Assembly: GCF_007744075.1 (NCBI RefSeq)
Contig: NZ_CP036266.1
Span: forward strand, 6,809,248 to 6,873,247
DNA from: Gimesia chilikensis
GTDB lineage: Bacteria; Planctomycetota; Planctomycetia; Planctomycetales; Planctomycetaceae
DNA: 64,000 nt
Reading direction: 5' to 3'
Shown here: in pieces, positions 1-64,000 of the stretch
Numbering within the stretch: the first letter of the stretch is position 1
Layout of the letters: every line of letters starts with the position of its first letter
Made by a program: the position numbers and the translations under genes
The notes under the pieces: generated by a model
What the model saw: the letters and a program-made list of their open reading frames with translations, nothing else
Told to the model about the DNA's origin: nothing
The model's database searches: none

Positions 1-1241
1 TGATTGGTGTCGTCGTGGGAAACGTCGGCTTCTGGCTGGGGCTGCCCTTGTTCATCATGGTGATGCATTTGGGCGAGGTCCTGCCCTTGTTCAACGAAGT
101 CTGGTTGACAGGTAGTTCCGTGGCGGATGCCGCCAGCAAGATTTTCTCCGAGCCACAATTGGCAGAGGGCGGCAGCGCGCGTCGACTGGTCGACATCATG
201 ACTGGCCCGGAAGGACCTCGTTATGTCGCTATGGCCTTCGCGCTGTGGCTGTTTTCCGAATTGGGCGTGATCCTGCTGCTGTTCACGGTCGGCTTGGAAT
301 CGAAAATCAACGAGATGCTGAAGGTTGGCTGGCGGGCATTGATGGTCGCCAGCGTCGGCGTTGTCTCACCATTCGTGTTGGGACTATTGATGGGCATGTG
401 GCTCTTGCCCGACGCCGGATCGATGGTCCACATCTTTCTCTCGGCCACGCTTTGCGCAACTAGTGTCGGCATTACAGCCCGCGTGTTTCGCGATCTGGGC
501 AGATTGCAAACACGCGAAGCCAAAATCATTCTTGGAGCGGCAGTGATTGACGACGTGCTGGGACTGATCATCCTGGCGGTGGTCGTCGGCATCGCCTCGA
601 CGGGACAGATTGACGCGCTGGAAATCAGCCGCATCTCGCTATTGTCTATTCTGTTTCTTGGATCAGTACTCTTGTTTGGTGGAAGGATCGTCGGCTGGCT
701 CATCCCGTTTTTTGCGATGCTGGAAAAACACCACGTTAAACTGCTGTTTCCCTTGGCCCTGGCATTCCTGCTGGCGTGGGCTGCCAGTGCCATCGAATTG
801 GCGCCGATCGTCGGCGCGTTCGCGGCGGGCTTGATCCTAAGCGAAGAGCATTTCAAGAAAGTTTCCGGGCACGCGACGATGGAAAGTCTGATCGCTCCTC
901 TGGAAAGAATCTTCGCGCCAGTCTTTTTCGTGCTGATGGGCATGCAAGTCAACCTACTATCGTTTCTTGATCCCACGACCCTTTGGCTGGCGTTGGCGTT
1001 CAGCTTCGCCGCGATTGTCGGCAAGCTGGTTTGCGGCTTGCCTGCCGGCCGTAGCAGCGACCGCTGGTCGATCGGCCTGGGAATGATCCCGCGCGGCGAA
1101 GTGGGGCTAATCTTCGCCAGCATTGGCAAGGGCTTGGGAGTCGTCAGCGGCTCAGTCTTTTCCGCCCTGGTCGTGATGGTTATCGTTACGACCTTAATTA
1201 CACCGATCTCCTTAAAGTGGTCACTATTTCGTCGTCCCTGA
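1..1241 (+). CDS. Cation:proton antiporter, Kef/CPA2 type (5' end cut by window)
   Basis: This integral membrane protein should exchange Na+ or K+ for H+ across the cytoplasmic membrane. The reading frame is open from base 3, before the first GTG (base 15), so the true start lies left of the window; about 412 residues are visible. The sequence is almost entirely hydrophobic helices, with about ten to eleven membrane segments. It has the paired acidic motif typical of CPA antiporters (AAVIDDVLGL, near residue 175 of the visible part), and a later segment EEHFKKVSGH lies between helices. No C-terminal TrkA-N/RCK domain follows, because the frame stops soon after the last helix. Its alternating GC-rich codon use differs from the lower-GC genes to the right. 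The family call is firm; the transported ion cannot be read from the sequence. Confidence 0.85.
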   Translation, partial: IGVVVGNVGFWLGLPLFIMVMHLGEVLPLFNEVWLTGSSVADAASKIFSEPQLAEGGSARRLVDIMTGPEGPRYVAMAFALWLFSELGVILLLFTVGLESKINEMLKVGWRALMVASVGVVSPFVLGLLMGMWLLPDAGSMVHIFLSATLCATSVGITARVFRDLGRLQTREAKIILGAAVIDDVLGLIILAVVVGIASTGQIDALEISRISLLSILFLGSVLLFGGRIVGWLIPFFAMLEKHHVKLLFPLALAFLLAWAASAIELAPIVGAFAAGLILSEEHFKKVSGHATMESLIAPLERIFAPVFFVLMGMQVNLLSFLDPTTLWLALAFSFAAIVGKLVCGLPAGRSSDRWSIGLGMIPRGEVGLIFASIGKGLGVVSGSVFSALVVMVIVTTLITPISLKWSLFRRP

Positions 1242-1361
1242 AAAAGTCGCTGTGGTTTCGACGGTTGAACTATCCCAACTCGTGGCTATTAAATTGGCCT
1301 CAGAATGGTGCCGGATCGAGTCGCTGAATGGAATGTATTTCCCCAAAACGAGCCTTAGGTG

Positions 1362-2237
1362 GTACGGACATTCAATCTTGCATTTTCCGTACTGTTTAGT
1401 GAGGATTATGTTTTCTCAAGGATGAGAACCGATGGTCAGGCGTCATGAGCTTACTGCTACTCAGTGGGAAGCGATTCAGGAATATTTGCCAGGCAAGGCG
1501 AGCGATCCGGGACGCACTGCGGTGGATAACCGGCTCTTTGTTAACGCAGTTCTGTTTGCTCTGAAGACCGGAATTCCGTGGGAAGATCTCCCCGGGCGGT
1601 ATGGCAAACCGAATACTGTCTGGAAACGGTTTGATCGCTGGTGTGCGAAGGGAGCTTGGGAGCAGGTCTTTCGAGCCCTTGGTGAGGAAGAACTGGAACA
1701 GGAACCCGCAGAAGTTCATCTCGATTCGTCGATCATCAAGGCACACCAGACCGCTTCGACTGGCCGCCGGGAACCCACTGAAAAAAAGTGATGCCGACGA
1801 ACGACGCTGTCTCGGCCGAAGTCGCGGAGGATTGACAACAAAAATCCACGCCGTCACTGGTGAGTGTGGGAAATTAGTTCATTTTCTGCTCACTGCCGGG
1901 CAACGAGGTGATGCTCCACAAGGCGAACGACTTCTTGAGAATATTAAGCCAGGAGAGGTAGGCGTCATCGTGGCAGATACCGCTTATGACTCCGATTCGA
2001 TTCGCCAGCATGGCAGGCGGTTGAAAGCAAAAGTTTGCATCTAACCGAATCCAAGTAGAAAGGTCATGAAGCGATTTGACTGGATGATCTACAAACATCG
2101 CAACCAGACTGAACAGTTCTTTGGCAGAATCAAACGCTGCCGACGTGTGGCGACTCGTTACGAGAAAAAAGCCACCGACTTCGCCGGCTTCATCTGGCTG
2201 GAAGCACTCGTTACCGATATCATTTGAATGTCCGTAC
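1362..2237 (+). mobile_element. IS5-family (IS427-like) insertion sequence, inactive
   Basis: A perfect 14 bp inverted repeat bounds the element: GTACGGACATTCAA at 1362-1375 and its reverse complement at 2224-2237. Just inside lies one transposase gene that fills the element. Size (about 0.88 kb) and a two-frame transposase joined at an A7 run match the IS427 group of IS5. The sequences outside the repeats (CTTAG on the left, CTAG on the right) resemble the CTAG-like targets of this group, but no clean duplication is visible. An in-frame stop makes the copy dead unless helped in trans. Confidence 0.8.
1432..2227 (+). pseudogene. IS5-family transposase, frameshifted and with an internal stop
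   Basis: The first frame (1432-1791) encodes the N-terminal half, with the segment [13 protein letters not shown] typical of DUF4096/IS5 transposases and a DDE aspartate region ([11 protein letters not shown]). It runs into an A7 stretch at about 1781-1788 where the second frame (1601-2044) takes over. That second frame carries GRSRGGLTTKIHA and the second aspartate (IVADTAYDSD). IS427 elements normally use a programmed frameshift at such a run, so the shift may be natural. The second frame then meets TAA at 2042-2044, but in the same frame continues to 2227 with the conserved C-terminal region containing the glutamate (EQFFGRIKRCRRVATRY). The internal stop is therefore a nonsense mutation. 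Confidence 0.85.
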
Positions 2238-2439
2238 TATCTAGTGGTAGGGCTGGTCTTTCCCTGCTCTCGAAATTCTTGTTTGCCCACTCTAAACCAC
2301 GATTTGCTGCATTGAAATTGCAACACAATCTCCCGTGTCATTAAACCGACTGCCTATGCTTTCAGAACTTCGAGGAGGCGTTCTTTGAAATAAATCAACA
2401 TGTGAAATGTTCCATGAAATGAGACTTCACCAGTCTACC

Positions 2440-2749
2440 TGACTTACCGCATTCTCGCTAGAGTTAAATGTGATGCGCTCTTGAAGATCTGCAAACGACG
2501 TTGCACTCGCTTCCGGATCTTCGTTCTTGTGATCCCCTGCTCTGAACCTCGTCCCAAAGCTGATTTTGCCTGAGTCCTTTTGTACGTGTTTCCAGTAATT
2601 AGCCCCGCAGCGATGACAGCGGAATAGATGGTGCTGCGGGAAGTGCAGGGAACCGGCCTGGGCTTCCGCCTGGGACAACATGGTGTTGTTATAGTGCTCG
2701 CGGGTTGATGAGTCTGTCGAGACAAAGATACCAGCAGTCCCAACCACAT
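2440..2749 (-). pseudogene. Decayed C-terminal remnant of a ThiF/E1-like protein
   Basis: Two overlapping minus-strand frames together match the C-terminal third of the intact ThiF protein at 11920-12585. The first gives REHYNNTMLSQAEAQAG, which parallels [17 protein letters not shown] there. The second then gives CTSRSTIYSAVIAAGLI, which parallels [17 protein letters not shown] around the proposed catalytic cysteine. The switch of frame between them shows a frameshift, and no Rossmann-like N-terminal half is visible upstream. After about 25 residues past this motif the similarity fades. It is a fossil of a second ubiquitin-like E1 of the same family. The match was made by eye, so a pairwise alignment is the deciding test. 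Confidence 0.65.
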
Positions 2750-3141
2750 CAGAAAGTATTCTCGTATCCCACCCTGTATATGACCCTCTACAAGGGGGGA
2801 TGCGAGAGGGCTTTCCGTTACTTTTTTGAGTCGTATGTTATTCTGATTTCAGGATTTGCGACGCCGTGCTACCTAATACTTTGTTCGGGAATGCAGTCCG
2901 ACTCATACTAATCCTTGTTTTTAGCGTCCAAGAGTGGAGTGGGTGACCTTACCATTTCTGTAGTTTGGAGTTTTCCAAATATAAAAAGGAATCCCGATGC
3001 ATCGTCACGAATCTTAATATCAAATAGACCCGATAAAAACAGGGGCCCGCAATCCTCAACAGGTCGTCAGCCCCTTTTTCATTTCCACCTTACAGCCACA
3101 GATTACTTTTGTGGCGACTCACCTGATAATGCTTCTGTCAT
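2750..3141. other. No recognisable gene
   Basis: Short plus-strand frames cross this stretch but have no ribosome binding site, no family motif and unconvincing composition. It is probably decayed sequence between two pseudogenes. Confidence 0.5.
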
Positions 3142-3615
3142 CTACGGGAGCTCGCTGTCGGGGATCTTAGCTTGAACAACGGTTCGGACCACACCCGGGA
3201 AAAAACCTGGTCTTTTAGTTGTGAGCTTCATATCAGATTCGTAGTTTGGACTGAAATCGAAACTGATCCATCTCGCTTGTGGAATGGGAAGCGAGATATT
3301 GTGCCTGCGTTTTCCATCATAGTAAAGACGCACAAGCGCATCGTCATCGACGGAAGGCCAGGGAAGAATGATTTGCCCGAGTTGGTTGGTCTAGAAGGTT
3401 TTTCCCATCAATTCAGGAGTATCATCACGCATCAATTCATGAGCGTTCGCAATTACAACTTCCATGGTTAAATCTGTAATTGGTTTACCACCCTTTAAGA
3501 ATGTAATCGTCAAGGTGCGCGTATTGTGCCTCCAGATAATCAGTACCAGGATAACCATGATCATGGTTATCGCCAGGAGATGCCATTTGCTCCTTTTCTT
3601 CTGAGACACCATCAT
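3142..3615 (-). pseudogene. Membrane-anchored protein interrupted by one amber stop
   Basis: One minus-strand frame is open from ATG 3615 to 3142 except for a single TAG at 3391-3393. Upstream of the stop it has a lysine/arginine-rich start, one membrane helix (LLAITMIMVILVLIIW, about residues 13-28) and a domain beginning TLTITFLKGGKPITDLTMEV. Downstream the frame continues coherently with TNQLGQIILPWPSVDDDALV and ends PDSELP. The fold looks like a small extracytoplasmic beta domain of about 110 residues behind a signal anchor. No family is recognised. A single nonsense mutation is the simplest explanation for the break. Confidence 0.55.
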
Positions 3616-3845
3616 TCCACCCCATCAATACGAGATTTCCCATATGGATCAGCCTGAAACCACTCCAGGCATGGATTGTCTTTGATTGTAACTACTGCGG
3701 TTTCCCATGTCTAAATGAAGTGATTTTTCGCCACTTTTGTTATCCCTCTGTTGTTGAGATCTGGGAATCGCTGCCGAGCGAATCATTTTTCAGTATTCAA
3801 CACGGTTTCTGCGCAGACTTTCTCTGTGAGGACCTCCGTTATCCG

Positions 3846-4817
3846 CTATTTTATACGCTTCCGCTTCACGTTATGCGTGACCGGCGGCGGAATTGCCGCT
3901 CGTGCAATCCGATAAAGAATTGCGGCGAACAATCTCCGTGGCACAACCACTTCGGCCAGTTGAAAGAATACGTACTTGGCATGCTGGGTTACCTTGGCCC
4001 CAACCTTGACCAGCTTCTCCTGCAGCGTCGTCAGCGACCAGTTCTGTATAGGCTTGGGCAACGCCAGTTGCCGCAGGAAGTTGCCGAGGTTATAAGCTAA
4101 GGCGAACAGTTGCAACCGAGCTTGGTTGTCTTTGAACGTTCGGCAGGAGAGATTGGTCCATTTGACGGCGTTCTTGCCTTCCTTGATCCACTGCTCGGCG
4201 GTGCCCCGACCGTTGTAGAACTTCACAACGTTCTTCGAGTGCTGGTTCAAGTTGGTCACGATGAATCCAACACACGGGAACAGCTCGCCTGCATGCCACT
4301 CGATCTTGGCCACTACGCGACGCGCTCGCTGCTATGATTTCGGTTGATATTGGAAGCTGTGATAACAGACCTTGGGCTTGTGTGAAGGCCGTCCGACCGG
4401 GCGGGTGAGCAAATGCGAGATTTCCCGCTCCCATACGGCGTTGGCTTTGAGGCGAATGGCGTAACGATAGCCTGCTTTCTCCAGCACACGATACAGCGCT
4501 GGAATGGCGAACGCCGCATCGCCACGGAAGAACTTCGGAATGTCCAAATGTCGATACCGTTCGAAAACCGGCAGTAGCACCTTCCGCCAGTATTTCGCGC
4601 TGACCTTGTTGCCACGCCGCAGCAGGGCGTTTTCCAGATCACTATGCTGGTTGAAGAGTAACAGCGGATGGTAACAGAAGCATGCAAGGTGGCCGTTGTA
4701 GGCCGCGCCCTGTTGCCGGCCGTAGGTCTCACTGACCGAGCTGTCCAGATCCAGTAGGAGTTCTTTGAGCGGTTGCCGCCGGTGGACGTTATCGATCCAG
4801 CGTAGTAAAGATTGAGT
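3846..4817 (-). pseudogene. IS1380-family transposase, N-terminally truncated, with internal amber stop
   Basis: Read on the minus strand from about 4811, the frame carries a typical IS1380 DDE region: DLDSSVSETYGRQQGAAYNG with its first catalytic aspartate, then FFRGDAAFAIPALY with the second, and RYAIRLKANAVWE. A TAG at 4332-4334 interrupts the conserved segment before RRVVAKIEWHAGELFP, where related proteins usually have tryptophan (TGG to TAG). The same frame then continues to 3846 with FYNGRGTAEQWIKEGKNAVKW and the conserved C-terminal helices. The N-terminal third is absent: upstream of about 4817 the frame is closed and unrelated. No terminal inverted repeats were found, so this is a fragment. 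Confidence 0.85.
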
Positions 4818-5148
4818 TCAAAACCTGATCTACGCTACCAGAAGAGCTGTAGACAAAATATTGAAGATACTAAACTCGGTCCGGCATAGCCACCTCTGAC
4901 AAATTCTAGTTGTAATTTTAAAATTTGGTTTGGTACCATGATTTTGTCCAGTGAAGCAGAGTTCGGCTCAGGGGATGCAACCGAACAGGCAATAACTGGA
5001 CCGACGATGCACCGAATCGAGTACGGCTTCCGATCTGGAGTGGCCTCACCAGAAACCGTACGCGATTCATGTCGGACATCGGAGTGATGCCTTAAAAATC
5101 CAAGCTTGCTTTCTCCGCATTACGGTTTGCGATAGATAAAAAAAATGC
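4818..5148. other. No recognisable gene
   Basis: AT-rich sequence without a supported coding frame. It separates the truncated transposase from the terminator and the small broken gene to its right. Confidence 0.5.
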
Positions 5149-5187
5149 ATGAGCCGGGATCAGTCCGTCAAGACGATCCCGGCTCAT
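5149..5187 (-). terminator. Rho-independent terminator
   Basis: A perfect 13 bp stem (ATGAGCCGGGATC at 5149-5161 with its complement at 5175-5187, 13 nt loop) is followed on the minus strand by a run of eight T (about 5138-5146). It would end transcripts coming leftward from the recombinase genes or the small broken gene beside it. Confidence 0.85.
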
Positions 5188-5188
5188 A

Positions 5189-5405
5189 CTATTTGTCTGA
5201 TCGAGTAGATTTATCTTTCTTGACTGGGCGGTACAACTCTTCAACAAACATCATCACATCCTTTTCAATTAACATGCGGTGTTCTCCATCGGGAACTTGA
5301 TCGAGGGATAATGAATCCGTGAATCCAATTTCGTCGTAGACTGCCGTCAGGCCTGCGGATTTCCTTCACTCTGACCGAACCAGACTCAACCTTTAACGTA
5401 GCCAT
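5189..5405 (-). pseudogene. Small hypothetical gene with a frameshift
   Basis: From ATG at 5405 the minus strand reads MATLKVESGSVRVKEIRRPD, then loses coherence. One base shifted, from about 5345, it continues VYDEIGFTDSLSLDQVPDGE through an acidic, helical tail to TAG at 5189. Together the two pieces would give about 71 residues, like a small cytosolic accessory protein. A perfect terminator lies right after the stop codon, which supports a former gene here. No family recognised and no clear ribosome binding site seen. Confidence 0.4.
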
Positions 5406-5536
5406 CTGGGGGGAGCCCACTGATGCAGCAGGCCTCTCTGACGCCGGTAGGGCGACCAGCTGACAGTCAATAATACCATCAGCTGGTCACACAGGAATCA
5501 TCTTGTCGAAGGTCACCAAAGCACAGGGCAGTAAAA

Positions 5537-6601
5537 TTAGTCAGGACTTGAAGCGGTTTCCTTTGCTTTCTCGATTTCAACTGCCAGGCGTTTGGCTTTT
5601 GCCAGTGTTGGTTGTGACTTACCGAAAACAGCCTCCGCTTTCTTCACACTGGCCCCTGGACGCCTGAAGAACTGTGCCACCTGTAGTGCATGGTCTTTTG
5701 CCCAATACCGACGGGAAGGCTGGCTGATAGCTTTACCTAATGCATCAATACCATGATGCTCTTTCGCATACTTCAATGCTTTACGAATCGTAGGCATTGT
5801 CTTCTTGAAATGATCCACAGTTTCTTCCATGGAAGCTTCATTATCCAGCCTGTATTCCGCGACTTCACGTGCATGTGCGGCTGACCAGCAGGGAGGTCGA
5901 TCCGGTATGTGAAAGACGTCTTCTGTAAACCATTCGTCTCCCAGTTGTGAATAACGGTGGCGGTCGACGGCAAAGTCGTTCACGAAGTCCGCGACATCGT
6001 CGTCTTCAAAATGATCGCCCAGATTACGCCTGGTACGCCGTCGTCCCTTATTCCTGATTGACTCAGTTCCAGTATCCTGACTGTCAGAAACGTCAACATC
6101 TGGTCTAGCGAGAAGGTGAAGCATCTCTTCCGGATTTGCCAGCGCACCAAGCCGGCACATGCGAACAACAACTTTACCGGCATCATTACAGTAGATCCCT
6201 TCAATGTGTTGCGATAAAGCGACGTTCATCGCTGATGCATGATCGCCTTCCAACAATTTAGCGAGACTATCCAGCCTCTCTGCTATCGCTACTGGATCTA
6301 ATGCTTCCCGAGTTTTCGAACTTGCTGATTCCAGTTCAGAAATCCTGTTCTCGATCTCGTATCCCTGTTTAACCGCATCGGCGATATCCTGCTCCAATGC
6401 AGATCGGGTTTCGGGGGCCAGATCGGGATTTCCCAGAGAACGTTGCCATCCTTGTCGCAGTCGTTCAAGCTGCTTCAACTCAGACTGCAGGGTACTGATT
6501 TTCAACGATAACTCAGGGCAGTCCTCTTCGAACTGCTTTTGAATTAATTTCGCTAACTCGTTAAATTCAGTTGATTCAATTAATTTTGATTTATGATTCA
6601 T
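5537..6601 (-). CDS. C-terminal half of a split large serine recombinase (coiled-coil part plus extra tail)
   Basis: The N-terminal ~150 residues match what normally follows the zinc ribbon inside one large serine recombinase polypeptide: a long coiled coil (about residues 15-105, with heptads such as LQSELKQLERLRQGW) and then a short beta-rich segment (IEGIYCNDAGKVVVRMCRLG). The rest, about 185-354, is extra: a charged region and two similar helix-turn-helix-like segments (ETVDHFKKTMPTIRKALKYA and KKAEAVFGKSQPTLAKAKRL). The gene starts 84 bp after the stop of the catalytic half and on the same strand. I infer that the two chains assemble into one recombinase. It could instead be an accessory protein. 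Confidence 0.65.
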   Translation of the reverse strand: MNHKSKLIESTEFNELAKLIQKQFEEDCPELSLKISTLQSELKQLERLRQGWQRSLGNPDLAPETRSALEQDIADAVKQGYEIENRISELESASSKTREALDPVAIAERLDSLAKLLEGDHASAMNVALSQHIEGIYCNDAGKVVVRMCRLGALANPEEMLHLLARPDVDVSDSQDTGTESIRNKGRRRTRRNLGDHFEDDDVADFVNDFAVDRHRYSQLGDEWFTEDVFHIPDRPPCWSAAHAREVAEYRLDNEASMEETVDHFKKTMPTIRKALKYAKEHHGIDALGKAISQPSRRYWAKDHALQVAQFFRRPGASVKKAEAVFGKSQPTLAKAKRLAVEIEKAKETASSPD

Positions 6602-6685
6602 CAGTCGAATCCTTTCACTTTCGATTTTAGAGGGGGTGACGGTGATTTACCGTCCCCCCATTTCAAGAAAAAATAACTGCAGGTT

Positions 6686-7897
6686 TTATTGAGGGAACAG
6701 CCTGTCCTTCACGAGTTGAATTACGGTTTCCCTCAGCCAGGATTCAGGAACCCGACGATCGTTGTCGCAGGCTCCAGAACGATAACCTGGACAACCGTAG
6801 GAAGCATAATTTCGAACCTCACCGGCTTTGGTCGTATAAGCAGAACTGGCCGATGAAACCATGGCTCGTCCGCAGGAAGAGCAGACGACCAGTCCAGATA
6901 GCGGGTACTTCAGCGCCACTCCGCGGGGGCGGAGCCCAGAATGATCGGCATCCGGATCAGGGGCTGTCACTCTTCGGCGACGTGACTCAATCATCTGCAT
7001 CGATTGCTGCCATAATTCTTTCGAAATGATGGGTTCGCAGAACTCCGAGTTTACTACCCATTCTTCCTCTGGAATGCTCTGCTTGACTCTTACGTCATCC
7101 TCAATCCCTGTACAGTTTTTACCCCAGACCATTTCACCATAATACAGTTCATTGCGAAGTATGCTGGCGACTGTGGCTTCCGTGAAAGGTTTCAGATGAC
7201 TCGGAATATCCGGATGGCTATTGAGTTTTTTACAGATGCGGACGGGACCAAAGTTTTCCTGTGCAGATAAGGTAAAAATAAACTCGACAATCCACTTCAA
7301 CTCCGGGATCGGTACCAGAATCCGGTGATCCAATTCTTCATCACCATGTCGGATCACCATGACATTCTTCAGATAGAATCCGAATGGTGGAGAACTACCG
7401 GGCCATTTCCCTTCTCGAATGGCGTCTTTTTTACCGCGTAAGACATTATGTGCTTTAGTTCGACATTCTTCAGACGCACGATAAGCCTCCATGAATGACA
7501 ATGCCCGACCTGACACGCTATTCGGATCTGCAAATTGACTATCTGCTGTTAAGACAAGCGTTCCTGCCTTGAGCAACATACGACGAATCTCAGCGTTGTT
7601 TTCAGAGCGAGACAGTCGTTCGAAGGTGTCAACAAGAACATAATCAGCCCGTAGAACGCCTGACTTTAGCTCCCGAAGCATCTTTTGAAATCCTGGTCGC
7701 TTACGAAAGTAACGACCCGAGATGGCATCGTCCCGATACACGGCGACTACCTGCCAGTTCAGCCCCAAACGTTTTAGTGTGTCCTTAATCGTAGTGATCT
7801 GTTGTTCCGGACTTCTTGGGTTTTGCTTGCTACTCGACATTCGAGCATAAATGACTACATGAGGGTTTGGGTTCAAACCAAACTTAGTTTTTAACAT
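6686..7897 (-). CDS. Large serine recombinase, catalytic and zinc-ribbon half
   Basis: This is a site-specific DNA recombinase that cuts and rejoins DNA through a phosphoserine link. The N-terminal resolvase domain (about residues 12-150) has the catalytic serine region YARMSSSKQ (Ser21 likely) and the arginines of VYRDDAISGRYF and DTFERLSRS. A recombinase domain follows (about 165-290; GKWPGSSPPFGFYL, ATVASILRNELYYGEMVWG). It ends with a zinc beta-ribbon (CSSCGRAM ... CPGY ... C) near residues 337-385. At 403 residues it stops where the family's long coiled coil should begin; that part is encoded by the next gene. It is a mobile-element integrase or excisionase; no attachment site was identified. 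Confidence 0.85.
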   Translation of the reverse strand: MLKTKFGLNPNPHVVIYARMSSSKQNPRSPEQQITTIKDTLKRLGLNWQVVAVYRDDAISGRYFRKRPGFQKMLRELKSGVLRADYVLVDTFERLSRSENNAEIRRMLLKAGTLVLTADSQFADPNSVSGRALSFMEAYRASEECRTKAHNVLRGKKDAIREGKWPGSSPPFGFYLKNVMVIRHGDEELDHRILVPIPELKWIVEFIFTLSAQENFGPVRICKKLNSHPDIPSHLKPFTEATVASILRNELYYGEMVWGKNCTGIEDDVRVKQSIPEEEWVVNSEFCEPIISKELWQQSMQMIESRRRRVTAPDPDADHSGLRPRGVALKYPLSGLVVCSSCGRAMVSSASSAYTTKAGEVRNYASYGCPGYRSGACDNDRRVPESWLRETVIQLVKDRLFPQ

Positions 7898-8112
7898 GAA
7901 AATCCTCCAGAATCGATTGGGGATTTTGGTATTTGATTTCTATGATGTCGTCTTCGAAACAAATACCGTAAGTTGAGAACAGTCCCTCTGAAGGCACTGA
8001 TCTGAACCACGTCAGACGCCTAATAGGCATGTGCGCAGCATTTTTTCTTCAAAGTAATTTCAGTTTGAACCTGACAGGCAGAAAACCCCTTAAGTTCCTA
8101 AAATAAAACTGG

Positions 8113-8370
8113 TTACCGTCTGTTCTTCAAATCTTCGAAGATTACTTTTGCGATCAACTGCAGCATTTTTTTGCGTCGTTTCTCACGAATTAACTGAATG
8201 ACGATTTGAAGTTGTTTCGGGGGAAGTTCACTGAGAGGACTGAAGTCGCCCTCAGCTACCAGATGAGAAATTTGATTCAATCGCTCCCTAGAGTCTGCCC
8301 CTGTAAACTCATGGCCACATCCCTTGCGGCTGGGTTGCATTTTCTTATTCACTCTCTCACGTTCAGCCAT
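8113..8370 (-). CDS. Small basic hypothetical protein upstream of the serine recombinase
   Basis: The start at 8370 is preceded by a strong ribosome binding site (AGGAGGTGCC, about 6 nt before ATG), which makes it better than the ATG at 8409. The 85-residue product is highly charged: a basic N-terminal segment with one cysteine, then helices ending in RRKKMLQLIAKVIFEDLKNR. It lies 215 bp upstream of the recombinase on the same strand, a position where recombination directionality factors or regulators often sit. No family recognised; the functional link is a guess. Confidence 0.6.
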   Translation of the reverse strand: MAERERVNKKMQPSRKGCGHEFTGADSRERLNQISHLVAEGDFSPLSELPPKQLQIVIQLIREKRRKKMLQLIAKVIFEDLKNRR

Positions 8371-8979
8371 TGGCACCTCCTTTTGAAATGAGACCTGTGA
8401 TTTTGTCACTTTTTTTATTGTTCTGAAGTTTTATAGCTGCCTCCCCCCTGATGCCCCAATCACATTCTGGGACAACGCCAGCGATGAGAATTCTCCTGTT
8501 CCCTCTGTTCAGCATGTCTGTAGAAGCTGTCTCACTTCATCTTTAGAGTTGAAACGGTAAACACATAAGCGAGTAAGAGAGGAGAGCCCAGACGAGCAGA
8601 CAGACTCAATCAGCGTTGCCATAAGGTCACCAGAAAGTGATGTTGAGTTCGATGGCAGCAGGGGAAGCCGAGAAGTTACAATAAGCTAAAAGGCTTAAAG
8701 CTGGAGATAGGGAGCCGGAAACCTGCCTGGATAGGTGAACTCAGTTCCGTTCGTGATTTTCAGGAATCATCCGAACTTTACAGTGACACCAGGACTGCCT
8801 GGACAATGTATTCTTTTATTGGCATTCATTTCTTGTCCGGACTTTTGGAAGCTCTCTACATCTCGAGGTGTGATGTTGTCACGGACAGTTTCTGGATAGA
8901 AAGGAAAGGCAGTGGCCGCCGAAAGTAACTTTGTCAGGTTTTCGTTGCTCCATCCACCACTTCGATCGTTAAATCGTCT
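8371..8979. other. 609 bp without a supported gene; purine-rich segment
   Basis: No convincing reading frame on either strand. From about 8560 to 8760 the plus strand is strongly purine-rich and contains short self-complementary pieces such as AAGCTAAAAGGCTT near 8683-8696. It could be a decayed structured RNA such as a group II intron fragment, but no diagnostic domain V was found. Confidence 0.3.
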
Positions 8980-10347
8980 TCAGTCCTTGTAATTCTCTAC
9001 GTCAGATGAATCAACTAAATAATTTTTAAAGTCTACAGGATCGATTTTCATACTTGTTTTCTGCCCACAACTTCGGCAGCGAAGATGAACTGTACCTTGA
9101 TTACCAGTAGATAAAGGATCATGATACTCCAGAAGACCGGCACACTCTTTACAAAAAATACTTCGTCTAGCAAGATAGTCTTCAACACTCTCTGCCACTG
9201 ATAAGTCACTCGTAATACTCGCGTTTTGTTTAACTTTGGGAGTATCTACTAGTTCATTTTTACCTCGAGATTCATCCCACTTTTGGTGTGACTGTTTGTA
9301 TTCATTTGCAGCAATCAATATTATTAATACAACTTCCCAGTATTCTTTGGAATTTGCTACTTGATTAAGCTCACTCAGGTGTTGATGTTCGGGATGCCCG
9401 ACCCAATTACCAATCACGGACAATGCTGCCGGATCATTCAGGACAAAGGCTGATAATGGATGCAGAGAGAGCACTTGGCCCCAGAATATTTGAGATATTT
9501 TTCCCTCAATCAACCCGGGCTGATTCTGATGGTGCCACATTCGCATGAATCGAGTCGACAGTTTGTTTAAGCCCAGTTCCTTTTCTAAGCTAGGTAAAAT
9601 AAAAGCCCAAGCACTCGCATAACATCGATAGAAAGCTGCTTTGCATTCATAAGAAAACATATTGAGAAATAATCGAGACTCTGCATTGCTCCCTCGTTTT
9701 CGATGTTTTGAAATTTTCTGGCTCAACTCGCACTGTATGTATTCTTGTAGCACTTGTCGGCCGCCGATTCGAAATTCATTCAAAGGTTCTTTTATCCAAC
9801 TCTCAAATATCTCAGCAAAATGAGGACCATCATTTTCTTCAGGTTGATCGCCAAGAAATAGCTGCTTCAGTTCATTCTGAACCTCAAGCACATTGCGTGA
9901 CTCAATAATTTGTCGGAGTCGCAAGTATTCTTCTTCAGGGAGTCTGTGTTCTCTCTCACCAGATTTTTGTGAACCATGTGGTAGAGGCGAATCAGATTTA
10001 TGTTGCTGATTAACTGATTTGTGAAGATGAGCATCGAGAAATACATTCTGCATTGCTCTTGATGTATTGATCAGTGAATAGATCTCAGCAAGAACAAGAT
10101 TCTCGTGATTATAAATGTCGTCTGCCTCGTTTGCTTCTTCAGCACAACCCCACCAGAAATCGATACATGATCGAAAATTGGAACCGCCTGATCCACTTCG
10201 AAACTTGCGACCGTCCATCCAGTAATATTCACCTTGCCTGGCGCCCCCAAAATTAAGTTCGCGATGGCATAATTCAAAAGTAAACGTCCTATGATTTTTG
10301 GAGATTTCCATTTTTTGAATACGCGACATTTGCAGTACCTGTTTCAT
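8980..10347 (-). CDS. Hypothetical protein with C-terminal zinc ribbon
   Basis: A 455-residue cytosolic protein of unknown role. The N-terminal part is rich in aromatic residues and includes YYWMDGRKFRSGSGGSNFR. The centre is helical and charged, and residues about 405-435 form a zinc-ribbon pattern (CKECAGLLEYHD, then LRCRSCGQKT). It has no signal peptide, membrane segment or nucleotide-binding motif. It stands alone, back to back with the tyrosine recombinase (about 110 bp between starts), so it travels with mobile-element genes. Lower GC and AT-ending codons than the genes after 12 kb suggest separate acquisition. It could be a defence or regulatory cargo gene, but nothing seen proves that. 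Confidence 0.6.
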   Translation of the reverse strand: MKQVLQMSRIQKMEISKNHRTFTFELCHRELNFGGARQGEYYWMDGRKFRSGSGGSNFRSCIDFWWGCAEEANEADDIYNHENLVLAEIYSLINTSRAMQNVFLDAHLHKSVNQQHKSDSPLPHGSQKSGEREHRLPEEEYLRLRQIIESRNVLEVQNELKQLFLGDQPEENDGPHFAEIFESWIKEPLNEFRIGGRQVLQEYIQCELSQKISKHRKRGSNAESRLFLNMFSYECKAAFYRCYASAWAFILPSLEKELGLNKLSTRFMRMWHHQNQPGLIEGKISQIFWGQVLSLHPLSAFVLNDPAALSVIGNWVGHPEHQHLSELNQVANSKEYWEVVLIILIAANEYKQSHQKWDESRGKNELVDTPKVKQNASITSDLSVAESVEDYLARRSIFCKECAGLLEYHDPLSTGNQGTVHLRCRSCGQKTSMKIDPVDFKNYLVDSSDVENYKD

Positions 10348-10455
10348 TTATGCTTGATAAACATAAATAGAGATTATTTAAACACTTGTGTGATAAAGAA
10401 TGCCCATTGCGCACATGCCTAAAGGGAAACTGAACCCTTTTGTGCGAGGTGCGTA

Positions 10456-11892
10456 ATGAACAAAAAAGCATTTTATCATAAATCAAAAAATTGTTGGAAC
10501 CAATATCGTGAAAAACATCGCTGGATTCGTATCGAGAAATTCCCGGACGGGATAGAACCGCCTCAAAAAGTACGTATCTACAGACAAAACGACTACTTTC
10601 GGCTTCAGTTCTGGGACCCAGCTGCGAAAAAGAACCTCACAGAACGGGTCGACGGTGACCTGGTGACCGCAATCTTTCGTGCCCGGGAAATTGAGGAACG
10701 ACTCAAACACTTTCGCTCATCCGGTTTAGGGCGTGGTAAACTGAAGCACCAGAATCTACTGGAGCTTTATCAAAGTCACTTACAACGTCGAGCCGATGCC
10801 GGTGAAATCGATCCCAAAACGGTCAGAAGATACGCGTCAGCATTAGAACATTATCGCTGTTTTGTGGATCAACCACTGATATCAACGACATGTCCATCAG
10901 CCACTAACGTCAATCGAGAATTAGTCTTACAGTTTCAATCGCATCTGAAAAACCTGCAGATTTCTTCAAACGGGCACCCTAATACAGAGAAACATACCAT
11001 GGTTTCTTCTGATTATGTTCTCGATGTTGTCCGGGGAATGTATATCTGGGCGGCGGACCCTGATCGTGGAAACTTAATGCCTTCAGGATTCCGAAATCCT
11101 TTCCAGGGAAAGTTCAGACAAACTGAGTCAGTCGCACCGGACTTGTTTGGTGAGCCCGACATCACAGTCCCCATGGCAGTGGAATTTCTGAAAACATGTG
11201 ACAGCTATCAGCTTCAACTGTTCGCCCTGTTGATATTTTATGGCCTGAGGGCTTCCGAACCCTGTTTTCTTTTCCGGGATAACCTGACCTCAGATGGCTG
11301 GTTGAAAGTGGTCTGCCTGCCCCAGATCAGTTACAGGACCAAGGGGAGGCGGGATAAGCGGTTACCTTTGCTGGAGCCTATTCGGATATTATTTGAGAAG
11401 CAACCCCGCCACACGGAAGCAGGGCTGTTACTTCACCGCCGTAGCGTGTGGGAAGGAATTGAAAAATCACCTTTGGTGAGTTATTCCCTGGATGAGATCA
11501 CCAAGGAGTATACCCGTCGTTGTAGAAAAAGCACGAATCTTAGTGCAGAGCAGGGGATACAGATTCGAGATCAGCTACTCCAGGAAGCGGGTGGACTGAA
11601 ATACGATCATATTGAAAACGAATTTCATCGCCTGGCTGACCAGTTATCCTGGCCAGCCGAGGCGACGCTTAAAGATTTTCGCCATCTGTTCAGCACAGCT
11701 ATGATGAACGCCGGGATGCCAGAATACTACCGTAAATACTTGATGGGCCATGCCGTCAGCAAGTCTGCAATCAGCACTTACACCCACCTGGACCAGTTAC
11801 GGGAACATTATCTGGAAGCCGCTCAAAGACAGTTCCTGCCCTTGATCGAAGTTTTCACCAGGCGCAGTAATGAGCTGGTTTCAGCAGCTTAA
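10456..11892 (+). CDS. Tyrosine recombinase / phage-type integrase
   Basis: This catalyses site-specific integration or excision by a phosphotyrosine intermediate. The start follows GAGGTGCGTA. An N-terminal arm and SAM-like DNA-binding domain (about residues 90-200) precede the catalytic domain, with Arg265 (YGLRASEP), Arg409 (LKDFRHLFST), His432 (MGHAV) and Tyr442 (STYTHL). The histidine of the usual HxxR box is a lysine here. At 478 residues it is longer than phage lambda-type integrases because of a basic N-terminal region of about 85 residues. It points toward the ubiquitin-like operon, ending 28 bp from that operon's last gene on the opposite strand. It resembles the integrase at 37963-39366 in layout. 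Confidence 0.85.
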   Translation: MNKKAFYHKSKNCWNQYREKHRWIRIEKFPDGIEPPQKVRIYRQNDYFRLQFWDPAAKKNLTERVDGDLVTAIFRAREIEERLKHFRSSGLGRGKLKHQNLLELYQSHLQRRADAGEIDPKTVRRYASALEHYRCFVDQPLISTTCPSATNVNRELVLQFQSHLKNLQISSNGHPNTEKHTMVSSDYVLDVVRGMYIWAADPDRGNLMPSGFRNPFQGKFRQTESVAPDLFGEPDITVPMAVEFLKTCDSYQLQLFALLIFYGLRASEPCFLFRDNLTSDGWLKVVCLPQISYRTKGRRDKRLPLLEPIRILFEKQPRHTEAGLLLHRRSVWEGIEKSPLVSYSLDEITKEYTRRCRKSTNLSAEQGIQIRDQLLQEAGGLKYDHIENEFHRLADQLSWPAEATLKDFRHLFSTAMMNAGMPEYYRKYLMGHAVSKSAISTYTHLDQLREHYLEAAQRQFLPLIEVFTRRSNELVSAA

Positions 11893-11919
11893 AGTCACTT
11901 GACCGGTAGAGAGTGGAGT

Positions 11920-12585
11920 TCACTCAGGAGCGAGAACCAGTTCGCTCGCCAGCAGGTTCAGGCTCAGATCCCTGTCAACCGGCAGGCAACGCAGGAAGCG
12001 GCTGAACTGGTGCAGCATTAGTCCTGCCGCAATATTGGCCGTGTAGATCGTACTCTGGGCAGTACAGGCACCGGTGTGAGCCTCCGACTGATCAAACAGC
12101 GTGGATTCATAATCGTCCCGCATCTCTGGAGGGGAGATCGCCAACACCCGGATCAATTCTCCCAGCATCCGACCATCAACAAAGAACTCACATTTCGCTG
12201 ATATGGCACGCCAGATTGCTTCCCGTGCGGAAATGGAATCCACACAGCAGAAGATTACGCTGCCCGTATTGTGCCGCGGACGAAAACGGTCCTGTAGCTC
12301 CGTGATACTGATTTCAGGAGCCAGACTTTCAGCAGCCTCTCGCGTCGCAGTCGTCTTGTACTTGCCCAGATCTGCCACCTGGTACCCTTGAGTCGTGATA
12401 TTGGTCAACTCGACCTGATCAAAATCGATCAACTGAAGCCGTGGAACCCCGATCGCCGTTAGTTGCAGTGCTACCTGTCGGCCGATTGCTCCCACACCGA
12501 TCACAGTCGCCGAAACCTGAGAAAGTCTCTCTGGGGGAACCAGGTCACTCTGTCTCTGAAAACGATTTACCGTTGTATTTGTCAC
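11920..12585 (-). CDS. ThiF/E1-like adenylating enzyme of a ubiquitin-like system
   Basis: It should adenylate the C-terminus of the ubiquitin-like protein encoded at 14269-14493 and take it onto a cysteine. The glycine-rich nucleotide loop ([10 protein letters not shown], residues 28-37) and acidic site ([11 protein letters not shown], 52-62) are intact. Cys174 in [12 protein letters not shown] is the best candidate for the thioester cysteine. The enzyme is a bare 221-residue ThiF domain without a ubiquitin-fold domain, rhodanese or zinc CxxC pairs of MoeB. Its start (GTG) overlaps the stop of the JAMM gene by 4 bp, which implies translational coupling. PRTRC plasmid cassettes carry similar ThiF proteins, but no ParB-like gene is present here. 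Confidence 0.85.
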
Positions 12586-13235
12586 TTCAAGTCTCCTTCC
12601 AAATCAGGTTCATCGAAAAACCAGTCCGCATCCCAGTCAAAACCGGAGAACGACGATAAGGGCCTGCCGGGTTGGCATTGCTCGGGATGCACGTTCGTTA
12701 AATATTCTTGTTCCCAGCATTCGGGATTACAGCCTGGAAAAGGCTCTGAATAATCCAGCCGGACAGGAATTTCACATTCAAACGCGGGGCCGGTATTCAT
12801 GCGCAGGCGGGCATAAGACCTTCCCTGCCGGGCCAGGATGAACATCACGGCCCAGTCGGATCGACCGAAGACGCGCTCGAAAGTTTCTTCATCAGTTGGA
12901 CTGGGTTCCGGACACTCTCCCGGATGGGTGTGTATCCAGATCCGGCCAAACTGCTCAGGACGGAGGCCGGCATCGACCTGATCGTCAAAGAAATTCGCGA
13001 CTGATTCGTCGTCGAAGGTAACATGGACCAGAGAGCAGGTCTGTTTCACCAGTTGCAGGTCCTGGACAAGTAGCAGATCCGTCGAGGCAGTGATTCCAAA
13101 GCCGCCGACTTCCGTGTTCCCATAATCACGCAAAAACAGCAATTTGGCCCAGGCGGTCGGACTAAAGCGGAGTGCCGGCAGGGGTGACCGTCTCCGGCGA
13201 CGTGATATCCTGGTCCGGTTCGTACGTTTCTTCAT
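12582..13235 (-). CDS. JAB/JAMM-type metallopeptidase, likely deconjugating or maturing enzyme
   Basis: A zinc isopeptidase of the JAB1/MPN+ family. All ligands of the JAMM signature are visible, numbered from the ATG at 13235: Glu42 (TEVGGF), His102 and His104 (HTHP), then seven residues, Ser112 and Asp115. It begins with a strongly basic patch ([15 protein letters not shown]), and the domain spans about residues 20-150, leaving an acidic aromatic C-terminus. A GTG at 13313 is possible but would overlap the preceding gene by about 150 bp; ATG 13235 overlaps it by 74 bp. Its place between the E1 and E2-like genes points to processing of the ubiquitin-like precursor or removal from targets. 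Confidence 0.85.
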
Positions 13236-14178
13236 CTTCCTGTGTTTCACAGATGGGGCACCTTTCTTCATTATCGAGGCAATTTGAGCAACAGCTGGAA
13301 CCACAGAGTCCACACTCTTTCAGGCAGGATTCGCAACAGTCATCTCGGCAGATTTCACAGCGGGTCGAGCAGTCGTGGCAAAGTGAGGAGCTACAGTCGG
13401 CACAGCCATTGGCACATTGCCGGCACAAGCGGTTTTCGCAGTTGCTACAGTGGGTTTGTTCTTCGGTTGTTACAACGTCCGCACATTCACTGCATTCTGC
13501 ACTGTGCCAATCGCTGAGGGCGACGTAAGGACTATCCGGGTTGTAAGTGCGTAACAGACGCGACACCAGCATGAAAAAATCCAGCAGCCGTCCCTGTTCC
13601 AGAGCACGTCTGATGGGCACACGGGCGTCCCCTTCACAGACGTTGTCAGACTGCACGTGCGGATGCGTGACCGCATCATCGGTGATCGGCGGCTGCGGAT
13701 CTTGAGCAAACACTTGATAGTGAAAGGGTGAGTCTGAGTTCTGGTCTGCCAGTTCCAGACGAATCTCAAACGCTCCCAGAGAGACACCTTCCAGCACAAT
13801 TGGCTCTGTCACCACCGAAATCGTCTTGTTCTTGAGGTCGATGGAATATTCACCAAACTCTTCGTCCAGGGCCAGCAGGTCTTCGTAGATGGTGTGTACC
13901 GCAGGTAAGGGCTTTTCAGCAATGGCTGACTCCAGTTCCTTCTGCAACGCCACTAGTTGCCGCGTCAGCTGAAACACCTCTGTGGTCAGTTCCCGTTCTA
14001 CCTTGGTGGCCACATGAAACCAGCCTCTTTGCTGGGCCTGCTGTCGCATGCGGACCAACCGCAGGCAGTTTAACCAGGCCACTTCCGGTAGCCTAGTGTT
14101 TGTCTCACTTCCCAGTGAGCTGAGTTGTTGCTCAACGAGACTGGCCATCCGCCAGACCTTTTTGAGGCTCTGTTTCAT
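13162..14178 (-). CDS. E2-like (UBC) domain fused to a cysteine-rich RING/treble-clef-like region
   Basis: This 338-residue protein appears to join the E2 and E3 roles. A helical N-terminus (1-90) is followed by an E2-like domain (about 93-224): a beta meander, [14 protein letters not shown], then [15 protein letters not shown], which aligns with the HPNV...C active-site region of E2 enzymes and makes Cys181 the likely catalytic residue. Then [14 protein letters not shown] resembles the E2 segment with the asparagine-proline pair. Residues 229-310 hold 22 cysteines, mostly as CxxC pairs, as in RING, B-box or zinc-ribbon treble clefs. An acidic tail ends the protein. ATG 14178 is preferred to TTG 14241, because the TTG lies in a terminator-like hairpin. 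The E2 assignment is by eye and needs a profile search. Confidence 0.7.
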
Positions 14179-14205
14179 AGTTCGTTTACTCCCACTAATA
14201 GAAAA

Positions 14206-14237
14206 CAGGCTGCCGGGACTTTGATCCCGGCAGCCTG
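14206..14237 (-). terminator. Perfect hairpin between the ubiquitin-like and E2/RING genes
   Basis: A 13 bp perfect stem (14206-14218 with 14225-14237, loop CTTTGA) is followed on the minus strand by TTTTC, a moderate U-tract. It lies inside the operon, so it may attenuate expression of the enzymes relative to the ubiquitin-like protein, or stabilise the upstream mRNA. Confidence 0.7.
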
Positions 14238-14268
14238 TCAATGACCGAATATTTCACGACTGGAACGG

Positions 14269-14493
14269 TTATATTTTCGCCCCCTCAATCTTCGTCGGAG
14301 TTATGGAAATCCGATCCCCGTCCTGTAACCTCTGATCGGGAGGGCAGGGCTGGCGATTGACTCGGATCAAATAGTTCGAAGCGTTCGCATTCGCCATGCG
14401 CTGTTCGAACAGTTGAGCGACCGTGGTCCCCGTGGCGACTTCGATGTAGTCCGCGAATCCACCACCATCGTTGTTAATCAATAAAACTTTCAT
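14269..14493 (-). CDS. Ubiquitin-like beta-grasp protein
   Basis: A 74-residue protein with the alternation expected of the beta-grasp fold: MKVLLINND, a turn, [18 protein letters not shown] (second strand plus helix), [22 protein letters not shown]. It ends [10 protein letters not shown]. There is one glycine, three residues before the end, not the usual diglycine tail. If JAMM cleavage removes AKI, the mature form would end in ...IEG and could be activated by the ThiF enzyme. It resembles the small MoaD/ThiS-like partners encoded next to ThiF genes. A ribosome binding site (AAAGGAA) precedes the ATG. Function as a conjugated modifier is inferred from the E1, E2-like and JAMM genes beside it. 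Confidence 0.75.
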
Positions 14494-14544
14494 AGAATTC
14501 CTTTCTGGAATTGATTTGGAGAGCTAATAAAAAGAAGTGTTACT

Positions 14545-14712
14545 TTAACCAAGAAGCTTTCGTTTGCGACGTCGTTTTCTGCGCCGACTTTTTATGGAAC
14601 GGCGTCCCCGTTGCCGTCCACTGTGGAGCATCTGCAGTCGATTTGATTGGAAGGGACCTGCTGCCTGGCTGAAGCAGCGAATGGTCTCGAGATCACACCC
14701 ACGACGGTACAT
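14545..14712 (-). CDS. 55-residue arginine-rich peptide
   Basis: The frame from ATG 14712 to TAA 14545 is uninterrupted and preceded by AAGGA seven bases before the start. The product begins MYRRGCDLETIRC and ends with a basic block, SIKSRRRKRRRKRKLLG. About two fifths of the second half is Arg or Lys. The start overlaps the end of the 71-residue gene by 20 bp and the stop is 51 bp before the ubiquitin-like gene, so it fits the operon spacing. Such a tail could bind nucleic acid or act as a lysine-rich conjugation target. No family recognised. Being below the length used by most gene finders, it is easily missed. Confidence 0.55.
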   Translation of the reverse strand: MYRRGCDLETIRCFSQAAGPFQSNRLQMLHSGRQRGRRSIKSRRRKRRRKRKLLG

Positions 14713-14908
14713 GATTTAATCCTTCCGTCTGTGGGCTCAGCCTGTGGTTGTCCAGTTCGTCCCAGTCGATGACCAGCGGGCCCGACATCTCCGAATTCGG
14801 ATCAACGGTTTCCTGGGGCTCCGACAATAAAAAGCCCAGGCGTTTGACAGTGGAAATTGTCTCACCGGTAGCCAGGGCAACGGCCCGATTCAAGTCTGTC
14901 TGTTTCAT
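14693..14908 (-). CDS. Small conserved-looking hypothetical protein of the ubiquitin-like operon
   Basis: A 71-residue soluble protein starting MKQTDLNRAVALATGETIST, a helix with an N-terminal DNA-binding-like character, followed by RLGFLL and the acidic segment LVIDWDELDNHR. The start has AGGAGACATTAG upstream. It sits between two operon genes on the same strand. I recall similar short proteins with a GET(I/V)STxKRxGF motif beside ThiF/JAMM genes, but cannot name a family. Role unknown. Confidence 0.65.
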   Translation of the reverse strand: MKQTDLNRAVALATGETISTVKRLGFLLSEPQETVDPNSEMSGPLVIDWDELDNHRLSPQTEGLNHVPSWV

Positions 14909-14942
14909 CTAATGTCTCCTAAAACGAGGGTTTAATAAAAAA

Positions 14943-14980
14943 GCCCCGGCTCTGCAGAGACAATTCTGCATGACCGGGGC
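14943..14980 (-). terminator. Terminator-like hairpin inside the operon
   Basis: The arms GCCCCGG (14943-14949) and CCGGGGC (14974-14980) enclose a second stem, TGCAGA (14953-14958) with TCTGCA (14965-14970). On the minus strand a run of six T follows directly (GGCTTTTTTATT). It separates the 81-residue and 71-residue genes and should stop part of the transcripts coming from the AAA+ side. Confidence 0.75.
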
Positions 14981-15002
14981 ACTGTGCGGGGAAGTTACAT
15001 GT

Positions 15003-15248
15003 TCAAGAGTTGGGAGTGAGCCAGTGCTGCTCCAGCCAGTCAACTTCTGACTGCAGAGCCGCACTCCGTTGTGCGAACGGCCCCAGTCGAGGTCCCTGGA
15101 CGGCGGAGAGATCGACGATCCACTGACCAGCCGCATTCGGTTCCACAAACGAGCCGCGTGAGATGTGCAGTGGACCGAGGGCAGCTAGGTCGATGGCTTC
15201 CGCGTAAATACAGCGGACTTGCCCTTCAGCAGTGATGATGAGTTGCAT
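15003..15248 (-). CDS. Small hypothetical protein of the ubiquitin-like operon
   Basis: An 81-residue soluble protein with a clear pattern: a beta start (MQLIITAEGQVRCIYAEAID), LGPLHISRGSFVEPNAAGQW, then LSAVQGPRLGPFAQRSAALQ and an amphipathic end EVDWLEQHWLTP. This looks like a compact alpha/beta domain. It begins 9 bp after the stop of the 314-residue gene, so the two are cotranscribed. I recognise the pattern from planctomycete and other bacterial operons with ThiF and JAMM genes but know no assigned function. Confidence 0.7.
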   Translation of the reverse strand: MQLIITAEGQVRCIYAEAIDLAALGPLHISRGSFVEPNAAGQWIVDLSAVQGPRLGPFAQRSAALQSEVDWLEQHWLTPNS

Positions 15249-15257
15249 GTGACCTCC

Positions 15258-16202
15258 TCACTTCGGAGTCCGTATGATCTGACGCCGCGGCCGGTCAACC
15301 AGCAGACCATCCAGGGCAGCCTGGACGCTAGACAGATCGGATGCGACCTGCTGCCGGAGGGCGTTCCGCTTTCTCAGTTCCTGGGGCTGCATCCCTTCCA
15401 CAATGTTTTGACACTGGGAGACGAGCGCATCCAGTTGTTCGTTGGATCGCACATTCAATGACCGGAAACGTTCAAAGAATTCGTGCAGGTTTCCAATGGC
15501 CGAATCCCGGAAGACCTTAGGACGGCCGTCGGCGTGTCCGCTCAGGCGATCCGTGAGATGAGACACCAGCTTGGACAACTCATCCAGAAAGGCATCTTCC
15601 GCCAGCCGGACCGCCTCTTCGAATCGCGATTGTACGCGCTGGCACTCCTGTTCGTAGAGTTCAGGGTTGAGTTGCCTGAGATAATTCGGTGGTTCGATAC
15701 TGGGGAATTCCCAGGCCACTTCAAACAGCCCCACCAGCGTTGCGGGATAATCGTCGTCATTGAACAGACTTCCCAGTCGCTCCCGAGCCGCTGATTTCAT
15801 GGACAGGTATTGTTCATCCAGTTCCGCGACCGCCTCGGCCAGTTCTTCCGTAAACCGATGCATCTGCTCCTGGAAAGCGTTCAGTGCATCCTGTCGCAAT
15901 AAGCGGATGCCTGATTCCGGAAAAGGCAGACTGACCGAGGTCCAGTATTTCCGTACCTGGTTACGAACGGCACTTACGGCCCGAAAACGGGGATGACCCG
16001 TATCCAGCAGTTTCTTGCCGGCACTCAGGAACGCCCCTTCCGCACCAAACGATTCGGCGGCCTGGGCTTTCTGGTCGCGAGTGAGGGACTTCCGGGTCCC
16101 AAACCATTCAAAACTGACCCGCGTGGCACACATTGTTGCCCTGAGACGATTGATCGGATCGTGGCGGGTCTCAACTTCTTCTTCAATCGTAGCCATAGTC
16201 AT
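15258..16202 (-). CDS. Helical hypothetical protein paired with the AAA+ ATPase
   Basis: A 314-residue, mostly helical, charged protein without signal peptide or zinc motifs. Recognisable stretches include FEWFGTRKSLTRDQKAQAAE, FLSAGKKLLDT, a central helix EQMHRFTEELAEAVAELDEQ and LNPELYEQECQRVQSRFEEA. ATG 16202 is preferred because AAGGAG lies five to six bases upstream and it avoids overlap with the AAA+ gene, which the earlier start at 16295 would cause. It comes directly after the AAA+ gene, so it may be its adaptor or substrate-binding partner. No family name can be given with confidence. Confidence 0.7.
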   Translation of the reverse strand: MTMATIEEEVETRHDPINRLRATMCATRVSFEWFGTRKSLTRDQKAQAAESFGAEGAFLSAGKKLLDTGHPRFRAVSAVRNQVRKYWTSVSLPFPESGIRLLRQDALNAFQEQMHRFTEELAEAVAELDEQYLSMKSAARERLGSLFNDDDYPATLVGLFEVAWEFPSIEPPNYLRQLNPELYEQECQRVQSRFEEAVRLAEDAFLDELSKLVSHLTDRLSGHADGRPKVFRDSAIGNLHEFFERFRSLNVRSNEQLDALVSQCQNIVEGMQPQELRKRNALRQQVASDLSSVQAALDGLLVDRPRRQIIRTPK

Positions 16203-16227
16203 CGTTTCTCCTTGATTAGAGTCAGGT

Positions 16228-17724
16228 TTAGTTTCTGCGGGGATCGCGGGAGAGTTTTCGTTCCGCTCGGCCTTCCGATCGCTCTCCGTGGACAAAGACG
16301 CCCGGCTGCTCTGCAGACAGGCAACGGTTGCTGGCCCAACGTCTGAGACGGGCCACCGATTCCGCGGCTGTGACAGCCACGGGGACCACGTTCTCAGCAG
16401 CCTTGGTTAACGGGACATCCAGCAGGGCCGCAAGACGACAGCAGGCCCGGATTTCGGAACCGGTCCAGTGCCGGTCTTCGGGCTGCTTCTGGTCCTCGGT
16501 AAGCCCATACTGTTCCCGGTAGATGTTCCAGATCGCCTGCTTCTGACCATCCCCCGGCAGATCCAGAAAGAAGAGGCCGTCAAAACGTTCGGCCCGGATC
16601 AGTTCCGGAGGAAGTTTTGAGATGTCGTTGGCGGTGCAGACCACAAATACATCTGAAGTATGATCGTTGAGCCAACTGAGCAGCGATCCCAGCATACGCG
16701 TGGAGACACCGCTGTCGGACTGTCCGGACGAGGATGCCCCACTCAGGCCTTTTTCAACTTCGTCGATAAACAGAACGGCCGGCTGCATCGCATCCACGAT
16801 CCGGAGGGCTCGCCGTGTTCGCTCTTCCGTCTGGCCTACGAGTGAACCCATCAGTGCTCCAACGTCAAGAGTCAGTGTGGCCCGCCCGGTCTCCCTTCCC
16901 AGGGCTTTAGCGAAGGCACTTTTACCGGTACCGGGGACGCCCAGCAGCAGCACACCTCGTGGACGCACATGAGACGATTCCTGAGTCCTGGGACGCAGCG
17001 CACGTCGGCAAAAGGCCTTGAGCGATTCCAGGCCGCCCAGGTCATCAAATGACTCAGAACCGCGATGAAGCGTTAACAGTCCGCTTTTCAGCAGCGTCTG
17101 AGCCTTTAGCTCCAGCACGACCGAGACATCAATGCGTCCGTGCCGTACCAGGGAGAGGCTGAAGGCTCCCTCTGCCTCGTAGCGAGTCAGGCCGCAGGCG
17201 GCGTCCAGGACACATTCCAGTTCCGGTCCCTCAGGCAATTCGCCGGCTTCTGTGGCAATGCTGCGAGCGATCTCTTCCAGCTGGCTCCGGTCAGGGAGAT
17301 CGTGTTCCAGGCAGACGAACAGTTTTTCCAGCTCAGTGGGAATCTGGACCAGGCTGGACAGGACGATCACGAAGGTCCGGGTCTGCTTGCCCAGACTGAT
17401 TTGTTGCGTCAATGCCTGGATGATTTCCGGGGAATTGATGAACCGATGGAAATTCTTGAGGACGAGCAGTGTGGGGCGATCTGGCTCGGTCTGGCTGTTC
17501 AGACTGTGGATGGCTGCCAGGGGATCGGGATACGACGTGTCGCTTTCTCCAACGACCTCTGTTCCCTGCAGCCCCCGGTCGATGTCCCAGGAGAGCAGGC
17601 CCCAGTCTTCACTGTGGCAGAGCCGGGTGATCTCTAGCAGTGCCTCGTCATGTTCATGGCTCTGAATCCAGATGCCGGTAAAGCAGGCGCGTACGTTCTC
17701 CGCCAGTCGTTCGTTTAATAACAT
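16228..17724 (-). CDS. AAA+ ATPase of the Ycf46 type
   Basis: A 498-residue ATPase likely to remodel proteins. An N-terminal degenerate ATPase-like region (about 1-200; TLLVLKNFHRF resembles a Walker B strand) precedes one intact AAA+ module. That module has Walker A GVPGTGKS (262-269), Walker B VLFIDE (317-322), sensor-1 TAND (364-367) and arginine-finger region RAERFD (377-382). This arrangement, a degenerate N-terminal domain plus one active module, is that of plastid/cyanobacterial Ycf46. The AAA+ gene lies beside DUF1257 (Ycf35-like) and DUF2997 genes, a known neighbourhood for such proteins. Here it shares an operon with ubiquitin-like conjugation genes, suggesting work on modified proteins. 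Confidence 0.85.
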   Translation of the reverse strand: MLLNERLAENVRACFTGIWIQSHEHDEALLEITRLCHSEDWGLLSWDIDRGLQGTEVVGESDTSYPDPLAAIHSLNSQTEPDRPTLLVLKNFHRFINSPEIIQALTQQISLGKQTRTFVIVLSSLVQIPTELEKLFVCLEHDLPDRSQLEEIARSIATEAGELPEGPELECVLDAACGLTRYEAEGAFSLSLVRHGRIDVSVVLELKAQTLLKSGLLTLHRGSESFDDLGGLESLKAFCRRALRPRTQESSHVRPRGVLLLGVPGTGKSAFAKALGRETGRATLTLDVGALMGSLVGQTEERTRRALRIVDAMQPAVLFIDEVEKGLSGASSSGQSDSGVSTRMLGSLLSWLNDHTSDVFVVCTANDISKLPPELIRAERFDGLFFLDLPGDGQKQAIWNIYREQYGLTEDQKQPEDRHWTGSEIRACCRLAALLDVPLTKAAENVVPVAVTAAESVARLRRWASNRCLSAEQPGVFVHGERSEGRAERKLSRDPRRN

Positions 17725-17771
17725 AAGTGTTCCCTTGTTTGTTTGAATAATTAAGAATGTGTGAGGTGTGC

Positions 17772-18365
17772 TTAAGCGGTCTCAGCCAGCTGTGCAATCG
17801 TCTCCAGCCAGGAGATGATTTCCCCGTCTGGATCACGTTCCTGCAATAGGGGAACTGTCATCTGTTCGACCGCGCTGGTGTTTAGCCAGTGCTTGGCCCG
17901 ATTCCTAAGCTTGACCCGCGGTCGATGATCGAGCAGTTCCCAGCAATAGTCATTATGCCGGCTGTCGAATACTTTCTGTGCCACCTCCGACGCCACGCAA
18001 TCTTGGTCTCCGAATGTGGGAGTGATGTCGGCCACGGCCTCTATGGCACGGGGATGCAGGTAGTTTTCCAGGCTCCGTTTCTGAGTCAGCACGGCACGAC
18101 AGCGAGGTCGGCGGTTGATCTGAGCAATCAGCATTTCCCGCTGTTCCGACTCAGGGGGCCTCTCCGCGTCATAGATATGAAATTCTGCAAGCTGAAGCGG
18201 TGCCAGTCGCTTGATCCAGGCCCGGGGATGGCCACCGATCGGGAAAAAGATGAGTTGCCTGTTGCCTTCCATGGCAGCCAAATCAGGGAGTGCAGGTTGC
18301 TCAGCATGGAGCAGCGTCGAGATGCGTGTCAAGAATTCGATATCATGCGTCCCTTCGACGACCAC
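17772..18365 (-). CDS. Toprim-like (OLD-type) protein, start codon uncertain
   Basis: The sequence VVEGTHDIEFL has the conserved glutamate and aspartate of Toprim domains, and HIYDAERPPES supplies a second acidic site, as in OLD-family nucleases. Residues beyond about 70 (RAVLTQKRSLENYLHP) also fit that family. The GTG at 18365 would remove the first beta strand: the upstream frame reads TVRVLVVVEG and stays open for about 30 more codons, to a TGA near 18454, but holds no ATG, GTG or TTG. A non-standard start (CTG, ATT or ATA) behind the GAGAGGAG at the end of the DUF2997 gene is possible. There is no ATPase domain, unlike full OLD proteins. Confidence 0.6.
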   Translation of the reverse strand: MVVEGTHDIEFLTRISTLLHAEQPALPDLAAMEGNRQLIFFPIGGHPRAWIKRLAPLQLAEFHIYDAERPPESEQREMLIAQINRRPRCRAVLTQKRSLENYLHPRAIEAVADITPTFGDQDCVASEVAQKVFDSRHNDYCWELLDHRPRVKLRNRAKHWLNTSAVEQMTVPLLQERDPDGEIISWLETIAQLAETA

Positions 18366-18436
18366 CAGGACACGTACGGTCTGGGGATCTTGCAGAATCC
18401 GCTCAGGTAATTCCTGTATGTGTTGTGAAGTGAAAA

Positions 18437-18631
18437 CTAATTCTCCTCTCTTAATTCATTAGGTTGCTGTTGAACCGTCTGATGGTATTCGGCGGTCAGC
18501 TGTTCCGAAGAAACTGTTCCCAGGGCTGATTCCAGAAACCGGCTGGCGTCTCGGCAGCGAGAGCCGGTAAAGCCGCGTGTTTCGATCCGGGACTGACCGT
18601 CGGTAGAGATAATGATTTCAATGGTTTGCAT
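18437..18631 (-). CDS. DUF2997 family protein
   Basis: A 64-residue protein of DUF2997: MQTIEIIISTDGQSRIETRG, then GFTGSRCRDASRFLESALG. This short family sits beside DUF1257 (Ycf35) in cyanobacteria and other bacteria. ATG 18631 gives the family's usual length; the longer frame to 18790 adds an unrelated segment inside the DUF1257 gene. It overlaps the end of the DUF1257 gene by 14 bp, so translation is probably coupled. No biochemical role is established; association with the AAA+ ATPase is suggested by context only. Confidence 0.8.
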   Translation of the reverse strand: MQTIEIIISTDGQSRIETRGFTGSRCRDASRFLESALGTVSSEQLTAEYHQTVQQQPNELREEN

Positions 18632-18995
18632 GGCCCTCTCCGATCTGAATAGTGAGTTTGATGGAACCGTCGCTGAGTCGGTTTTCCAGGACGGAATGTC
18701 CCTTACGCCTGGCTTCCAGACGACATTTTTCCACGCTATAGGATTGAAGCAGCCGATTGAGATGAGTCGGCTCACCCCAACGGCCTTCAAAGTTGTCGTA
18801 ACGGACCTGCCTCTGTTCTACGTCGAAGACGACGGGATACCGCCAGTCGGGGAGACGGACCGCGTAACCAGTAGCTTCCCCACTAAACAGCGGGACGGTT
18901 TCATGAACGGGCTCTCCCAGTTCGAGACGACGGCAGGCCAGTCCCAGGGCTTCAGCATCGCGGACCTCGGTCTGGATCGTGACAATATGTGACAT
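18618..18995 (-). CDS. DUF1257 (Ycf35-like) protein
   Basis: A 125-residue protein of the DUF1257/Ycf35 family: MSHIVTIQTEVRDAEALGLA at the start, a central YAVRLPDWRYPVVFDVEQRQ, and VRYDNFEGRWGEPTHLNRLL, where aromatic and glycine positions match the family. It is cytosolic. The gene is directly downstream of a lipoprotein gene (1 bp gap) and overlaps DUF2997, indicating one transcription unit. Family members occur in plastid and cyanobacterial genomes next to ycf46-type genes; function unknown. Confidence 0.8.
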   Translation of the reverse strand: MSHIVTIQTEVRDAEALGLACRRLELGEPVHETVPLFSGEATGYAVRLPDWRYPVVFDVEQRQVRYDNFEGRWGEPTHLNRLLQSYSVEKCRLEARRKGHSVLENRLSDGSIKLTIQIGEGHANH

Positions 18996-18996
18996 A

Positions 18997-19569
18997 TCAT
19001 GTGTTCCTTTCTGTAGGATGAGTGGAATCGGGCTTCTGCGGGAAATCCGTCAGCCGTGGTTGGTCTGGATCTGTGTTTGCAGGTGGCATCAGCCGCGGTT
19101 CGGATGAGATTAGGTCTTCCAGCAGCAGTTCCGTCATTTGTTGATCGTCTGCGGGTTCGATTTTCTGACTGAGCAGCAACCAGCAGATCAACAGGGGCAG
19201 CAGGCTGACGACCACCATGGCCACCCTGGTAATTGCAGCGGCAATAATCGGATCACGATTACGGGTGTCAGCGATTTCGCGACGTTCCGCCTCCAACTGG
19301 TCCCGCTGGTGTCCGATTTCGTTTCGTTCGGTCTGCATTTCGTGCTGCAGAGTGACCATCTCCTGCCGGGACCTGGCATCCGCTTCCACCAGTTCCCGTG
19401 AACCAGAGGCGACTTCCTGCTGAAGTTCCGCCATCCGCTGGTTTTGCTCAGCCTGGCGTTCCAATTGCTGTGTGGCCAGTTCGGCCACGCGGCTGTTTTC
19501 GTCGGAACTACAACCGGCTGCGGTCAGCAGGATCAGTGTCAGTATGATTGGCAGAGTCGGTTTTTCCAT
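18997..19569 (-). CDS. Lipoprotein with periplasmic coiled coil and membrane helix
   Basis: A 190-residue protein starting with a lipoprotein signal (MEKPTLPIILTLILLTAAGC, lipobox at TAAGC). A long coiled coil follows (about residues 30-105, ELATQQLERQAEQNQRMAEL onward), then a transmembrane helix (VAMVVVSLLPLLICWLLL, about 115-133), then an acidic tail. So a lipid anchor and a second membrane span enclose a rod-like segment. It is part of the ubiquitin-like operon and the only membrane protein there besides the small upstream gene. It may tether the machinery to the membrane. No family recognised. Confidence 0.65.
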   Translation of the reverse strand: MEKPTLPIILTLILLTAAGCSSDENSRVAELATQQLERQAEQNQRMAELQQEVASGSRELVEADARSRQEMVTLQHEMQTERNEIGHQRDQLEAERREIADTRNRDPIIAAAITRVAMVVVSLLPLLICWLLLSQKIEPADDQQMTELLLEDLISSEPRLMPPANTDPDQPRLTDFPQKPDSTHPTERNT

Positions 19570-19699
19570 GTGCCCTCCAGCGTTGAATCAGGTGTTTGAG
19601 AATTCCCTGCAGCGCCAGTCGTAACCGCCGTTCCTTGATGAAAGCGACGACAGTCAGCAATAGAGCGACAGAGACGAACGTTAAAACCATGTATTCCAA
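19508..19699 (-). CDS. Small single-pass membrane protein, first gene of the operon
   Basis: A membrane protein of about 63 residues: VLTFVSVALLLTVVAFI is one helix, followed by a basic stretch KERRLRLALQGILKHLIQRW and a polar tail. TTG 19699 lies about 9 nt after AGGAG and gives a sensible protein; ATG 19690 is the alternative. It overlaps the lipoprotein start by 62 bp. It has no known family. As the first gene after the terminator at 19739-19765, it is nearest the likely promoter of the operon. Confidence 0.5.
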   Translation of the reverse strand: MEYMVLTFVSVALLLTVVAFIKERRLRLALQGILKHLIQRWRAHGKTDSANHTDTDPADRSRL

Positions 19700-19738
19700 G
19701 CAAGGCTCCTTTCTATTGAGGATGCGTAAAAACAAAAT

Positions 19739-19765
19739 GCCCCGCATTTATGTGCAATGCGGGGC
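19739..19765 (-). terminator. Bidirectional hairpin terminator
   Basis: A perfect 10 bp GC-rich stem (GCCCCGCATT, 19739-19748, with 19756-19765; loop TATGTGC) has a T-run on the plus side (GTTTTT) and an A-rich flank on the other, so it can stop transcription both ways. It isolates the ubiquitin-like operon from the GYF genes upstream. The GCCCCG stem start is shared with the hairpin at 14943-14980. Confidence 0.75.
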
Positions 19766-19828
19766 GTTTTTACTGATGACGAGTTTGAAAGAAGATCGAC
19801 TGCGATCAATGATAGGTAAGCGTTTCCC

Positions 19829-19866
19829 TCATGTATCATGCCACGTTTTAGGCCAAAATTTAGATG
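19829..19866 (+). repeat. Direct repeat A (35 bp dispersed repeat)
   Basis: Contains ATGTATCATGCCACGTTTT followed by AGGCCAAAATTTAG. It is nearly identical to copy B at 22349-22385 (one difference over 33 bp) and similar to copy C at 24423-24456. All three copies have the same orientation and lie between genes. The core TTTTGGGCCAAAA (TTTTAGGCCAAAA here) is almost palindromic. See the finding on cassette-like modules. Confidence 0.7.
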
Positions 19867-20019
19867 ATGGGACGCGCCTGATATCTAATTTTTCCAGCTT
19901 GTCATTTCTCCTGGCTTCTTTTCTTTTTCTTCAAATATTATGACGCGTTTTTCGCCAGAATTAAGGTCGACGATGCTCTCACAGTTCTGAGGAGATGAAT
20001 TGAAAGCTGTTCTGGGCAA

Positions 20020-20562
20020 CTATTTGCTGAAGAGAAGCACTTGAAATCCCCAGAAAAGAAATACAGCTCCAAGAACGATCACAAACAGACCTGCAATTCT
20101 GTTTTCCACTGGGCTATGATGCGGGTTACCTCTGGAATCATGTGCTGTCCCGGTCAGCAACGTATAACAGCCGATTAAAACCACGGCGAAGCCACCGATG
20201 ATCATCGAATAAGGCCTAATAATGTAGAACCTGTGACCATATGGTACCAATGATAGTGCATTGACTGTAATCCATGATAAGAATGCCACTCCCGCCAGAA
20301 AGTTCCAGCCAGGCAAAGGGGGAATAGTGCTGCGTTCGTCGGCAGGGTCTGTTTTTTCAGGAACAAAGTCGGGAAATAATCCGATCTCGTATGCCTGATA
20401 TTTCCGGCCATCCTCATGAATGACCTCTGTTTCCGGCTGGATGTAGTCCAGCTCGACATAATCCCAGAGTTCATTATAAGAGTAAGGGCCTGCAAGCAGG
20501 CCCTGATCATCAAACCGCCACTCTGTGGCTTTCCGGTTTTCGGGGACTGGATATTCTGTCAC
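20020..20562 (-). CDS. GYF_2 (DUF4339) membrane protein
   Basis: A 180-residue protein with an N-terminal GYF_2-like domain (WRFDDQGLLAGPYSYNELWD, residues about 15-34, and the aromatic YQAYEIG) followed by four hydrophobic helices (about 85-180). GYF_2 domains bind proline-rich peptides and are typical of planctomycete membrane proteins. It has a sister gene 61 bp upstream of the same design, so the two probably form an operon. Cellular role unknown. Confidence 0.7.
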   Translation of the reverse strand: MTEYPVPENRKATEWRFDDQGLLAGPYSYNELWDYVELDYIQPETEVIHEDGRKYQAYEIGLFPDFVPEKTDPADERSTIPPLPGWNFLAGVAFLSWITVNALSLVPYGHRFYIIRPYSMIIGGFAVVLIGCYTLLTGTAHDSRGNPHHSPVENRIAGLFVIVLGAVFLFWGFQVLLFSK

Positions 20563-20623
20563 GTGGGGCGTTCTCCTTGCTGTTAAGGTTAACCAATCAA
20601 TATTTCCTATTTATGCTGGGGCT

Positions 20624-21367
20624 TCAGGACAGGGGCAGAAATTGGGCGTTACGTCGCAGCCAGAAAAGTGTCGTGAGTAGAAACGCCCATTCGCACAATT
20701 CGACGATCACTTCAAAATAGTTAATTAACTCGACTGCCACGGTTTTTGAGGCAAAGTTGCTCTGGTCAGCCATCGCAATAATCCCAATCCCCCAGAGAGA
20801 CAACAGTAGGTGGACCGCTGTTGCGATCACGATACTGAGGATAATGATATTCGGGCCTGAACGGCTTAACGCTCTAAGTCGAGCCCCACCTATGAACAAT
20901 GAAATCGTCACCCCCAATGAAACAAGCATGCTGACAAACATCGCAAAAGCCTCAAGCCCCATCAGAGGATCTTTTTCGTCTAAAACAGTGCCGTAAGTCA
21001 TTTGTGAGACGACATAAAAGCACCAGAGCCAAGGGGAGATCTGAAGCGTGTAGATACAGATCCAGTTTGCCATGGCGGGCAGTCTGGGATTCGTGATCAA
21101 GGGCTCAATGGGACAGCTTTCCACTGGGGGAGCCGGAGGAGATTGCAGAGTGGCTTCTTCAGATCCAGAGACGAAATCACTCCAGGCAGACAGTGGCTTC
21201 CATTCCTTCGAATCTGATGAGTAGGCAAAATCAGCCGAACTGATTTTGCTTGACTGCAAGGCATCTCTGATTTGCTGGTGAGACAGCGGGCCTTCCGCCA
21301 TACCATTCTTCGCCAGCCACCACTGGCTCGGGGGACTTTCAGTTGTTTTGTTATTTTCTTCGTGCAT
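20624..21367 (-). CDS. GYF_2 (DUF4339) membrane protein
   Basis: A 247-residue protein (ATG 21367 is used; TTG 21379 would add four residues). The N-terminal GYF_2 domain reads WWLAKNGMAEGPLSHQQIRD and later WKPLSAW. Four membrane helices follow: around residues 100-130, 140-165, 170-195 and 210-240. It precedes the shorter sister gene. Both lie between two copies of the dispersed direct repeat (19829 and 22349), so they may have arrived as one unit. Confidence 0.7.
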   Translation of the reverse strand: MHEENNKTTESPPSQWWLAKNGMAEGPLSHQQIRDALQSSKISSADFAYSSDSKEWKPLSAWSDFVSGSEEATLQSPPAPPVESCPIEPLITNPRLPAMANWICIYTLQISPWLWCFYVVSQMTYGTVLDEKDPLMGLEAFAMFVSMLVSLGVTISLFIGGARLRALSRSGPNIIILSIVIATAVHLLLSLWGIGIIAMADQSNFASKTVAVELINYFEVIVELCEWAFLLTTLFWLRRNAQFLPLS

Positions 21368-21581
21368 AAAATCTACCAATCTTATCTAGCTGAAATATTT
21401 TTGTTTTTACGCTGTTGGGGTACTGCTTCTTCTGCTGTATTCCCTCTGATTCCAAAGACTGATTAGCAGCCGAATCTGGCCTTTTGCAGCCGAAACAATG
21501 AGAGAATGTCACAACAGCTGTCTGCCCGTTACCCGGCGATACGCGTTGACCTGTTGGACTAATTTACAGCGACTGAATGAT

Positions 21582-21596
21582 ACTTATAGTCCGTGG
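21582..21596 (+). promoter_or_regulatory. C-box-like operator
   Basis: ACTTATAGTCCGTGG resembles the C-box (GACTTATAGTC followed by CGTGG) bound by controller proteins of some restriction-modification systems. It lies 34 bp upstream of an XRE controller-like gene. Autoregulation is inferred from that position. Confidence 0.45.
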
Positions 21597-21613
21597 TTTT
21601 ATCGTCGTTGTCA

Positions 21614-21626
21614 AGTATTAAATACT
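21614..21626 (+). promoter_or_regulatory. Palindrome overlapping the XRE gene start region
   Basis: AGTATTAAATACT is a perfect palindrome around one central A, located four bases before the ATG at 21630. It could be a second binding site of the regulator or part of a -10 element. Confidence 0.4.
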
Positions 21627-21629
21627 CGC

Positions 21630-21851
21630 ATGGCAAAACGAGTAGATATACTGACGAGATTTGGACAGCGGGTCCGGGAACTGCGCAAAGAGCAAGGTTA
21701 CTCGCAGGAGAATTTTGCCTACGCATGTGAGCTGGACCGGACCTATGTCGGCGGGATCGAACGGGGGGAACGGAATCTGTCCCTGCGAAATATTGAACGG
21801 ATCGCAGAAACACTCGAGATCAGTCTGGCCGAGTTGATGGATGGGGTTTGA
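21630..21851 (+). CDS. XRE-family helix-turn-helix regulator, controller-protein type
   Basis: A 73-residue protein that is nearly all a HTH_3 domain: [20 protein letters not shown], then [20 protein letters not shown] with the recognition helix ([11 protein letters not shown]) that is characteristic of controller (C) proteins of restriction-modification systems. ATG 21630 gives the normal C-protein size; the longer frame from 21498 adds an unrelated N-terminus. No restriction or methyltransferase gene adjoins it, so it is an orphan or controls genes nearby. It is the first plus-strand gene between repeats A and B. Confidence 0.8.
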
Positions 21852-21857
21852 GAGAAC

Positions 21858-22172
21858 TCAGGCTGCTGGATCAGTAAGCATGACGACTCCCAGACGGTCA
21901 GAAGCGTCTGCCATCGCCTGGCTGGCAGCCTCCGGAGTGTTAAACAAACGGAGAATTTTTACACTGGTCGCATCAGAACGGCACACAGCATAGCGTAGCC
22001 GTGCTACCAGCAACTGCTGGCGAAGTTCTTGGATGTCTGCTTTTCTCCATTTCGGGATGATCCTTGGGACGCCAGAATAGATAGCCAACATTTCTGGATC
22101 TTCGAGATCCATTTCTTCGTACCAGAACCGCAGGGCCGCTCTGATTAACATAATTTCTTGTTTCTGTAGCAT
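21858..22172 (-). CDS. Hypothetical protein convergent to the XRE regulator
   Basis: A 104-residue soluble protein beginning MLQKQEIMLIRAALRFWYEE with a strong ribosome binding site (AAAGGAGATCT). It contains FWYEEMDLEDPEMLAIYSGV and a helical region RKADIQELRQQLLVARLRYA. The start at 22271 would add an unrelated segment. It faces the XRE gene with 6 bp between the stops. No family recognised. Confidence 0.6.
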   Translation of the reverse strand: MLQKQEIMLIRAALRFWYEEMDLEDPEMLAIYSGVPRIIPKWRKADIQELRQQLLVARLRYAVCRSDATSVKILRLFNTPEAASQAMADASDRLGVVMLTDPAA

Positions 22173-22865
22173 AGATCTCCTTTCGTTGAATTCTATTTTG
22201 ATTTCAAGTTGATGGGGATGGGTTGAAAAAGCATACCGAATTGGGGAGTCATGGGCGGCTCGCGATACCATTTTCTATGAACGCTATTTTTCAACATCAA
22301 TAGTGAAAATACAGGGTTTGAACGCTTACCCAATAGATAATATCTCCCCTATGTATCATGCCACGTTTTGGGCCAAAATTTAGGTGTAATTGTGTGATTA
22401 GAGGGGGCAAAGCCGACAAATTGACTTGTTCTGAAGTAAAACGCGGTTAGGGTTGAATGCGATAGCCCAGGACTAGCGGATTACCGTAGTCCAACTGGTT
22501 GAAACACGTATTACTGGCACTTTTGCGCGGCCTCAGAGCTCTTATATTTTATAATCTGGGGCAATCCCGACTGAAATTTGAGTTTTGATTCACTGACACC
22601 GGCCGGGGAGTTGAGAGCGACTGTTCTGAGTGCAATCAGTAGTGCCCCAGCAAAACCGAATAAGACTTATTCGCTGCCTTAAACTGCGAATCGAGTCTCT
22701 CCTGGTTGCATTTAATATTGTGGTCCATGGTTGATAAACCAACGAACTGGACCAATTCTGCATTGCGCTCGAACGTATGGTGTGGCGACTGTCAACTGGT
22801 AATACATTGCCTGATTCTATCGTTAGCTGCTAGAATCGAAGTCCGAGATTGATAAGGAAACCATT
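22173..22865. other. Intergenic region containing repeat B
   Basis: About 690 bp without a supported gene. It holds direct repeat copy B (22349-22385). The rest shows no coding signal or clear hairpin. Confidence 0.5.
22349..22385 (+). repeat. Direct repeat B
   Basis: Matches copy A at 19829-19866 over ATGTATCATGCCACGTTTT then GGGCCAAAATTTAGG. Upstream of it lies AACGCTTACC, which is the inverse of GGTAAGCGTT upstream of copy A, so the flanks may also be related in inverted form. Confidence 0.7.
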
Positions 22866-24146
22866 ATGCCCACTAAAAAACAGATTCAACCCGGCGAAAA
22901 AGTGCCGCTCAAACTGACAGCCGCCGAGCGGAAGCTGATCTTGGGTGATCTGCCGTGCGTCGAACAGGATTACGAGCAAATCATTCAGGAAACTCCTGTC
23001 GGCAAACCAGTAATGATCACCCTCGACGCCCTCAACGACTTCGGCGATTACATCGCTGCCGAGTTTAACCACTGCGACGACGAGAAGCAGCAAAAGAAAC
23101 TCAATAACATCTTCGACAAGATTCAGCGCTTGCTTGACGCGTACACGGATGAAGAGTCTCCGCAGATTCTGAAGATTGAGGACGCATACAGGGAAAAAAT
23201 GCTCTCAGATCAGATTGTGGAGATCGTAGATTTTGTGGGTACGACGTTCGTGGCTGCTGAGCAACTTCGCATTAAAACAAAGCCGCTCGAAAACTTCTGG
23301 TTGGAACCTGACCAACGAGATATGCTTTTACTGGTTCCTGGTCTGTCAAAGCGCATCAAGAACAAACTGGTGAAGGAAAAGCCCCTTACTGTGGTGGAAG
23401 TTGCCAACATGACATTATCACTGGCAGAGGATCTGCCGAATGGTGAGATACAGAATCAGGTTGCACTGCTGCTGGTGGCCAGTCATCTGATGGATCGGCT
23501 TGAAGAGGGAATCATGGCGAGAGCCGAACAACTGGAGAACATGGAGGCACAGTCCAGGCCGCAGACAAACCCGGATCTGCTCTATCAGTTCAAGGTCACC
23601 CTGCTCGGACTCGAACCCCAGATCTGGAGGCGAATTCAGATTCAGGACTGCACTCTCGATAAACTGCACGAACATATCCAGACCGCTATGGGCTGGGGCA
23701 ACATGCACTTGCACCAGTTCGAGATTAAGGGGGAACGGTACGGTGACCCTGATCTCCTGGACGATGGTTTCGGTGATTTTGTTTGCTTCGACTCAACAGC
23801 CACAGTACTCAGTCAAATCCTCCCCAGGACTAAAAAGCGGTTTTCCTTCAAATACGAATATGACTTTGGAGATGGCTGGGAACATGAAGTCTTATTTGAG
23901 GGACAGCCTCCGCTGGAAAAGAACAGGAAGTACCCACTCTGTCTGGAAGGAGAACGGGCCTGCCCTCCCGAAGACATTGGCGGAGTTTGGGGCTATGCGG
24001 AATACCTGGAGGCTCTGGATGATCCCAAACATGAGCGGCACGAAGAGTTCAAGGACTGGATTGGTCCGTTTGATTCTCACAAATTCGATCCCAAACAGGC
24101 GACCAGGGACATGAAGAAGGGGCTACCGGAGTGGAGAGAAATGTGA
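22866..24146 (+). CDS. Plasmid pRiA4b ORF-3-like protein
   Basis: A 426-residue protein. Its C-terminal half (about 240-420) is the pRiA4b ORF-3 domain (PF07929): YQFKVTLLGLEPQIWRRIQI, MGWGNMHLHQFEI, YEYDFGDGWEHEVLFE and the final CLEGERACPPEDIGGVWGY. The N-terminal half is helical (about residues 20-235). The domain is widespread in bacteria, often on plasmids or near mobile genes, and its activity is not known. It sits alone between direct repeats B and C. Confidence 0.85.
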   Translation: MPTKKQIQPGEKVPLKLTAAERKLILGDLPCVEQDYEQIIQETPVGKPVMITLDALNDFGDYIAAEFNHCDDEKQQKKLNNIFDKIQRLLDAYTDEESPQILKIEDAYREKMLSDQIVEIVDFVGTTFVAAEQLRIKTKPLENFWLEPDQRDMLLLVPGLSKRIKNKLVKEKPLTVVEVANMTLSLAEDLPNGEIQNQVALLLVASHLMDRLEEGIMARAEQLENMEAQSRPQTNPDLLYQFKVTLLGLEPQIWRRIQIQDCTLDKLHEHIQTAMGWGNMHLHQFEIKGERYGDPDLLDDGFGDFVCFDSTATVLSQILPRTKKRFSFKYEYDFGDGWEHEVLFEGQPPLEKNRKYPLCLEGERACPPEDIGGVWGYAEYLEALDDPKHERHEEFKDWIGPFDSHKFDPKQATRDMKKGLPEWREM

Positions 24147-24719
24147 GCTTACATTAATGTGCCTATTATCACACCGATCCCCCCCCCTGCCGATCTCGCG
24201 AGCTTCGACAGTCTTCTCAACCGGTCCGTGCGGATTGAATGAGTTGTGTATGCCCGGCCGTCGTTCTACGGTCCCGAGTCGGCACTCAAATAACTCGCAA
24301 GCAGGCATTCAATCCCCATAGTCGAAAACGCTCCTGCGGTTCAGTCCAATAGATCATATGCCGCGTGTTGAGTACCCCGGAAAACCACTCCACCTGAATG
24401 CTAACACGCTGCATATAATCCTATTTATTATGACACGATTTGGGCCAAAATTTAGGTTCTTGAACGAAATCGATACTTAGGTCGCTACTTCTTTGGTGAT
24501 TGACATGGAGAATCAGTCAAATATGAAAGCCTGCTTTTTTAATTAGACCGTAAGCAGTTAAAAATATGGTTATCCACAGAGGAACAACAAACGACTCTAC
24601 TCATTTACGAACTAAATTCCGGAAATGGTTCTATCTTGGTCTTGTCTTGAACAAGAAAATGTTGGATTAAATCTGCCGCAATATTTATTATGAAGCACTC
24701 TCAAATAAGGGGACTTATA
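24147..24719. other. Intergenic region containing repeat C
   Basis: About 570 bp. It holds direct repeat copy C. A minus-strand frame around 24123-24308 looks like a remnant of a mobile-element ORF but has stops in the plausible frame and was not called. Confidence 0.45.
24423..24456 (+). repeat. Direct repeat C
   Basis: ATTTATTATGACACGATTTG then GGCCAAAATTTAGG: about 5 differences from copy A or B over 34 aligned bases, without gaps. It marks the right edge of the pRiA4b module. Confidence 0.6.
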
Positions 24720-26018
24720 ATGAGCGAAGACTTCATTAAATTGACGAGACAGCAACTCTATGAGCGAGTTTGGACAGAGCCCATGTCGAAGCTTGCTCCC
24801 CAGTTTGGACTTTCAGATGTGGGTCTCAAAAAGATCTGTCGTAAGCATCAGATCCCTACACCTCCAATTGGGCATTGGGCAAAGATTGAATTTGGAAAAT
24901 CATCTCCCCAGCCTGAACTTTCCCAGATCGATGAAGAAGATCTCCAGGAAATACGACTGTTCCGCAGGCAATTTGATAAACCCGCAACCAGTTCTGTCCC
25001 AGCACCGGATATTAAAGTAAATGAAAAGCTGGTCCGTCCTCATAAACTAGTTGATCTCTCCAGGCAAAGATTGAGAAACGCGGAACCAGGATACAGGGAT
25101 CGTGGATTGCAACCCGTACATGGCGAAGAATGCCTGGGGATCACGGTTTCAAAGAAATCACTCACGCGAGCTTTACGTCTGCTGGATGCTTTAATCAAGT
25201 ACTGGGAATCGACTGGCGGAACGGTATCTGCTGGAAAGCCGGGAACTAGGTTTTCGCGTGGCGAAGACATAGTAGAACTCTGCCTGACGGAGCAGACCCG
25301 TCGGCACGAAATCCCAAATCGCTATAGCTGTAGCTACCAATATGAAGCAACTGGAAAACTGACCTTCAATATTGACTCATGGGGAGATGGGCTCCGTAGA
25401 ACCTGGTCGGATGGAAAGAAGCAACGTCTTGAGGATGTACTGGGAAAGGTGGCGTTGCAATTGGATGTCTGGCTCGATGACTTCCGTGTTCGGCGACTTG
25501 ATAGAGAATGTGAGGAACGCCAAGAAAAGCAGGCCGCTGTAGTTCGTCAATCACGAAAAGAGTTTTCAAAAAAGGAAAAAGAACGACGTGAGAATCTTGA
25601 TTCCTGTGTAGACAGGTGGTCCAAATCACAAAGAATCAAGACGTATTTGACTACCCTGGATGATGCCGTGGAAAGTGGCCGTATTGAATATGATGATGAA
25701 CAGTTTCATAAATGGCGTGAATGGGCTCAGTGGTATGCGATTGAGTTGTGCCCTCTCACACCCAACCTGCCCGCCCCATCAATCCATCATGTCCCCCCAC
25801 CGCAGAACACTCCTATACAGGAACTCGATCTGACCTCAGATGCACGTTCCTGTTTTGAACAAGCCAGGATCATGGATACTGATGAATTGGATTCGCTCAC
25901 GAAGGAGGAACTAAGAGACCGCTGTGGGAAAGATATCTGGAGTCTGTATCGCGAGGCCACACGAATTCTGGAAGGGCTTGGCTATGATGTTAGCGATCGT
26001 AAGAACGGCTATTTCTAA
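24720..26018 (+). CDS. Hypothetical protein with N-terminal HTH-like domain
   Basis: A 432-residue soluble protein. The first 60 residues (KLTRQQLYERVWTEPMSKLA, FGLSDVGLKKICRKHQIPTP, GHWAKIEFGK) look like a helix-turn-helix specialised domain common to many bacterial hypothetical proteins, often in accessory regions. The middle has a beta-rich segment, and a long charged coiled coil covers about 265-310 (RECEERQEKQAAVVRQSRKE). The C-terminus has an amphipathic helix pair. ATG 24720 follows AAGGGG and is preferred to 24690. Function unknown; accessory-region position suggests a defence or regulatory role, but this is not shown. Confidence 0.6.
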   Translation: MSEDFIKLTRQQLYERVWTEPMSKLAPQFGLSDVGLKKICRKHQIPTPPIGHWAKIEFGKSSPQPELSQIDEEDLQEIRLFRRQFDKPATSSVPAPDIKVNEKLVRPHKLVDLSRQRLRNAEPGYRDRGLQPVHGEECLGITVSKKSLTRALRLLDALIKYWESTGGTVSAGKPGTRFSRGEDIVELCLTEQTRRHEIPNRYSCSYQYEATGKLTFNIDSWGDGLRRTWSDGKKQRLEDVLGKVALQLDVWLDDFRVRRLDRECEERQEKQAAVVRQSRKEFSKKEKERRENLDSCVDRWSKSQRIKTYLTTLDDAVESGRIEYDDEQFHKWREWAQWYAIELCPLTPNLPAPSIHHVPPPQNTPIQELDLTSDARSCFEQARIMDTDELDSLTKEELRDRCGKDIWSLYREATRILEGLGYDVSDRKNGYF

Positions 26019-26253
26019 GCTGGCTGATTGGGAATAATATCAACATGTAAGCCTTCGGACACCCTTTTATATAAAATCACTTGATTTCTTTAGTGGTTTT
26101 TCTAGCTATTCAATTCAAAAAATCACATCCTAGTAAGACCTAAGTCAATGAATACGAGAACAAATGGCAATTCTTGTACTCTGGCTCTTTTTCCTTTTAT
26201 AACGGATTTTCTTTAAACTCAGTAGCAATACTAGAATAAAGAACCATTCAGTA

Positions 26254-26457
26254 ATGAAGTTGGAACAAATCAAAAAAGAAGTTGAAATGGGAAAATCTGT
26301 TTATTGGAAAAATCACTCATACAAAGTGGTCTTAACCTCGAAAGGGGAGTGGTTCATTAAGTGCCTAATAAATAATCATTGTATTGGTTTAACTTGGGCT
26401 GACGGTGTCACCCTCAATGGCAATGAAGAAGATTTTTTCATGCCAGATGTAAATTAG
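26254..26457 (+). CDS. Small hypothetical protein
   Basis: A 67-residue protein, MKLEQIKKEVEMGKSVYWKN, with a beta-hairpin-like middle (YKVVLTSKGEWFIKCL) and a hydrophobic tail. It is cytosolic and AT-rich like the DISARM genes 140 bp downstream. No ribosome binding site stands out, so it may be non-coding. Confidence 0.45.
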   Translation: MKLEQIKKEVEMGKSVYWKNHSYKVVLTSKGEWFIKCLINNHCIGLTWADGVTLNGNEEDFFMPDVN

Positions 26458-26596
26458 TAGAAGTACCTAGGTGGAAGCCCATTAGTCAAAGCCTTGCAGG
26501 TAATAGCTAACAATCTGATGTGAATTAATTGAAGAGCTATAGGCCTGCTTTATTTCGCAAAGTTCTGGAGGCTGAGTATGGTCTTGGAGGAAATAG

Positions 26597-27685
26597 ATGA
26601 GTAACAGGGGCACAAAAAAAAAGAAAACTGGCTCACTTTATTCATCAATAAGTGCAGTGGACTTGTTTTGTGGTGCCGGTGGCTTAACTTGTGGACTCGA
26701 AAAAGCAGGCATTTCTGTCAATCTTGGGATAGATATCGACCCAGCTTGTATATATCCATACTCCACTAACAATGATGCAGAATTTCTCTTGAAATCTGTC
26801 GATGATGTCAAAGCCTCAGATCTATCAAGTGCGTTTAAAAATGCCGACTTGAAACTTCTGGCTGGTTGTGCACCATGCCAGACATTTTCTTTATACAACC
26901 AAAAAGCTGACTCATCGGACGGACGTTGGTGGTTGCTGATGCAATTTTCACGTTTGATACGAGAAACCGCTCCGGAACTTGTAACAATGGAAAATGTTCC
27001 GGGGCTGATGGAACAGGATGTTTTTAAAAAATTTGTGGACGATTTAGAAAAACAAAAATATCACGTCAATTTTCAGATAGTGAATTGTGCCGAATACGGA
27101 TTGCCACAACAGCGAATTCGTTTGGTTCTTTTGGCATCTAAACTGGGAACAATCAAATTACTCAATACAAAGGAGTTTAAGCGAAAGCCCAAGACCGTCA
27201 AAGAAGCCATTGGTAAATTGCCATCTATTGAGGCAGGCACAATTGATACTAAAGACCCTTTACATCAGAGTGCCAGCCTCTCAGAAATCAACTACAAGCG
27301 AATTCTCGCTTCAAAACCAGGTGGAACTTGGCGAGATTGGCCTAAGAAGCTTGTGGCCAGTTGTCACAGCAAAAAAAGTGGTAAGACCTATCCGAGTGTG
27401 TATGGTCGAATGAGTTGGGACGAACCTGCTCCAACTATTACTACTCAATTTTTCGGCTTCGGTAATGGTCGGTTTGGTCACCCAGAACAAAACAGGGCAA
27501 TTTCGTTGCGTGAAGGTGCCGTACTGCAGAGTTTTCCCAAAAAATACAAATTTACGGCTCCTGGTGAGCCTATTAGTAAAAAAACACTGGGGCGTCTTAT
27601 TGGTAATGCCGTCCCAGTAAAACTTGGGGAAGTCATTGGTAAAAGTATTTTGAAACATGTAACGGAATATGACGCATCCGTTTAG
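26597..27685 (+). CDS. drmMII: Cytosine-5 DNA methyltransferase (DISARM-associated, DrmMII type)
   Basis: A C5 cytosine methyltransferase that would mark host DNA. Its motifs are in order: I DLFCGAGGLTCGLEKAG (about residue 20), IV with the catalytic Pro-Cys LLAGCAPCQTFSL (about 97), VI ENVPGL (about 136), VIII QRIRLVLLAS (about 174), IX and X GRMSWDEPAPTITTQFFG through TLGRLIGNAVPV. The target recognition part is about 220-270. The start has GGAGGAAATAG upstream. Its stop is 21 bp before the helicase gene, so it leads the operon. Dcm-type enzymes of class 2 DISARM occupy this role. Confidence 0.9.
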   Translation: MSNRGTKKKKTGSLYSSISAVDLFCGAGGLTCGLEKAGISVNLGIDIDPACIYPYSTNNDAEFLLKSVDDVKASDLSSAFKNADLKLLAGCAPCQTFSLYNQKADSSDGRWWLLMQFSRLIRETAPELVTMENVPGLMEQDVFKKFVDDLEKQKYHVNFQIVNCAEYGLPQQRIRLVLLASKLGTIKLLNTKEFKRKPKTVKEAIGKLPSIEAGTIDTKDPLHQSASLSEINYKRILASKPGGTWRDWPKKLVASCHSKKSGKTYPSVYGRMSWDEPAPTITTQFFGFGNGRFGHPEQNRAISLREGAVLQSFPKKYKFTAPGEPISKKTLGRLIGNAVPVKLGEVIGKSILKHVTEYDASV

Positions 27686-27706
27686 AAAATTTAGACAGAG
27701 AGGACC

Positions 27707-30700
27707 ATGACAAACACCATTGATCACTCAGAACAATTTAAGGACGCTTCTTTTGCTCTCCCTGAACCGGGGCAACTAGTGGAGGTCCGAAGGCGTCAAT
27801 GGGTTGTCAGTGACATTCAAGGTCAATCATTTGAAGCCAAAATAGAGCAACATCTTGTAACACTGTCTTCCTTGGATGAAGATGCACTAGGGGAGGAACT
27901 GCAAGTCATTTGGCAGATAGAACCTGGTGCCCAAGTTCTCGAGAAAGCAGGGATGCCTCGAATTACAGGGGTCGATTCAGAAGCCAAATTGGACGCTTTT
28001 CTGGATGCCGTCCGTTGGGGGGCGGTGACCAATGCCGATAGATCGTTCCTACAGGCTCCGTTTCGAAGTGGGATAACCATCGAAGATTACCAGCTAGACC
28101 CATTGGTGCGGGCTATAGACATGGCCCGTGCCAACCTGCTGATAGCGGATGACGTCGGTTTGGGAAAGACCATCGAAGCAGGCCTTGTAGTACAGGAACT
28201 GCTTGTCCGTCATCGTGCAAGAACGGTTTTCATAGTCTGCCCAGCGTCACTGCAGGTCAAGTGGCAGCTTGAGATGTGGGAGAAATTTGGATTGGAATTC
28301 CGAATTGTCGATACCGGCTACATCAAGCATCTGCGACGCGAACGAGGGATACACGCCAATCCATGGACTTCTTTTCCGAGGCTTATCACTTCCATGGATT
28401 GGATGAAGAGCGGTGAAGGACTTCGACTTGTCAAGGACTGCCTGCCGCCGACCATTACCTACCCGAGGAAGTTTGATATTTTGATCATAGATGAAGCTCA
28501 CAATGTCGCACCTTCGACCGCTTCCAAATATGCTCTGGAAAGCCAGAGAACTCGCTTAATCAGGACCATCGCTCCCCATTTCGAACACAGGCTGTTTTTG
28601 AGCGCTACACCGCACAATGGTTATCAGGAATCGTTTACCTCATTGCTGGAGTTATTGGATGATCAGCGATTCGCCCGATCAGTGATGCCGGACGAGAAGC
28701 AGTTGCAGCGTGTTATGGTCAGACGGCTTAAGACGGATCTTGTCGATGCTGACGGAAACCGATTGTATGCGGATAGAAAGTTGATGCTTCTGGAAGTCGA
28801 TTATTCGGAAGAAGAACGCCAAATACACGACCTCCTGAGACAATTTACAGCCGCTCGTGCAAAGAGCGTAAAGGACAGTTCCTTTGAATTCAGCTCCGAC
28901 TTTGTGCATAAGCTTTTGAAAAAGAGGCTTTTCTCTTCTCCGATGGCTTTTGCCGGAACTCTGGCCAAACACAGGGAAAGCTTAGAACGCCCCAGGTCTA
29001 AACAAAAAACTGGTGTTATGGACGACAGGATCCTCAAAAAGGCCATCCTGAAAGCGGAAGAGGATTTTACCAACGACCAACTCTACGAAGATGCCCAGAA
29101 CGAAGCGGTGGAAGTTGCCGGTGAATTGTCGGTCCCTCTCGATCAGGATCAACGGCAGATGCTCGACACACTGACCGCATGGGCCGAAAAGTCAAAAAAT
29201 CGAGTGGACGCCAAAGCGATGGCCGTCATTGACTGGCTCGAATCGCATCTAAAAACCAATGGTAACTGGAACGGAAAACGGGTGATTCTATTCACCGAAT
29301 ACCGAGCAACACATGTGTGGATGGAACAAATCCTGACCACCCATGGTTTCGGTGGTGAGCGTATGATGTTGATACATGGTGGTGTCGATCAGAACGATCG
29401 CGAAAAGATCAAAGCGGCTTTTCAGGCTCATCCAGATATTTCACCTGTCAGAATACTATTGGCCACTGACGCGGCCTCCGAAGGTATCGACCTACAAAAC
29501 TACTGTAACTACATGATCCATATTGAGATTCCTTGGAATCCAAACGTCATGGAGCAGAGGAACGGTCGAATTGATCGACACGGTCAGAAGGAGTCGGAGG
29601 TCTTCATTTGGCATCCTGTGGGAAAAGGTTTCGAGTCGAATAAATCCATTCAGCAAAATAAGGTCGGTCAGATAGAAGGCGATCATGAATATTTGATGAG
29701 AGCGGTGCTCAAGATCAATACCATTCGGCAGGATCTTGGAAGTGTCGGTCCGGTCATCGCCCAGCAAATAGAGGAAGCCATGCTGGGCAAAATAACGGTT
29801 CTCGACACCGCCGACGCTGAAAAAAAGGCGGCAAAGGTTAGAAAATATATTGCGACCGAGCGACATCATCAGGAAAAAATAGGCAAACTGCATGAAAGGC
29901 TCATGGAGGCGAAGACCGATTTTCACCTTTCGGCCGACCATATACACAGATCCGTTTCAATCGCATTGGACCTCGCTGAAAAGCCCCCACTGAAACCATT
30001 CGCTTTACCGGGAGCACCCGATGGTAGCGTATTTGAGGTACCTATTCTTCCCGGTTCGTGGGGACGTGCTATAGCAGGGCTAGAACATCCCCATACAGGG
30101 GAAAGAAGGCCAATTACCTTTGATCACGAGGTCGCTAAAGACCGTGACGATGTCGTTCTGGCTCACCTGAATCATCGACTGGTCCAAATGTGTCTCCGGC
30201 TTTTACGGGAAGAACTGTGGAAGCTAGATGACGTAAAAAAACTGCACAGAGTGAGTGTCAAAGCCGTCACTGATAGCGAACTTTCGACCCCCGCCGTGCT
30301 TGTCTGGTCCCGTCTGGTCATTACCGGGGGTGACCACCACCGCCTTCATGAAGAGATAACGATTTCTGGCGGTGAACTCAAAAGCACGGGGTTTTTGAGA
30401 ATTCCTCAGCAAGGACGATTACAGGAGTTGTTAACAAAGGCCGTGTCTTTCGATCCGAAAAATAGCCTTCTCGATATTCTTACCGAGCGATTCGAAAAAC
30501 AGGAAAATAGTATTAGGGGAACCATGGAAGCCCGTTCAAGAGACCGACTTCGTTTCCTTGAAAACACGCTGGTACGCCGGAAGGATGGCGAAGTAGCCGA
30601 TTTGATAAACATTCTCGATGAACTCGAAAAAAAAATACGGCATGAATTAAAAGAGGATACTCTCAAACAACAGATGGTTCTTCCCGGATTCGAACCCGAG

Positions 30701-33016
30701 GAACGAAACCAAATTCGCAAGGATATCGAAGCGCTGCGGATTCGACTGGCAAGAATTCCCGAAGAACGGGAGCTGGAAAAGGCGGCGATAGAGAAACGTT
30801 ACGCAGGATTACCCGCTCTGGCCGATCCGGAACACAACGATAGAACCGAACCACTCGAAGCGTATGCCGACCTTCTCTGGTTTCCGACCGGTGGAGGTAA
30901 AACCGAGGCATATCTGGGTGTGGCGGCTTTCACCATGGCAGTCCGAAGGTTGCAAGGAGATTTGGGAGGCTTGGATGGATCACGCGGTCTCGCAGTGATT
31001 ATGAGATACACCCTCCGTCTGTTGACTCTCCAACAGTTTCAAAGAGCGACCACCCTAATCTGTGCCTTGGAGTCGATGCGTCGTGAAGATCCCAGGAGAT
31101 GGGGAACGACTCCTTTCACCATTGGACTCTGGGTTGGAAACCGGGTCACGCCAGGAACAACGGAGGAGGCCCATCAGGCCATTCAGAGTTTTAGAGACGG
31201 AAAACGTTACGGCAGTAATTCCCCGGCCCAGTTGACCACGTGTCCGTGGTGTGGTGCCGAGATTGCCGAGGGGCGGGACATCGAGGTGAAAAAAGATGTT
31301 GGGCGGACTTACATCTATTGTGGAGACAAGTTTGGACGCTGTGATTTCGGTAGAAGCAAGTCCAAGGATCTAGGAATTCCTGTTCTGGTGGTGGACGATG
31401 AAATTTATAGACATCCTCCTTCCATGCTGATTGCCACGGTAGACAAGTTCGCCATGATGGCGTGGCGTGGACAGGTGCGAACCCTCTTCGGCCGTGCCAC
31501 ACAGGAATGCGGCCGACATGGCTTACTCTGGCCCAATGCGGATTGCTCCGGCAATCACAACGCCAAAGGTAATCTGTCCAGGGTTACCGTAAAAGAGATT
31601 ACTCCGATACGTCCACCGGACTTGATCATTCAGGACGAGTTCCATCTGATCAGCGGGCCGCTTGGAACTATGGTTGGTCTTTACGAAACGGCCGTGGATG
31701 AGCTCTCTACATGGCAGATCGGTGGCAAGGCGATTCGTCCCAAGATCATCGCATCGACGGCTACCGTTCGCAAGGCAGACGAACAGGTCAACAATGTATT
31801 CTTGAGGCAAGTTGCGGTCTTTCCGCCTCATGGATTGGATGTTGAAGACAATTTCTTTTCGGTCCAACGTCCTATTTTTGAAAAACCCGGACGTCGTTAT
31901 ATGGGGATTTGTTCTCCGGGAAGTTCCCGTCCCGCCGTATTGATTAGAGTTTATGTGGCAATGCTTACCGCTGCACAAGCATTGTTCGAACGTTTCGGTC
32001 AAGCTGCCGATCCATATATGACTGTTGTCGGATATTTCAATTCACTTAGGGAACTAGGCGGTATGAGGAGATTGGCCGAGGACGATGTCCAGACTCGTTC
32101 CTACAGGGTTCAGATGAGCGATGTCAGTCGACCGGGACTGGAACAGAGGTCGGTCAGGAATGTGGATGAGTTGACCTCCCGTGTTTCGAGCAAAGACATA
32201 CCGAAAAAGTTGGATCAACTGGAAGTGAAGTTCAATGCCACTCTGGAAAATGGAAAATACGTCACGAAGTGGAAAAAAGATGAAACTCGGGCTATTGATA
32301 TTGTTCTGGCAACGAATATGCTGTCAGTGGGGGTAGATGTCAATCGTCTCGGTATCATGGTTGTAAATGGACAGCCAAAGAATACGGCCGAATATATTCA
32401 GGCAACTAGCCGTGTTGGCCGCTCCTTTCCTGGACTTGTCTGTACCGTTTTGACATGGTCTAGGCCGCGTGACCTTTCTCACTACGAGAGCTTCGAGCAC
32501 TATCATGCGACTTTCTATAAACATGTGGAGGCACAATCGGTAACCCCATTCGCTCCGAGAGCTCTGGATCGTGGTTTGACCGGGACGCTGATCAGTTTGA
32601 TGCGTTTGGATAATTCTCAATTGAATCCAAATCTTGGTGCTATGGAACTCGATAATGTCGCTTCCACGGAAATAACAGACGCCAAAGAATGTCTTTCTGG
32701 TAGGTCATGGAAAGCGACCGACAAGAAATCCGTAAAGCAAAATGTCGAAGTCATGATCTCCGACCGTGCTGACCGTTGGGTTAAAGAAGCGGGAAAATCC
32801 GGAAGACGTTTAGGTTACGAAACTGAAAGACGACAAGGAGACATTGCCGCTTTGTTGAAAAAACCGGGAATGGTCTCTTGGGATGAATTTACGGTCCCCA
32901 TGTCAATGCGCGAAGTAGAACCGGGGGTAAAATTGATAATGGATGTTGCGACAATACCGGAACTCCCAGAATGGAGAATAAGGAGATTGGATGAAAGCGA
33001 CGGAGGAGAAGTATGA
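27707..33016 (+). CDS. drmD-drmA: DISARM helicase: DrmD-like SNF2 module fused to a DrmA-like module
   Basis: A single 1769-residue protein with two motor modules. The first (about 110-650) is SNF2-like: Walker A DDVGLGKTIEAGL (148-160), motif II DEAHN (about 263), motif V TDAASEGIDL (about 587), motif VI RNGRIDRHGQ (about 617). The middle ends in a DrmD-like coiled coil (about 920-1045). The second begins LLWFPTGGGKTEAYLG (about 1055), has motif II IIQDEFHLISG (about 1306) and ends NTAEYIQATSRVGRS (about 1560), as in DrmA. The usual DrmA N-terminal region before its Walker A is missing. In class 1 DISARM drmD, a methylase and drmA are separate genes. The fusion is seen; its activity is inferred. 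Confidence 0.85.
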   Translation: MTNTIDHSEQFKDASFALPEPGQLVEVRRRQWVVSDIQGQSFEAKIEQHLVTLSSLDEDALGEELQVIWQIEPGAQVLEKAGMPRITGVDSEAKLDAFLDAVRWGAVTNADRSFLQAPFRSGITIEDYQLDPLVRAIDMARANLLIADDVGLGKTIEAGLVVQELLVRHRARTVFIVCPASLQVKWQLEMWEKFGLEFRIVDTGYIKHLRRERGIHANPWTSFPRLITSMDWMKSGEGLRLVKDCLPPTITYPRKFDILIIDEAHNVAPSTASKYALESQRTRLIRTIAPHFEHRLFLSATPHNGYQESFTSLLELLDDQRFARSVMPDEKQLQRVMVRRLKTDLVDADGNRLYADRKLMLLEVDYSEEERQIHDLLRQFTAARAKSVKDSSFEFSSDFVHKLLKKRLFSSPMAFAGTLAKHRESLERPRSKQKTGVMDDRILKKAILKAEEDFTNDQLYEDAQNEAVEVAGELSVPLDQDQRQMLDTLTAWAEKSKNRVDAKAMAVIDWLESHLKTNGNWNGKRVILFTEYRATHVWMEQILTTHGFGGERMMLIHGGVDQNDREKIKAAFQAHPDISPVRILLATDAASEGIDLQNYCNYMIHIEIPWNPNVMEQRNGRIDRHGQKESEVFIWHPVGKGFESNKSIQQNKVGQIEGDHEYLMRAVLKINTIRQDLGSVGPVIAQQIEEAMLGKITVLDTADAEKKAAKVRKYIATERHHQEKIGKLHERLMEAKTDFHLSADHIHRSVSIALDLAEKPPLKPFALPGAPDGSVFEVPILPGSWGRAIAGLEHPHTGERRPITFDHEVAKDRDDVVLAHLNHRLVQMCLRLLREELWKLDDVKKLHRVSVKAVTDSELSTPAVLVWSRLVITGGDHHRLHEEITISGGELKSTGFLRIPQQGRLQELLTKAVSFDPKNSLLDILTERFEKQENSIRGTMEARSRDRLRFLENTLVRRKDGEVADLINILDELEKKIRHELKEDTLKQQMVLPGFEPEERNQIRKDIEALRIRLARIPEERELEKAAIEKRYAGLPALADPEHNDRTEPLEAYADLLWFPTGGGKTEAYLGVAAFTMAVRRLQGDLGGLDGSRGLAVIMRYTLRLLTLQQFQRATTLICALESMRREDPRRWGTTPFTIGLWVGNRVTPGTTEEAHQAIQSFRDGKRYGSNSPAQLTTCPWCGAEIAEGRDIEVKKDVGRTYIYCGDKFGRCDFGRSKSKDLGIPVLVVDDEIYRHPPSMLIATVDKFAMMAWRGQVRTLFGRATQECGRHGLLWPNADCSGNHNAKGNLSRVTVKEITPIRPPDLIIQDEFHLISGPLGTMVGLYETAVDELSTWQIGGKAIRPKIIASTATVRKADEQVNNVFLRQVAVFPPHGLDVEDNFFSVQRPIFEKPGRRYMGICSPGSSRPAVLIRVYVAMLTAAQALFERFGQAADPYMTVVGYFNSLRELGGMRRLAEDDVQTRSYRVQMSDVSRPGLEQRSVRNVDELTSRVSSKDIPKKLDQLEVKFNATLENGKYVTKWKKDETRAIDIVLATNMLSVGVDVNRLGIMVVNGQPKNTAEYIQATSRVGRSFPGLVCTVLTWSRPRDLSHYESFEHYHATFYKHVEAQSVTPFAPRALDRGLTGTLISLMRLDNSQLNPNLGAMELDNVASTEITDAKECLSGRSWKATDKKSVKQNVEVMISDRADRWVKEAGKSGRRLGYETERRQGDIAALLKKPGMVSWDEFTVPMSMREVEPGVKLIMDVATIPELPEWRIRRLDESDGGEV

Positions 33017-34851
33017 GCACACATGCTGTAGGACAAGTCAGGCCAAGCCAGCTACTATGGACCTATGGACCTGGAGCGTTAATTGACCTTCCTAATTTGT
33101 CTGTGATCACTATGGGATTAGACAGATGGGATATCGATAGATGCCCTCCAGTGGAAGAGGCGAGATTGCTGGATGCAGTAAGACGGGTTCTTGGAGCACA
33201 GGTTTCACATTTGAGAATGCCACCATTCTTGAATGATGAAGATGCAAGCCCGTTCTCTGCTGAGGGCAAGGTTGGTGTTCCTGTCAGACCATTTCCCCGC
33301 TGGCTGCGTTGTGTGAGATGTGGACTTCTATCCGAATATGACTTGGGGCTTTTCAGTATAAAGGCAAACCCTTACAGACCCGAACAGACGCATTTTGTTC
33401 ATACCAATTGCGAAAAGGGAGCCAATGCGGATGCAGTGCCAGCACGCTTTCTTTTGGCCTGTCGCAATGGCCATCTGGATGATTTTCCTTGGCACTGGTT
33501 CGTTCATGCTGGGCCATCTCCGTGTATCGGATCGCTTCGTTTTTTTGAACGAGGCGCTTCATTACAAACCGAAAACCTGTGGGTAAAATGTGACACCTGT
33601 GGTCAGTCAAGATCTCTCGTTCACGCATTTGGACGTGAAGGACAAGATAATCTGCCTGCTTGCAGAGGTCGTCATCCACATCTAGACAAGTATGATTCTA
33701 TCTGTGAAGAACAACCCCGGGCTGTTCTTCTTGGGGCGACGAATAGTTGGTTTCCAATTACACTTTCGGTTCTGGCTATCCCACTGGAAAAGAACCAGCT
33801 TTCACAACTGATACTTGATGGATGGGATTATTTCTACGAAGTCGAATCTGTTGACGAAGTCAAGATAGTCGTCAAGACTTTGACAAAAGCCAACAGTCTT
33901 CCTGGTATAGATAAATTCCCAGCGGAAGAAATATGGCTAGCGATTCAAGATCGAAAAGACGGTAATACTGCTGAGCATGTTTCTGATGGTGACATTAAGG
34001 GCCCCGAGTGGGATGTTCTTATATCTCCAAATCCACCGACGGATTGGCCCCATTTTTTGAGTAGCGAGGTCGCGAGGCCAGACGCATACAAGGATGCTCT
34101 AGATTCAGTCCTCTTGCTCGAACGATTGAGGGAAGTGAATGCATTGATTGGATATACTCGGGTTGAGGCCCCTGAAGAGTCTGCAGACGAGGATGAGAGA
34201 CCTCCGATGTCCGATCTTTGCAAAGGAAAACCGAATTGGGTACCAGCCGGTGAAGTTCATGGAGAAGGGATATTCATCCGTTTTAATGAGAAAGCAATTT
34301 CTCAATGGGAGTCATCTGATGCAGTCTTGCTCAGAGACCAAAAAATCGAGCTAGGTCATCGTGGCTGGAGAAATGCACGAGGATTAGATCCTGAAATTAG
34401 CTACCCCGGTATTAGATATACGATGCTGCACACATTCTCGCACTTGCTGATCAGGGAACTGGCATTGGAATGTGGCTACAACGCCGCAAGTATCCGTGAA
34501 CGGATCTATGCTGACAAAGATAATAAAATGGCCGGAGTTCTTGTCTATACTGCAGCAGCAGACTCGGATGGGACTCTTGGTGGACTCGTAGATCTAGGGA
34601 GACCAGAAAGTCTTGGAAGGTTGATAGAACAAGCGTTGAACAGGGCAAAGGTATGTTCGTCTGATCCATTATGTTCCGAGCATAATCCAAATGAAGACCG
34701 GTCTCTCCATGCATCAGCTTGTCATGCTTGTACATTCGTGGCTGAAACATCCTGTGAAAGAGGTAATCGCTATTTGGATAGAGCACTGTTAGTGGAAACA
34801 TTCGAATGCAAAGACACAGCTTTTTTTAGTAAAGCCACTAAAAACACATAG
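33013..34851 (+). CDS. drmB: DrmB (DUF1998) of a DISARM system
   Basis: A 612-residue protein overlapping the helicase stop by 4 bp. Early motifs VGQVRPSQLLWTYGPGALID and LPNLSVITMGLDRWD are typical of DrmB. It has CxxC-like clusters at about 97-100 (LRCVRCGLLSEYDLG) and around 190 (CDTCGQSR). The DUF1998 domain near the C-terminus reads YTMLHTFSHLLIRELALECG, then ...LGGLVDLG and a final cysteine cluster (CHACTFVAETSCERGNRYLD). DrmB works with DrmA to bind and process incoming DNA. Its size and order match known DISARM operons. Confidence 0.9.
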   Translation: MSTHAVGQVRPSQLLWTYGPGALIDLPNLSVITMGLDRWDIDRCPPVEEARLLDAVRRVLGAQVSHLRMPPFLNDEDASPFSAEGKVGVPVRPFPRWLRCVRCGLLSEYDLGLFSIKANPYRPEQTHFVHTNCEKGANADAVPARFLLACRNGHLDDFPWHWFVHAGPSPCIGSLRFFERGASLQTENLWVKCDTCGQSRSLVHAFGREGQDNLPACRGRHPHLDKYDSICEEQPRAVLLGATNSWFPITLSVLAIPLEKNQLSQLILDGWDYFYEVESVDEVKIVVKTLTKANSLPGIDKFPAEEIWLAIQDRKDGNTAEHVSDGDIKGPEWDVLISPNPPTDWPHFLSSEVARPDAYKDALDSVLLLERLREVNALIGYTRVEAPEESADEDERPPMSDLCKGKPNWVPAGEVHGEGIFIRFNEKAISQWESSDAVLLRDQKIELGHRGWRNARGLDPEISYPGIRYTMLHTFSHLLIRELALECGYNAASIRERIYADKDNKMAGVLVYTAAADSDGTLGGLVDLGRPESLGRLIEQALNRAKVCSSDPLCSEHNPNEDRSLHASACHACTFVAETSCERGNRYLDRALLVETFECKDTAFFSKATKNT

Positions 34852-35669
34852 TGCCAAACCGAGAATTGAGAGCAATTTCAGATGATGGGGAAATCTTGAA
34901 TACTGATTTATGGAAAACCATAGCGGACATTGGGATCGAGCTTCATCCTGACCGGGTCAACACAATAGCGGACAAACTAGCTAATATTTCTTCAATAGAC
35001 GAATTTTACCAGGTGAGCTCCAGTTTCGGCCCTGTTTCCAATAGAACGATGATGGACGCATTGGAGAAGGCATGGCGAAAAGATCCCGAGGTCTTGCCTT
35101 TGGAACTCGCTGCAGCATTGCGTGGGGCTTCTGGAACTGCCGCCATTATGGAAAAGCGTGAAGCGGTCGAGATGGTCTGGACTGGTCCGTTTACTGGTTT
35201 GGTAGCTTCTCGACATACTGAGCAGGTTCTGCTTGAGGTGATAGGTGCTGCCAAATGGAGACTTTTCATTGTCAGCTTCGTTGCTTATGACATTGATTCG
35301 GTCAAAAAGGCACTACAAGAAGCTATTGGCAGAAACGTAAAGATCAATATCTTACTTGAATCTTCAAAAGATCATGGAGGTAAGATAGATATTGATTCGA
35401 TAGATGCCTTCAAAAAAGCTATACCGTCAGCAAATATGTATGCGTGGAAATCCAAATCAAAATCTTCAGATCAATGGAATGGTGCAGTTCATGCAAAATG
35501 TGCTGTTGCCGATGGATCTCTTGCTTTCATTACAAGTGCCAATCTCACCAGAGCGGCCATGGAGAAGAACATGGAACTCGGTGTCTTGGTGCGTGGAGGA
35601 AATTTACCTGAAAAGCTTGAATTACATCTAGATGCAATGGTGTCTACCAGAGTGATAGAGAAAATATGA
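34851..35669 (+). CDS. drmC: DrmC (phospholipase D-like nuclease) of a DISARM system
   Basis: A 272-residue protein starting with GTG inside the DrmB stop (TAGTG). The C-terminal half is a PLD domain: KWRLFIVSFVAYDIDSVKKA, KINILLESS and the HKD motif HAKCAVADGSLAFITSANLT (His about 215, Lys 217, Asp 222). Only one HKD motif is seen, so a dimer would form the active site. In other DISARM systems DrmC is dispensable or accessory for protection. It lies directly before a Vsr gene. Confidence 0.9.
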   Translation: MPNRELRAISDDGEILNTDLWKTIADIGIELHPDRVNTIADKLANISSIDEFYQVSSSFGPVSNRTMMDALEKAWRKDPEVLPLELAAALRGASGTAAIMEKREAVEMVWTGPFTGLVASRHTEQVLLEVIGAAKWRLFIVSFVAYDIDSVKKALQEAIGRNVKINILLESSKDHGGKIDIDSIDAFKKAIPSANMYAWKSKSKSSDQWNGAVHAKCAVADGSLAFITSANLTRAAMEKNMELGVLVRGGNLPEKLELHLDAMVSTRVIEKI

Positions 35670-36091
35670 TGGACACCGTTGACAGAAATACTCGATCCAA
35701 GATCATGAAAAGTGTTCCACAAAAGAACACGAAACCCGAAATGCGTTTGAGAAAGGCATTGCATAGAATGGGGTTTCGATATCGGCTGCATGACAAGAGG
35801 TTGCCCGGCTCTCCTGATCTTGTATTTCCAAAACACAAAGCAATCATTTTTGTGCATGGCTGCTTTTGGCATCGGCATGGCTGTAAACAAACGACGACCC
35901 CCAAATCACGAAAAGAATTCTGGAAAGCAAAATTCAAAGCCAATATTCAGAGAGATAAGAAGAATATTCTAGAGCTTGAAAATGCAGGTTGGCGAGTGAT
36001 AGTCGTATGGGAATGCGAGCTAAAAAACAGCGATCAAAATGATCTTTTCGAAAAGATACAGGATTTTTTGCTTAACGTAAAAACGGTATAA
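35666..36091 (+). CDS. vsr: Very short patch repair endonuclease Vsr
   Basis: A 141-residue Vsr nuclease that nicks beside T:G mismatches made when 5-methylcytosine deaminates, so it fits the C5 methyltransferase at the operon start. It has VDRNTRSKIMKSVPQKNTKP, the catalytic aspartate region RLPGSPDLVF (Asp about 51) and the zinc and histidine region FVHGCFWHRHGCK. It overlaps the DrmC stop by 4 bp; the second ATG at 35669 is also possible. A Vsr downstream of Dcm is common; inclusion inside a DISARM operon is less usual. Confidence 0.9.
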   Translation: MMDTVDRNTRSKIMKSVPQKNTKPEMRLRKALHRMGFRYRLHDKRLPGSPDLVFPKHKAIIFVHGCFWHRHGCKQTTTPKSRKEFWKAKFKANIQRDKKNILELENAGWRVIVVWECELKNSDQNDLFEKIQDFLLNVKTV

Positions 36092-36149
36092 CCAGGTAAT
36101 CCTCTGGAGCATCTAAGTCAAAGTATCAAAAATCGGAAAAACACTTACA

Positions 36150-36893
36150 ATGTGTGACTCATATCAAGAATTACTGCAATGCTCTCTTGGTGTTACTGCT
36201 GAAGCTCTATCAATCGCAAATCTCGGAAAGATGCTCAACGAACGCTACTTGCATCACCATATGTCTCACCAGCTGCAGGAACAGTGTGGTCTCCTAGAAC
36301 TTCATAATCCTGGGATTAGACCTCTGCTGCATCCAGAGTGGCCCACTTGGAAGAAATCGACTGGATTGGAGTATGGTCAGTACCAGAGACGAAGTGGAGA
36401 AGGTGAATTAAAGACGAAAAAGACTTTTCCAGTAAAAAAAGAAAAAGGTGGGGCGGGTTTTATAGACTTTGCGCTGGGGGACTATGCGTGTCCGACTATT
36501 GCAATTGAAGTTACGACAAAATTTGGTTGGTGTCATGAAGAAGTTATTTACGACATGATGAAATTGATTGATGGAAGAAATAGCTCGTTCAAGGCTGTGA
36601 TATCCTGTAATATCATCCTGAGAGAGAATGGGCTTGCAGAGAATGGGCTTGCAGAGAATGGGCTTGCAGAGAATGGCTATAAGACCCGCCTAAGACTAAG
36701 AATGAATCAGGCACTCGCAAAGGCAAGAGACAGGCTGTGGGGATATTTGTGCAATGACGGACGTAAAATATTCTTTTTTGCATCAGAAATTGCATCCGAC
36801 AGTCGCAGATATTGGTTTTATGAAAGTCACTCAGACGAGTTTATAGAAAGCGAACAATTACCACCAATTTTATCAGACACCATAAATAATTAG
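36150..36893 (+). CDS. Putative PD-(D/E)XK-like nuclease
   Basis: A 247-residue soluble protein. Its centre, GFIDFALGDYACPTIAIEVTTKFGW, has an aspartate (about 107) followed by Glu-x-x-x-Lys (about 121-125) on adjacent strands, which resembles a PD-(D/E)XK core. It is 58 bp downstream of Vsr on the same strand and has a similar low GC content. In the following loop the sequence NGLAE occurs three times because of an in-frame 15 bp tandem repeat. It could instead be a plain hypothetical. The nuclease call is from motif shape only. Confidence 0.45.
   Translation: MCDSYQELLQCSLGVTAEALSIANLGKMLNERYLHHHMSHQLQEQCGLLELHNPGIRPLLHPEWPTWKKSTGLEYGQYQRRSGEGELKTKKTFPVKKEKGGAGFIDFALGDYACPTIAIEVTTKFGWCHEEVIYDMMKLIDGRNSSFKAVISCNIILRENGLAENGLAENGLAENGYKTRLRLRMNQALAKARDRLWGYLCNDGRKIFFFASEIASDSRRYWFYESHSDEFIESEQLPPILSDTINN
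36624..36676 (+). repeat. 15 bp tandem repeat, 3.5 copies, inside a coding region
   Basis: GAGAATGGGCTTGCA repeats three times perfectly (36624-36668) plus GAGAATGG (36669-36676). Because the unit is 15 bp, slippage changes the protein by steps of five residues and keeps the frame. A possible local length-variable site. Confidence 0.9.
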
Positions 36894-36933
36894 ACAATGA
36901 ATAGCGGACCGCCTGAATTTTAGGGAAGACGCA

Positions 36934-37821
36934 ATGATTGATTATACAGAAATCGACTTTAGAACGGATGGGTGGGAGCAGTTTGCAAGGGATTTCCTTG
37001 TGACAAGGGGTTTTTTCATAGAGTCTACCGTAGATCGTGGTCCGGATCACGGAAAAGACTTATTGGTAACGGAAAACCTAAAAGGAAACCTTAGTAGTTA
37101 TCAATTTCGTTGGCTTGTTAGTTGCAAACACAATGCGACAAGCGGAAAATCAGTTTCCGAAGACGACGAACCGAACATTCTTGAGCGTCTTAAGCATTTC
37201 AAGGCCGATGGCTTCATCGGGTTCTATTCGACATTAGCCTCGTCTGGCCTAAATAGTCGACTCCAGGCGTTGCGCGAGAATAAGGAGATTAAAGACTATT
37301 CAATTTTTGATGGTCGTCTTATCGAAAATCTGCTCATGACTACTGGGTATTCACCACTGATGTTACAGTATTTCCCAAACTCATACAAAAATATTCGGCC
37401 TTTACATCTCATTCTAGACGAGTACCAACCGCTAAAATGTAAGGTGTGTGGTAAAGACCTGTTAATGGAGTTGTATTTAAAAGAACATGTTGGGAACCTT
37501 GTGCATGCCAAGGTAGGATCAGAATTCCACGAAGCCTACGTTGTGTGCAAAGTTGAGTGTGATGAAGTAGCGGAGAAGCAGCAACATGCACTTGAACGAA
37601 TCACTCAATGGGCTGACCTAGATGATTTGGTTATGCCAATAGAATTTCTGAGGCACATATTTACAATGGTAAATCGAATTAGATCCGGACAAGACCGTTA
37701 TACAGACGAGGCATTTGACCAAGCTAAAAACATACTTATTTCTCTGGCCCAAAGAGTTTTGCGTCACACAACTGCAGAGGAACGTCAACGGTTTGTTGAG
37801 TTGTCACAAATTCCATTCTAA
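36934..37821 (+). CDS. Mrr-like restriction endonuclease domain protein
   Basis: A 295-residue protein, possibly an endonuclease. Residues 13-100 (GWEQFARDFLVTRGFFIEST, then GPDHGKDLLV, then WLVSCKHN) match the core of Mrr_cat proteins: the aspartate of KDLL and the lysine of SCKHN occupy catalytic positions, with Ser in place of the usual Gln or Glu before it. A zinc-pair CKVCGKDLL appears near residue 170, and the C-terminus is helical. It lies 40 bp after the preceding nuclease-like gene and is the last gene before the integrase. Likely defence cargo of the island. Confidence 0.65.
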   Translation: MIDYTEIDFRTDGWEQFARDFLVTRGFFIESTVDRGPDHGKDLLVTENLKGNLSSYQFRWLVSCKHNATSGKSVSEDDEPNILERLKHFKADGFIGFYSTLASSGLNSRLQALRENKEIKDYSIFDGRLIENLLMTTGYSPLMLQYFPNSYKNIRPLHLILDEYQPLKCKVCGKDLLMELYLKEHVGNLVHAKVGSEFHEAYVVCKVECDEVAEKQQHALERITQWADLDDLVMPIEFLRHIFTMVNRIRSGQDRYTDEAFDQAKNILISLAQRVLRHTTAEERQRFVELSQIPF

Positions 37822-37962
37822 TGAGCAATTCCATGAAAACTCATTAGCCCCAAATGAAGAACCACCTGAAATTATTTTCTAATTTTTAATCACGACTTTT
37901 ATGTATTAGATAGGATAGATAACTAATGAAATAAAAAGCACCTCAATCATAAATCTAGGTAA

Positions 37963-39366
37963 TTATCGTTCGGATTTTAATACTTCATAGTGGTTCATCA
38001 ACCAACCTCTGGCCATTGATATAGCAGGGCGAATTGACATTGCTTGAGAAAGTTGGATTCTTTTCGTATAAGGACGTGAATGGGTATAAGTTGCAGTCAT
38101 TCCCAAACCATGGCTCGCTCCATTAGTCGCGGAAGTAGAATGTCCCATCAATTCACTACGGATCAAGGGATCTACGTTCCCATCCTGTAAGCTCGTGGCA
38201 AAAAGATGTCGTAGCGATTTAGGGGCGGTGAAATGGGGTAGTTCCAATAGCTTTGTCAGCTTGATGAATTCCGATCGTATCCGATCGGTTTTCAAAGCAC
38301 CGCTATCGCGCCAGATTGTTCGTGAGATTTTCATCCACTGGTTTCTATTGATAGCTTTGCTGGAGGTGGTCACTTCTTGAACTACTCGTTGTTGGAGCGT
38401 GGCTTCAAGTTGGTTTTCAGTATGGTCATTCAGCTCAGGCCGTACAATGGCTGATGTATAACGGCGTTGCATAAAGACTGGACCAGTGACTCGATCACCA
38501 ACTGTGATTTTCAGAACATCTCTCAGTTCATCGATCAATGGGATATCACGTTCATTACGTGTCTTTACTTGCCAGCCTAAATGAGGTTTGTTTCTGATGA
38601 AGAGCATTCCTGTTTTCAGATCGAGATCGTCTGGTAACAGCAAGTGCGTGAGCTCTCCTGGCCGTAGTCCCGTAAGCATAAGCGTGAGAAAGATAGGAAA
38701 CTGCCAGTCGTCACAGGCTTCCAGAAACGCCTTTTCCTGATCGGGACTGAAGATGGAAACAGCTTTGGCATTTTCAATCGGGATACGGTCCAGGTCGAGA
38801 CAGGAGAACGGGTTTTCGGCATAGGGAGACAGGTGCCGTCGTTTAATTGCGTAGCCGAACATGCTACGGCAGCATTGCAAAATATATTTGATGCCTTTGT
38901 CGAGCAGGGGACGCTTCTGTGAATTCTCATGCCCATTTGGAGCGACATCGATCGTCCGCAGATAATGCACAAACTCCTCAGCATGTCTAGCCTGGAACTG
39001 AGATGTTTTCGATGCGACCCCTTTCTCTCTGACGAAGTTGATGAGATGAGTTGTTGCCGCACGATAACGCCGGATGGTCTGTAGAGAAGAACGCAGAACC
39101 TGTTCGTGGTGGTTGAGCCATCTGGTTTGCAGTTCATCGATCTGGACCGGCTCAAAATTGAAAACGGAATGCGTGTGTGACTCCAGTTGAGAATTGATCT
39201 GGGCTGCCATTTGACGTGCATGGTCTTTGTCCGGACCAATCCGGGGACGTAAACGTTTTCCGTTTTCCTGGTAGGTGAGATACCAGATTTTACCACGCAG
39301 ATCGCCGCGGACTTTGCCGATACGGAACGATGTCTTCCGATTTTGTTTTGATGATTGCTTCATCAA
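37963..39366 (-). CDS. Tyrosine recombinase (integrase) of the tRNA-linked island
   Basis: A 467-residue phage-type integrase. It has an N-terminal arm and SAM-like domain (about residues 25-190), then the catalytic domain with LTGLRPGELTHLL (Arg), SLRHLFATSL (Arg and His), LMGHST (His) and ATYTHSR (Tyr). Its start is about 130 bp from the 3' end of tRNA-Ser, the classic arrangement for a tRNA-integrating element, with its C-terminal end pointing into the island. It should catalyse excision or integration at that tRNA. Similar layout to the integrase at 10456-11892, although the two are not identical. Confidence 0.85.
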   Translation of the reverse strand: MMKQSSKQNRKTSFRIGKVRGDLRGKIWYLTYQENGKRLRPRIGPDKDHARQMAAQINSQLESHTHSVFNFEPVQIDELQTRWLNHHEQVLRSSLQTIRRYRAATTHLINFVREKGVASKTSQFQARHAEEFVHYLRTIDVAPNGHENSQKRPLLDKGIKYILQCCRSMFGYAIKRRHLSPYAENPFSCLDLDRIPIENAKAVSIFSPDQEKAFLEACDDWQFPIFLTLMLTGLRPGELTHLLLPDDLDLKTGMLFIRNKPHLGWQVKTRNERDIPLIDELRDVLKITVGDRVTGPVFMQRRYTSAIVRPELNDHTENQLEATLQQRVVQEVTTSSKAINRNQWMKISRTIWRDSGALKTDRIRSEFIKLTKLLELPHFTAPKSLRHLFATSLQDGNVDPLIRSELMGHSTSATNGASHGLGMTATYTHSRPYTKRIQLSQAMSIRPAISMARGWLMNHYEVLKSER

Positions 39367-39454
39367 CAGAACCTTTCAGAGAACCCCCATGCCACAAAAC
39401 GCCACAAAAAGTGCCACAAATGGGAAGCTCTGGAGCGGTCCAGAAAAAGCAAAT

Positions 39455-39486
39455 GCCGCTGAGTTATAGGGTTATAACTCAACGGC
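39455..39486 (-). terminator. Terminator after tRNA-Ser
   Basis: A 14 bp stem (39455-39468 with 39473-39486; one G.T wobble) with a 4 nt loop is followed on the minus strand by ATTTGCTTTTTC. It lies just past the 3' end of the tRNA, between it and the integrase. Confidence 0.7.
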
Positions 39487-39494
39487 AATCAAAT

Positions 39495-39582
<88 letters not shown>

Positions 39583-40117
39583 GGACGGACCGCGGTACCC
39601 ATACAGGGACTGCGGAGCCAGCGTGTTTCACAGCATATAAGTAACGTGGCTCAGCGTCAAATTCCAGCCGGGACTGACTTTGCTTTTCCTGTAAAGACAA
39701 ACCGAATCGCTTTGTCGTTCACTCTACAGTCGGTCGGGAGTCCAACTTTCTCCTCTTTTTTCACGTAGGAAACAGTGAATGTCTGCATTAAAAGGAAAGA
39801 CCGGAAGGCCAGTCAGGCGCAGGAACAGCTTGAATTTGGACGATTCCGTGCATCTTTCTTGCAGACTCCCCGACGTCGGGATATGCTGGTATTCATAGAG
39901 ATTTTCTGTAAAGAAAGGTTCCCTTTCATCTTGGAAAAATCATCTCTCGCAGAAAATAACTATCTGACAGCGAACATTTGATAAACGAAGTAGGTATGAT
40001 GTATGCCGGGGTATGCCCATTCTGTGGGGTGCTTTCGACAGGCGTGATGTCACAGGTATCGATTCCTCATCTCTCACGACCTCGGTTCATCCGTTCATTA
40101 GCGATGGAATTTAGAAT
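39583..40117. other. Intergenic, likely promoter region of the TPR operon
   Basis: About 535 bp between tRNA-Ser and the envelope operon. No frame is convincing; no repeat or hairpin stands out. The tRNA promoter would be near its left part. Confidence 0.5.
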
Positions 40118-43100
40118 ATGCGTCTTTTCCATTTTGTTTCGATCGTGACTCTGTTTACGGTTTTGACTTTCGCGTCCTCTCTCCCTGCAGAAGAACAGTA
40201 TCTGGAATTTGTGCAGGGGTTGCGTGAGAAAAATTATCACGATATCGCACTCGATTACCTGAATCAGATCGAAGCAGCCAAGGAGACTCCTAAAGAGGTC
40301 CGCGAGCTGATTCCCTTCGAACGTGCCATGACGCTGATGCTGTTCTCGCGAACCCAGAAACTTCCCGAAGAACAGGAAGAGACGCTGAATAAAGCACTGG
40401 CGCAGCTGGAACTGTTCGCTAAGCAGAACCCGAATCACCCCAAAGCGGGTACCGCGAATACGGAACGGGGAAAGATTATTCTGGAGAAAGCGGAAGTCGA
40501 AGTCCGCAAGGCAGAATCCCCCTCAGAGCAGAACAACAAGAAGGCCCATCAGGAAGCAGCCCGCAAGCTGATTGCCCAGGCACGCAGTATCTTCCAGAAA
40601 GCATACGATCAGCACGAAAAGACCTGGAAATCGTTCCCGGCAACCTTTATCGACAAAAACAAAGAGCCGGAAAAATACGAAGCCCGCGCCAAAGCGGAAA
40701 TACAATTCATGAGTGCGCAGCTGGACCTGGCTCAGTGTACTTATGCAGAAGCTCAAACATACGATCCCGGCAGTGCCGACTTCAACCGGCTGCTGAAAAA
40801 GGCTTCAGAAGAGTACGCCAAGATTCACGAACGTTACCGCAGTCAGGTGGGTGGTCTATATGCCCGCATGTGGCAGGGGAAATGTTTTGAAGAGCAGGGC
40901 GAACTGGGCCGGGCCCTGGGGATTTATAATGAACTGTTGGGGCACCCGGGTAAATCGCAGCCTATCCGGCAGTTAAAAGACAACATTCTGCAGTTCCGCC
41001 TGATCTGTCTGAATGATGAAAAGAAAAAAGACTATCAGCTGGTCATCAATGAAGCCGAGCAGTGGCTCAAGGAAAACCGGTCCCGCAGACGCACCGCCGT
41101 CGGCCAGGGAATCACCTGGGAACTGGCGCGGGCACAAGAAGCACTGGCCACCCAGGAAGGGGTGAAACCAGCGGACCAGGAACGCATCCTGCGTCAGGCA
41201 CTGACCAACGCCCGCTTCGTGAATGCTTTCCGCGGGAAGTTTCGTGACGTTTCCCGCCTGATGATCGGCCGAATCAACGCTAAAATTCAGGGACGGGCAG
41301 GCGGCGATCCTGAAGACTTCGCCACCGCTTATGGCCTGGGACAGGATCGTATTCAGCAGACCAAAACGCTGAAGGAGAAGGTAGCCGCAGCGAAAACACC
41401 TGCCGACAAGAAAAAGGCGCAGGTGGAACTGGACCAGTTCATGGAAGAGACCGCACGTCTGCTGAAGCTGGGCCTCAAACTGGCAGACAAGAAAACCGAT
41501 CCCAAAGAACTCGACCACGCCCGCTTCCTACTCTGCTACACCTACTATAACCTGCGGCGGAGCTATGAATGTGCAGTGCTCGGAGAATTCGTCGCCAACT
41601 ACCACGACAAAGACAGCTCCCAGGTCGCCCTGGACGCCGCTTATCTGGCGTTGGCAGGTTATCTGCAGGCCTATAACGATTCCCCCAAAGAGCAACGTTA
41701 CGTCGACAATCAGCACATGGAGAGTATCTGTAACCTGATCACGGAAAAATGGCCGGAAAGCGATCGGGCCAACGATGCGAAAATTCAGCTGGGTAACATC
41801 TACAGCCAGACTGAGCGTCCGGTAGAAGCAGCCAAATGGTATTCCAAGGTTCCTGCTTCGGCCCCTCAATATGTCGACGCCCAGATCAAAGCCGGACAGG
41901 CTTACTGGAACAGTTATCTGACGGCACTGGCCCGTCGTTCTGACGACAAACCCGCGAATCTGAATGAGTGGGCCTCACTGGCTGAGAAACACCTGCGAAC
42001 GGGGATTGCTGCCACAGAGAAAAAGGTGCCGGCTAAAGATCCTGCTCCTGAAATCCTGACCGCAGCCAAGACTTCTCTGGCACAGATCGCATTGGACAAA
42101 GGCAACTACCAGGAAGCCATCGACATCCTGGGGAAAGATCCTCATTCGGTGCTCAAAGCAATTTACGTCGCTAAAGGCAAAAAACGCCCTGCCAGAGGAG
42201 TGCAGAGTTCCGAATTTGCCAACCTGGTCTACCAGTTACAGTTACGTGGTTATATTGGCCTGCAGCAGATCGATCTGGCCCGAAAAGCGATGCAGCAGTT
42301 GGAAGAATCCGCCTCCGGTTCCGGAGGAGAAGCGATTACCGACATGTATCGGCAACTGGGTGAAAAAATCACTGAAGAAATTGAACGGCTGAAAGCGACC
42401 GGCGATACAAAGCGACTGGCAGACGTACGGAAATCACTGGAAACCTTCCTGAACGATATCTTCAAGCGGAAAGATCAGACTTACGGATCACTGGTCTGGA
42501 TTGGAGAGACTTATTATGGAATGGGACTGGGAGCCAGCGAAGATCCCGCCACGGCCCGCAAGTATTTCGATAAAGCGGCAGCCGCCTTCGAAGAAATTAA
42601 GAAACGGCAGGCAGCCACGGGCGATTTCATTCCCGGCAATTTCGAAGTCGGCATTACTCTACGACTGGTAAACTGCAAACGGGAACAGGATGAGTTTGAA
42701 GCAGCCCTCACACTGCTCACTCCTGTCTTAAAGGAAAAAGACAAGTCTCCCGAAGTTCAGTTTGAAGCAGCCAAGATTTTGATGGACTGGGCCGAAAGTG
42801 GACAGGGTAATTCCAACGAAAAGTATATGCAGGCAATCAACGGGATGCAGCTTGAGAATGGTGCTTTGATTCGTGGCTGGGCCTATCTGGCACGGCTGCT
42901 GTCAAAGTCCATGGCTTCCTCCGGGCGAGACGACCTGAAGAAGATGTATTACGACGCCCAGTACAACAGCATCGACACGCGTCGCAAATACGGTATTGCC
43001 AGCAATGATGTTTCACAACTGGAGATGGCCAAATCGGAAGCAAACGTCTTTGCTCAGATCAGCGTGGATCTGCCCGATGATGTCTACGAGCGATTTAATC

Positions 43101-43753
43101 AACTTTACCGACAGGTCCAGACCGACCTGGGTGAAGACCCGCAGGATCTGGAACGACGCAAAACAGCTACGGAAACAGTGGCCAGCAATCAGGCAGCTCA
43201 GCTGCAGGAAGCTCCTCCAGCGAATACTCAGCAGCAGGTGGCACAGCAGTCACAAGAGGAGGCTGCTGCCCAGGGAGGCTCCAGCACCATTCTGTTCCTG
43301 GTCGTGATTTTACTGGGAATCGGTGGTGCCGCGGCATTCTTCTTCTTTGGTCTCAAAGGGAAGAAATCGCGGCCCTCTTACCAGTTTGCTGCCAGTGGAA
43401 CTGCATCTGCTGATATCAATATTGCTCCGCCTCCAGCGTCTCCTAAACCGAGTCGCTCCAAACCGGAAAAAGCCTCTCGACCGGCTCCTGTGATAGACAA
43501 ACCACAGCCTAAGAAACCGGCTCCTGAGAAAACCGCGAGTAAAGAGACAAGCAGTAAAGAGAAATCTTCTTCCAGCAGTTCCGGAAAAGAGAAACGGAAA
43601 CTGACTCCTGAAGAGATTGCAGCCCGCAAGGCCAAGTTGGCTCAGATGTCGCCCGAAGAACTGGCGGCACGCAAAGCCGCGATTGCCAAGAAAAAGGCGG
43701 CCCAGGCCAAACAGCAGAAGAAATCAAAACCCGGCTCAGACAGCGAATCCTAG
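40118..43753 (+). CDS. Large TPR protein with signal peptide and C-terminal membrane helix
   Basis: A 1211-residue envelope protein. A signal peptide (MRLFHFVSIVTLFTVLTFAS) precedes a long stretch of TPR-like helices across about residues 30-1000 (for example YLEFVQGLREKNYHDIALDY; NANFAK-type repeats of about 34). Then come a Gln/Ala-rich linker, one membrane helix (TILFLVVILLGIGGAAAFFF, about 1063-1083) and a Lys/Ser/Pro-rich tail whose end repeats AARKAKLAQMSPEELAARKA. It heads an operon with a second TPR protein and ExbB/ExbD-like genes, suggesting a scaffold for a proton-driven envelope machine. Confidence 0.75.
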   Translation: MRLFHFVSIVTLFTVLTFASSLPAEEQYLEFVQGLREKNYHDIALDYLNQIEAAKETPKEVRELIPFERAMTLMLFSRTQKLPEEQEETLNKALAQLELFAKQNPNHPKAGTANTERGKIILEKAEVEVRKAESPSEQNNKKAHQEAARKLIAQARSIFQKAYDQHEKTWKSFPATFIDKNKEPEKYEARAKAEIQFMSAQLDLAQCTYAEAQTYDPGSADFNRLLKKASEEYAKIHERYRSQVGGLYARMWQGKCFEEQGELGRALGIYNELLGHPGKSQPIRQLKDNILQFRLICLNDEKKKDYQLVINEAEQWLKENRSRRRTAVGQGITWELARAQEALATQEGVKPADQERILRQALTNARFVNAFRGKFRDVSRLMIGRINAKIQGRAGGDPEDFATAYGLGQDRIQQTKTLKEKVAAAKTPADKKKAQVELDQFMEETARLLKLGLKLADKKTDPKELDHARFLLCYTYYNLRRSYECAVLGEFVANYHDKDSSQVALDAAYLALAGYLQAYNDSPKEQRYVDNQHMESICNLITEKWPESDRANDAKIQLGNIYSQTERPVEAAKWYSKVPASAPQYVDAQIKAGQAYWNSYLTALARRSDDKPANLNEWASLAEKHLRTGIAATEKKVPAKDPAPEILTAAKTSLAQIALDKGNYQEAIDILGKDPHSVLKAIYVAKGKKRPARGVQSSEFANLVYQLQLRGYIGLQQIDLARKAMQQLEESASGSGGEAITDMYRQLGEKITEEIERLKATGDTKRLADVRKSLETFLNDIFKRKDQTYGSLVWIGETYYGMGLGASEDPATARKYFDKAAAAFEEIKKRQAATGDFIPGNFEVGITLRLVNCKREQDEFEAALTLLTPVLKEKDKSPEVQFEAAKILMDWAESGQGNSNEKYMQAINGMQLENGALIRGWAYLARLLSKSMASSGRDDLKKMYYDAQYNSIDTRRKYGIASNDVSQLEMAKSEANVFAQISVDLPDDVYERFNQLYRQVQTDLGEDPQDLERRKTATETVASNQAAQLQEAPPANTQQQVAQQSQEEAAAQGGSSTILFLVVILLGIGGAAAFFFFGLKGKKSRPSYQFAASGTASADINIAPPPASPKPSRSKPEKASRPAPVIDKPQPKKPAPEKTASKETSSKEKSSSSSSGKEKRKLTPEEIAARKAKLAQMSPEELAARKAAIAKKKAAQAKQQKKSKPGSDSES

Positions 43754-43862
43754 AACCATGGTTCCAGGACCGCTCAGCGAAACCGGTCGTTATATTGACT
43801 GATTGATTTAGATAAGACAATTTGAGAAAAGTTATTTCATACCGTTGGGGAGTAATCAACTT

Positions 43863-44906
43863 ATGAAACGTTCCATCTGTTTCAGTTTGATGGCGTTAGC
43901 AGGCTCACTGCTCTGGGGCACCGCATCCGCGTCTGCTGCAGATACCGTTTATACTAATTCAGGCAGTCCGCAGCTGGGTGATGTCAGTGGCTACACCAAG
44001 ACGGAACTGTCACTCAAACGCGGTTCGACCACCGAAAAGATCCCTGCAAATGATATCGAACGGATTCGCTGGGACGGGGAACCGCCGCAGCTGAATATCG
44101 CCCGTAACCAGGAACAGAACGGCAACTATACTGAAGCCCTGGCCGAATATAAAAAAGCCGAGTCTGGCGCAAGCGAGAATCTGAAGAAGAACCTGCAGTT
44201 CATGATCGCCCGGGCCAGCCTGAAAAAAGCCCAGTCCAATGCTGCAGAGCTGGACAACGCGATTAAACTGCTCGACGCTTTTATCAAAGCCAATCCGGAT
44301 CACTTCCGCTATTACCCCGCGGAAAAGCTCCTCGGGGAAGCCTATCTGGCCAAAAAAGATTATGCCAATGCGAACACCGCTTTTGGAAAAGTGGAACGGT
44401 CTCCCTGGAAAGACTACCAGATGGATGCCAAAAATATGAAGGCACGCGTCATGCTGGCCCAGGGGAACACCAAAGGTGCTCTGGACGCTTTCAATGCCGT
44501 CGCCAAAATGGATGGCAAATCCGAAGGAGAACTGGCCAGCAAAAGGGCTGCTCAACTGGGCAGCGCCTTATGTCTGGAAAAAGAGGGGAAACCCAAAGAA
44601 GCGATCCAGCTGCTGGATGACATGATTAAGAATGTCAATTCTCAGCAGAAAGCCCTGCTGGCAGAAGCTTACATCAAAAAAGGTGACTGCTACCAGGCAC
44701 TGGGTGAATCCAAAGAAGCTCTGATTGCTTATCTGCATGTCGACGTCCTGTTCCCGTCAGAACCTGGTCTGCACGCAGAAGCGCTGTACCACCTCTCCAA
44801 TCTCTGGGGAAAAGTGCAGAAGCCAGAGCGGGGTGCGGAAGCACGAGCCGTCCTGCAGCAGCAGTATCCGGACAGCGAATGGTCGCAAAAAGCCTCAGGA
44901 AGCTAA
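43863..44906 (+). CDS. Secreted TPR-repeat protein
   Basis: A 347-residue protein with a signal peptide (MKRSICFSLMALAGSLLWGT, cleavage near ASA-AD) and TPR-like repeats from about residue 75 to the end (NYTEALAEYKKAES; YPAEKLLGEAYLAKKDYANA). An N-terminal beta segment (TELSLKRGSTTEKIPANDIE) precedes them. ATG 43863 is used; the longer frame begins at 43845. It follows the large TPR gene by about 110 bp and comes before the ExbB-like gene, so it is probably a periplasmic partner in the same machine. Confidence 0.75.
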   Translation: MKRSICFSLMALAGSLLWGTASASAADTVYTNSGSPQLGDVSGYTKTELSLKRGSTTEKIPANDIERIRWDGEPPQLNIARNQEQNGNYTEALAEYKKAESGASENLKKNLQFMIARASLKKAQSNAAELDNAIKLLDAFIKANPDHFRYYPAEKLLGEAYLAKKDYANANTAFGKVERSPWKDYQMDAKNMKARVMLAQGNTKGALDAFNAVAKMDGKSEGELASKRAAQLGSALCLEKEGKPKEAIQLLDDMIKNVNSQQKALLAEAYIKKGDCYQALGESKEALIAYLHVDVLFPSEPGLHAEALYHLSNLWGKVQKPERGAEARAVLQQQYPDSEWSQKASGS

Positions 44907-45070
44907 TATTCGTTACGAATGTCAGTTTGCTGGCAAGAAACCGCATGTCTACCCTTTACAAGCCAAATTTGGCCAATAAATAATAACGACCACAAGCATT
45001 TACGACTTCCAGGTACAAAAACGAAATATCCACGATTAACACTCCTTTCAGTAGACCGGAGAACACAACG

Positions 45071-45967
45071 ATGATGATGGGGAATTCCTTGGAACGGAAT
45101 CAGACTTCACTGACTTACCGCAGCCTGAGCCTGTTTTTACTGCTAGCCGTCCTGATGACACCGCTGGGGCTGACCGCCCGCAGCTTTGCATACCAGGATG
45201 AAGCTGCTCCTGCCGGTGAAGCACCTGCCGCTAACGAAGCCCCCGCTGGTGAAGCACCCGCGGCTGGAGAAGCCCCTGCTGGCGAAGCACCTGCAGCCGG
45301 TGGAGCTCAGCCTGCTGCCAACGGTCCCGCACCTGCTGCTGCCTCTGAAAGCTTCCTGTCCTGGATGATTCGCGCTTCCGGTTTCTTCGGTCTGATCCTG
45401 TTGCTGCTGTCCTTCCTGATGGTTGCCTTGATCATGGCTAACGTACTTTCGATTCGTCGCGACAACCTGATGCCACCTGATCTGATCGGTGCCTTTGAAG
45501 AAAAGCTGAATAACAAAGATTACCAGGGAGCCTTCGAGCTGGCAAAAAGCGATGACTCATTCGTCGCCCGCGTACTGGCAGCGGGCCTGAGCAAACTGAA
45601 CCAGGGTTACTCAGAAGCCGTCGAAGGGATGCAGGAAGTCGGCGAAGACGAAAACATGGCTATGGAACACAAGCTGAGCTACCTGGCTCTGATTGGTGCC
45701 ATCGCTCCCATGATCGGACTGATGGGTACGGTGTATGGTATGATTTTGAGCTTCCAGACCATCGCTAACTCGGCAACTTCCCCCAAACCTTCCGAACTGG
45801 CTGACGGTATTTCGACCGCTCTGTTTACCACACTGGAAGGTCTGACCGTTGCGATTCCCGCGATGATTTTCTACAGCCTGTTGCGAAACCGGGTTGCCCG
45901 CTTCTCACTGGAAGTCGGCATGATCAGCGAAAGCCTGATGAACCGTTTCTCTTCCAGCAGTAAATAA
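45071..45967 (+). CDS. MotA/TolQ/ExbB proton-channel family protein
   Basis: A 298-residue inner-membrane protein that pairs with ExbD-type subunits to couple proton flow to work at the envelope. It has a signal-like N-terminal helix, then a repeat-rich linker (about residues 42-92) of APAGEAPAA-type units, then three membrane helices as in TolQ/ExbB: about 100-128, 195-223 (IGAIAPMIGLMGTVYGMILS) and 245-275. The conserved MIGLMGTVYGM segment is present. The proline/alanine/glutamate linker is an unusual addition to the family. Confidence 0.85.
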   Translation: MMMGNSLERNQTSLTYRSLSLFLLLAVLMTPLGLTARSFAYQDEAAPAGEAPAANEAPAGEAPAAGEAPAGEAPAAGGAQPAANGPAPAAASESFLSWMIRASGFFGLILLLLSFLMVALIMANVLSIRRDNLMPPDLIGAFEEKLNNKDYQGAFELAKSDDSFVARVLAAGLSKLNQGYSEAVEGMQEVGEDENMAMEHKLSYLALIGAIAPMIGLMGTVYGMILSFQTIANSATSPKPSELADGISTALFTTLEGLTVAIPAMIFYSLLRNRVARFSLEVGMISESLMNRFSSSSK

Positions 45968-46039
45968 ACCGCTAATTTCCAGCAGAGTCACTGTCTCTTA
46001 AACTGAGCAGTGACTTCTGTCGGAGAAAAGAGTGAACCG

Positions 46040-46510
46040 ATGAAAATCAAATCAAAGAAGCCGGCTGTGGCTGACGTTGACATGACCCCCATGATCGACA
46101 TCGTCTTTCAGCTCATTGCATTCTTCATGGTGATTACCAACTTCGAGCAGATCCAGGCAGACGAACGGGTGAAACTCCCTTCCGACTCCCTGGCCAAACC
46201 GCCCGAAGTCAAAGCCGCTGATGAACTGGTTCTGAACATTGGCTTCGAACGTAATTCTCAAGGAGAAATTACCGACCCCGAAGCCTATATTTTTTATAAC
46301 GGTGAACCAATTCCAGTACTGAAATTCGGCCCTAAACTGGAACAGGAAGCCCGTATCTACAAGCAGAAGAACCAGGATCCCAAAGAGGTACCTGTGATTC
46401 TGCGGGCTGATGCGCTCGTTAAAACGGGGCTGGTTCAGGATTTGATCAAGCTCGCCCAGGAGAACGGTTTCACTAAGTTTGCCTTCAAGGCGACGCAGAA
46501 GATTCAATAA
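46040..46510 (+). CDS. ExbD/TolR family protein (first copy)
   Basis: A 156-residue protein with the N-terminal motif DVDMTPMIDIVFQLIAFFMV, whose aspartate lies in the single membrane helix and takes part in proton translocation in ExbD/TolR, followed by a periplasmic domain. ATG 46040 is preferred to GTG 46010. It is cotranscribed with the ExbB-like gene and a second ExbD-like gene, so a heteromeric complex is likely. Confidence 0.85.
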   Translation: MKIKSKKPAVADVDMTPMIDIVFQLIAFFMVITNFEQIQADERVKLPSDSLAKPPEVKAADELVLNIGFERNSQGEITDPEAYIFYNGEPIPVLKFGPKLEQEARIYKQKNQDPKEVPVILRADALVKTGLVQDLIKLAQENGFTKFAFKATQKIQ

Positions 46511-46566
46511 CGCTATCTTTCAACGCATCAATGCATGCAAGTATTCAATAACAGGAACAGGTTCCT

Positions 46567-47079
46567 ATGAAGTTACGCAGCTCAGGCCGGGAAGCAGAAA
46601 AAATCGAGCCCCAGATGGCGCCGATGATTGACGTGGTTTTCCAGCTGTTGATCTTCTTCATGCTGACGCTGAACATTGTTGAACCCGAAGGGGATTTCAA
46701 CGTCAACATGCCGATCACGGACAGTAATACTCCGGCTGAAGACCCGAATATTTTCCCGGATATCAAAGTTCGCCTGGTCGCCAATGAAGATGGCTCGCTG
46801 AATACGATCCGTCTGGGTCAGGTCAATCTGGGTAACGGTCCCAATGTCTTTGCCGGTCTGAATCATGAGATTTTGAAGATCATCGGCAAACCGGGTAACC
46901 CGATCACCAAGGATATGGAAGTCGAGATCGAAGCTGACTACAACCTGCATTACGAATACACCCTGAAGGCCGTCAGTGCCTGCACAGGGCGGCTCGATTC
47001 TTCGGGCAAGCATATCATTCGTTATATTGAAAAGATCAAATTTGCCCCTCCCGTCGGTGGTCCCGCGGCGGGCAGTTAA
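46567..47079 (+). CDS. ExbD/TolR family protein (second copy)
   Basis: A 170-residue protein with QMAPMIDVVFQLLIFFMLTL, the ExbD membrane helix with its conserved aspartate, and a periplasmic domain of about 130 residues. It differs strongly from the preceding copy, so the two are likely to have separate roles in one complex. It is the last gene of the operon, ending 18 bp before a terminator. Confidence 0.85.
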   Translation: MKLRSSGREAEKIEPQMAPMIDVVFQLLIFFMLTLNIVEPEGDFNVNMPITDSNTPAEDPNIFPDIKVRLVANEDGSLNTIRLGQVNLGNGPNVFAGLNHEILKIIGKPGNPITKDMEVEIEADYNLHYEYTLKAVSACTGRLDSSGKHIIRYIEKIKFAPPVGGPAAGS

Positions 47080-47096
47080 GCAGAGAATTTTTCGCT

Positions 47097-47132
47097 AAAA
47101 TGCTTACAGATATCCAAATCTGTGAGCATTTT
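47097..47132 (+). terminator. Terminator of the TPR/ExbB/ExbD operon
   Basis: A 15 bp stem (AAAATGCTTACAGAT, 47097-47111, with 47118-47132; one G.T pair, loop ATCCAA) is followed by TTTTTTC. It follows the second ExbD gene and marks the operon end. Confidence 0.9.
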
Positions 47133-47807
47133 TTCATTGGTGGCGACTCTCTTTTTTAATGACACCAATGTCCAACTCAAGCCACACCTGAAATTCATGC
47201 AGGAAACGGTTCTAACCGAATCTTTTTCAGTAGCAGGTAATCTGGGGTTAGGCTATAGTGTACGATCATCCTTAACCCGTAATACGGGCGTAAGGTTTAT
47301 AATAACAGCTTGATCTATGCCGGCTCACCAGCCGGAAACAAGCTGCAGCATGTTGTGTGTTTGGGAGATCACACAATGATTTTGTTGCCTCGGTATCTGT
47401 TACCGGGATGCCTGTTGAAGAACTTTTATTGGTTTCTACAAAATTTGATGAAGGAAGTGACGAGGTCCTGCATTGAAAATGAACCAGCACCAACCGGCCC
47501 ATTCACGAACAGATTGCACCCCTCAGGACAGGGATCTTCTACGAGATCCTTCCCACCGGATGCGTTCTTCAGACGAGTTGATTAATCAACTGCATTGATT
47601 CAACCACTCTGATCACCGACTCAAAATCATTCCCAAACTCTCTGGATGTCTTACACCCGTTTCAGAGTTCAGGAATGTTTCTGGATCTACACCCCAGGCT
47701 GTCGAACAGTCCCCGGATGTGGAAGTATGCGATGCGTGTCAGCGTTCAGGAGTCATAGGGAACAACTAACTAGAAGTTTGCCTTATACCTGAAGTGACCT
47801 AATACCA
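47133..47807. other. Intergenic region without a supported gene
   Basis: About 675 bp. A short hairpin lies at 47320-47335 (CCGGCT/AGCCGG). A plus-strand frame at 47310-47585 has no recognisable protein features. The right end should hold the promoter of the PIN/TRAM gene. Confidence 0.5.
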
Positions 47808-48821
47808 ATGTTGTTAATCAGTATTCGAGTGCTCTACGCCTTTGTCTGTGCGGGAGCCATCGCAACGTACGTCAGCTCTAACCCGCCCAGCCCCGTGGAT
47901 CAGTACCCCCTGATCGCATTTGTGCTGCTTATGATGTTGACCCAGGGCGTCACCTGCCTGGACCTGCTCATCAGCCAGAAGCGAATCGAGGTGATGTCTG
48001 CCATTTATTTCGGCCTGCTGGTCGGCGTTCTGCTCAGCTATCTGCTGATCCAGGCATTAAGCCCGGTAATTTCCAAAACGCCATGGGGGGAAGGTGTGGT
48101 GATGATCTCGACGCTGACGCTCCCCTACCTGTGTATATCGTTTCTCTTACAGACGAAGGACGATTTCCGTTTCATCGTGCCTTACGTTGAGTTCTCACGG
48201 GAACTGAAGGGGGGCCGTCCCCTGGTGCTGGACAGTAGCGCCCTGATTGATGGTCGTATTGCCGACGTTGTGGAAACCAAGATCCTTGACTCAGAAATGG
48301 TAGTTCCTGACTTCATCCTGAAAGAGGTTCAGGATATTGCCGATAGCAGTGACAAAGTCCGGCGTGTCCGGGGCCGTCGCGGCCTGGATATTCTTTCTGC
48401 CTTGCAGAATAATCCGAACGTCGACATCTCAATGTACGATGCCAAAGAGACAGAAAAAGAAAAGGGACTCACCGTCGATCAGCGACTGGTGGTGGCAGCG
48501 AAAAAACTGGGGGGAAGAGTTGTGACTAACGACTTCAACCTCAACAAGGTCGCCAGTGTGCAGGGGGTCGATGTCATCAACCTGAACGATGTCGCCAACT
48601 CGCTGAAACCGCGTTACCTGCCTGGGGAACACATCCAGTTGAAAATCATCAAGGAAGGGGAATCCCAGGGACAGGGTGTGGGTTACCTGGACGACGGAAC
48701 GATGGTGGTCTGCGAACAGGCCAATCACCTGGTGGGACGCGACGTGGATGCCGTGGTAACCAGTGTGCTGCAGAGCAGTGCCGGCCGCATGATCTTTGGC
48801 CGCGTCACCGAAAGCCGCTAA
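47808..48821 (+). CDS. PIN/TRAM-domain membrane protein (YacL-like)
   Basis: A 337-residue protein: four membrane helices (about residues 3-25, 35-55, 62-85, 95-118), then a PIN nuclease-like domain (about 140-260; [20 protein letters not shown] with its first acidic site and [12 protein letters not shown] with another) and a C-terminal TRAM domain (about 270-330) that may bind RNA. The order membrane-PIN-TRAM matches the YacL family. Enzymatic activity is unproven in most members. It overlaps no neighbour and stands alone on its strand before a Nudix gene 15 bp downstream. Confidence 0.85.
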
Positions 48822-48836
48822 CCCCATTCACAGCGG

Positions 48837-49262
48837 ATGTCTGTTATGAATGAGCGCAAAACGAACCGGATCGGAATTGCCGTTGTGGAACACCAGCGGC
48901 AGTTCCTGATCGGTGTACGTGATCACTCGACAACTCTCGCAGGGCATCATGAGTTTCCAGGGGGGAAATGTGAACCCGGGGAAGCCCCGGACGTCTGCGC
49001 CGCCCGAGAGTGTCTTGAAGAGACGGGGCTTTCTGTTCGCCCCGCGGAGGAACTGCTCTACGTCGAACACGCGTACGATCATGCAGACGTGTTGTTGCAT
49101 TTCTGGTTATGTCACCCGGAACCAGCTGTGCCCGCTCATCTGCTCACAGAAGACCTGAAAGGGTTCCGTTGGATCCCGGCTGAGGAACTGCCCGCCTTAA
49201 ATTTTCCCGCCGCAAATGCGCCGCTGATCGATCTGCTGATCAACGCCTACGTTCGCAGCTGA
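48837..49262 (+). CDS. Nudix hydrolase (MutT/8-oxo-dGTP-ase-like)
   Basis: A 141-residue Nudix protein. The Nudix box is intact: GGKCEPGEAPDVCAARECLE then ETGLSV, which fits GX5EX7REUXEEXGU. The short, single-domain form with a beta start RIGIAVVEHQRQFLIGVRDH resembles MutT enzymes that remove oxidised nucleotides. It lies 15 bp after the PIN gene and may be cotranscribed. ATG 48846 is an alternative start. Confidence 0.85.
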   Translation: MSVMNERKTNRIGIAVVEHQRQFLIGVRDHSTTLAGHHEFPGGKCEPGEAPDVCAARECLEETGLSVRPAEELLYVEHAYDHADVLLHFWLCHPEPAVPAHLLTEDLKGFRWIPAEELPALNFPAANAPLIDLLINAYVRS

Positions 49263-49402
49263 CAACTACTGAATTTACGCCTCGCTAGTGGAATTCCACC
49301 CGTCAGATCCGATTTGACAAGGCCGTTCCATGGCCTAAACTTCAGAGTCGTATTTAAACACCTCAATGGTATTAATCCCTATCTGAAGCGGGCTGGAATA
49401 GA

Positions 49403-50464
49403 ATGGGCTATTCAATCACTCAGGCACAACCGAGTGACGATCAGGAAGAACTGATTTCCCTGATTAATCGGAATTTTGATAAAAATGATTCCCAGTGGTT
49501 CGACTGGTCGCATCGACAGAATCCCTTCGGGCAAAACTACTGCTGGCTCGCCCGGGAAGAAGGAGCCGGGAAGCTGATCGGTTCTACGGGGCTGCTCAGC
49601 CGACGTATGAATTATCAGGGAGAGCCTCTATATTTTGGTCAGGCCGAGGCGATTAACATTGATCCCGAACATCGCTCTGCCCAGGCTGCCATCAAGTTGC
49701 AACGAGCATTGGTTTCGCATCTTCCGGAAACCGACTTCAAGTTCGTGTACGGTATGACGGAAACCGCCGCTGCCGTGTTCCAGCGCTGTCGCTACAAAAA
49801 AGTCGGCACCTTCCAGCACTGGGTAATGCCGCTGCGAAGCGAGTATAAGCTCAAAAATAAAATCTCAAACCCGCTAGTGAGAAAAGGAGCAGCCACCTTT
49901 GTTGATCTGGGGCTGCGTCTCTATTCACTGGAGTCTCGAACGTTCCTGTCACCGCGACTCAACACCAATTTTGAAGCCCCCTTTGATGAACGGTTTCATG
50001 ATCTGTTCACTCGGCATTCACAGGATTTGATCACAGTAGAACGGACGCGTGAATTTCTGGAATGGCGTTTCTGCCAGGAGCCGACTTCCCGATTCCAGAT
50101 TATGACACTGGAAAACAGAGAGCAGGAACTGCTGGGATACATCGTGTATGTGATCGGCGAGACAGGCAGAAACGGAGACCACGCTGCCGGGATTCAGGAC
50201 TTCTTCTACAAAGATGAATCGACTCTCAAGACCATGCTGGCTGCTTTTATTCAGCAGTGCCGACAGATCGGGATGGATTCGATCGTCATGAATTATTTCG
50301 GTCGACAGGAAATCGGGAAGCTGTTATCGCGCTTCGGATTTTTCCAACGCAAGTCGGCGACTCAGGTCTTCGTATATCAGAACCCTCAGTTCTCTGATTT
50401 ACAGAAGGATACGATCCTCGACCCGGAACACTGGCATCTGACCAACGCCGAGCTGCTGTCTTAA
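49403..50464 (+). CDS. GNAT-fold N-acetyltransferase-like protein
   Basis: A 353-residue protein with an N-terminal GNAT domain: LISLINRNFDKNDSQWFDWS, AREEGAGKLIGSTGLLSRRM and the region IDPEHRSAQAAIKLQRALVS that corresponds to the acetyl-CoA binding strand and helix. A second, similar half follows (about 200-340, FLEWRFCQEPTSRFQIMTLE), so the protein may be a tandem GNAT, as in some planctomycete proteins. Substrate unknown. It is a single gene with the next gene convergent 30 bp away. Confidence 0.75.
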   Translation: MGYSITQAQPSDDQEELISLINRNFDKNDSQWFDWSHRQNPFGQNYCWLAREEGAGKLIGSTGLLSRRMNYQGEPLYFGQAEAINIDPEHRSAQAAIKLQRALVSHLPETDFKFVYGMTETAAAVFQRCRYKKVGTFQHWVMPLRSEYKLKNKISNPLVRKGAATFVDLGLRLYSLESRTFLSPRLNTNFEAPFDERFHDLFTRHSQDLITVERTREFLEWRFCQEPTSRFQIMTLENREQELLGYIVYVIGETGRNGDHAAGIQDFFYKDESTLKTMLAAFIQQCRQIGMDSIVMNYFGRQEIGKLLSRFGFFQRKSATQVFVYQNPQFSDLQKDTILDPEHWHLTNAELLS

Positions 50465-50494
50465 GCAGCCACAGTCTTAGCAGTCACAAACTGG

Positions 50495-50890
50495 TTATTG
50501 TGCGTTATTGTTCCGTCTGCGCTGTTCGCGGGCTCGCATTTCGGCGGCCCCGGCCGAGTTGGTATGGTTACCAGCAGTCGCCAGGGTGGGGATACCATAA
50601 CCGAAGCCTTTGAGGCCATTGAACCAGAGCTGATTCCCACTGAAGGGATCGAGACAGTAAGTGTATCCATCAATGGAGACAAACAGCTGTTCTTCATCCA
50701 CCATGACCGCAACATAGCCGGAGCGACCTTTAGGCGCTTTCCAGCTCCAGATCAGAGCACCGGTGTCTCGGTCTAATGCCAGAACACGCGAGTTGAATCC
50801 GAGGAAGAGCAGATCGTTGATCTCGTAAGAGTCGGTTCTGCGTGGTCTCTGATCGGAGAACGCATTGTCATCCAGAAATCCGCCACTCAT
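50495..50890 (-). CDS. PQQ-like beta-propeller fragment protein
   Basis: A 131-residue protein with two blades typical of PQQ-like propellers: VLALDRDTGALIWSWKAP and YTYCLDPFSGNQLWFN, each with the DxxTGxxxW-like motif. It lacks a signal peptide and is too short for a full propeller, which suggests a truncated paralogue or an accessory blade protein. Followed by an Arg/Asn-rich tail (about residues 108-131). Its start lies 80 bp downstream of the TPR lipoprotein gene on the same strand, so they may be cotranscribed. Confidence 0.65.
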   Translation of the reverse strand: MSGGFLDDNAFSDQRPRRTDSYEINDLLFLGFNSRVLALDRDTGALIWSWKAPKGRSGYVAVMVDEEQLFVSIDGYTYCLDPFSGNQLWFNGLKGFGYGIPTLATAGNHTNSAGAAEMRAREQRRRNNNAQ

Positions 50891-50969
50891 GGGAACAGTT
50901 CCTGATTGAGTTGTGAAACAGGTCTGGCTCCCGATTTTCTGCCGTTGTCGAAGCCACTCTGAGAACGGA

Positions 50970-52433
50970 TTAATCGATGGGACGGATCACGGGTTTTGCA
51001 GCCGTTTTCTCTTTATTCAGCTTTTCCGGTCCCAGGGAAGGATCGATGGCAACTGCACGTTCGAAATCTTCAGCCGCCAGTTTATGCTTGCCCTGCTTCT
51101 TGTAATTTTCAGAGCGTTTCAGATATGCCTGGGCGACGACTTCGTCAATCCGGCGGGCACGTTCAAAATCGCGCAAAGCATGATCGAGATCGCCCCGTTG
51201 CATGAAGGCATCGCCGCGGACTGAATAAGCCTCGGGATTCGGCTGGATTTTGATGGAACGCGAACATTCCTGAATACAACGATCCAGCTCTTTCTCTTCA
51301 AGATAGAGTGCGCCCCGAATCAGGTAACCGCGGCCGGTATCCTGGGTCAGTTCGACGATCTTCGCGTAATCCTGCATGGCAGATTCGCGTTCTTCTGAAG
51401 CGAGAAAGAACTGTGCCCGTTCCAGCAGCAACTCGGTATTTTCCGGATCCTTAACCAGCTGCTCATTGATGGCAGCCAGTTGCTGTAACCAGACCAGCTT
51501 CTGTTTGTCCGCGTCTGCTTTTTTCTTGTCACCCGCTGACTCATAAGCCGTCATCCGTTGACGATAGAACTTCTGGTTCTGTGGGCTGAGTTCAATTGCC
51601 TTTGTGAAATCGGCAATCGCCTTGTCGTATTTTTCCTGCTTCTGCCAGGCCAGTCCCCGGTTATCATAAGCGTTCAGATACTTCGGGTTTTCCTGGATGA
51701 CTTTGTTTAAGATCTTAATCGCCTCATCACCCTCACCCAGATTCATCAGTGTGAATCCCAGGTTGTTCATGGCGTCCAGGCTGTCCGGTTTGATCTTGAG
51801 CACCTGCTCGAAATCAGCACGGGCTTCCTTGAGCTTGCCAGACGTCGCGAAGAGCAACCCACGGTTATTGTAAGCATGGTGACTGTCGGGCTTGAGTTCG
51901 ATCGCTTTGGTGAAATCGTTCAACGCGAGCTGTCCGCCGCCCCGGGTCATGAAAAACAGTGCCCGCGTATAATAATACTGGGCAACTCCAGGCTGCATGT
52001 CGATGGCTTTGGTCAAGTCCACGATGGCATTGGCGTCCTGCTTCAGGTCTGCCCAGGCGCTGCCTCGATGGAAATAGTATTTGGCGACCTGGGGATTCAG
52101 CGTAATGGCCGAGTTGAGTACCCGCGTCGCGTCAGGCAGCTTGCCCTGTTTAATCAAGGCACGTGCCTGCAGGAACAGCTCTTCCGCTTTCTTCTGAGCG
52201 GCCTGATCGACAGACGCCTGCTGTACCGCAGGTTCAGAGGCAGATGGTGTCTCGACTGGCTTCGCACCGGCCTCCGGTTTCACGGCGGCGGTGTCCTGCT
52301 GCGCAGCCTGCTTTTGCTCCACGGATTGTGCTTCATCTGATTTAACTGCTTGCTGTGCAGCTGGTTGCGACTCAGCACCACATCCACTTACCAGAAAGAA
52401 ACCGACCAGCATCCCTGCAATCTGACGCTTCAT
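50970..52433 (-). CDS. TPR-repeat lipoprotein
   Basis: A 487-residue protein starting with a lipoprotein signal (MKRQIAGMLVGFFLVSGC, lipobox at VSGC). A Gln/Ala-rich linker (about 20-90) leads to about ten TPR units from about residue 95 to the end, such as YYFHRGSAWADLKQDANAIV and YNNRGLLFATSGKLKEARAD. The repeats show the NxAL-type spacing with conserved Gly and Tyr. It would be anchored in the outer or inner membrane facing the periplasm and bind partners. Separate from the TPR operon at 40-45 kb. Confidence 0.8.
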   Translation of the reverse strand: MKRQIAGMLVGFFLVSGCGAESQPAAQQAVKSDEAQSVEQKQAAQQDTAAVKPEAGAKPVETPSASEPAVQQASVDQAAQKKAEELFLQARALIKQGKLPDATRVLNSAITLNPQVAKYYFHRGSAWADLKQDANAIVDLTKAIDMQPGVAQYYYTRALFFMTRGGGQLALNDFTKAIELKPDSHHAYNNRGLLFATSGKLKEARADFEQVLKIKPDSLDAMNNLGFTLMNLGEGDEAIKILNKVIQENPKYLNAYDNRGLAWQKQEKYDKAIADFTKAIELSPQNQKFYRQRMTAYESAGDKKKADADKQKLVWLQQLAAINEQLVKDPENTELLLERAQFFLASEERESAMQDYAKIVELTQDTGRGYLIRGALYLEEKELDRCIQECSRSIKIQPNPEAYSVRGDAFMQRGDLDHALRDFERARRIDEVVAQAYLKRSENYKKQGKHKLAAEDFERAVAIDPSLGPEKLNKEKTAAKPVIRPID

Positions 52434-52640
52434 TTTTGCTATCACCTACTTTGTGTATCCATACCTGTTGCATAAAATGCAATTAATCCTGCGAAGGCTT
52501 GTAAATCGACATTGAAAATCTGTCAATCCCAATTGATTTTCCGCCATTTTCATGAATGGACGTCGTGCTCCCGATCTTTTACAATCCGGGGACTACAATC
52601 CTGTCTTGAACTTTGATTTAACCTTAAAGGAACCTGTCAC

Positions 52641-53786
52641 TTGCAGTTACCACGTAACCCGACCAGAGAAGTGAAAATTGGCTCAGCTGTCATCGGCAAC
52701 GCGAATCCGATCGCCGTCCAGAGTATGACAGCGACCAAGACCAGCAACATCGATGCCACTGTTGCCCAGATTCACTCCCTGGAAGAGGCAGGGGCGGACA
52801 TCGTGCGTGTGGCCGTCGATAATCGTCGCGAAGCAGCCGCCCTGATCGAGATTCGCAAGCAGACAACAGTTCCCATCAGCGTGGACCTGCAGGAGAACTA
52901 CCGTCTGGCGGAAGTCATAGCCCCATACGTGAATAAACTCCGCTACAATCCGGGGCACCTGTATCACCACGAACCGGAAAAACCCTGGCAGGATAAAGTC
53001 CGCTTCATTGCCGAAATTGCCCGCGACAATGATTGTGCACTCCGCGTCGGAGTCAACTGTGGCTCGGTCGACCCTGCCAAGCTGGAAAAGTACGATCCTG
53101 CAGACTCGATCTCGCCTATGCTGGAAAGCGCCCTGGATCACTGTACGTTTCTGGAATCGATCGACTTCACTCGCTTCTGTGTCTCTCTGAAAGATTCGGA
53201 TCCCGCAAAAGTCGTTGAAGTTAACACCCGTTTCGCTGCACAGCGGCCCGATATCCCGCTGCACCTGGGCGTCACCGAAGCCGGGATGCCCCCCGACGGG
53301 ATCATCAAGACCCGCATGGCTTTCGAACAGCTGATCAGCAAAGGGATTGGCGACACGATTCGCGTTTCGCTAACTGTCCCCAACGACCGTAAGGGGGAAG
53401 AAATCGAAGCCGGCCGCGCGATTCTGAAAGACATCGCGGAAGGCCGGGTACGAACGGTAGTCGACTTTGATCTGAAGGGGCTGAACATCATCAGCTGCCC
53501 CAGTTGCTCCCGGGTAGAGAATGAAGTTTTCGTCGACCTGGCGGCTGACGTCAAGAAGATGACCGAGTACGCCAAAGACCACAAGCTGACGATTGCCGTG
53601 ATGGGCTGTCGCGTAAATGGACCGGGCGAAACCGATGATGCCGACCTGGGACTCTGGTGTGGTCCGAATTATGTGAATCTCAAAAAAGGGAGTGAATCTC
53701 TGGGACGCTACTCCTATGATGAGATTCTGCCGCGACTCAAAAGCGAACTGGATGCCCTGATTGAAGAACAGACGGCCCAGATTTAA
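52641..53786 (+). CDS. ispG: 4-hydroxy-3-methylbut-2-en-1-yl diphosphate synthase (IspG/GcpE)
   Basis: It makes HMBPP in the MEP isoprenoid pathway using a 4Fe-4S cluster. Start TTG 52641 has AAAGGAACC upstream. The family signature [20 protein letters not shown] is present at about residues 27-46, VSVDLQ-like [13 protein letters not shown] near 80, and the cluster cysteines are in SCPSCSR and in [15 protein letters not shown] near the C-terminus (the third Cys). At 381 residues it matches the usual length. It precedes zwf by about 70 bp on the same strand. Confidence 0.93.
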
Positions 53787-53854
53787 ACTCAACGCGCGCG
53801 ACACATATTGCTCATTTTTCCAATCTTTCTTCCCGGAAGGCATGAACGTCCATC

Positions 53855-55414
53855 ATGGCCAATTCAAACTCTTCGAACGATCTGACCACCGCAACCATTC
53901 TTATCTTCGGAGCCTCAGGCGATTTGACCGCCCGTAAGTTAATTCCATCACTCTATGATCTGTGGAGTGAAGGTTACCTCTGTGAAAATCTGCCGATCAT
54001 TGGTCTGGCACGTCGCTCTAAGACGGATGAAGAGTTCCGCAACGAACAGCGCGACACCGTCTCACAGTTCACCCGCACCGGGACAGTCACCGATGAAAAA
54101 TGGGAACAGTTTTCGAAACGGCTCTACTACCGGGAAGTCGATATCACAGACGAGAGCGATCACGTCCACCTCAAAGACACGATCGAAGCGGTCGAACGGG
54201 AAACCTTAGGGGACACGATTTCGAAACGGGTTGCCTACCTGGCCACGGCCCCTTCACTGTTTTATCCCTCCGTGCAGGCACTCTCCCGCGCAGGGATGGT
54301 TCCCAAAAATACGAGCGAAGAGTGGTTGCGGGTCGTCATTGAAAAACCATTCGGTCACGATCTGGAATCGGCCCAGGAGCTCAGTACCCAGTTAAGTGAA
54401 CTGCTCAGCGAAGATCAGATCTACCGCATCGACCATTACCTGGGTAAAGAGACCGTGCAGAACATTCTGCTCTTCCGGTTGAGTAACTCGATCTTTGAAC
54501 CGCTGTTGAACCGTAATCATGTCGACCATGTTCAGATCACCGTAGCGGAGTCACAGGGGATCGAACATGGCCGAGGCGGTTATTACGATCGCTCGGGGGC
54601 CCTGCGGGATGTGTTACAGAATCACGTGCTGCAACTGCTCTGTCTGATCGCCATGGAACCGCCGGCCCTGTTCAGTGGCGAAGAAATTCGCGATGAAAAA
54701 CTGAAAGTGTTAAAAACGCTGGCCCCCGGATCGAAAGGCCCGATCTCCGATTGGGCGATTGCCGGTCAATACACGGCCGGCCAGTCATTCGGACAGGCTG
54801 TTCCCGGTTATCGTGAAGAAGAACGTGTTCCCGCCGACTCCCGTCGGGAAACATTCGTAGCGATGGAAGTCATGGTTGAGAACTGGCGTTGGGAAGGGGT
54901 GCCCTTCTATCTACGCACCGGCAAACGACTGCCGGAACGTGTCAGTGAAATTGCCATCCAGTTCAAACACCCGCCGATGAACCTGTTTACGACCGTTGAA
55001 TGTGATGGCGACATCTGTTCGCTGGTTGAACGCAAGCCGAACGAACTGATCTTCCGCATTCAGCCCAAAGAGTCGATCTCGATGAAGTTTTCAACGAAGC
55101 GGCCCGGGATGCAGTATCAGATCCAGCCGGTCACCATGGACTTTGCCTTTGAAGACGCCTATCACAAAAGTCTGCCCGAAGCATACGAGCGACTGCTAAT
55201 GGATGTACTCCGCGGCGACTCCACGCTGTTTACCCGTAGTGACGAACTGGAGGCTGCCTGGAAATTCGTCACCCCCGTACTCGACCAGTGGGAGAAAGGT
55301 GATCATACACCAGAACCTTATTATGCAGGTACCTGGGGCCCCTCAGGTGCAACAAACCTGTTGAGCAAATCAGGCCGACGCTGGCGAACCCCTTCTACAA
55401 GCAAGAAGGAATAA
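53855..55414 (+). CDS. zwf: Glucose-6-phosphate 1-dehydrogenase
   Basis: A 519-residue G6PDH that converts glucose-6-phosphate to 6-phosphogluconolactone with NADP+ in the oxidative pentose phosphate pathway. N-terminal nucleotide motif LIFGASGDLTARKLIPSLYD (about residues 16-35), signature RIDHYLGKETVQN near 190 with the catalytic His and Lys, and RTGKRLPERVSEIAIQFKHP in the later half. Length is normal for bacteria. It lies just after ispG. Confidence 0.93.
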   Translation: MANSNSSNDLTTATILIFGASGDLTARKLIPSLYDLWSEGYLCENLPIIGLARRSKTDEEFRNEQRDTVSQFTRTGTVTDEKWEQFSKRLYYREVDITDESDHVHLKDTIEAVERETLGDTISKRVAYLATAPSLFYPSVQALSRAGMVPKNTSEEWLRVVIEKPFGHDLESAQELSTQLSELLSEDQIYRIDHYLGKETVQNILLFRLSNSIFEPLLNRNHVDHVQITVAESQGIEHGRGGYYDRSGALRDVLQNHVLQLLCLIAMEPPALFSGEEIRDEKLKVLKTLAPGSKGPISDWAIAGQYTAGQSFGQAVPGYREEERVPADSRRETFVAMEVMVENWRWEGVPFYLRTGKRLPERVSEIAIQFKHPPMNLFTTVECDGDICSLVERKPNELIFRIQPKESISMKFSTKRPGMQYQIQPVTMDFAFEDAYHKSLPEAYERLLMDVLRGDSTLFTRSDELEAAWKFVTPVLDQWEKGDHTPEPYYAGTWGPSGATNLLSKSGRRWRTPSTSKKE

Positions 55415-55426
55415 GCAGACGCATCG

Positions 55427-55924
55427 TTAATCCGCGGAGTCAGTCAGCTCTGACTCCTGCGGTCCCGCTAACTTTTGCTTCAGTACCTGCAGTGGCTTTG
55501 AGAGCAGCAGGTACAGTACGACTCCCAGGACGGCTCCCAGCGTATCAGCAACCCAGTCCTTGACGCTCGGTTCCCGTTTTAATACTGGGATACCCTGTAA
55601 CATCTCATCAACAATTCCAAACAGGCTCACGCCCACTACGATCAACAGCAGACGCTTCAGGGACAGTCGATCCCAGCGCAGTGACAGCCACCAGGTCAGT
55701 AGAAACGCCAGCCCTGCGTAAGCGATAAAATGCAGGGGCACATCGGTTCCCTGGGGGATCGTCCCTTTTTTCAAAGGGACGTGAGTCGCGGTAAACAGCA
55801 CCATCAAGTATAGAATCAGCAGCGTACGAACCAAAAGTTGATAACGATGCATCACTTCCCTGCCCAATCGAGTGTCAACTGTTACCGAATCCCCTGCAGA
55901 CAGATCATCTTCATCTGGAATCAA
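55427..55924 (-). CDS. VanZ-like membrane protein
   Basis: A 165-residue protein with four helices (about residues 30-46, 65-80, 90-108, 126-142) and the VanZ-like spacing, including KGTIPQGTDVPLHFIAYAGL and VDEMLQGIPVLKREPSVKDW with VADTLGA. VanZ-like proteins are inner-membrane, some linked to glycopeptide resistance. The start TTG overlaps the aminotransferase stop by 4 bp, so it is the second gene of a two-gene operon. Confidence 0.75.
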   Translation of the reverse strand: MIPDEDDLSAGDSVTVDTRLGREVMHRYQLLVRTLLILYLMVLFTATHVPLKKGTIPQGTDVPLHFIAYAGLAFLLTWWLSLRWDRLSLKRLLLIVVGVSLFGIVDEMLQGIPVLKREPSVKDWVADTLGAVLGVVLYLLLSKPLQVLKQKLAGPQESELTDSAD

Positions 55925-57183
55925 ACCTTATAGGGGGCTTTCTGTCGTGCTTCCGGATGTGCTTCCAGATAGCTGGCGATTCGATCTTTGCGGGAGAGCG
56001 CTTCCGGAATGAAGTCGATGGCCTGTTCCAGACGATCGTTGGGTTCCGCACAGCTGAACCGCAGGAATCCATGACCGGCTTCGCCAAAACATTCGCCTCC
56101 CAGACACGCGATACCGAAATCATCATCGGCGCCTTGTAACAGATAGAGAGCCAGACCATGGCTTGTGATTCCCAGTTCGTTACAGACGGGAGCAACGTTC
56201 ACGAACACATAAAATGTGGCATGGGGATCGAGGGCATGAAAATGCTCGATCTCATTCAGCTTGTTGGTCAGCAGCACGACTTTTTCGCGGAACTTCAACA
56301 TGACCTCATCGCGTTCCTGCGAATCCTTGTTCAGCGCTGCTGCTCCCGCCAGCTGTACGATGGGGGGAGTACAGGAGAGGGTGGTGTTGACCATTTTGCC
56401 GATGGAGGTCGCGACCTCTTCTGAAGCGACGCAGAACCCAAGCCGCCAGCCACTCATGCTGTAAGATTTCGAAAAGGTGTAAGCAGACACACACTGATCC
56501 ATCATTCCAGGCTGTGCCAGGATCGAATGATGTTTGCCCTGCCAGACCATATGACAGTAAGGCTCATCGCTGAAGACGGCAATGTTCTTGCCACGAATCA
56601 GGTCGGCAATCGCTTTCAGATCAGATTCCTCAATCACACCGCCGGTAGGATTGTGAGGTGAGTTCAGGAAGATTGCTTTGGGAGCAGGGTCTTCATTGAT
56701 GAATTTCTCAATGTCAGCCAGATCGGGTCGGAACTCATTCTCCTGCTTCAGGTCGGAGAGCACCATCCGCGCGCCGCGGCGTTCAATGTTTGGCAGATAG
56801 GTCGGGAAGTAGGGACTGAAAACGAGTACGCCGTCCCCGGGGTTCAGAAAAGCTTCACAGAAGAACTGTTCGAAGACCTTAGCCCCTGGCCCGACAACAA
56901 TATTTTCCGGCTTGGCATCAACCTGAAACTCACGGGAGACGAAATCGGCAGCCGCCTGACGGAACTCGGGAATCCCCGGAGAGGCACAATAGTGCGACTG
57001 GTTATTCTGAATGGCTTCAATTCCGGTGGCCTTCGCGGAAGCGGTACTGTCAAAGGGGCTGTCTCCCACTTCCAGTTCCACAACATCTTTGCCTTGCGCT
57101 TTGAGTTGTTTCGCAATTGCCAGAACACTGAAGGCGGTTTCCACGGTAAGAGACTGAGCAAAATCACTTAATTGTAAAGCCAC
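55921..57183 (-). CDS. PLP-dependent aminotransferase, class I/II
   Basis: A 420-residue fold-type I aminotransferase. The PLP lysine is in FSKSYSMSGWRLGFC (about residue 238), the aspartate-containing motif is VFSDEPYCHMVWQG (about 206), and the asparagine/tyrosine region is NSPHNPTGGVIEES. Other aspartate aminotransferases, kynurenine or LL-diaminopimelate aminotransferases share this layout, so the substrate is open. The downstream VanZ-like gene overlaps it. Confidence 0.85.
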   Translation of the reverse strand: MALQLSDFAQSLTVETAFSVLAIAKQLKAQGKDVVELEVGDSPFDSTASAKATGIEAIQNNQSHYCASPGIPEFRQAAADFVSREFQVDAKPENIVVGPGAKVFEQFFCEAFLNPGDGVLVFSPYFPTYLPNIERRGARMVLSDLKQENEFRPDLADIEKFINEDPAPKAIFLNSPHNPTGGVIEESDLKAIADLIRGKNIAVFSDEPYCHMVWQGKHHSILAQPGMMDQCVSAYTFSKSYSMSGWRLGFCVASEEVATSIGKMVNTTLSCTPPIVQLAGAAALNKDSQERDEVMLKFREKVVLLTNKLNEIEHFHALDPHATFYVFVNVAPVCNELGITSHGLALYLLQGADDDFGIACLGGECFGEAGHGFLRFSCAEPNDRLEQAIDFIPEALSRKDRIASYLEAHPEARQKAPYKV

Positions 57184-57311
57184 GAAAGAATCCCCTTTGA
57201 GGTTGAAGTTATTCCGGAAGTGTTCTCAATGCTGACTACTTTAAAGGGGGCGCCCGTTTTTTGAAACTGGTTCGGCCCCCATTCTCTGAAACTGACTTTA
57301 TTTCACGCGCG

Positions 57312-58058
57312 TTATTTCGTTGAGATCGCCTGCGCCAGCGGACGCAGAACCTGATCGATCACATAGTCTTTCATCAACTGATCCGATTTGGCTTTCAGAT
57401 CATACATGGTGTCTTCGAGACGGGTGTCTGCCGACAGGCTACCGTACTGCCTGAGGGTAAAGAACACCGAGATCTGTTCGTCAGGAAAATCGTCACGGCG
57501 GACCTGGTAGGCGTTCGTACGGGTTTCGATCATCAGGCGTGCCTGGCAGCGACAGGAGTCATCCAGGCTGAGGGTAATCGAAGGTTCATAATTCAATGCC
57601 CGGGAACCGGGAATCTGCAACAGGCTGTCCACTGCCTGATTTGCTCCCAGCGCTTCCGCGACCAGCGCGTCGTGATTTCCCCGATAGGAAAAATCAAATC
57701 CGACGATATAGTCGAGTGCCTCACAGTCGAGCGGACTGACTGACAACATATAGGGCACTAGCTCCAGCATGAGCTGATGTTGAGTGAGGCAGTCGTCCGG
57801 GTCATTGGGATTAAAATAGCCACTGCAGACCCGTTGCGTTTCCAGGGACATCCACCGCTGCTGGCCGACCTCTTCCTTATCTTCCTCCAGAATGAAGCCG
57901 TTTTCTCCCCGGTTATAAAAATTGCGCATCGAGGGAAACGATTTCTGCACCCGCTCAAAAAAATTCAGTACTGTATCCCGTGAGGAAGGCAGCGTCATTT
58001 CCGTGCATAAATTCAGGTTCACGAAATAATCGTCGGACAGCATACTGTAAGGGTGCAT
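57312..58058 (-). CDS. Hypothetical protein
   Basis: A 248-residue cytosolic protein, MHPYSMLSDDYFVNLNLCTE, with beta-rich middle and an acidic and helical C-terminus. Recognisable pieces are YMLSVSPLDCEALDYIVGFD and SVFFTLRQYGSLSADTRLED. It has no known domain, signal peptide or membrane helix. Similar proteins seem to be planctomycete-specific, but I cannot verify. It is divergent from the methyltransferase gene beside it. Confidence 0.55.
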   Translation of the reverse strand: MHPYSMLSDDYFVNLNLCTEMTLPSSRDTVLNFFERVQKSFPSMRNFYNRGENGFILEEDKEEVGQQRWMSLETQRVCSGYFNPNDPDDCLTQHQLMLELVPYMLSVSPLDCEALDYIVGFDFSYRGNHDALVAEALGANQAVDSLLQIPGSRALNYEPSITLSLDDSCRCQARLMIETRTNAYQVRRDDFPDEQISVFFTLRQYGSLSADTRLEDTMYDLKAKSDQLMKDYVIDQVLRPLAQAISTK

Positions 58059-58154
58059 AATCGTTCTATCATCTTGTATATTAGCAGCACGAGCCCAGTC
58101 AGGGTCCGAGATTCAGAAGCGCAACAGTCAGCCTATTCTACCGGAGGTTTTCAG

Positions 58155-58763
58155 ATGGGTCAAAGAACAGTTGCAGATCCGCAGGGAGTTCGCAGTAGCG
58201 AACAGAAAACCAGTGTTGGTCAGTCATCTCCCCTGAAATGCTCCCTGTTTACCACCGAAACAGGCTGGTGTGGACTGTTGGGGAGGGATAATACGGTAAC
58301 CCGACTCTGGATGGGACACCATTCCCGCGCTGATGCACTGGAATCACTGCAAAAAATCTGCGAGCAAAATCCTGAGCTTAAAGAGGAACAAATCGAAGAA
58401 GCCGACTGGTTTCCAGAACTACGAGAGCGACTTCAGGATTATTTTCAGGGAGCCCGGGTCGATTTTCAGGACATCGCTCTGAACCTGCCTCAACTGACGG
58501 CATTCCAGTCCCGAGTCATTCAGGCCCTGCAGCAGGTCGGTTACGGTGAGTTAATCACTTATGGAGAGCTGGCCAGTAAAGCAGGCTCACCACGGGCCGC
58601 TCGCGCGGTGGGAACGGTGATGGCCGGAAATCGAATTCCAGTGCTGATCCCCTGCCACAGAGTTGTTGCTGCGGGAGGAAAACTGGGAGGCTTTTCTGCT
58701 CCACAGGGAACTTCGCTGAAAGCGCATCTGCTGCAACTCGAATCCCGGGGATTCACAGAGTAA
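58155..58763 (+). CDS. ogt: Methylated-DNA-[protein]-cysteine S-methyltransferase
   Basis: A 202-residue DNA repair protein that removes alkyl groups from O6-alkylguanine by transferring them to its own cysteine. ATG 58155 is preferred because GGAGG lies about 8 bases upstream. The C-terminal domain (about residues 110-195) has FQSRVIQALQQVGYGELITY, the helix-turn-helix arginine helix RAARAVGTVMAGN, and the active-site motif PCHRVVAAGG (Cys about 165). The N-terminal domain is shorter than in Ada. A single-gene unit. Confidence 0.9.
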   Translation: MGQRTVADPQGVRSSEQKTSVGQSSPLKCSLFTTETGWCGLLGRDNTVTRLWMGHHSRADALESLQKICEQNPELKEEQIEEADWFPELRERLQDYFQGARVDFQDIALNLPQLTAFQSRVIQALQQVGYGELITYGELASKAGSPRAARAVGTVMAGNRIPVLIPCHRVVAAGGKLGGFSAPQGTSLKAHLLQLESRGFTE

Positions 58764-58795
58764 GCCCGCTTCCAGAGACTCTGCGAGCTATCGTC

Positions 58796-59653
58796 TCAGG
58801 CGGACTTTCGCAGTTCAGCTGATCTGTCTGACGCTGCGCGGGAGCGAGATGCTGCGGTTCGTTTTTTGCGTTCTGCTTCCTGCTGCTGATCGAGCATGGC
58901 CTGTTCAAACAGAAAGATCCGCTGCCCCAGGCGATCGATCCGCCGGGTGACGGAATTCGAGGTTTGTTCCATGCCTGCAGACACGAGCGTAATGACTCCC
59001 AGAAAGAGCAGCATTTGCCCGGCAGTACTGATCAACCAGCCGGTAGAAGCATAGTTGGCTGGTCCACCATAGTAACCCCAGAGCACGAGTGTCGTTCCAA
59101 TCGTTAAGACTGCCACGCCACCATAGGCCATCAGCTGACCGACCAGTCCCAGCCAGTTCGGCTTCTGATCCTCTTCTTCGATCAGGCTCTGAATATCGCG
59201 AAAATCGGAATGCAGGCGCGGTGTTACTGGCTCGTATTCTTCTTCGACTTCTTCTGTGTTGTAAGCTTCCGTTTCTGAAGTTTCGTCTGTCCAGCTGGTA
59301 GAATCTTCCTGTACGAAAGCGGGTTCACTCTTCGGAGCCGCAACGGGGGCTTCCTTCACCTGCGGTGTTTCTGCTACTGGCGGTTTCAAATTTTCTGGCG
59401 GCTTCTGTTCTGTGGAAGCAAATAACGAAGAAGCGTCCTGCACGCGTGATTCGGCTTTTGTCAGAGGCCCGTAGGGGTCCAGAATATCGCGATTCGACCA
59501 GCGCGCCAGCAGTTCGCGGGCTTCTTTGGTTTTATCACTGATTCGAGCTGCAGCCGTACTTCCCATGTCATTTCCACAGATCGCGCAATGGATCCGCGTG
59601 GAATCGGAAGAGACTTCGGCAGCCACATCTGACTGGCAACTTGTGCACCACAT
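58796..59653 (-). CDS. Zinc-ribbon membrane protein
   Basis: A 285-residue protein with an N-terminal zinc ribbon (MWCTSCQSDVAAEVSS then IHCAICGNDMG; CxxC pairs at 3/6 and about 23/26). A disordered, proline- and glutamate-rich segment (about 60-155) follows, then two membrane helices (about 172-200 and 206-230) and a basic C-terminal coiled coil (LDQQQEAERKKRTAASRSRA). Related planctomycete proteins look similar. Role unknown. Confidence 0.6.
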   Translation of the reverse strand: MWCTSCQSDVAAEVSSDSTRIHCAICGNDMGSTAAARISDKTKEARELLARWSNRDILDPYGPLTKAESRVQDASSLFASTEQKPPENLKPPVAETPQVKEAPVAAPKSEPAFVQEDSTSWTDETSETEAYNTEEVEEEYEPVTPRLHSDFRDIQSLIEEEDQKPNWLGLVGQLMAYGGVAVLTIGTTLVLWGYYGGPANYASTGWLISTAGQMLLFLGVITLVSAGMEQTSNSVTRRIDRLGQRIFLFEQAMLDQQQEAERKKRTAASRSRAASDRSAELRKSA

Positions 59654-60012
59654 AAGGCACCTGGTTTTGATAACTGAATAACTGGAGAGGACTTGAGAGT
59701 TCGCTGAAATGCTTTGTAGATGGGAGAGAGACAGGGATTATCAATACTTGGCCATTTGATGCAAGACCGTTTTTCATTTCCAGACCAGAGCTCAAGCAGG
59801 TCATGACCGCAGTTCACTTCGAGAATAGAAAAATATGCAGAGTGTGAAATACACCACAGATTGAACCCGGACCGCCTGCAATACTGAGGCTGTGATTCAC
59901 CTGTTGTGATTCAAAACATGCCACAAGGGGACCGTCTGACACAGCCGCCCCCTGGTTCGAACCATGGCCCAACCTAAAAACGTCTGTTCGAGTAATTTTT
60001 CAGGAGAAACGA
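59654..60012. other. Intergenic region
   Basis: About 360 bp between divergent genes. It should hold the promoters of both. No additional gene or repeat is convincing; a plus-strand frame from 59964 runs into the YHS gene in another phase. Confidence 0.5.
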
Positions 60013-60891
60013 ATGAATCTGGTCCGCGTATTTTTAACGGCAGCATTTCTGGCATCAACTGTCATGCTCAGCCATGCCGTGGAAGCCAAAGAAGCTCCCG
60101 TTGCATTAGATGGAAACTGTGCCGTCTGCCTGGTGAATGGAAAGAAAATTGTCAAAGGGAAACCGGAATTCAAAGTGGTCTTCGATGGCCAGACTTATCT
60201 TTTTCCATCTCAAAAAGTGAAACAGGAATTCGAGGCGAGCCCCGAAAAGTATGTGCCGGCACTCAAGGGTGACTGCACCGTCTGTTATGCCCATCATGAT
60301 GGTCATCGCAATCCGGGAACCGTCGATCACATCAGCTTTTACCAGGGACGCGTCTTTCTGTTCCCCAACGAACAGATCAAAGCTGTATTTGATAAAGCAC
60401 CTGCAAAATACTCAGACGTCGATCTGGCCTGTGACGGAAAATGCATCGTCTGCAAGGTCGATGGTGGAAAAGATGTGCCTGGTAAAGCGAAGTTTACTGC
60501 CATCCATAAAGGCATGCGTTACCAGTTTCCGAGTGAAGCTGTTATGCAGAAATTCCAGGCAAGTCCTGATAAATATATTTCCCAGCTTAAAGCTGACACC
60601 AGCACCAGTAGCACCACGGATGCTGCATCACAGCTTGTCTCAGTCACTGGAACCACCGGTTGTGCCGCCTGTCAGTTTGGCGTACATCCTAAACAGGATC
60701 CCGGAGAACTGGGACTCGCCGTTAAAAGTGAGGATGGAAAAATCTATGTGATCGAAGGTGCTCACAAATCCCATCCCAGCCTGTATGACAGCCGTTTTGA
60801 GAGCTTGAAGGTCAAAGTCAAAGGTAAAGAAATTGCATCTAAAGGCAAATTCGTCTGGCTCGCCCCTCAATCAATTGAAACCGTGAAATAA
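60013..60891 (+). CDS. Secreted protein with three YHS-like repeats
   Basis: A 292-residue protein with signal peptide (MNLVRVFLTAAFLASTVMLS, cleavage near HAVEA). Three YHS-like units follow: residues about 33-83 (GNCAVCLVNGKKIVKGKPEF), 86-136 (GDCTVCYAHHDGHRNPGTVD) and 142-192 (GKCIVCKVDGGKDVPGKAKF), each starting CxxC and ending with a Tyr/Phe-Pro then Lys-Tyr motif. A C-terminal beta domain has one more CxxC (GCAACQFGV, about residue 215). YHS domains often bind metals such as copper. The gene lies opposite a thioredoxin-YHS protein, so a joint metal or redox role is plausible. Confidence 0.75.
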   Translation: MNLVRVFLTAAFLASTVMLSHAVEAKEAPVALDGNCAVCLVNGKKIVKGKPEFKVVFDGQTYLFPSQKVKQEFEASPEKYVPALKGDCTVCYAHHDGHRNPGTVDHISFYQGRVFLFPNEQIKAVFDKAPAKYSDVDLACDGKCIVCKVDGGKDVPGKAKFTAIHKGMRYQFPSEAVMQKFQASPDKYISQLKADTSTSSTTDAASQLVSVTGTTGCAACQFGVHPKQDPGELGLAVKSEDGKIYVIEGAHKSHPSLYDSRFESLKVKVKGKEIASKGKFVWLAPQSIETVK

Positions 60892-60907
60892 GCGAAGCAA
60901 CAAAAAA

Positions 60908-60937
60908 ACAGCCTGAGACCAATTGGTTTCAGGCTGT
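60908..60937 (-). terminator. Terminator of the thioredoxin/YHS gene
   Basis: A 13 bp stem with one G.T pair (60908-60920 with 60925-60937, loop AATT) has a run of seven T on the minus strand. It ends the transcript of the gene at 61030-61842. Confidence 0.8.
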
Positions 60938-60958
60938 CTGAATACATTGATTATTGGC

Positions 60959-61023
60959 AACACCTGGCAGCGCCTGTTCTTCCTCTCTCTTCCAACCTGA
61001 GTTGAAGAACGCTGTCAGGTGTT
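60959..61023 (+). terminator. Terminator of the YHS-repeat gene
   Basis: Arms 60959-60972 and 61010-61023 pair over 14 bp (one G.T pair) and are followed by TTTTTT. The loop is long (37 nt). Together with the preceding hairpin it separates the two convergent genes. Confidence 0.7.
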
Positions 61024-61029
61024 TTTTAA

Positions 61030-61842
61030 TTACCGGGCCAGGTAATAAGAAGGATTTGATGTAAAGCGCTCCCGCTCTGCATCACTGGAGAAGAACACCA
61101 GACGTTCCCGATAGACGCCTCCTGCGTAGGGATCACCTTCGACAGATTGATTTCGTTCCAGTTTCGATACACGACACTGTCCATCGAAAGCCGGCCAGTA
61201 TTCCATCGGGTTCGCATCAAACTTATGTTTGTGTTCAAGAGAAGCGAAGCAAAGCTTACGTCCCTTGAATTCTGAAGTGAACTTCGCATTCCCTTCCCGC
61301 AGCTCCTGGTCGTCGAGCATGCTGACCAGACAGACTCCTTTGAATGCAAATTCGGGAACCACTTCCTTCTGGCTCATTTTCTTGATTTCTGCTGTCTGGG
61401 TTTTCGCAGGAGCAGCCTGCTCATGATTTACCAGGCAAATTTTCTGCAGGTGTCCCGACATTTCGCGGGCAGCCACATAACCTGACAGCTTTTTGACCAC
61501 CTTCAGCTCGGGAGAAATAATGACCGTTGTAGGCAGACCGGCGACACCGATGGCTTCTACGAATTCCGGATTTTCATCTGCATCCACGCGAAGTGGAATG
61601 AAACAGGAATTGATGTGCTTAATCACCTTCTGATCTTTGAAGGTTTCTTTATCCATTTTATGACAGTAGCCACACCAGCTGGCTCCAATCTGAATGAACA
61701 TTGATTTTTCCTGAGCGCGGGCCTGCAGGGCAGCCTGCTTCAGGTTGGTTTGCCAGCTGATTTCATCCGCTCTCAAGGCGGGAGTGAAAGACTGGAGAAA
61801 AACAAAACTTAATGTCAGAACGAGTAAGTTCCTGGCGCGCAT
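61030..61842 (-). CDS. Secreted thioredoxin-fold protein with C-terminal YHS-like repeats
   Basis: A 270-residue protein with signal peptide (MRARNLLVLTLSFVFLQSFT). The thioredoxin domain (about 30-135) has GASWCGYCHKM (a CxxC redox site) and the cis-proline motif GLPTTVIISPE. Residues about 165-270 carry two YHS-like units (GVCLVSMLDDQELREGNAKF; GQCRVSKLERNQSVEGDPYA) that lack the second cysteine. It may keep or deliver metal in the periplasm with the YHS-repeat protein encoded convergently. The catalytic motif suggests disulfide chemistry. Confidence 0.75.
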   Translation of the reverse strand: MRARNLLVLTLSFVFLQSFTPALRADEISWQTNLKQAALQARAQEKSMFIQIGASWCGYCHKMDKETFKDQKVIKHINSCFIPLRVDADENPEFVEAIGVAGLPTTVIISPELKVVKKLSGYVAAREMSGHLQKICLVNHEQAAPAKTQTAEIKKMSQKEVVPEFAFKGVCLVSMLDDQELREGNAKFTSEFKGRKLCFASLEHKHKFDANPMEYWPAFDGQCRVSKLERNQSVEGDPYAGGVYRERLVFFSSDAERERFTSNPSYYLAR

Positions 61843-62434
61843 AACAATCCCTTATGATAGTAGCCCAAAAATTCCTGCACGCTTTACATATCGGACAGAT
61901 TTGATGATTCGTTCAGTTTGCAGGATTATTCTGGATCAGATTTTTGTAATTGATTTGAGGTTTAGAACGATTCGTAAGCTCAGATAAACACTGAGGATAA
62001 CGCAGGGGATTTATCTCCCCCAGTTTCACAGTGCGACCGCTTTTGCAGGGTAGGTTGTGTCGGTAGTTTTTTCAGAGTTACCAACATACTTCATACGTAA
62101 AGTATTCATATTTTATTGGATAATTTTGTCATAAATCCGTCTGTGATGAAGATCGTCTTTCTGTGCGCCAGGGACTGTAAAGCAGCTTACAAAAGCAGTT
62201 CCAGCAGGCAGGACTTGCCTGTGACTTGAATACTCAAACTCTGAAATTCATGGAGTTTACAGCTCAGACTTTGAGAGCAGGAGAAGGGGGATTTTTCTTT
62301 GATTTGCCGTATCCTCAGTTTAAATTCAGAGTCAAATGTGAGATAACTCACAGAACAATTGAGGAGCGGGTTTTAGTCTTAACTCCTTGTCTGAAATTTC
62401 ATTCTTTCCTGCGATAGAAACGTTGAGGTATTCC
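61843..62434. other. Intergenic region before the Cys-rich precursor
   Basis: About 590 bp. It probably contains promoters for both neighbours. The rest has no supported coding frame; a plus-strand frame near 62226-62417 is short and featureless. Confidence 0.5.
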
Positions 62435-62974
62435 ATGAAACGTCCTGATCTCAATCGACGTGATTTTAATCGAATGACACTCGCCGCCTTTGGTGGGATG
62501 GTCGCTGGCTCGATGACGGGCTGCCAGCCAAAATCAGAACCAGCTCCGCAGACACCAGCAACCGGTGACGAAGCCGGTAGTACAACCTCTGAAGGACACG
62601 ATGATCACGACCACGATCATGCCGATGATGCAGGAGCGGCAAAGGGAAATAAAGATGTCAGCCTGCTGATGAAAGAGCCACACGTCTGTCGTGGACTGAA
62701 TACCTGCAAAGGAACGAACGCAGGCATCAAAAACGACTGTGCTGGCCTGGGTGCCTGTGCTTCTGTCGCCGAGCATGCCTGCTCTGGTCAGAACGAGTGC
62801 AAAGGCCAGGGTGGCTGTGGCACCAACCCCGGTATGAATTCCTGTAAAGGAAAAGGGGGCTGTCATATTCCGCTGATGGAAGGTGCCTGGAAACTGGCCC
62901 GCGCTGAATTCGAAAAAGCGATGGAAAAAGCCGGCAAGAAAGTCGGTCCCGCTCCAGAACCTAAAAAAGAGTAA
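62435..62974 (+). CDS. Cys-rich precursor resembling bufferin (BufA-type), exported
   Basis: A 179-residue protein with a twin-arginine-like signal (LNRRDFNRMTLAAFGGMVAG, ending near MTGC, so also a lipobox). A His/Asp-rich stretch follows (EGHDDHDHDHADD, about 50-62), then a cysteine- and glycine-rich core (about 85-145) with CxxxxxC and CKG motifs: CRGLNTCKG, CAGLGACASV, CSGQNECKG, CKGKGGCHIP. The start has GAGGT upstream. It precedes a DUF692 gene of the MbnB/BufB family. By analogy with bufferin loci its cysteines could be turned into copper-binding rings. The precursor family name is not certain. Confidence 0.65.
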   Translation: MKRPDLNRRDFNRMTLAAFGGMVAGSMTGCQPKSEPAPQTPATGDEAGSTTSEGHDDHDHDHADDAGAAKGNKDVSLLMKEPHVCRGLNTCKGTNAGIKNDCAGLGACASVAEHACSGQNECKGQGGCGTNPGMNSCKGKGGCHIPLMEGAWKLARAEFEKAMEKAGKKVGPAPEPKKE

Positions 62975-62995
62975 TCTCGCATAAAGTAAAATTCG

Positions 62996-63033
62996 ACAGG
63001 CTCCTGATCCAGCACATTGGATCAGGGGCCTGT
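62996..63033 (+). terminator. Terminator-like hairpin between precursor and DUF692 gene
   Basis: A 16 bp stem with one or two mismatches (62996-63011 with 63018-63033; loop GCACAT) is followed by TTTTTT. Leaky termination here would give more precursor than enzyme mRNA, as in many RiPP operons. Confidence 0.75.
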
Positions 63034-63100
63034 TTTTTGAGCCAGATCACCACACTGTAAACACAACAGCACCCGGGAAATCGCTCAGAGGGAAAGACGA

Positions 63101-64000
63101 ATGACAGAGCCGCGTCTTGGACATGAAAATCTCGGACTGGGAGTCGGTCTGCGGACCGTTCACTTCTCACACATTCTGGAACATCAGCCGGAAGTCGACT
63201 GGTTCGAAATCATTTCCGAAAACTTCATGGATTCACAGGGACGCCCCCGCCACGTTCTGGAGCAGATTGCAGAGCGCTACCCGATCGTCATGCATGGGGT
63301 CTCCCTCTCAATCGGCAGCACCGATCCCCTCAATCGGGACTATCTCCATAAACTGAAAACACTGGCCAACTCAGTTAATGCCCGCTGGATTTCAGACCAT
63401 GTCTGCTGGACGGGAGTGGCAGGTCGGAACACCCACGACCTGCTGCCGATTCCCTACACTGAAGCGACGCTGACGCATATCGTCGAACGGATTCGTACTG
63501 TTCAGGAGATTCTTGAACGGCCCCTGATCCTCGAAAATCCGAGCAGCTATCTCGAGTTTCAAGATTCGACCATGAGTGAGTGTGAATTTATCTGTCGCAT
63601 GGCGGAAGAAGCCGATTGTGGACTGCTGCTGGATGTCAATAACGTCTATGTCTCGAGCGTGAATCATGAATTTGATCCCGTCTCTTACGTAGAGTCAATT
63701 CCGGCAGAACGGGTCGTGCAGTGTCACCTGGCGGGCCACACGAACTGTGGCACGCATCTGATTGACACGCACAACGGCCATGTGGTGAATCCGGTCTGGA
63801 ATCTGTTTCAATTGCTACATCAGCGTACGGGAGGCGTGGCAACACTACTGGAATGGGACGCTGACATTCCGCCTTTCCCGACCGTGCACGCAGAAGTCTT
63901 AAAAGCCCGGCAATACATGGATGAAAACCTGGTCATCCCAGCGCAGGATTCCCCGGAAAGCGGGTCTATCCAGTCTGAGGCAATCCCGCATCCGGCTTCA
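63101..64000 (+). CDS. DUF692 (MbnB/BufB-type) enzyme, 3' end cut by window
   Basis: A TIM-barrel iron enzyme that in MbnB converts a cysteine of a partner peptide to an oxazolone/thioamide pair, and in BufB acts on bufferin precursors. Start ATG 63101 follows GAGGGAAAG. The 300 visible residues have the family motifs: [74 protein letters not shown] and [11 protein letters not shown], with the His/Glu/Asp metal ligands in order. The frame is open at the window edge and probably ends soon after. A DUF2063 (BufC-type) partner would be expected downstream, outside the window. Confidence 0.9.

Follow-up and report, generated by a model that had tools for sequence, protein, structure and literature searches.

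Type II CBASS relies on Cap2 and Cap3 for E1, E2 and JAB chemistry, with the E1 and E2 fused and acting with a CD-NTase. Members of the E2 superfamily share a UBC fold and a His-Pro-Asn motif ahead of the catalytic Cys, and Ycf46 and Ycf35 are found in cyanobacteria and plastids. The passages of PMC5654768 on the Caldiarchaeum-type ubiquitin operon list a ubiquitin precursor, an E1, an E2, a zinc E3-like part and a JAMM, and those of PMC4197634 report Planctomycetes among the hosts of related bacterial operons (Burroughs 2011). Planctomycete operons related to the present one have already been published. BilABCD places a ubiquitin-like protein, an E2, a JAB and an E1 in four genes, with two ubiquitin domains in BilA and a CEHH motif in BilB in the sections of PMC11354881 that cover them. 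The ParB-related, ThiF-related cassette (PRTRC), which is probably operon type 6d of Iyer 2006, also has separate ubiquitin-like, E2-like, JAMM and E1 genes, in the order C-(F)-B-A-ThiF, and occurs on mobile replicons. DUF3150-AAA modules of phages and plasmids have an AAA+ gene beside DUF3150; on the Burkholderiaceae plasmid pPT365 a different ATP-binding protein and a VWA-like one are encoded next to DUF3150.

The window analyzed here, a stretch of 64,000 nucleotides from Gimesia chilikensis, contains four genes, hereafter the tagging set, which we regard as a variant form of ubiquitin-like conjugation in bacteria, with a gene order like that of PRTRC. The best explanation of the locus, with a probability of about 0.72, is a reversible ubiquitin-like protein-tagging pathway on mobile islands. 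The set resembles type II CBASS in its predicted E1, E2 and JAB chemistry, but its E1 and E2 are separate genes. Whereas the Caldiarchaeum-type operon, as far as those passages describe it, has a separate small RING protein and a ubiquitin with Gly-Gly, here the E2 and a Cys-rich arm form one chain and Gly-Gly is lacking; in contrast to BilA and BilB, the set has a single 74-aa modifier and an HPH..C motif. Judged by title and abstract, no paper among the matches listed treats this E2-zinc fusion or its AAA+/DUF3150 link, Burroughs 2011, the likeliest place, lying outside this comparison; the part of PMC7203096 that was searched makes no mention of ubiquitin.

Organization and conservation of the tagging set

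The genes run from 14493 to 11920 in the order ubiquitin-like precursor, E2-like protein, JAMM and E1:

14269..14493, minus strand: ubiquitin-like beta-grasp precursor, 74 aa, conserved to ...KIEGA
14202..14239, minus strand: strong hairpin followed by TTTT, between the ubiquitin and E2 genes (z -5.4 for this gap)
13162..14178, minus strand: E2-like enzyme, 338 aa from ATG, with N-terminal helices, a predicted UBC fold and a C-terminal arm with ten CxxC pairs
12582..13241, minus strand: JAMM/JAB metallopeptidase, 219 aa, E...HTH...S..D
11920..12585, minus strand: E1/ThiF-like adenylyltransferase, 221 aa, Cys174

All four lie where the original prediction had placed them, within 11920..14493 on the minus strand. 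It had taken them for a complete conjugation set in one operon; the four-gene core stands, but the operon is longer, reaching ~18995. The JAMM gene shares 80 bp with the E2 gene, and the E1 gene 4 bp with the JAMM gene. Among ubiquitin-E2 gaps of 40-160 bases, 19 of 25 have a folding z <= -3.

A chance origin can be excluded, because the set is present in six copies in one single-contig genome, the genes of the window copy, set against those of three others, have a dN/dS of 0.04-0.21 in 23 of 24 comparisons (the E2 comparison with copy L013 is saturated, and several dS values exceed 1), and relatives occur in 55 of the 397 genomes examined from the class. These ratios indicate that the four compared copies are under purifying selection. 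The number of copies counted for a genome is a minimum, since at most five candidates were scored in each. Some metagenome-assembled records bear the titles Emcibacter and Chloroflexota; these may be planctomycete contigs assigned to the wrong bin.

Predicted functions of the encoded proteins

An E2 fold at residues 93-224 had been set as a test of the original prediction, and the AF2 model of the E2-like protein (pLDDT 87.8) has a predicted UBC fold at ~93-226 of 338 aa. All 50 of the 50 Foldseek matches listed are E2 entries by title, with modest E-values; the top rows of VIA-align were helical proteins aligned on the N-terminal helices and not E2s. In the alignment of 37 relatives, which leaves out one interrupted gene (L086), H172, H174, C181 and G183 are present in 37/37 and P173 in 36/37. 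A His-Pro-His thus stands nine residues before Cys181 in 36 of the 37, with His in place of Asn. Cys181 and the E1 residue Cys174, both named beforehand, are invariant among the aligned relatives. Neither Pfam nor NCBIfam nor PADLOC assigns the protein to a family, the match of its Cys-rich part to Siva being sub-threshold, and a tblastn search of 72,556 plasmid records with the E2 drew no hit.

The fusion of the E2 to a Cys-rich arm, first noted in the window copy, is found in all 37 aligned relatives, and 16 arm cysteines are invariant. The arm may be a RING, as the label "RING-like" has it, but its spacing (CxxC-x11-CxxC-x4-CxxC-x3-CxxC) fits FYVE-type clusters as well, and weak profile matches fall on Midline-1, FYVE and TRAF3 entries alike (E 0.002-0.016). 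Loose RING and FYVE patterns each match the arm in 37/37 relatives; the RING regular expression is uninformative because the density of Cys makes both patterns match alike.

The beta-grasp modifier is likewise borne out, with a Pfam ThiS match above the cut-off (E 9e-7). All 36 precursors read carry (K/R)(I/V)(E/Q)GA followed by 0-35 variable residues, with no Gly-Gly; the invariant motif and variable tail imply processing after one glycine. A PDB sequence search with the ubiquitin profile returned two filament entries alone (E 0.05 or worse), and tblastn against the same plasmid records gave no match.

The E1 matches Pfam ThiF above the cut-off (E 1e-24), and the ATP-site residues (GxGxxG, DxD, N61, Q65, K76, D115), together with Cys174, are present in 31/31 relatives, in agreement with the proposed E1 assignment. 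Among curated models it is closest to PRK08644/ThiF_fam2, below the cut-off at 69 of 159 bits. The JAMM protein scores below the Pfam Prok-JAB cut-off (17.1 of 25 bits) and matches the PADLOC JAB model at E 5e-6. Its full ligand set, as first described, recurs in the alignment of 29 relatives: E44, H104, S114 and D117 in 29/29, and H106 in 28/29, the exception (L072) having an undetermined residue at this position.

The upstream AAA+/DUF3150 module

The remainder of the operon encodes Ycf35-like and Ycf46-like proteins, a DUF3150-fold protein and small proteins, and is adjoined by a membrane protein gene:

14545..14712, minus strand: small basic protein, 55 aa, directly upstream of the ubiquitin gene in some copies (homologues in 3 of 5 other copies)
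14693..14908, minus strand: o71, small conserved protein (family in 32/41 Ub-module loci)
15003..15248, minus strand: o81, small conserved protein, also found after DUF3150 on Manganitrophus plasmids
15258..16202, minus strand: DUF3150-fold helical protein, 314 aa (open frame from 16295)
16228..17724, minus strand: Ycf46/CDC48-like AAA+ ATPase, 498 aa (Pfam AAA E 9e-27; phrog_8638 E 4e-83)
17772..18452, minus strand: o197, conserved protein, open frame to 18452 with the first listed start codon at 18365 (family in 13/41 Ub-module loci)
18437..18631, minus strand: DUF2997 protein (PF11211 E 7e-17), start chosen at the ATG ahead of the domain
18618..18995, minus strand: DUF1257/Ycf35-like protein (PF06868 sub-threshold, E 0.006; 26% identity to an annotated DUF1257 protein)
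18997..19569, minus strand: F11, lipoprotein-like coiled-coil membrane protein, linked to Ub-module loci (18/41, vs 3/16 module-A-only loci)

The best BFVD Foldseek match of the DUF3150-fold protein is named DUF3150 (E 3e-13, TM 0.66-0.70), seven other matches at E <= 0.001 bear other names, and the protein has 29% identity to an annotated DUF3150 protein. It is DUF3150-like by predicted fold and by sequence similarity. The Pfam DUF3150 model gave no match at E <= 1, no convincing family emerged when its 22 relatives were scanned with Pfam (DUF3150 is absent from the 25 families listed), and a PDB fold search with the model likewise gave no convincing match. The best PDB matches of the ATPase are CDC48, AFG2 and VCP entries, which agrees with the Ycf46-type AAA+ neighbour initially reported. 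Its grouping with DUF1257 and DUF2997 resembles the Ycf46/Ycf35 pair of cyanobacteria and plastids; compared with pPT365, the AAA+ here is Ycf46/CDC48-like and is joined to a ubiquitin set.

The unfolding step once assigned to this ATPase as part of the pathway is conjectural. The gene sits in a separable module that many genomes possess in the absence of the tagging set, frequently alongside a gene for a clamp-like protein. The locus comparison covered 58 loci, a weak Cys-only match (L096) having been dropped beforehand: 41 Ub-module loci, 16 with the AAA+/DUF3150 module only (module-A-only) and L107, whose DUF3150 frame stayed outside the clusters, so that it falls in neither class, and which carries the clamp-like family. 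This family is found in 9/16 module-A-only loci vs 0/41 Ub-module loci (p 1e-6). A DUF3150-like protein is present in 43 of the 55 E2-positive genomes among the 397 (Fisher p 2e-15, uncorrected for relatedness).

Relationship to PRTRC cassettes

The likeness to PRTRC in separate genes, equal order and mobile setting raises the alternative that the locus is a plasmid- or ICE-type maintenance cassette, a chromosomal-island offshoot of PRTRC in which the ubiquitin machinery would control how the element is partitioned or replicated. By hhalign, the profiles of the E1 and of PRTRC ThiF match across 179 columns (99%, E 6e-18). In an unrooted tree of 32 rows these E1s form one group and PRTRC ThiFs another, both split from five other E1s of this genome (support 98/93), with few outgroups and long branches flagged. 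The nine PRTRC ubiquitin proteins read are all conserved as far as a closing (K/R)G, after which they either stop or continue in a variable tail. DUF3150 genes occur on some PRTRC plasmids, and DnaN is annotated in 3/9 cassette loci examined. Of 32 records with distant DUF3150 relatives, at least 28 place them on the same plasmid as a PRTRC ubiquitin-like cassette, and at least 27, of which 26 come from the 60 matches listed, on the same plasmid as PRTRC ThiF, at a median distance of 8.1 kb; Nitrospirota plasmids carry AAA+-DUF1257-DUF2997-DUF3150-o81 together with PRTRC genes.

Against this alternative, the window E1 scores 33.8 bits on TIGR03736 (PRTRC ThiF), with a cut-off of 144.75, and no other curated PRTRC model matches the E2, JAMM or ubiquitin protein at E <= 0.1. 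The ubiquitin profile has no similarity to PRTRC C, and the similarity of the E2 to PRTRC B (3.9% probability, catalytic Cys columns aligned) and of the JAMM to PRTRC A (21%, HxH and D aligned) is marginal. Unlike PRTRC B, in whose alignment HPH before the Cys is absent, the E2-like protein has this motif and a fused Cys-rich arm. The tagging set often forms one operon with AAA+/DUF3150, no E, F or ParB was recognized, and the window proteins scanned with Pfam, a portion of all ORFs, include no ParB family member. Such a maintenance cassette, which overlaps with the tagging pathway we favour, is a real possibility that falls somewhat short of even odds.

Mobile surroundings and comparison with defence systems

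Recombinase genes and a defence-type locus lie within the same window:

10456..11892, plus strand: tyrosine integrase adjoining the E1 gene (Pfam Phage_integrase; family F18)
6686..7897, minus strand: serine recombinase (Pfam Resolvase/Recombinase; family F10, in 21/58 loci)
26597-35669: DISARM-type locus

The integrase family is found in 7/41 Ub-module and 1/16 module-A-only loci (8/58 overall). We rejected it as a part of every copy, as only one of the five other copies (L010) has it within a 13-kb stretch. The original prediction had mentioned neither these recombinases nor the six copies, the GA-ended precursor, the DUF1257/DUF2997/DUF3150 partners and the PRTRC parallel.

The DISARM-type locus, the patchy spread, the closeness of recombinases and the use of E1/E2/JAB sets by Bil, Bub and type II CBASS would suit anti-phage defence, with a phage or defence protein as the target of tagging. 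However, PADLOC models of 2023 matched only by generic E1, JAB and AAA similarity (E1-E2 4e-17, JAB 5e-6, IetA 1e-13), resemblance to BilD is generic (E 8e-8), neither a CD-NTase nor the tandem ubiquitin of BilA was found among the proteins scanned, the CEHH motif of BilB is absent from the E2, and clamp-like and nuclease genes are further companions of the partner module; we consider defence rather unlikely. Sulfur delivery by a thiocarboxylate to a small-molecule or tRNA/cofactor product in the manner of ThiS/MoaD-ThiF, with the JAMM merely maturing the carrier, draws on the closeness of the modifier to ThiS in Pfam and of the E1 to PRK08644/ThiF_fam2, but is very improbable given the invariant HPH..C of the E2-like protein (its presence follows from finding loci through the E2, its invariance does not), the shortfall against curated ThiF cut-offs, a window E1 that on inspection has no CxxC pair, and neighbouring proteins which, in the part scanned, include no biosynthetic enzyme, rhodanese or cysteine desulfurase.

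Proposed pathway and its implications

In the reversible tagging pathway that we favour, the chemistry is likely to be as follows. The JAMM would trim the precursor after the invariant glycine, between G and A of -KIEGA, as conservation suggests. In keeping with its family, the E1 would adenylate the new C-terminal carboxylate of the modifier and may then hand it to Cys181 of the E2, via the invariant Cys174 or directly. The E2 would attach the tag to a target amine, with the fused zinc arm as a putative built-in ligase part binding substrate or ubiquitin, and the same JAMM could remove the tag. Ligation, targets and role are inferred. The AAA+/DUF3150/DUF1257/DUF2997 module, often encoded upstream, is the most probable source of the target, which would be either a client of this machine or one of its own components. 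A DNA-maintenance job for it on the island is a tentative suggestion, made because the module, where it lacks tagging genes, is often accompanied by a clamp-like protein and a PD-(D/E)XK nuclease. The most specific version, and an unlikely one, is that an E2 with its own multi-zinc ligase arm and a single-glycine modifier tags a DNA-bound, CDC48-like AAA+/DUF3150 complex on mobile islands, that the tagging module is swappable with a sliding clamp in one operon slot, and that the pairing of ubiquitin cassette and AAA+/DUF3150 either emerged or was retained on PRTRC plasmids.

Should the chemistry be borne out, four small genes, in six copies in one genome, would together encode activation, conjugation, zinc-arm and removal functions, and the set would offer a test case for the joining of an E2 with E3-like functions. 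Repeated co-location in unrelated replicons links PRTRC-type ubiquitin cassettes with DUF3150/AAA+ modules, and raises the question of what job the AAA+/DUF3150 machine performs, and whether the machine or its client is tagged. Tagging of a DNA-bound AAA+/DUF3150 complex, if true, would be a prokaryotic parallel of the control of replication complexes by ubiquitin and CDC48.

The putative tagging genes lie within a larger operon

The E1, JAMM peptidase, E2-like and beta-grasp modifier genes of the original prediction were all found together on the minus strand at 14493-11920, in an operon that reaches farther upstream and includes the AAA+ ATPase expected alongside them.

Genes of the operon (window positions)
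18618-18995, minus: DUF1257/Ycf35-like, upstream part
18437-18631, minus: DUF2997, upstream part
between DUF2997 and AAA+, minus: o197, conserved protein, upstream part
16228-17724, minus: AAA+, upstream part
15258-16202, minus: 314-aa DUF3150-like protein, upstream part
after the 314-aa protein gene and before Ub, minus: o81 and o71, upstream part
14269-14493, minus: ubiquitin-like precursor (Ub), 74 aa, first of the tagging set 5' to 3'
13162-14178, minus: E2-like protein, 338 aa, second
12582-13241, minus: JAMM peptidase, 219 aa, third
11920-12585, minus: E1, 221 aa, last

The E2 and JAMM genes overlap by 80 bp, and the JAMM and E1 genes by 4 bp. In profile searches of Pfam, NCBIfam and PADLOC, E1 (ThiF) and Ub (ThiS) passed the Pfam cut-offs, JAMM was recognised with a score under cut-off, and the E2-like protein had no above-cut-off family. 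Alignments bear out the predicted key residues: E2 H172, H174, C181 and G183 are invariant in 37/37 (P173 differs in one), the E1 ATP-site residues and Cys174 are kept in 31/31, and the JAMM ligands E, H, H, S and D are present in 29/29 relatives, bar one undetermined residue. All 36 Ub precursors carry (K/R)(I/V)(E/Q)GA followed by 0-35 residues, and because the motif is constant while the residues after it vary between families, the precursor end looks like a processing site with a single Gly as the predicted mature end. That these four proteins belong together is supported by sequence and fold. The steps of the predicted activation, transfer and removal outline are inferred: JAMM would mature the precursor, Ub would pass along a thioester relay, ligation would use the zinc arm of the E2-like protein as helper, and Ub would be removed.

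Bacterial E1/E2/JAB/Ub operons are described in Iyer 2006 (PMC1779556), including one kind in which Ub, JAB, E1 and E2 are each encoded by a gene of their own and the E2 lacks the His. PMC4197634 (citing Burroughs 2011) reports that Planctomycetes have operons akin to the Ub-E1-E2-RING-JAMM set of archaea, PMC5654768 reports an archaeal cascade of such kind as functional in vitro, including precursor trimming by JAMM, and PMC11354881 and PMC13373217 treat the Bil and Bub systems.

A strong hairpin (folding z <= -3) occurs in 19/25 Ub-E2 gaps of 40-160 bases (window 14202-14239) and in 16/19 o81-o71 gaps (window 14909-15002), with none in the o71-Ub (0/4) or JAMM-E1 (0/7) gaps. In both operon gaps the position is kept but not the sequence, and a T run follows the hairpin in only part of the loci. 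We infer that two hairpins flanking the Ub gene may raise its level.

Relation to plasmid PRTRC cassettes

The nearest PDB entries to the AAA+ protein are CDC48 and AFG2, and it also matches phrog_8638. Five structure models of the 314-aa protein had pLDDT 78, 75, 56, 53 and 49; the best (78), used for the fold search, matches a phage protein named DUF3150 (E 3e-13), with seven more matches <0.001, none bearing that name. Candidatus Manganitrophus plasmids group the same AAA+ (40% identity), DUF1257 (26%), a DUF2997 protein, DUF3150 (29%) and o81 (45%), and their ParB and PRTRC genes lie some 7-10 kb away.

Gene order in the operon is that of PRTRC C-(F)-B-A-ThiF. Aligned over 179 columns, the E1 profiles match at 99%, as any two ThiF groups might, and a 32-row tree, with long-branch warnings, splits these E1s and PRTRC ThiFs from five other E1s of the genome. 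JAMM and E2 profile similarity is marginal, the Ub and PRTRC Ub profiles show none, and cut-offs of the curated PRTRC protein models were not reached. DUF3150 relatives (E <= 1e-3) occur on 32 plasmid records, mostly Burkholderiaceae and non-independent; at least 27 carry PRTRC ThiF (26 among the matches listed and one read separately), 5.9-35.4 kb away (median 8.1 kb). PRTRC ThiF (E <= 1e-20) occurs on 329 of 72,556 plasmid records. A 28th DUF3150 record, CP114554, has PRTRC C annotated, and no PRTRC gene is annotated in a 25-kb stretch of the Simplicispira plasmid or in a 28-kb stretch of one from Rhodovastum. On three plasmids (L127, L128, L131), a gene annotated as DNA polymerase III beta subunit lies about 5 kb or less from a PRTRC or PRTRC-like cassette.

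Distribution and locus classes

Phylum-wide, E2 was found in 21/392 genomes (13 full-length matches and 8 weak ones to the Cys-rich part only). Within the class, E2, sometimes only as fragments, occurs in 55/397 genomes and the DUF3150-like protein in 120; both occur in 43, E2 alone in 12, DUF3150-like alone in 77 and neither in 265, counts that ignore kinship. Named genome contigs yielded 14 loci (11 titled planctomycetes) and IMG/VR one. Among 58 loci compared, 41 have the Ub module, 23 of these also with AAA+ and DUF3150; 16 have the AAA+/DUF3150 module only, a ratio to the 41 that gives no prevalence, these 16 coming from genomes with a DUF3150 match and mostly without E2, and one locus (L107) falls in neither class. 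A clamp-like family (phrog_947 at E 4e-9 for one member; no Pfam match) occurs in 9/16 module-only versus 0/41 Ub-module loci, and a PD-(D/E)XK nuclease in 5/16 versus 3/41. Serine or tyrosine recombinases (families F10 or F18) occur in 25/58. In some relatives reading frames are interrupted (the AAA of L087, the JAMM of L083 and L092, and the E2 of L086), and all of these genes were read only as separate pieces.

Copies, exchange and role

The window lies at 6.81-6.87 Mb in a genome of 8.29 Mb on a single contig. Scanning this genome for ThiF picked out 11 places; besides the window, five of them lie in further copies of the same operon. The shared gene order is AAA+, the 345-aa ORF, two genes for small proteins, then Ub, E2, JAMM and E1. 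Between the window copy and copies L009, L011 and L013, dN/dS is 0.04-0.21 in 23/24 comparisons, with E2 versus L013 saturated and several dS >1. Against L009 and L011 the window E1 (11920-12585, minus) has dN 0.34, its operon neighbours 0.02-0.09, and DNA similarity ends at 12142, inside the E1 gene; this divergence and break suggest that the operon end was exchanged. A decayed E1 fragment (2444-2749, minus), resembling the copy at 5.41 Mb, is probably a relic of one more copy. In two of the copies an extra gene, o95, lies beside o71 and Ub (L010:6223-6513 and L012:6181-6621); its family, without a Pfam match above cut-off, is present in 11/41 Ub-module loci. Elsewhere in this genome, a 593-aa ThiF-domain protein (L016:5710-7491, minus; ThiF at about residues 298-390) possibly represents another Ub-type system.

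About 155 bp within 24189-24462 recurs upstream of three other copies at 91-96% identity, beside 114 bp at 81% in two of them; 24189-24462 is a possible island end. Repeats of 38-42 bp (~90% identity) lie in the upstream part of the island at 19825-19866, 22345-22386 and 24420-24457. Some 2 kb past this possible end, on the operon's upstream side, is a further locus:
26597-35669, plus: DISARM-type defence locus with a DNA methyltransferase (MTase_II/DrmMII), a 1769-aa DrmD/DrmA-like chain, DrmB and DrmC

The presence of this locus in the same window speaks for a role of the operon in defence, the less favoured explanation; we favour a role in which the operon would control the island's DNA-maintenance complex.
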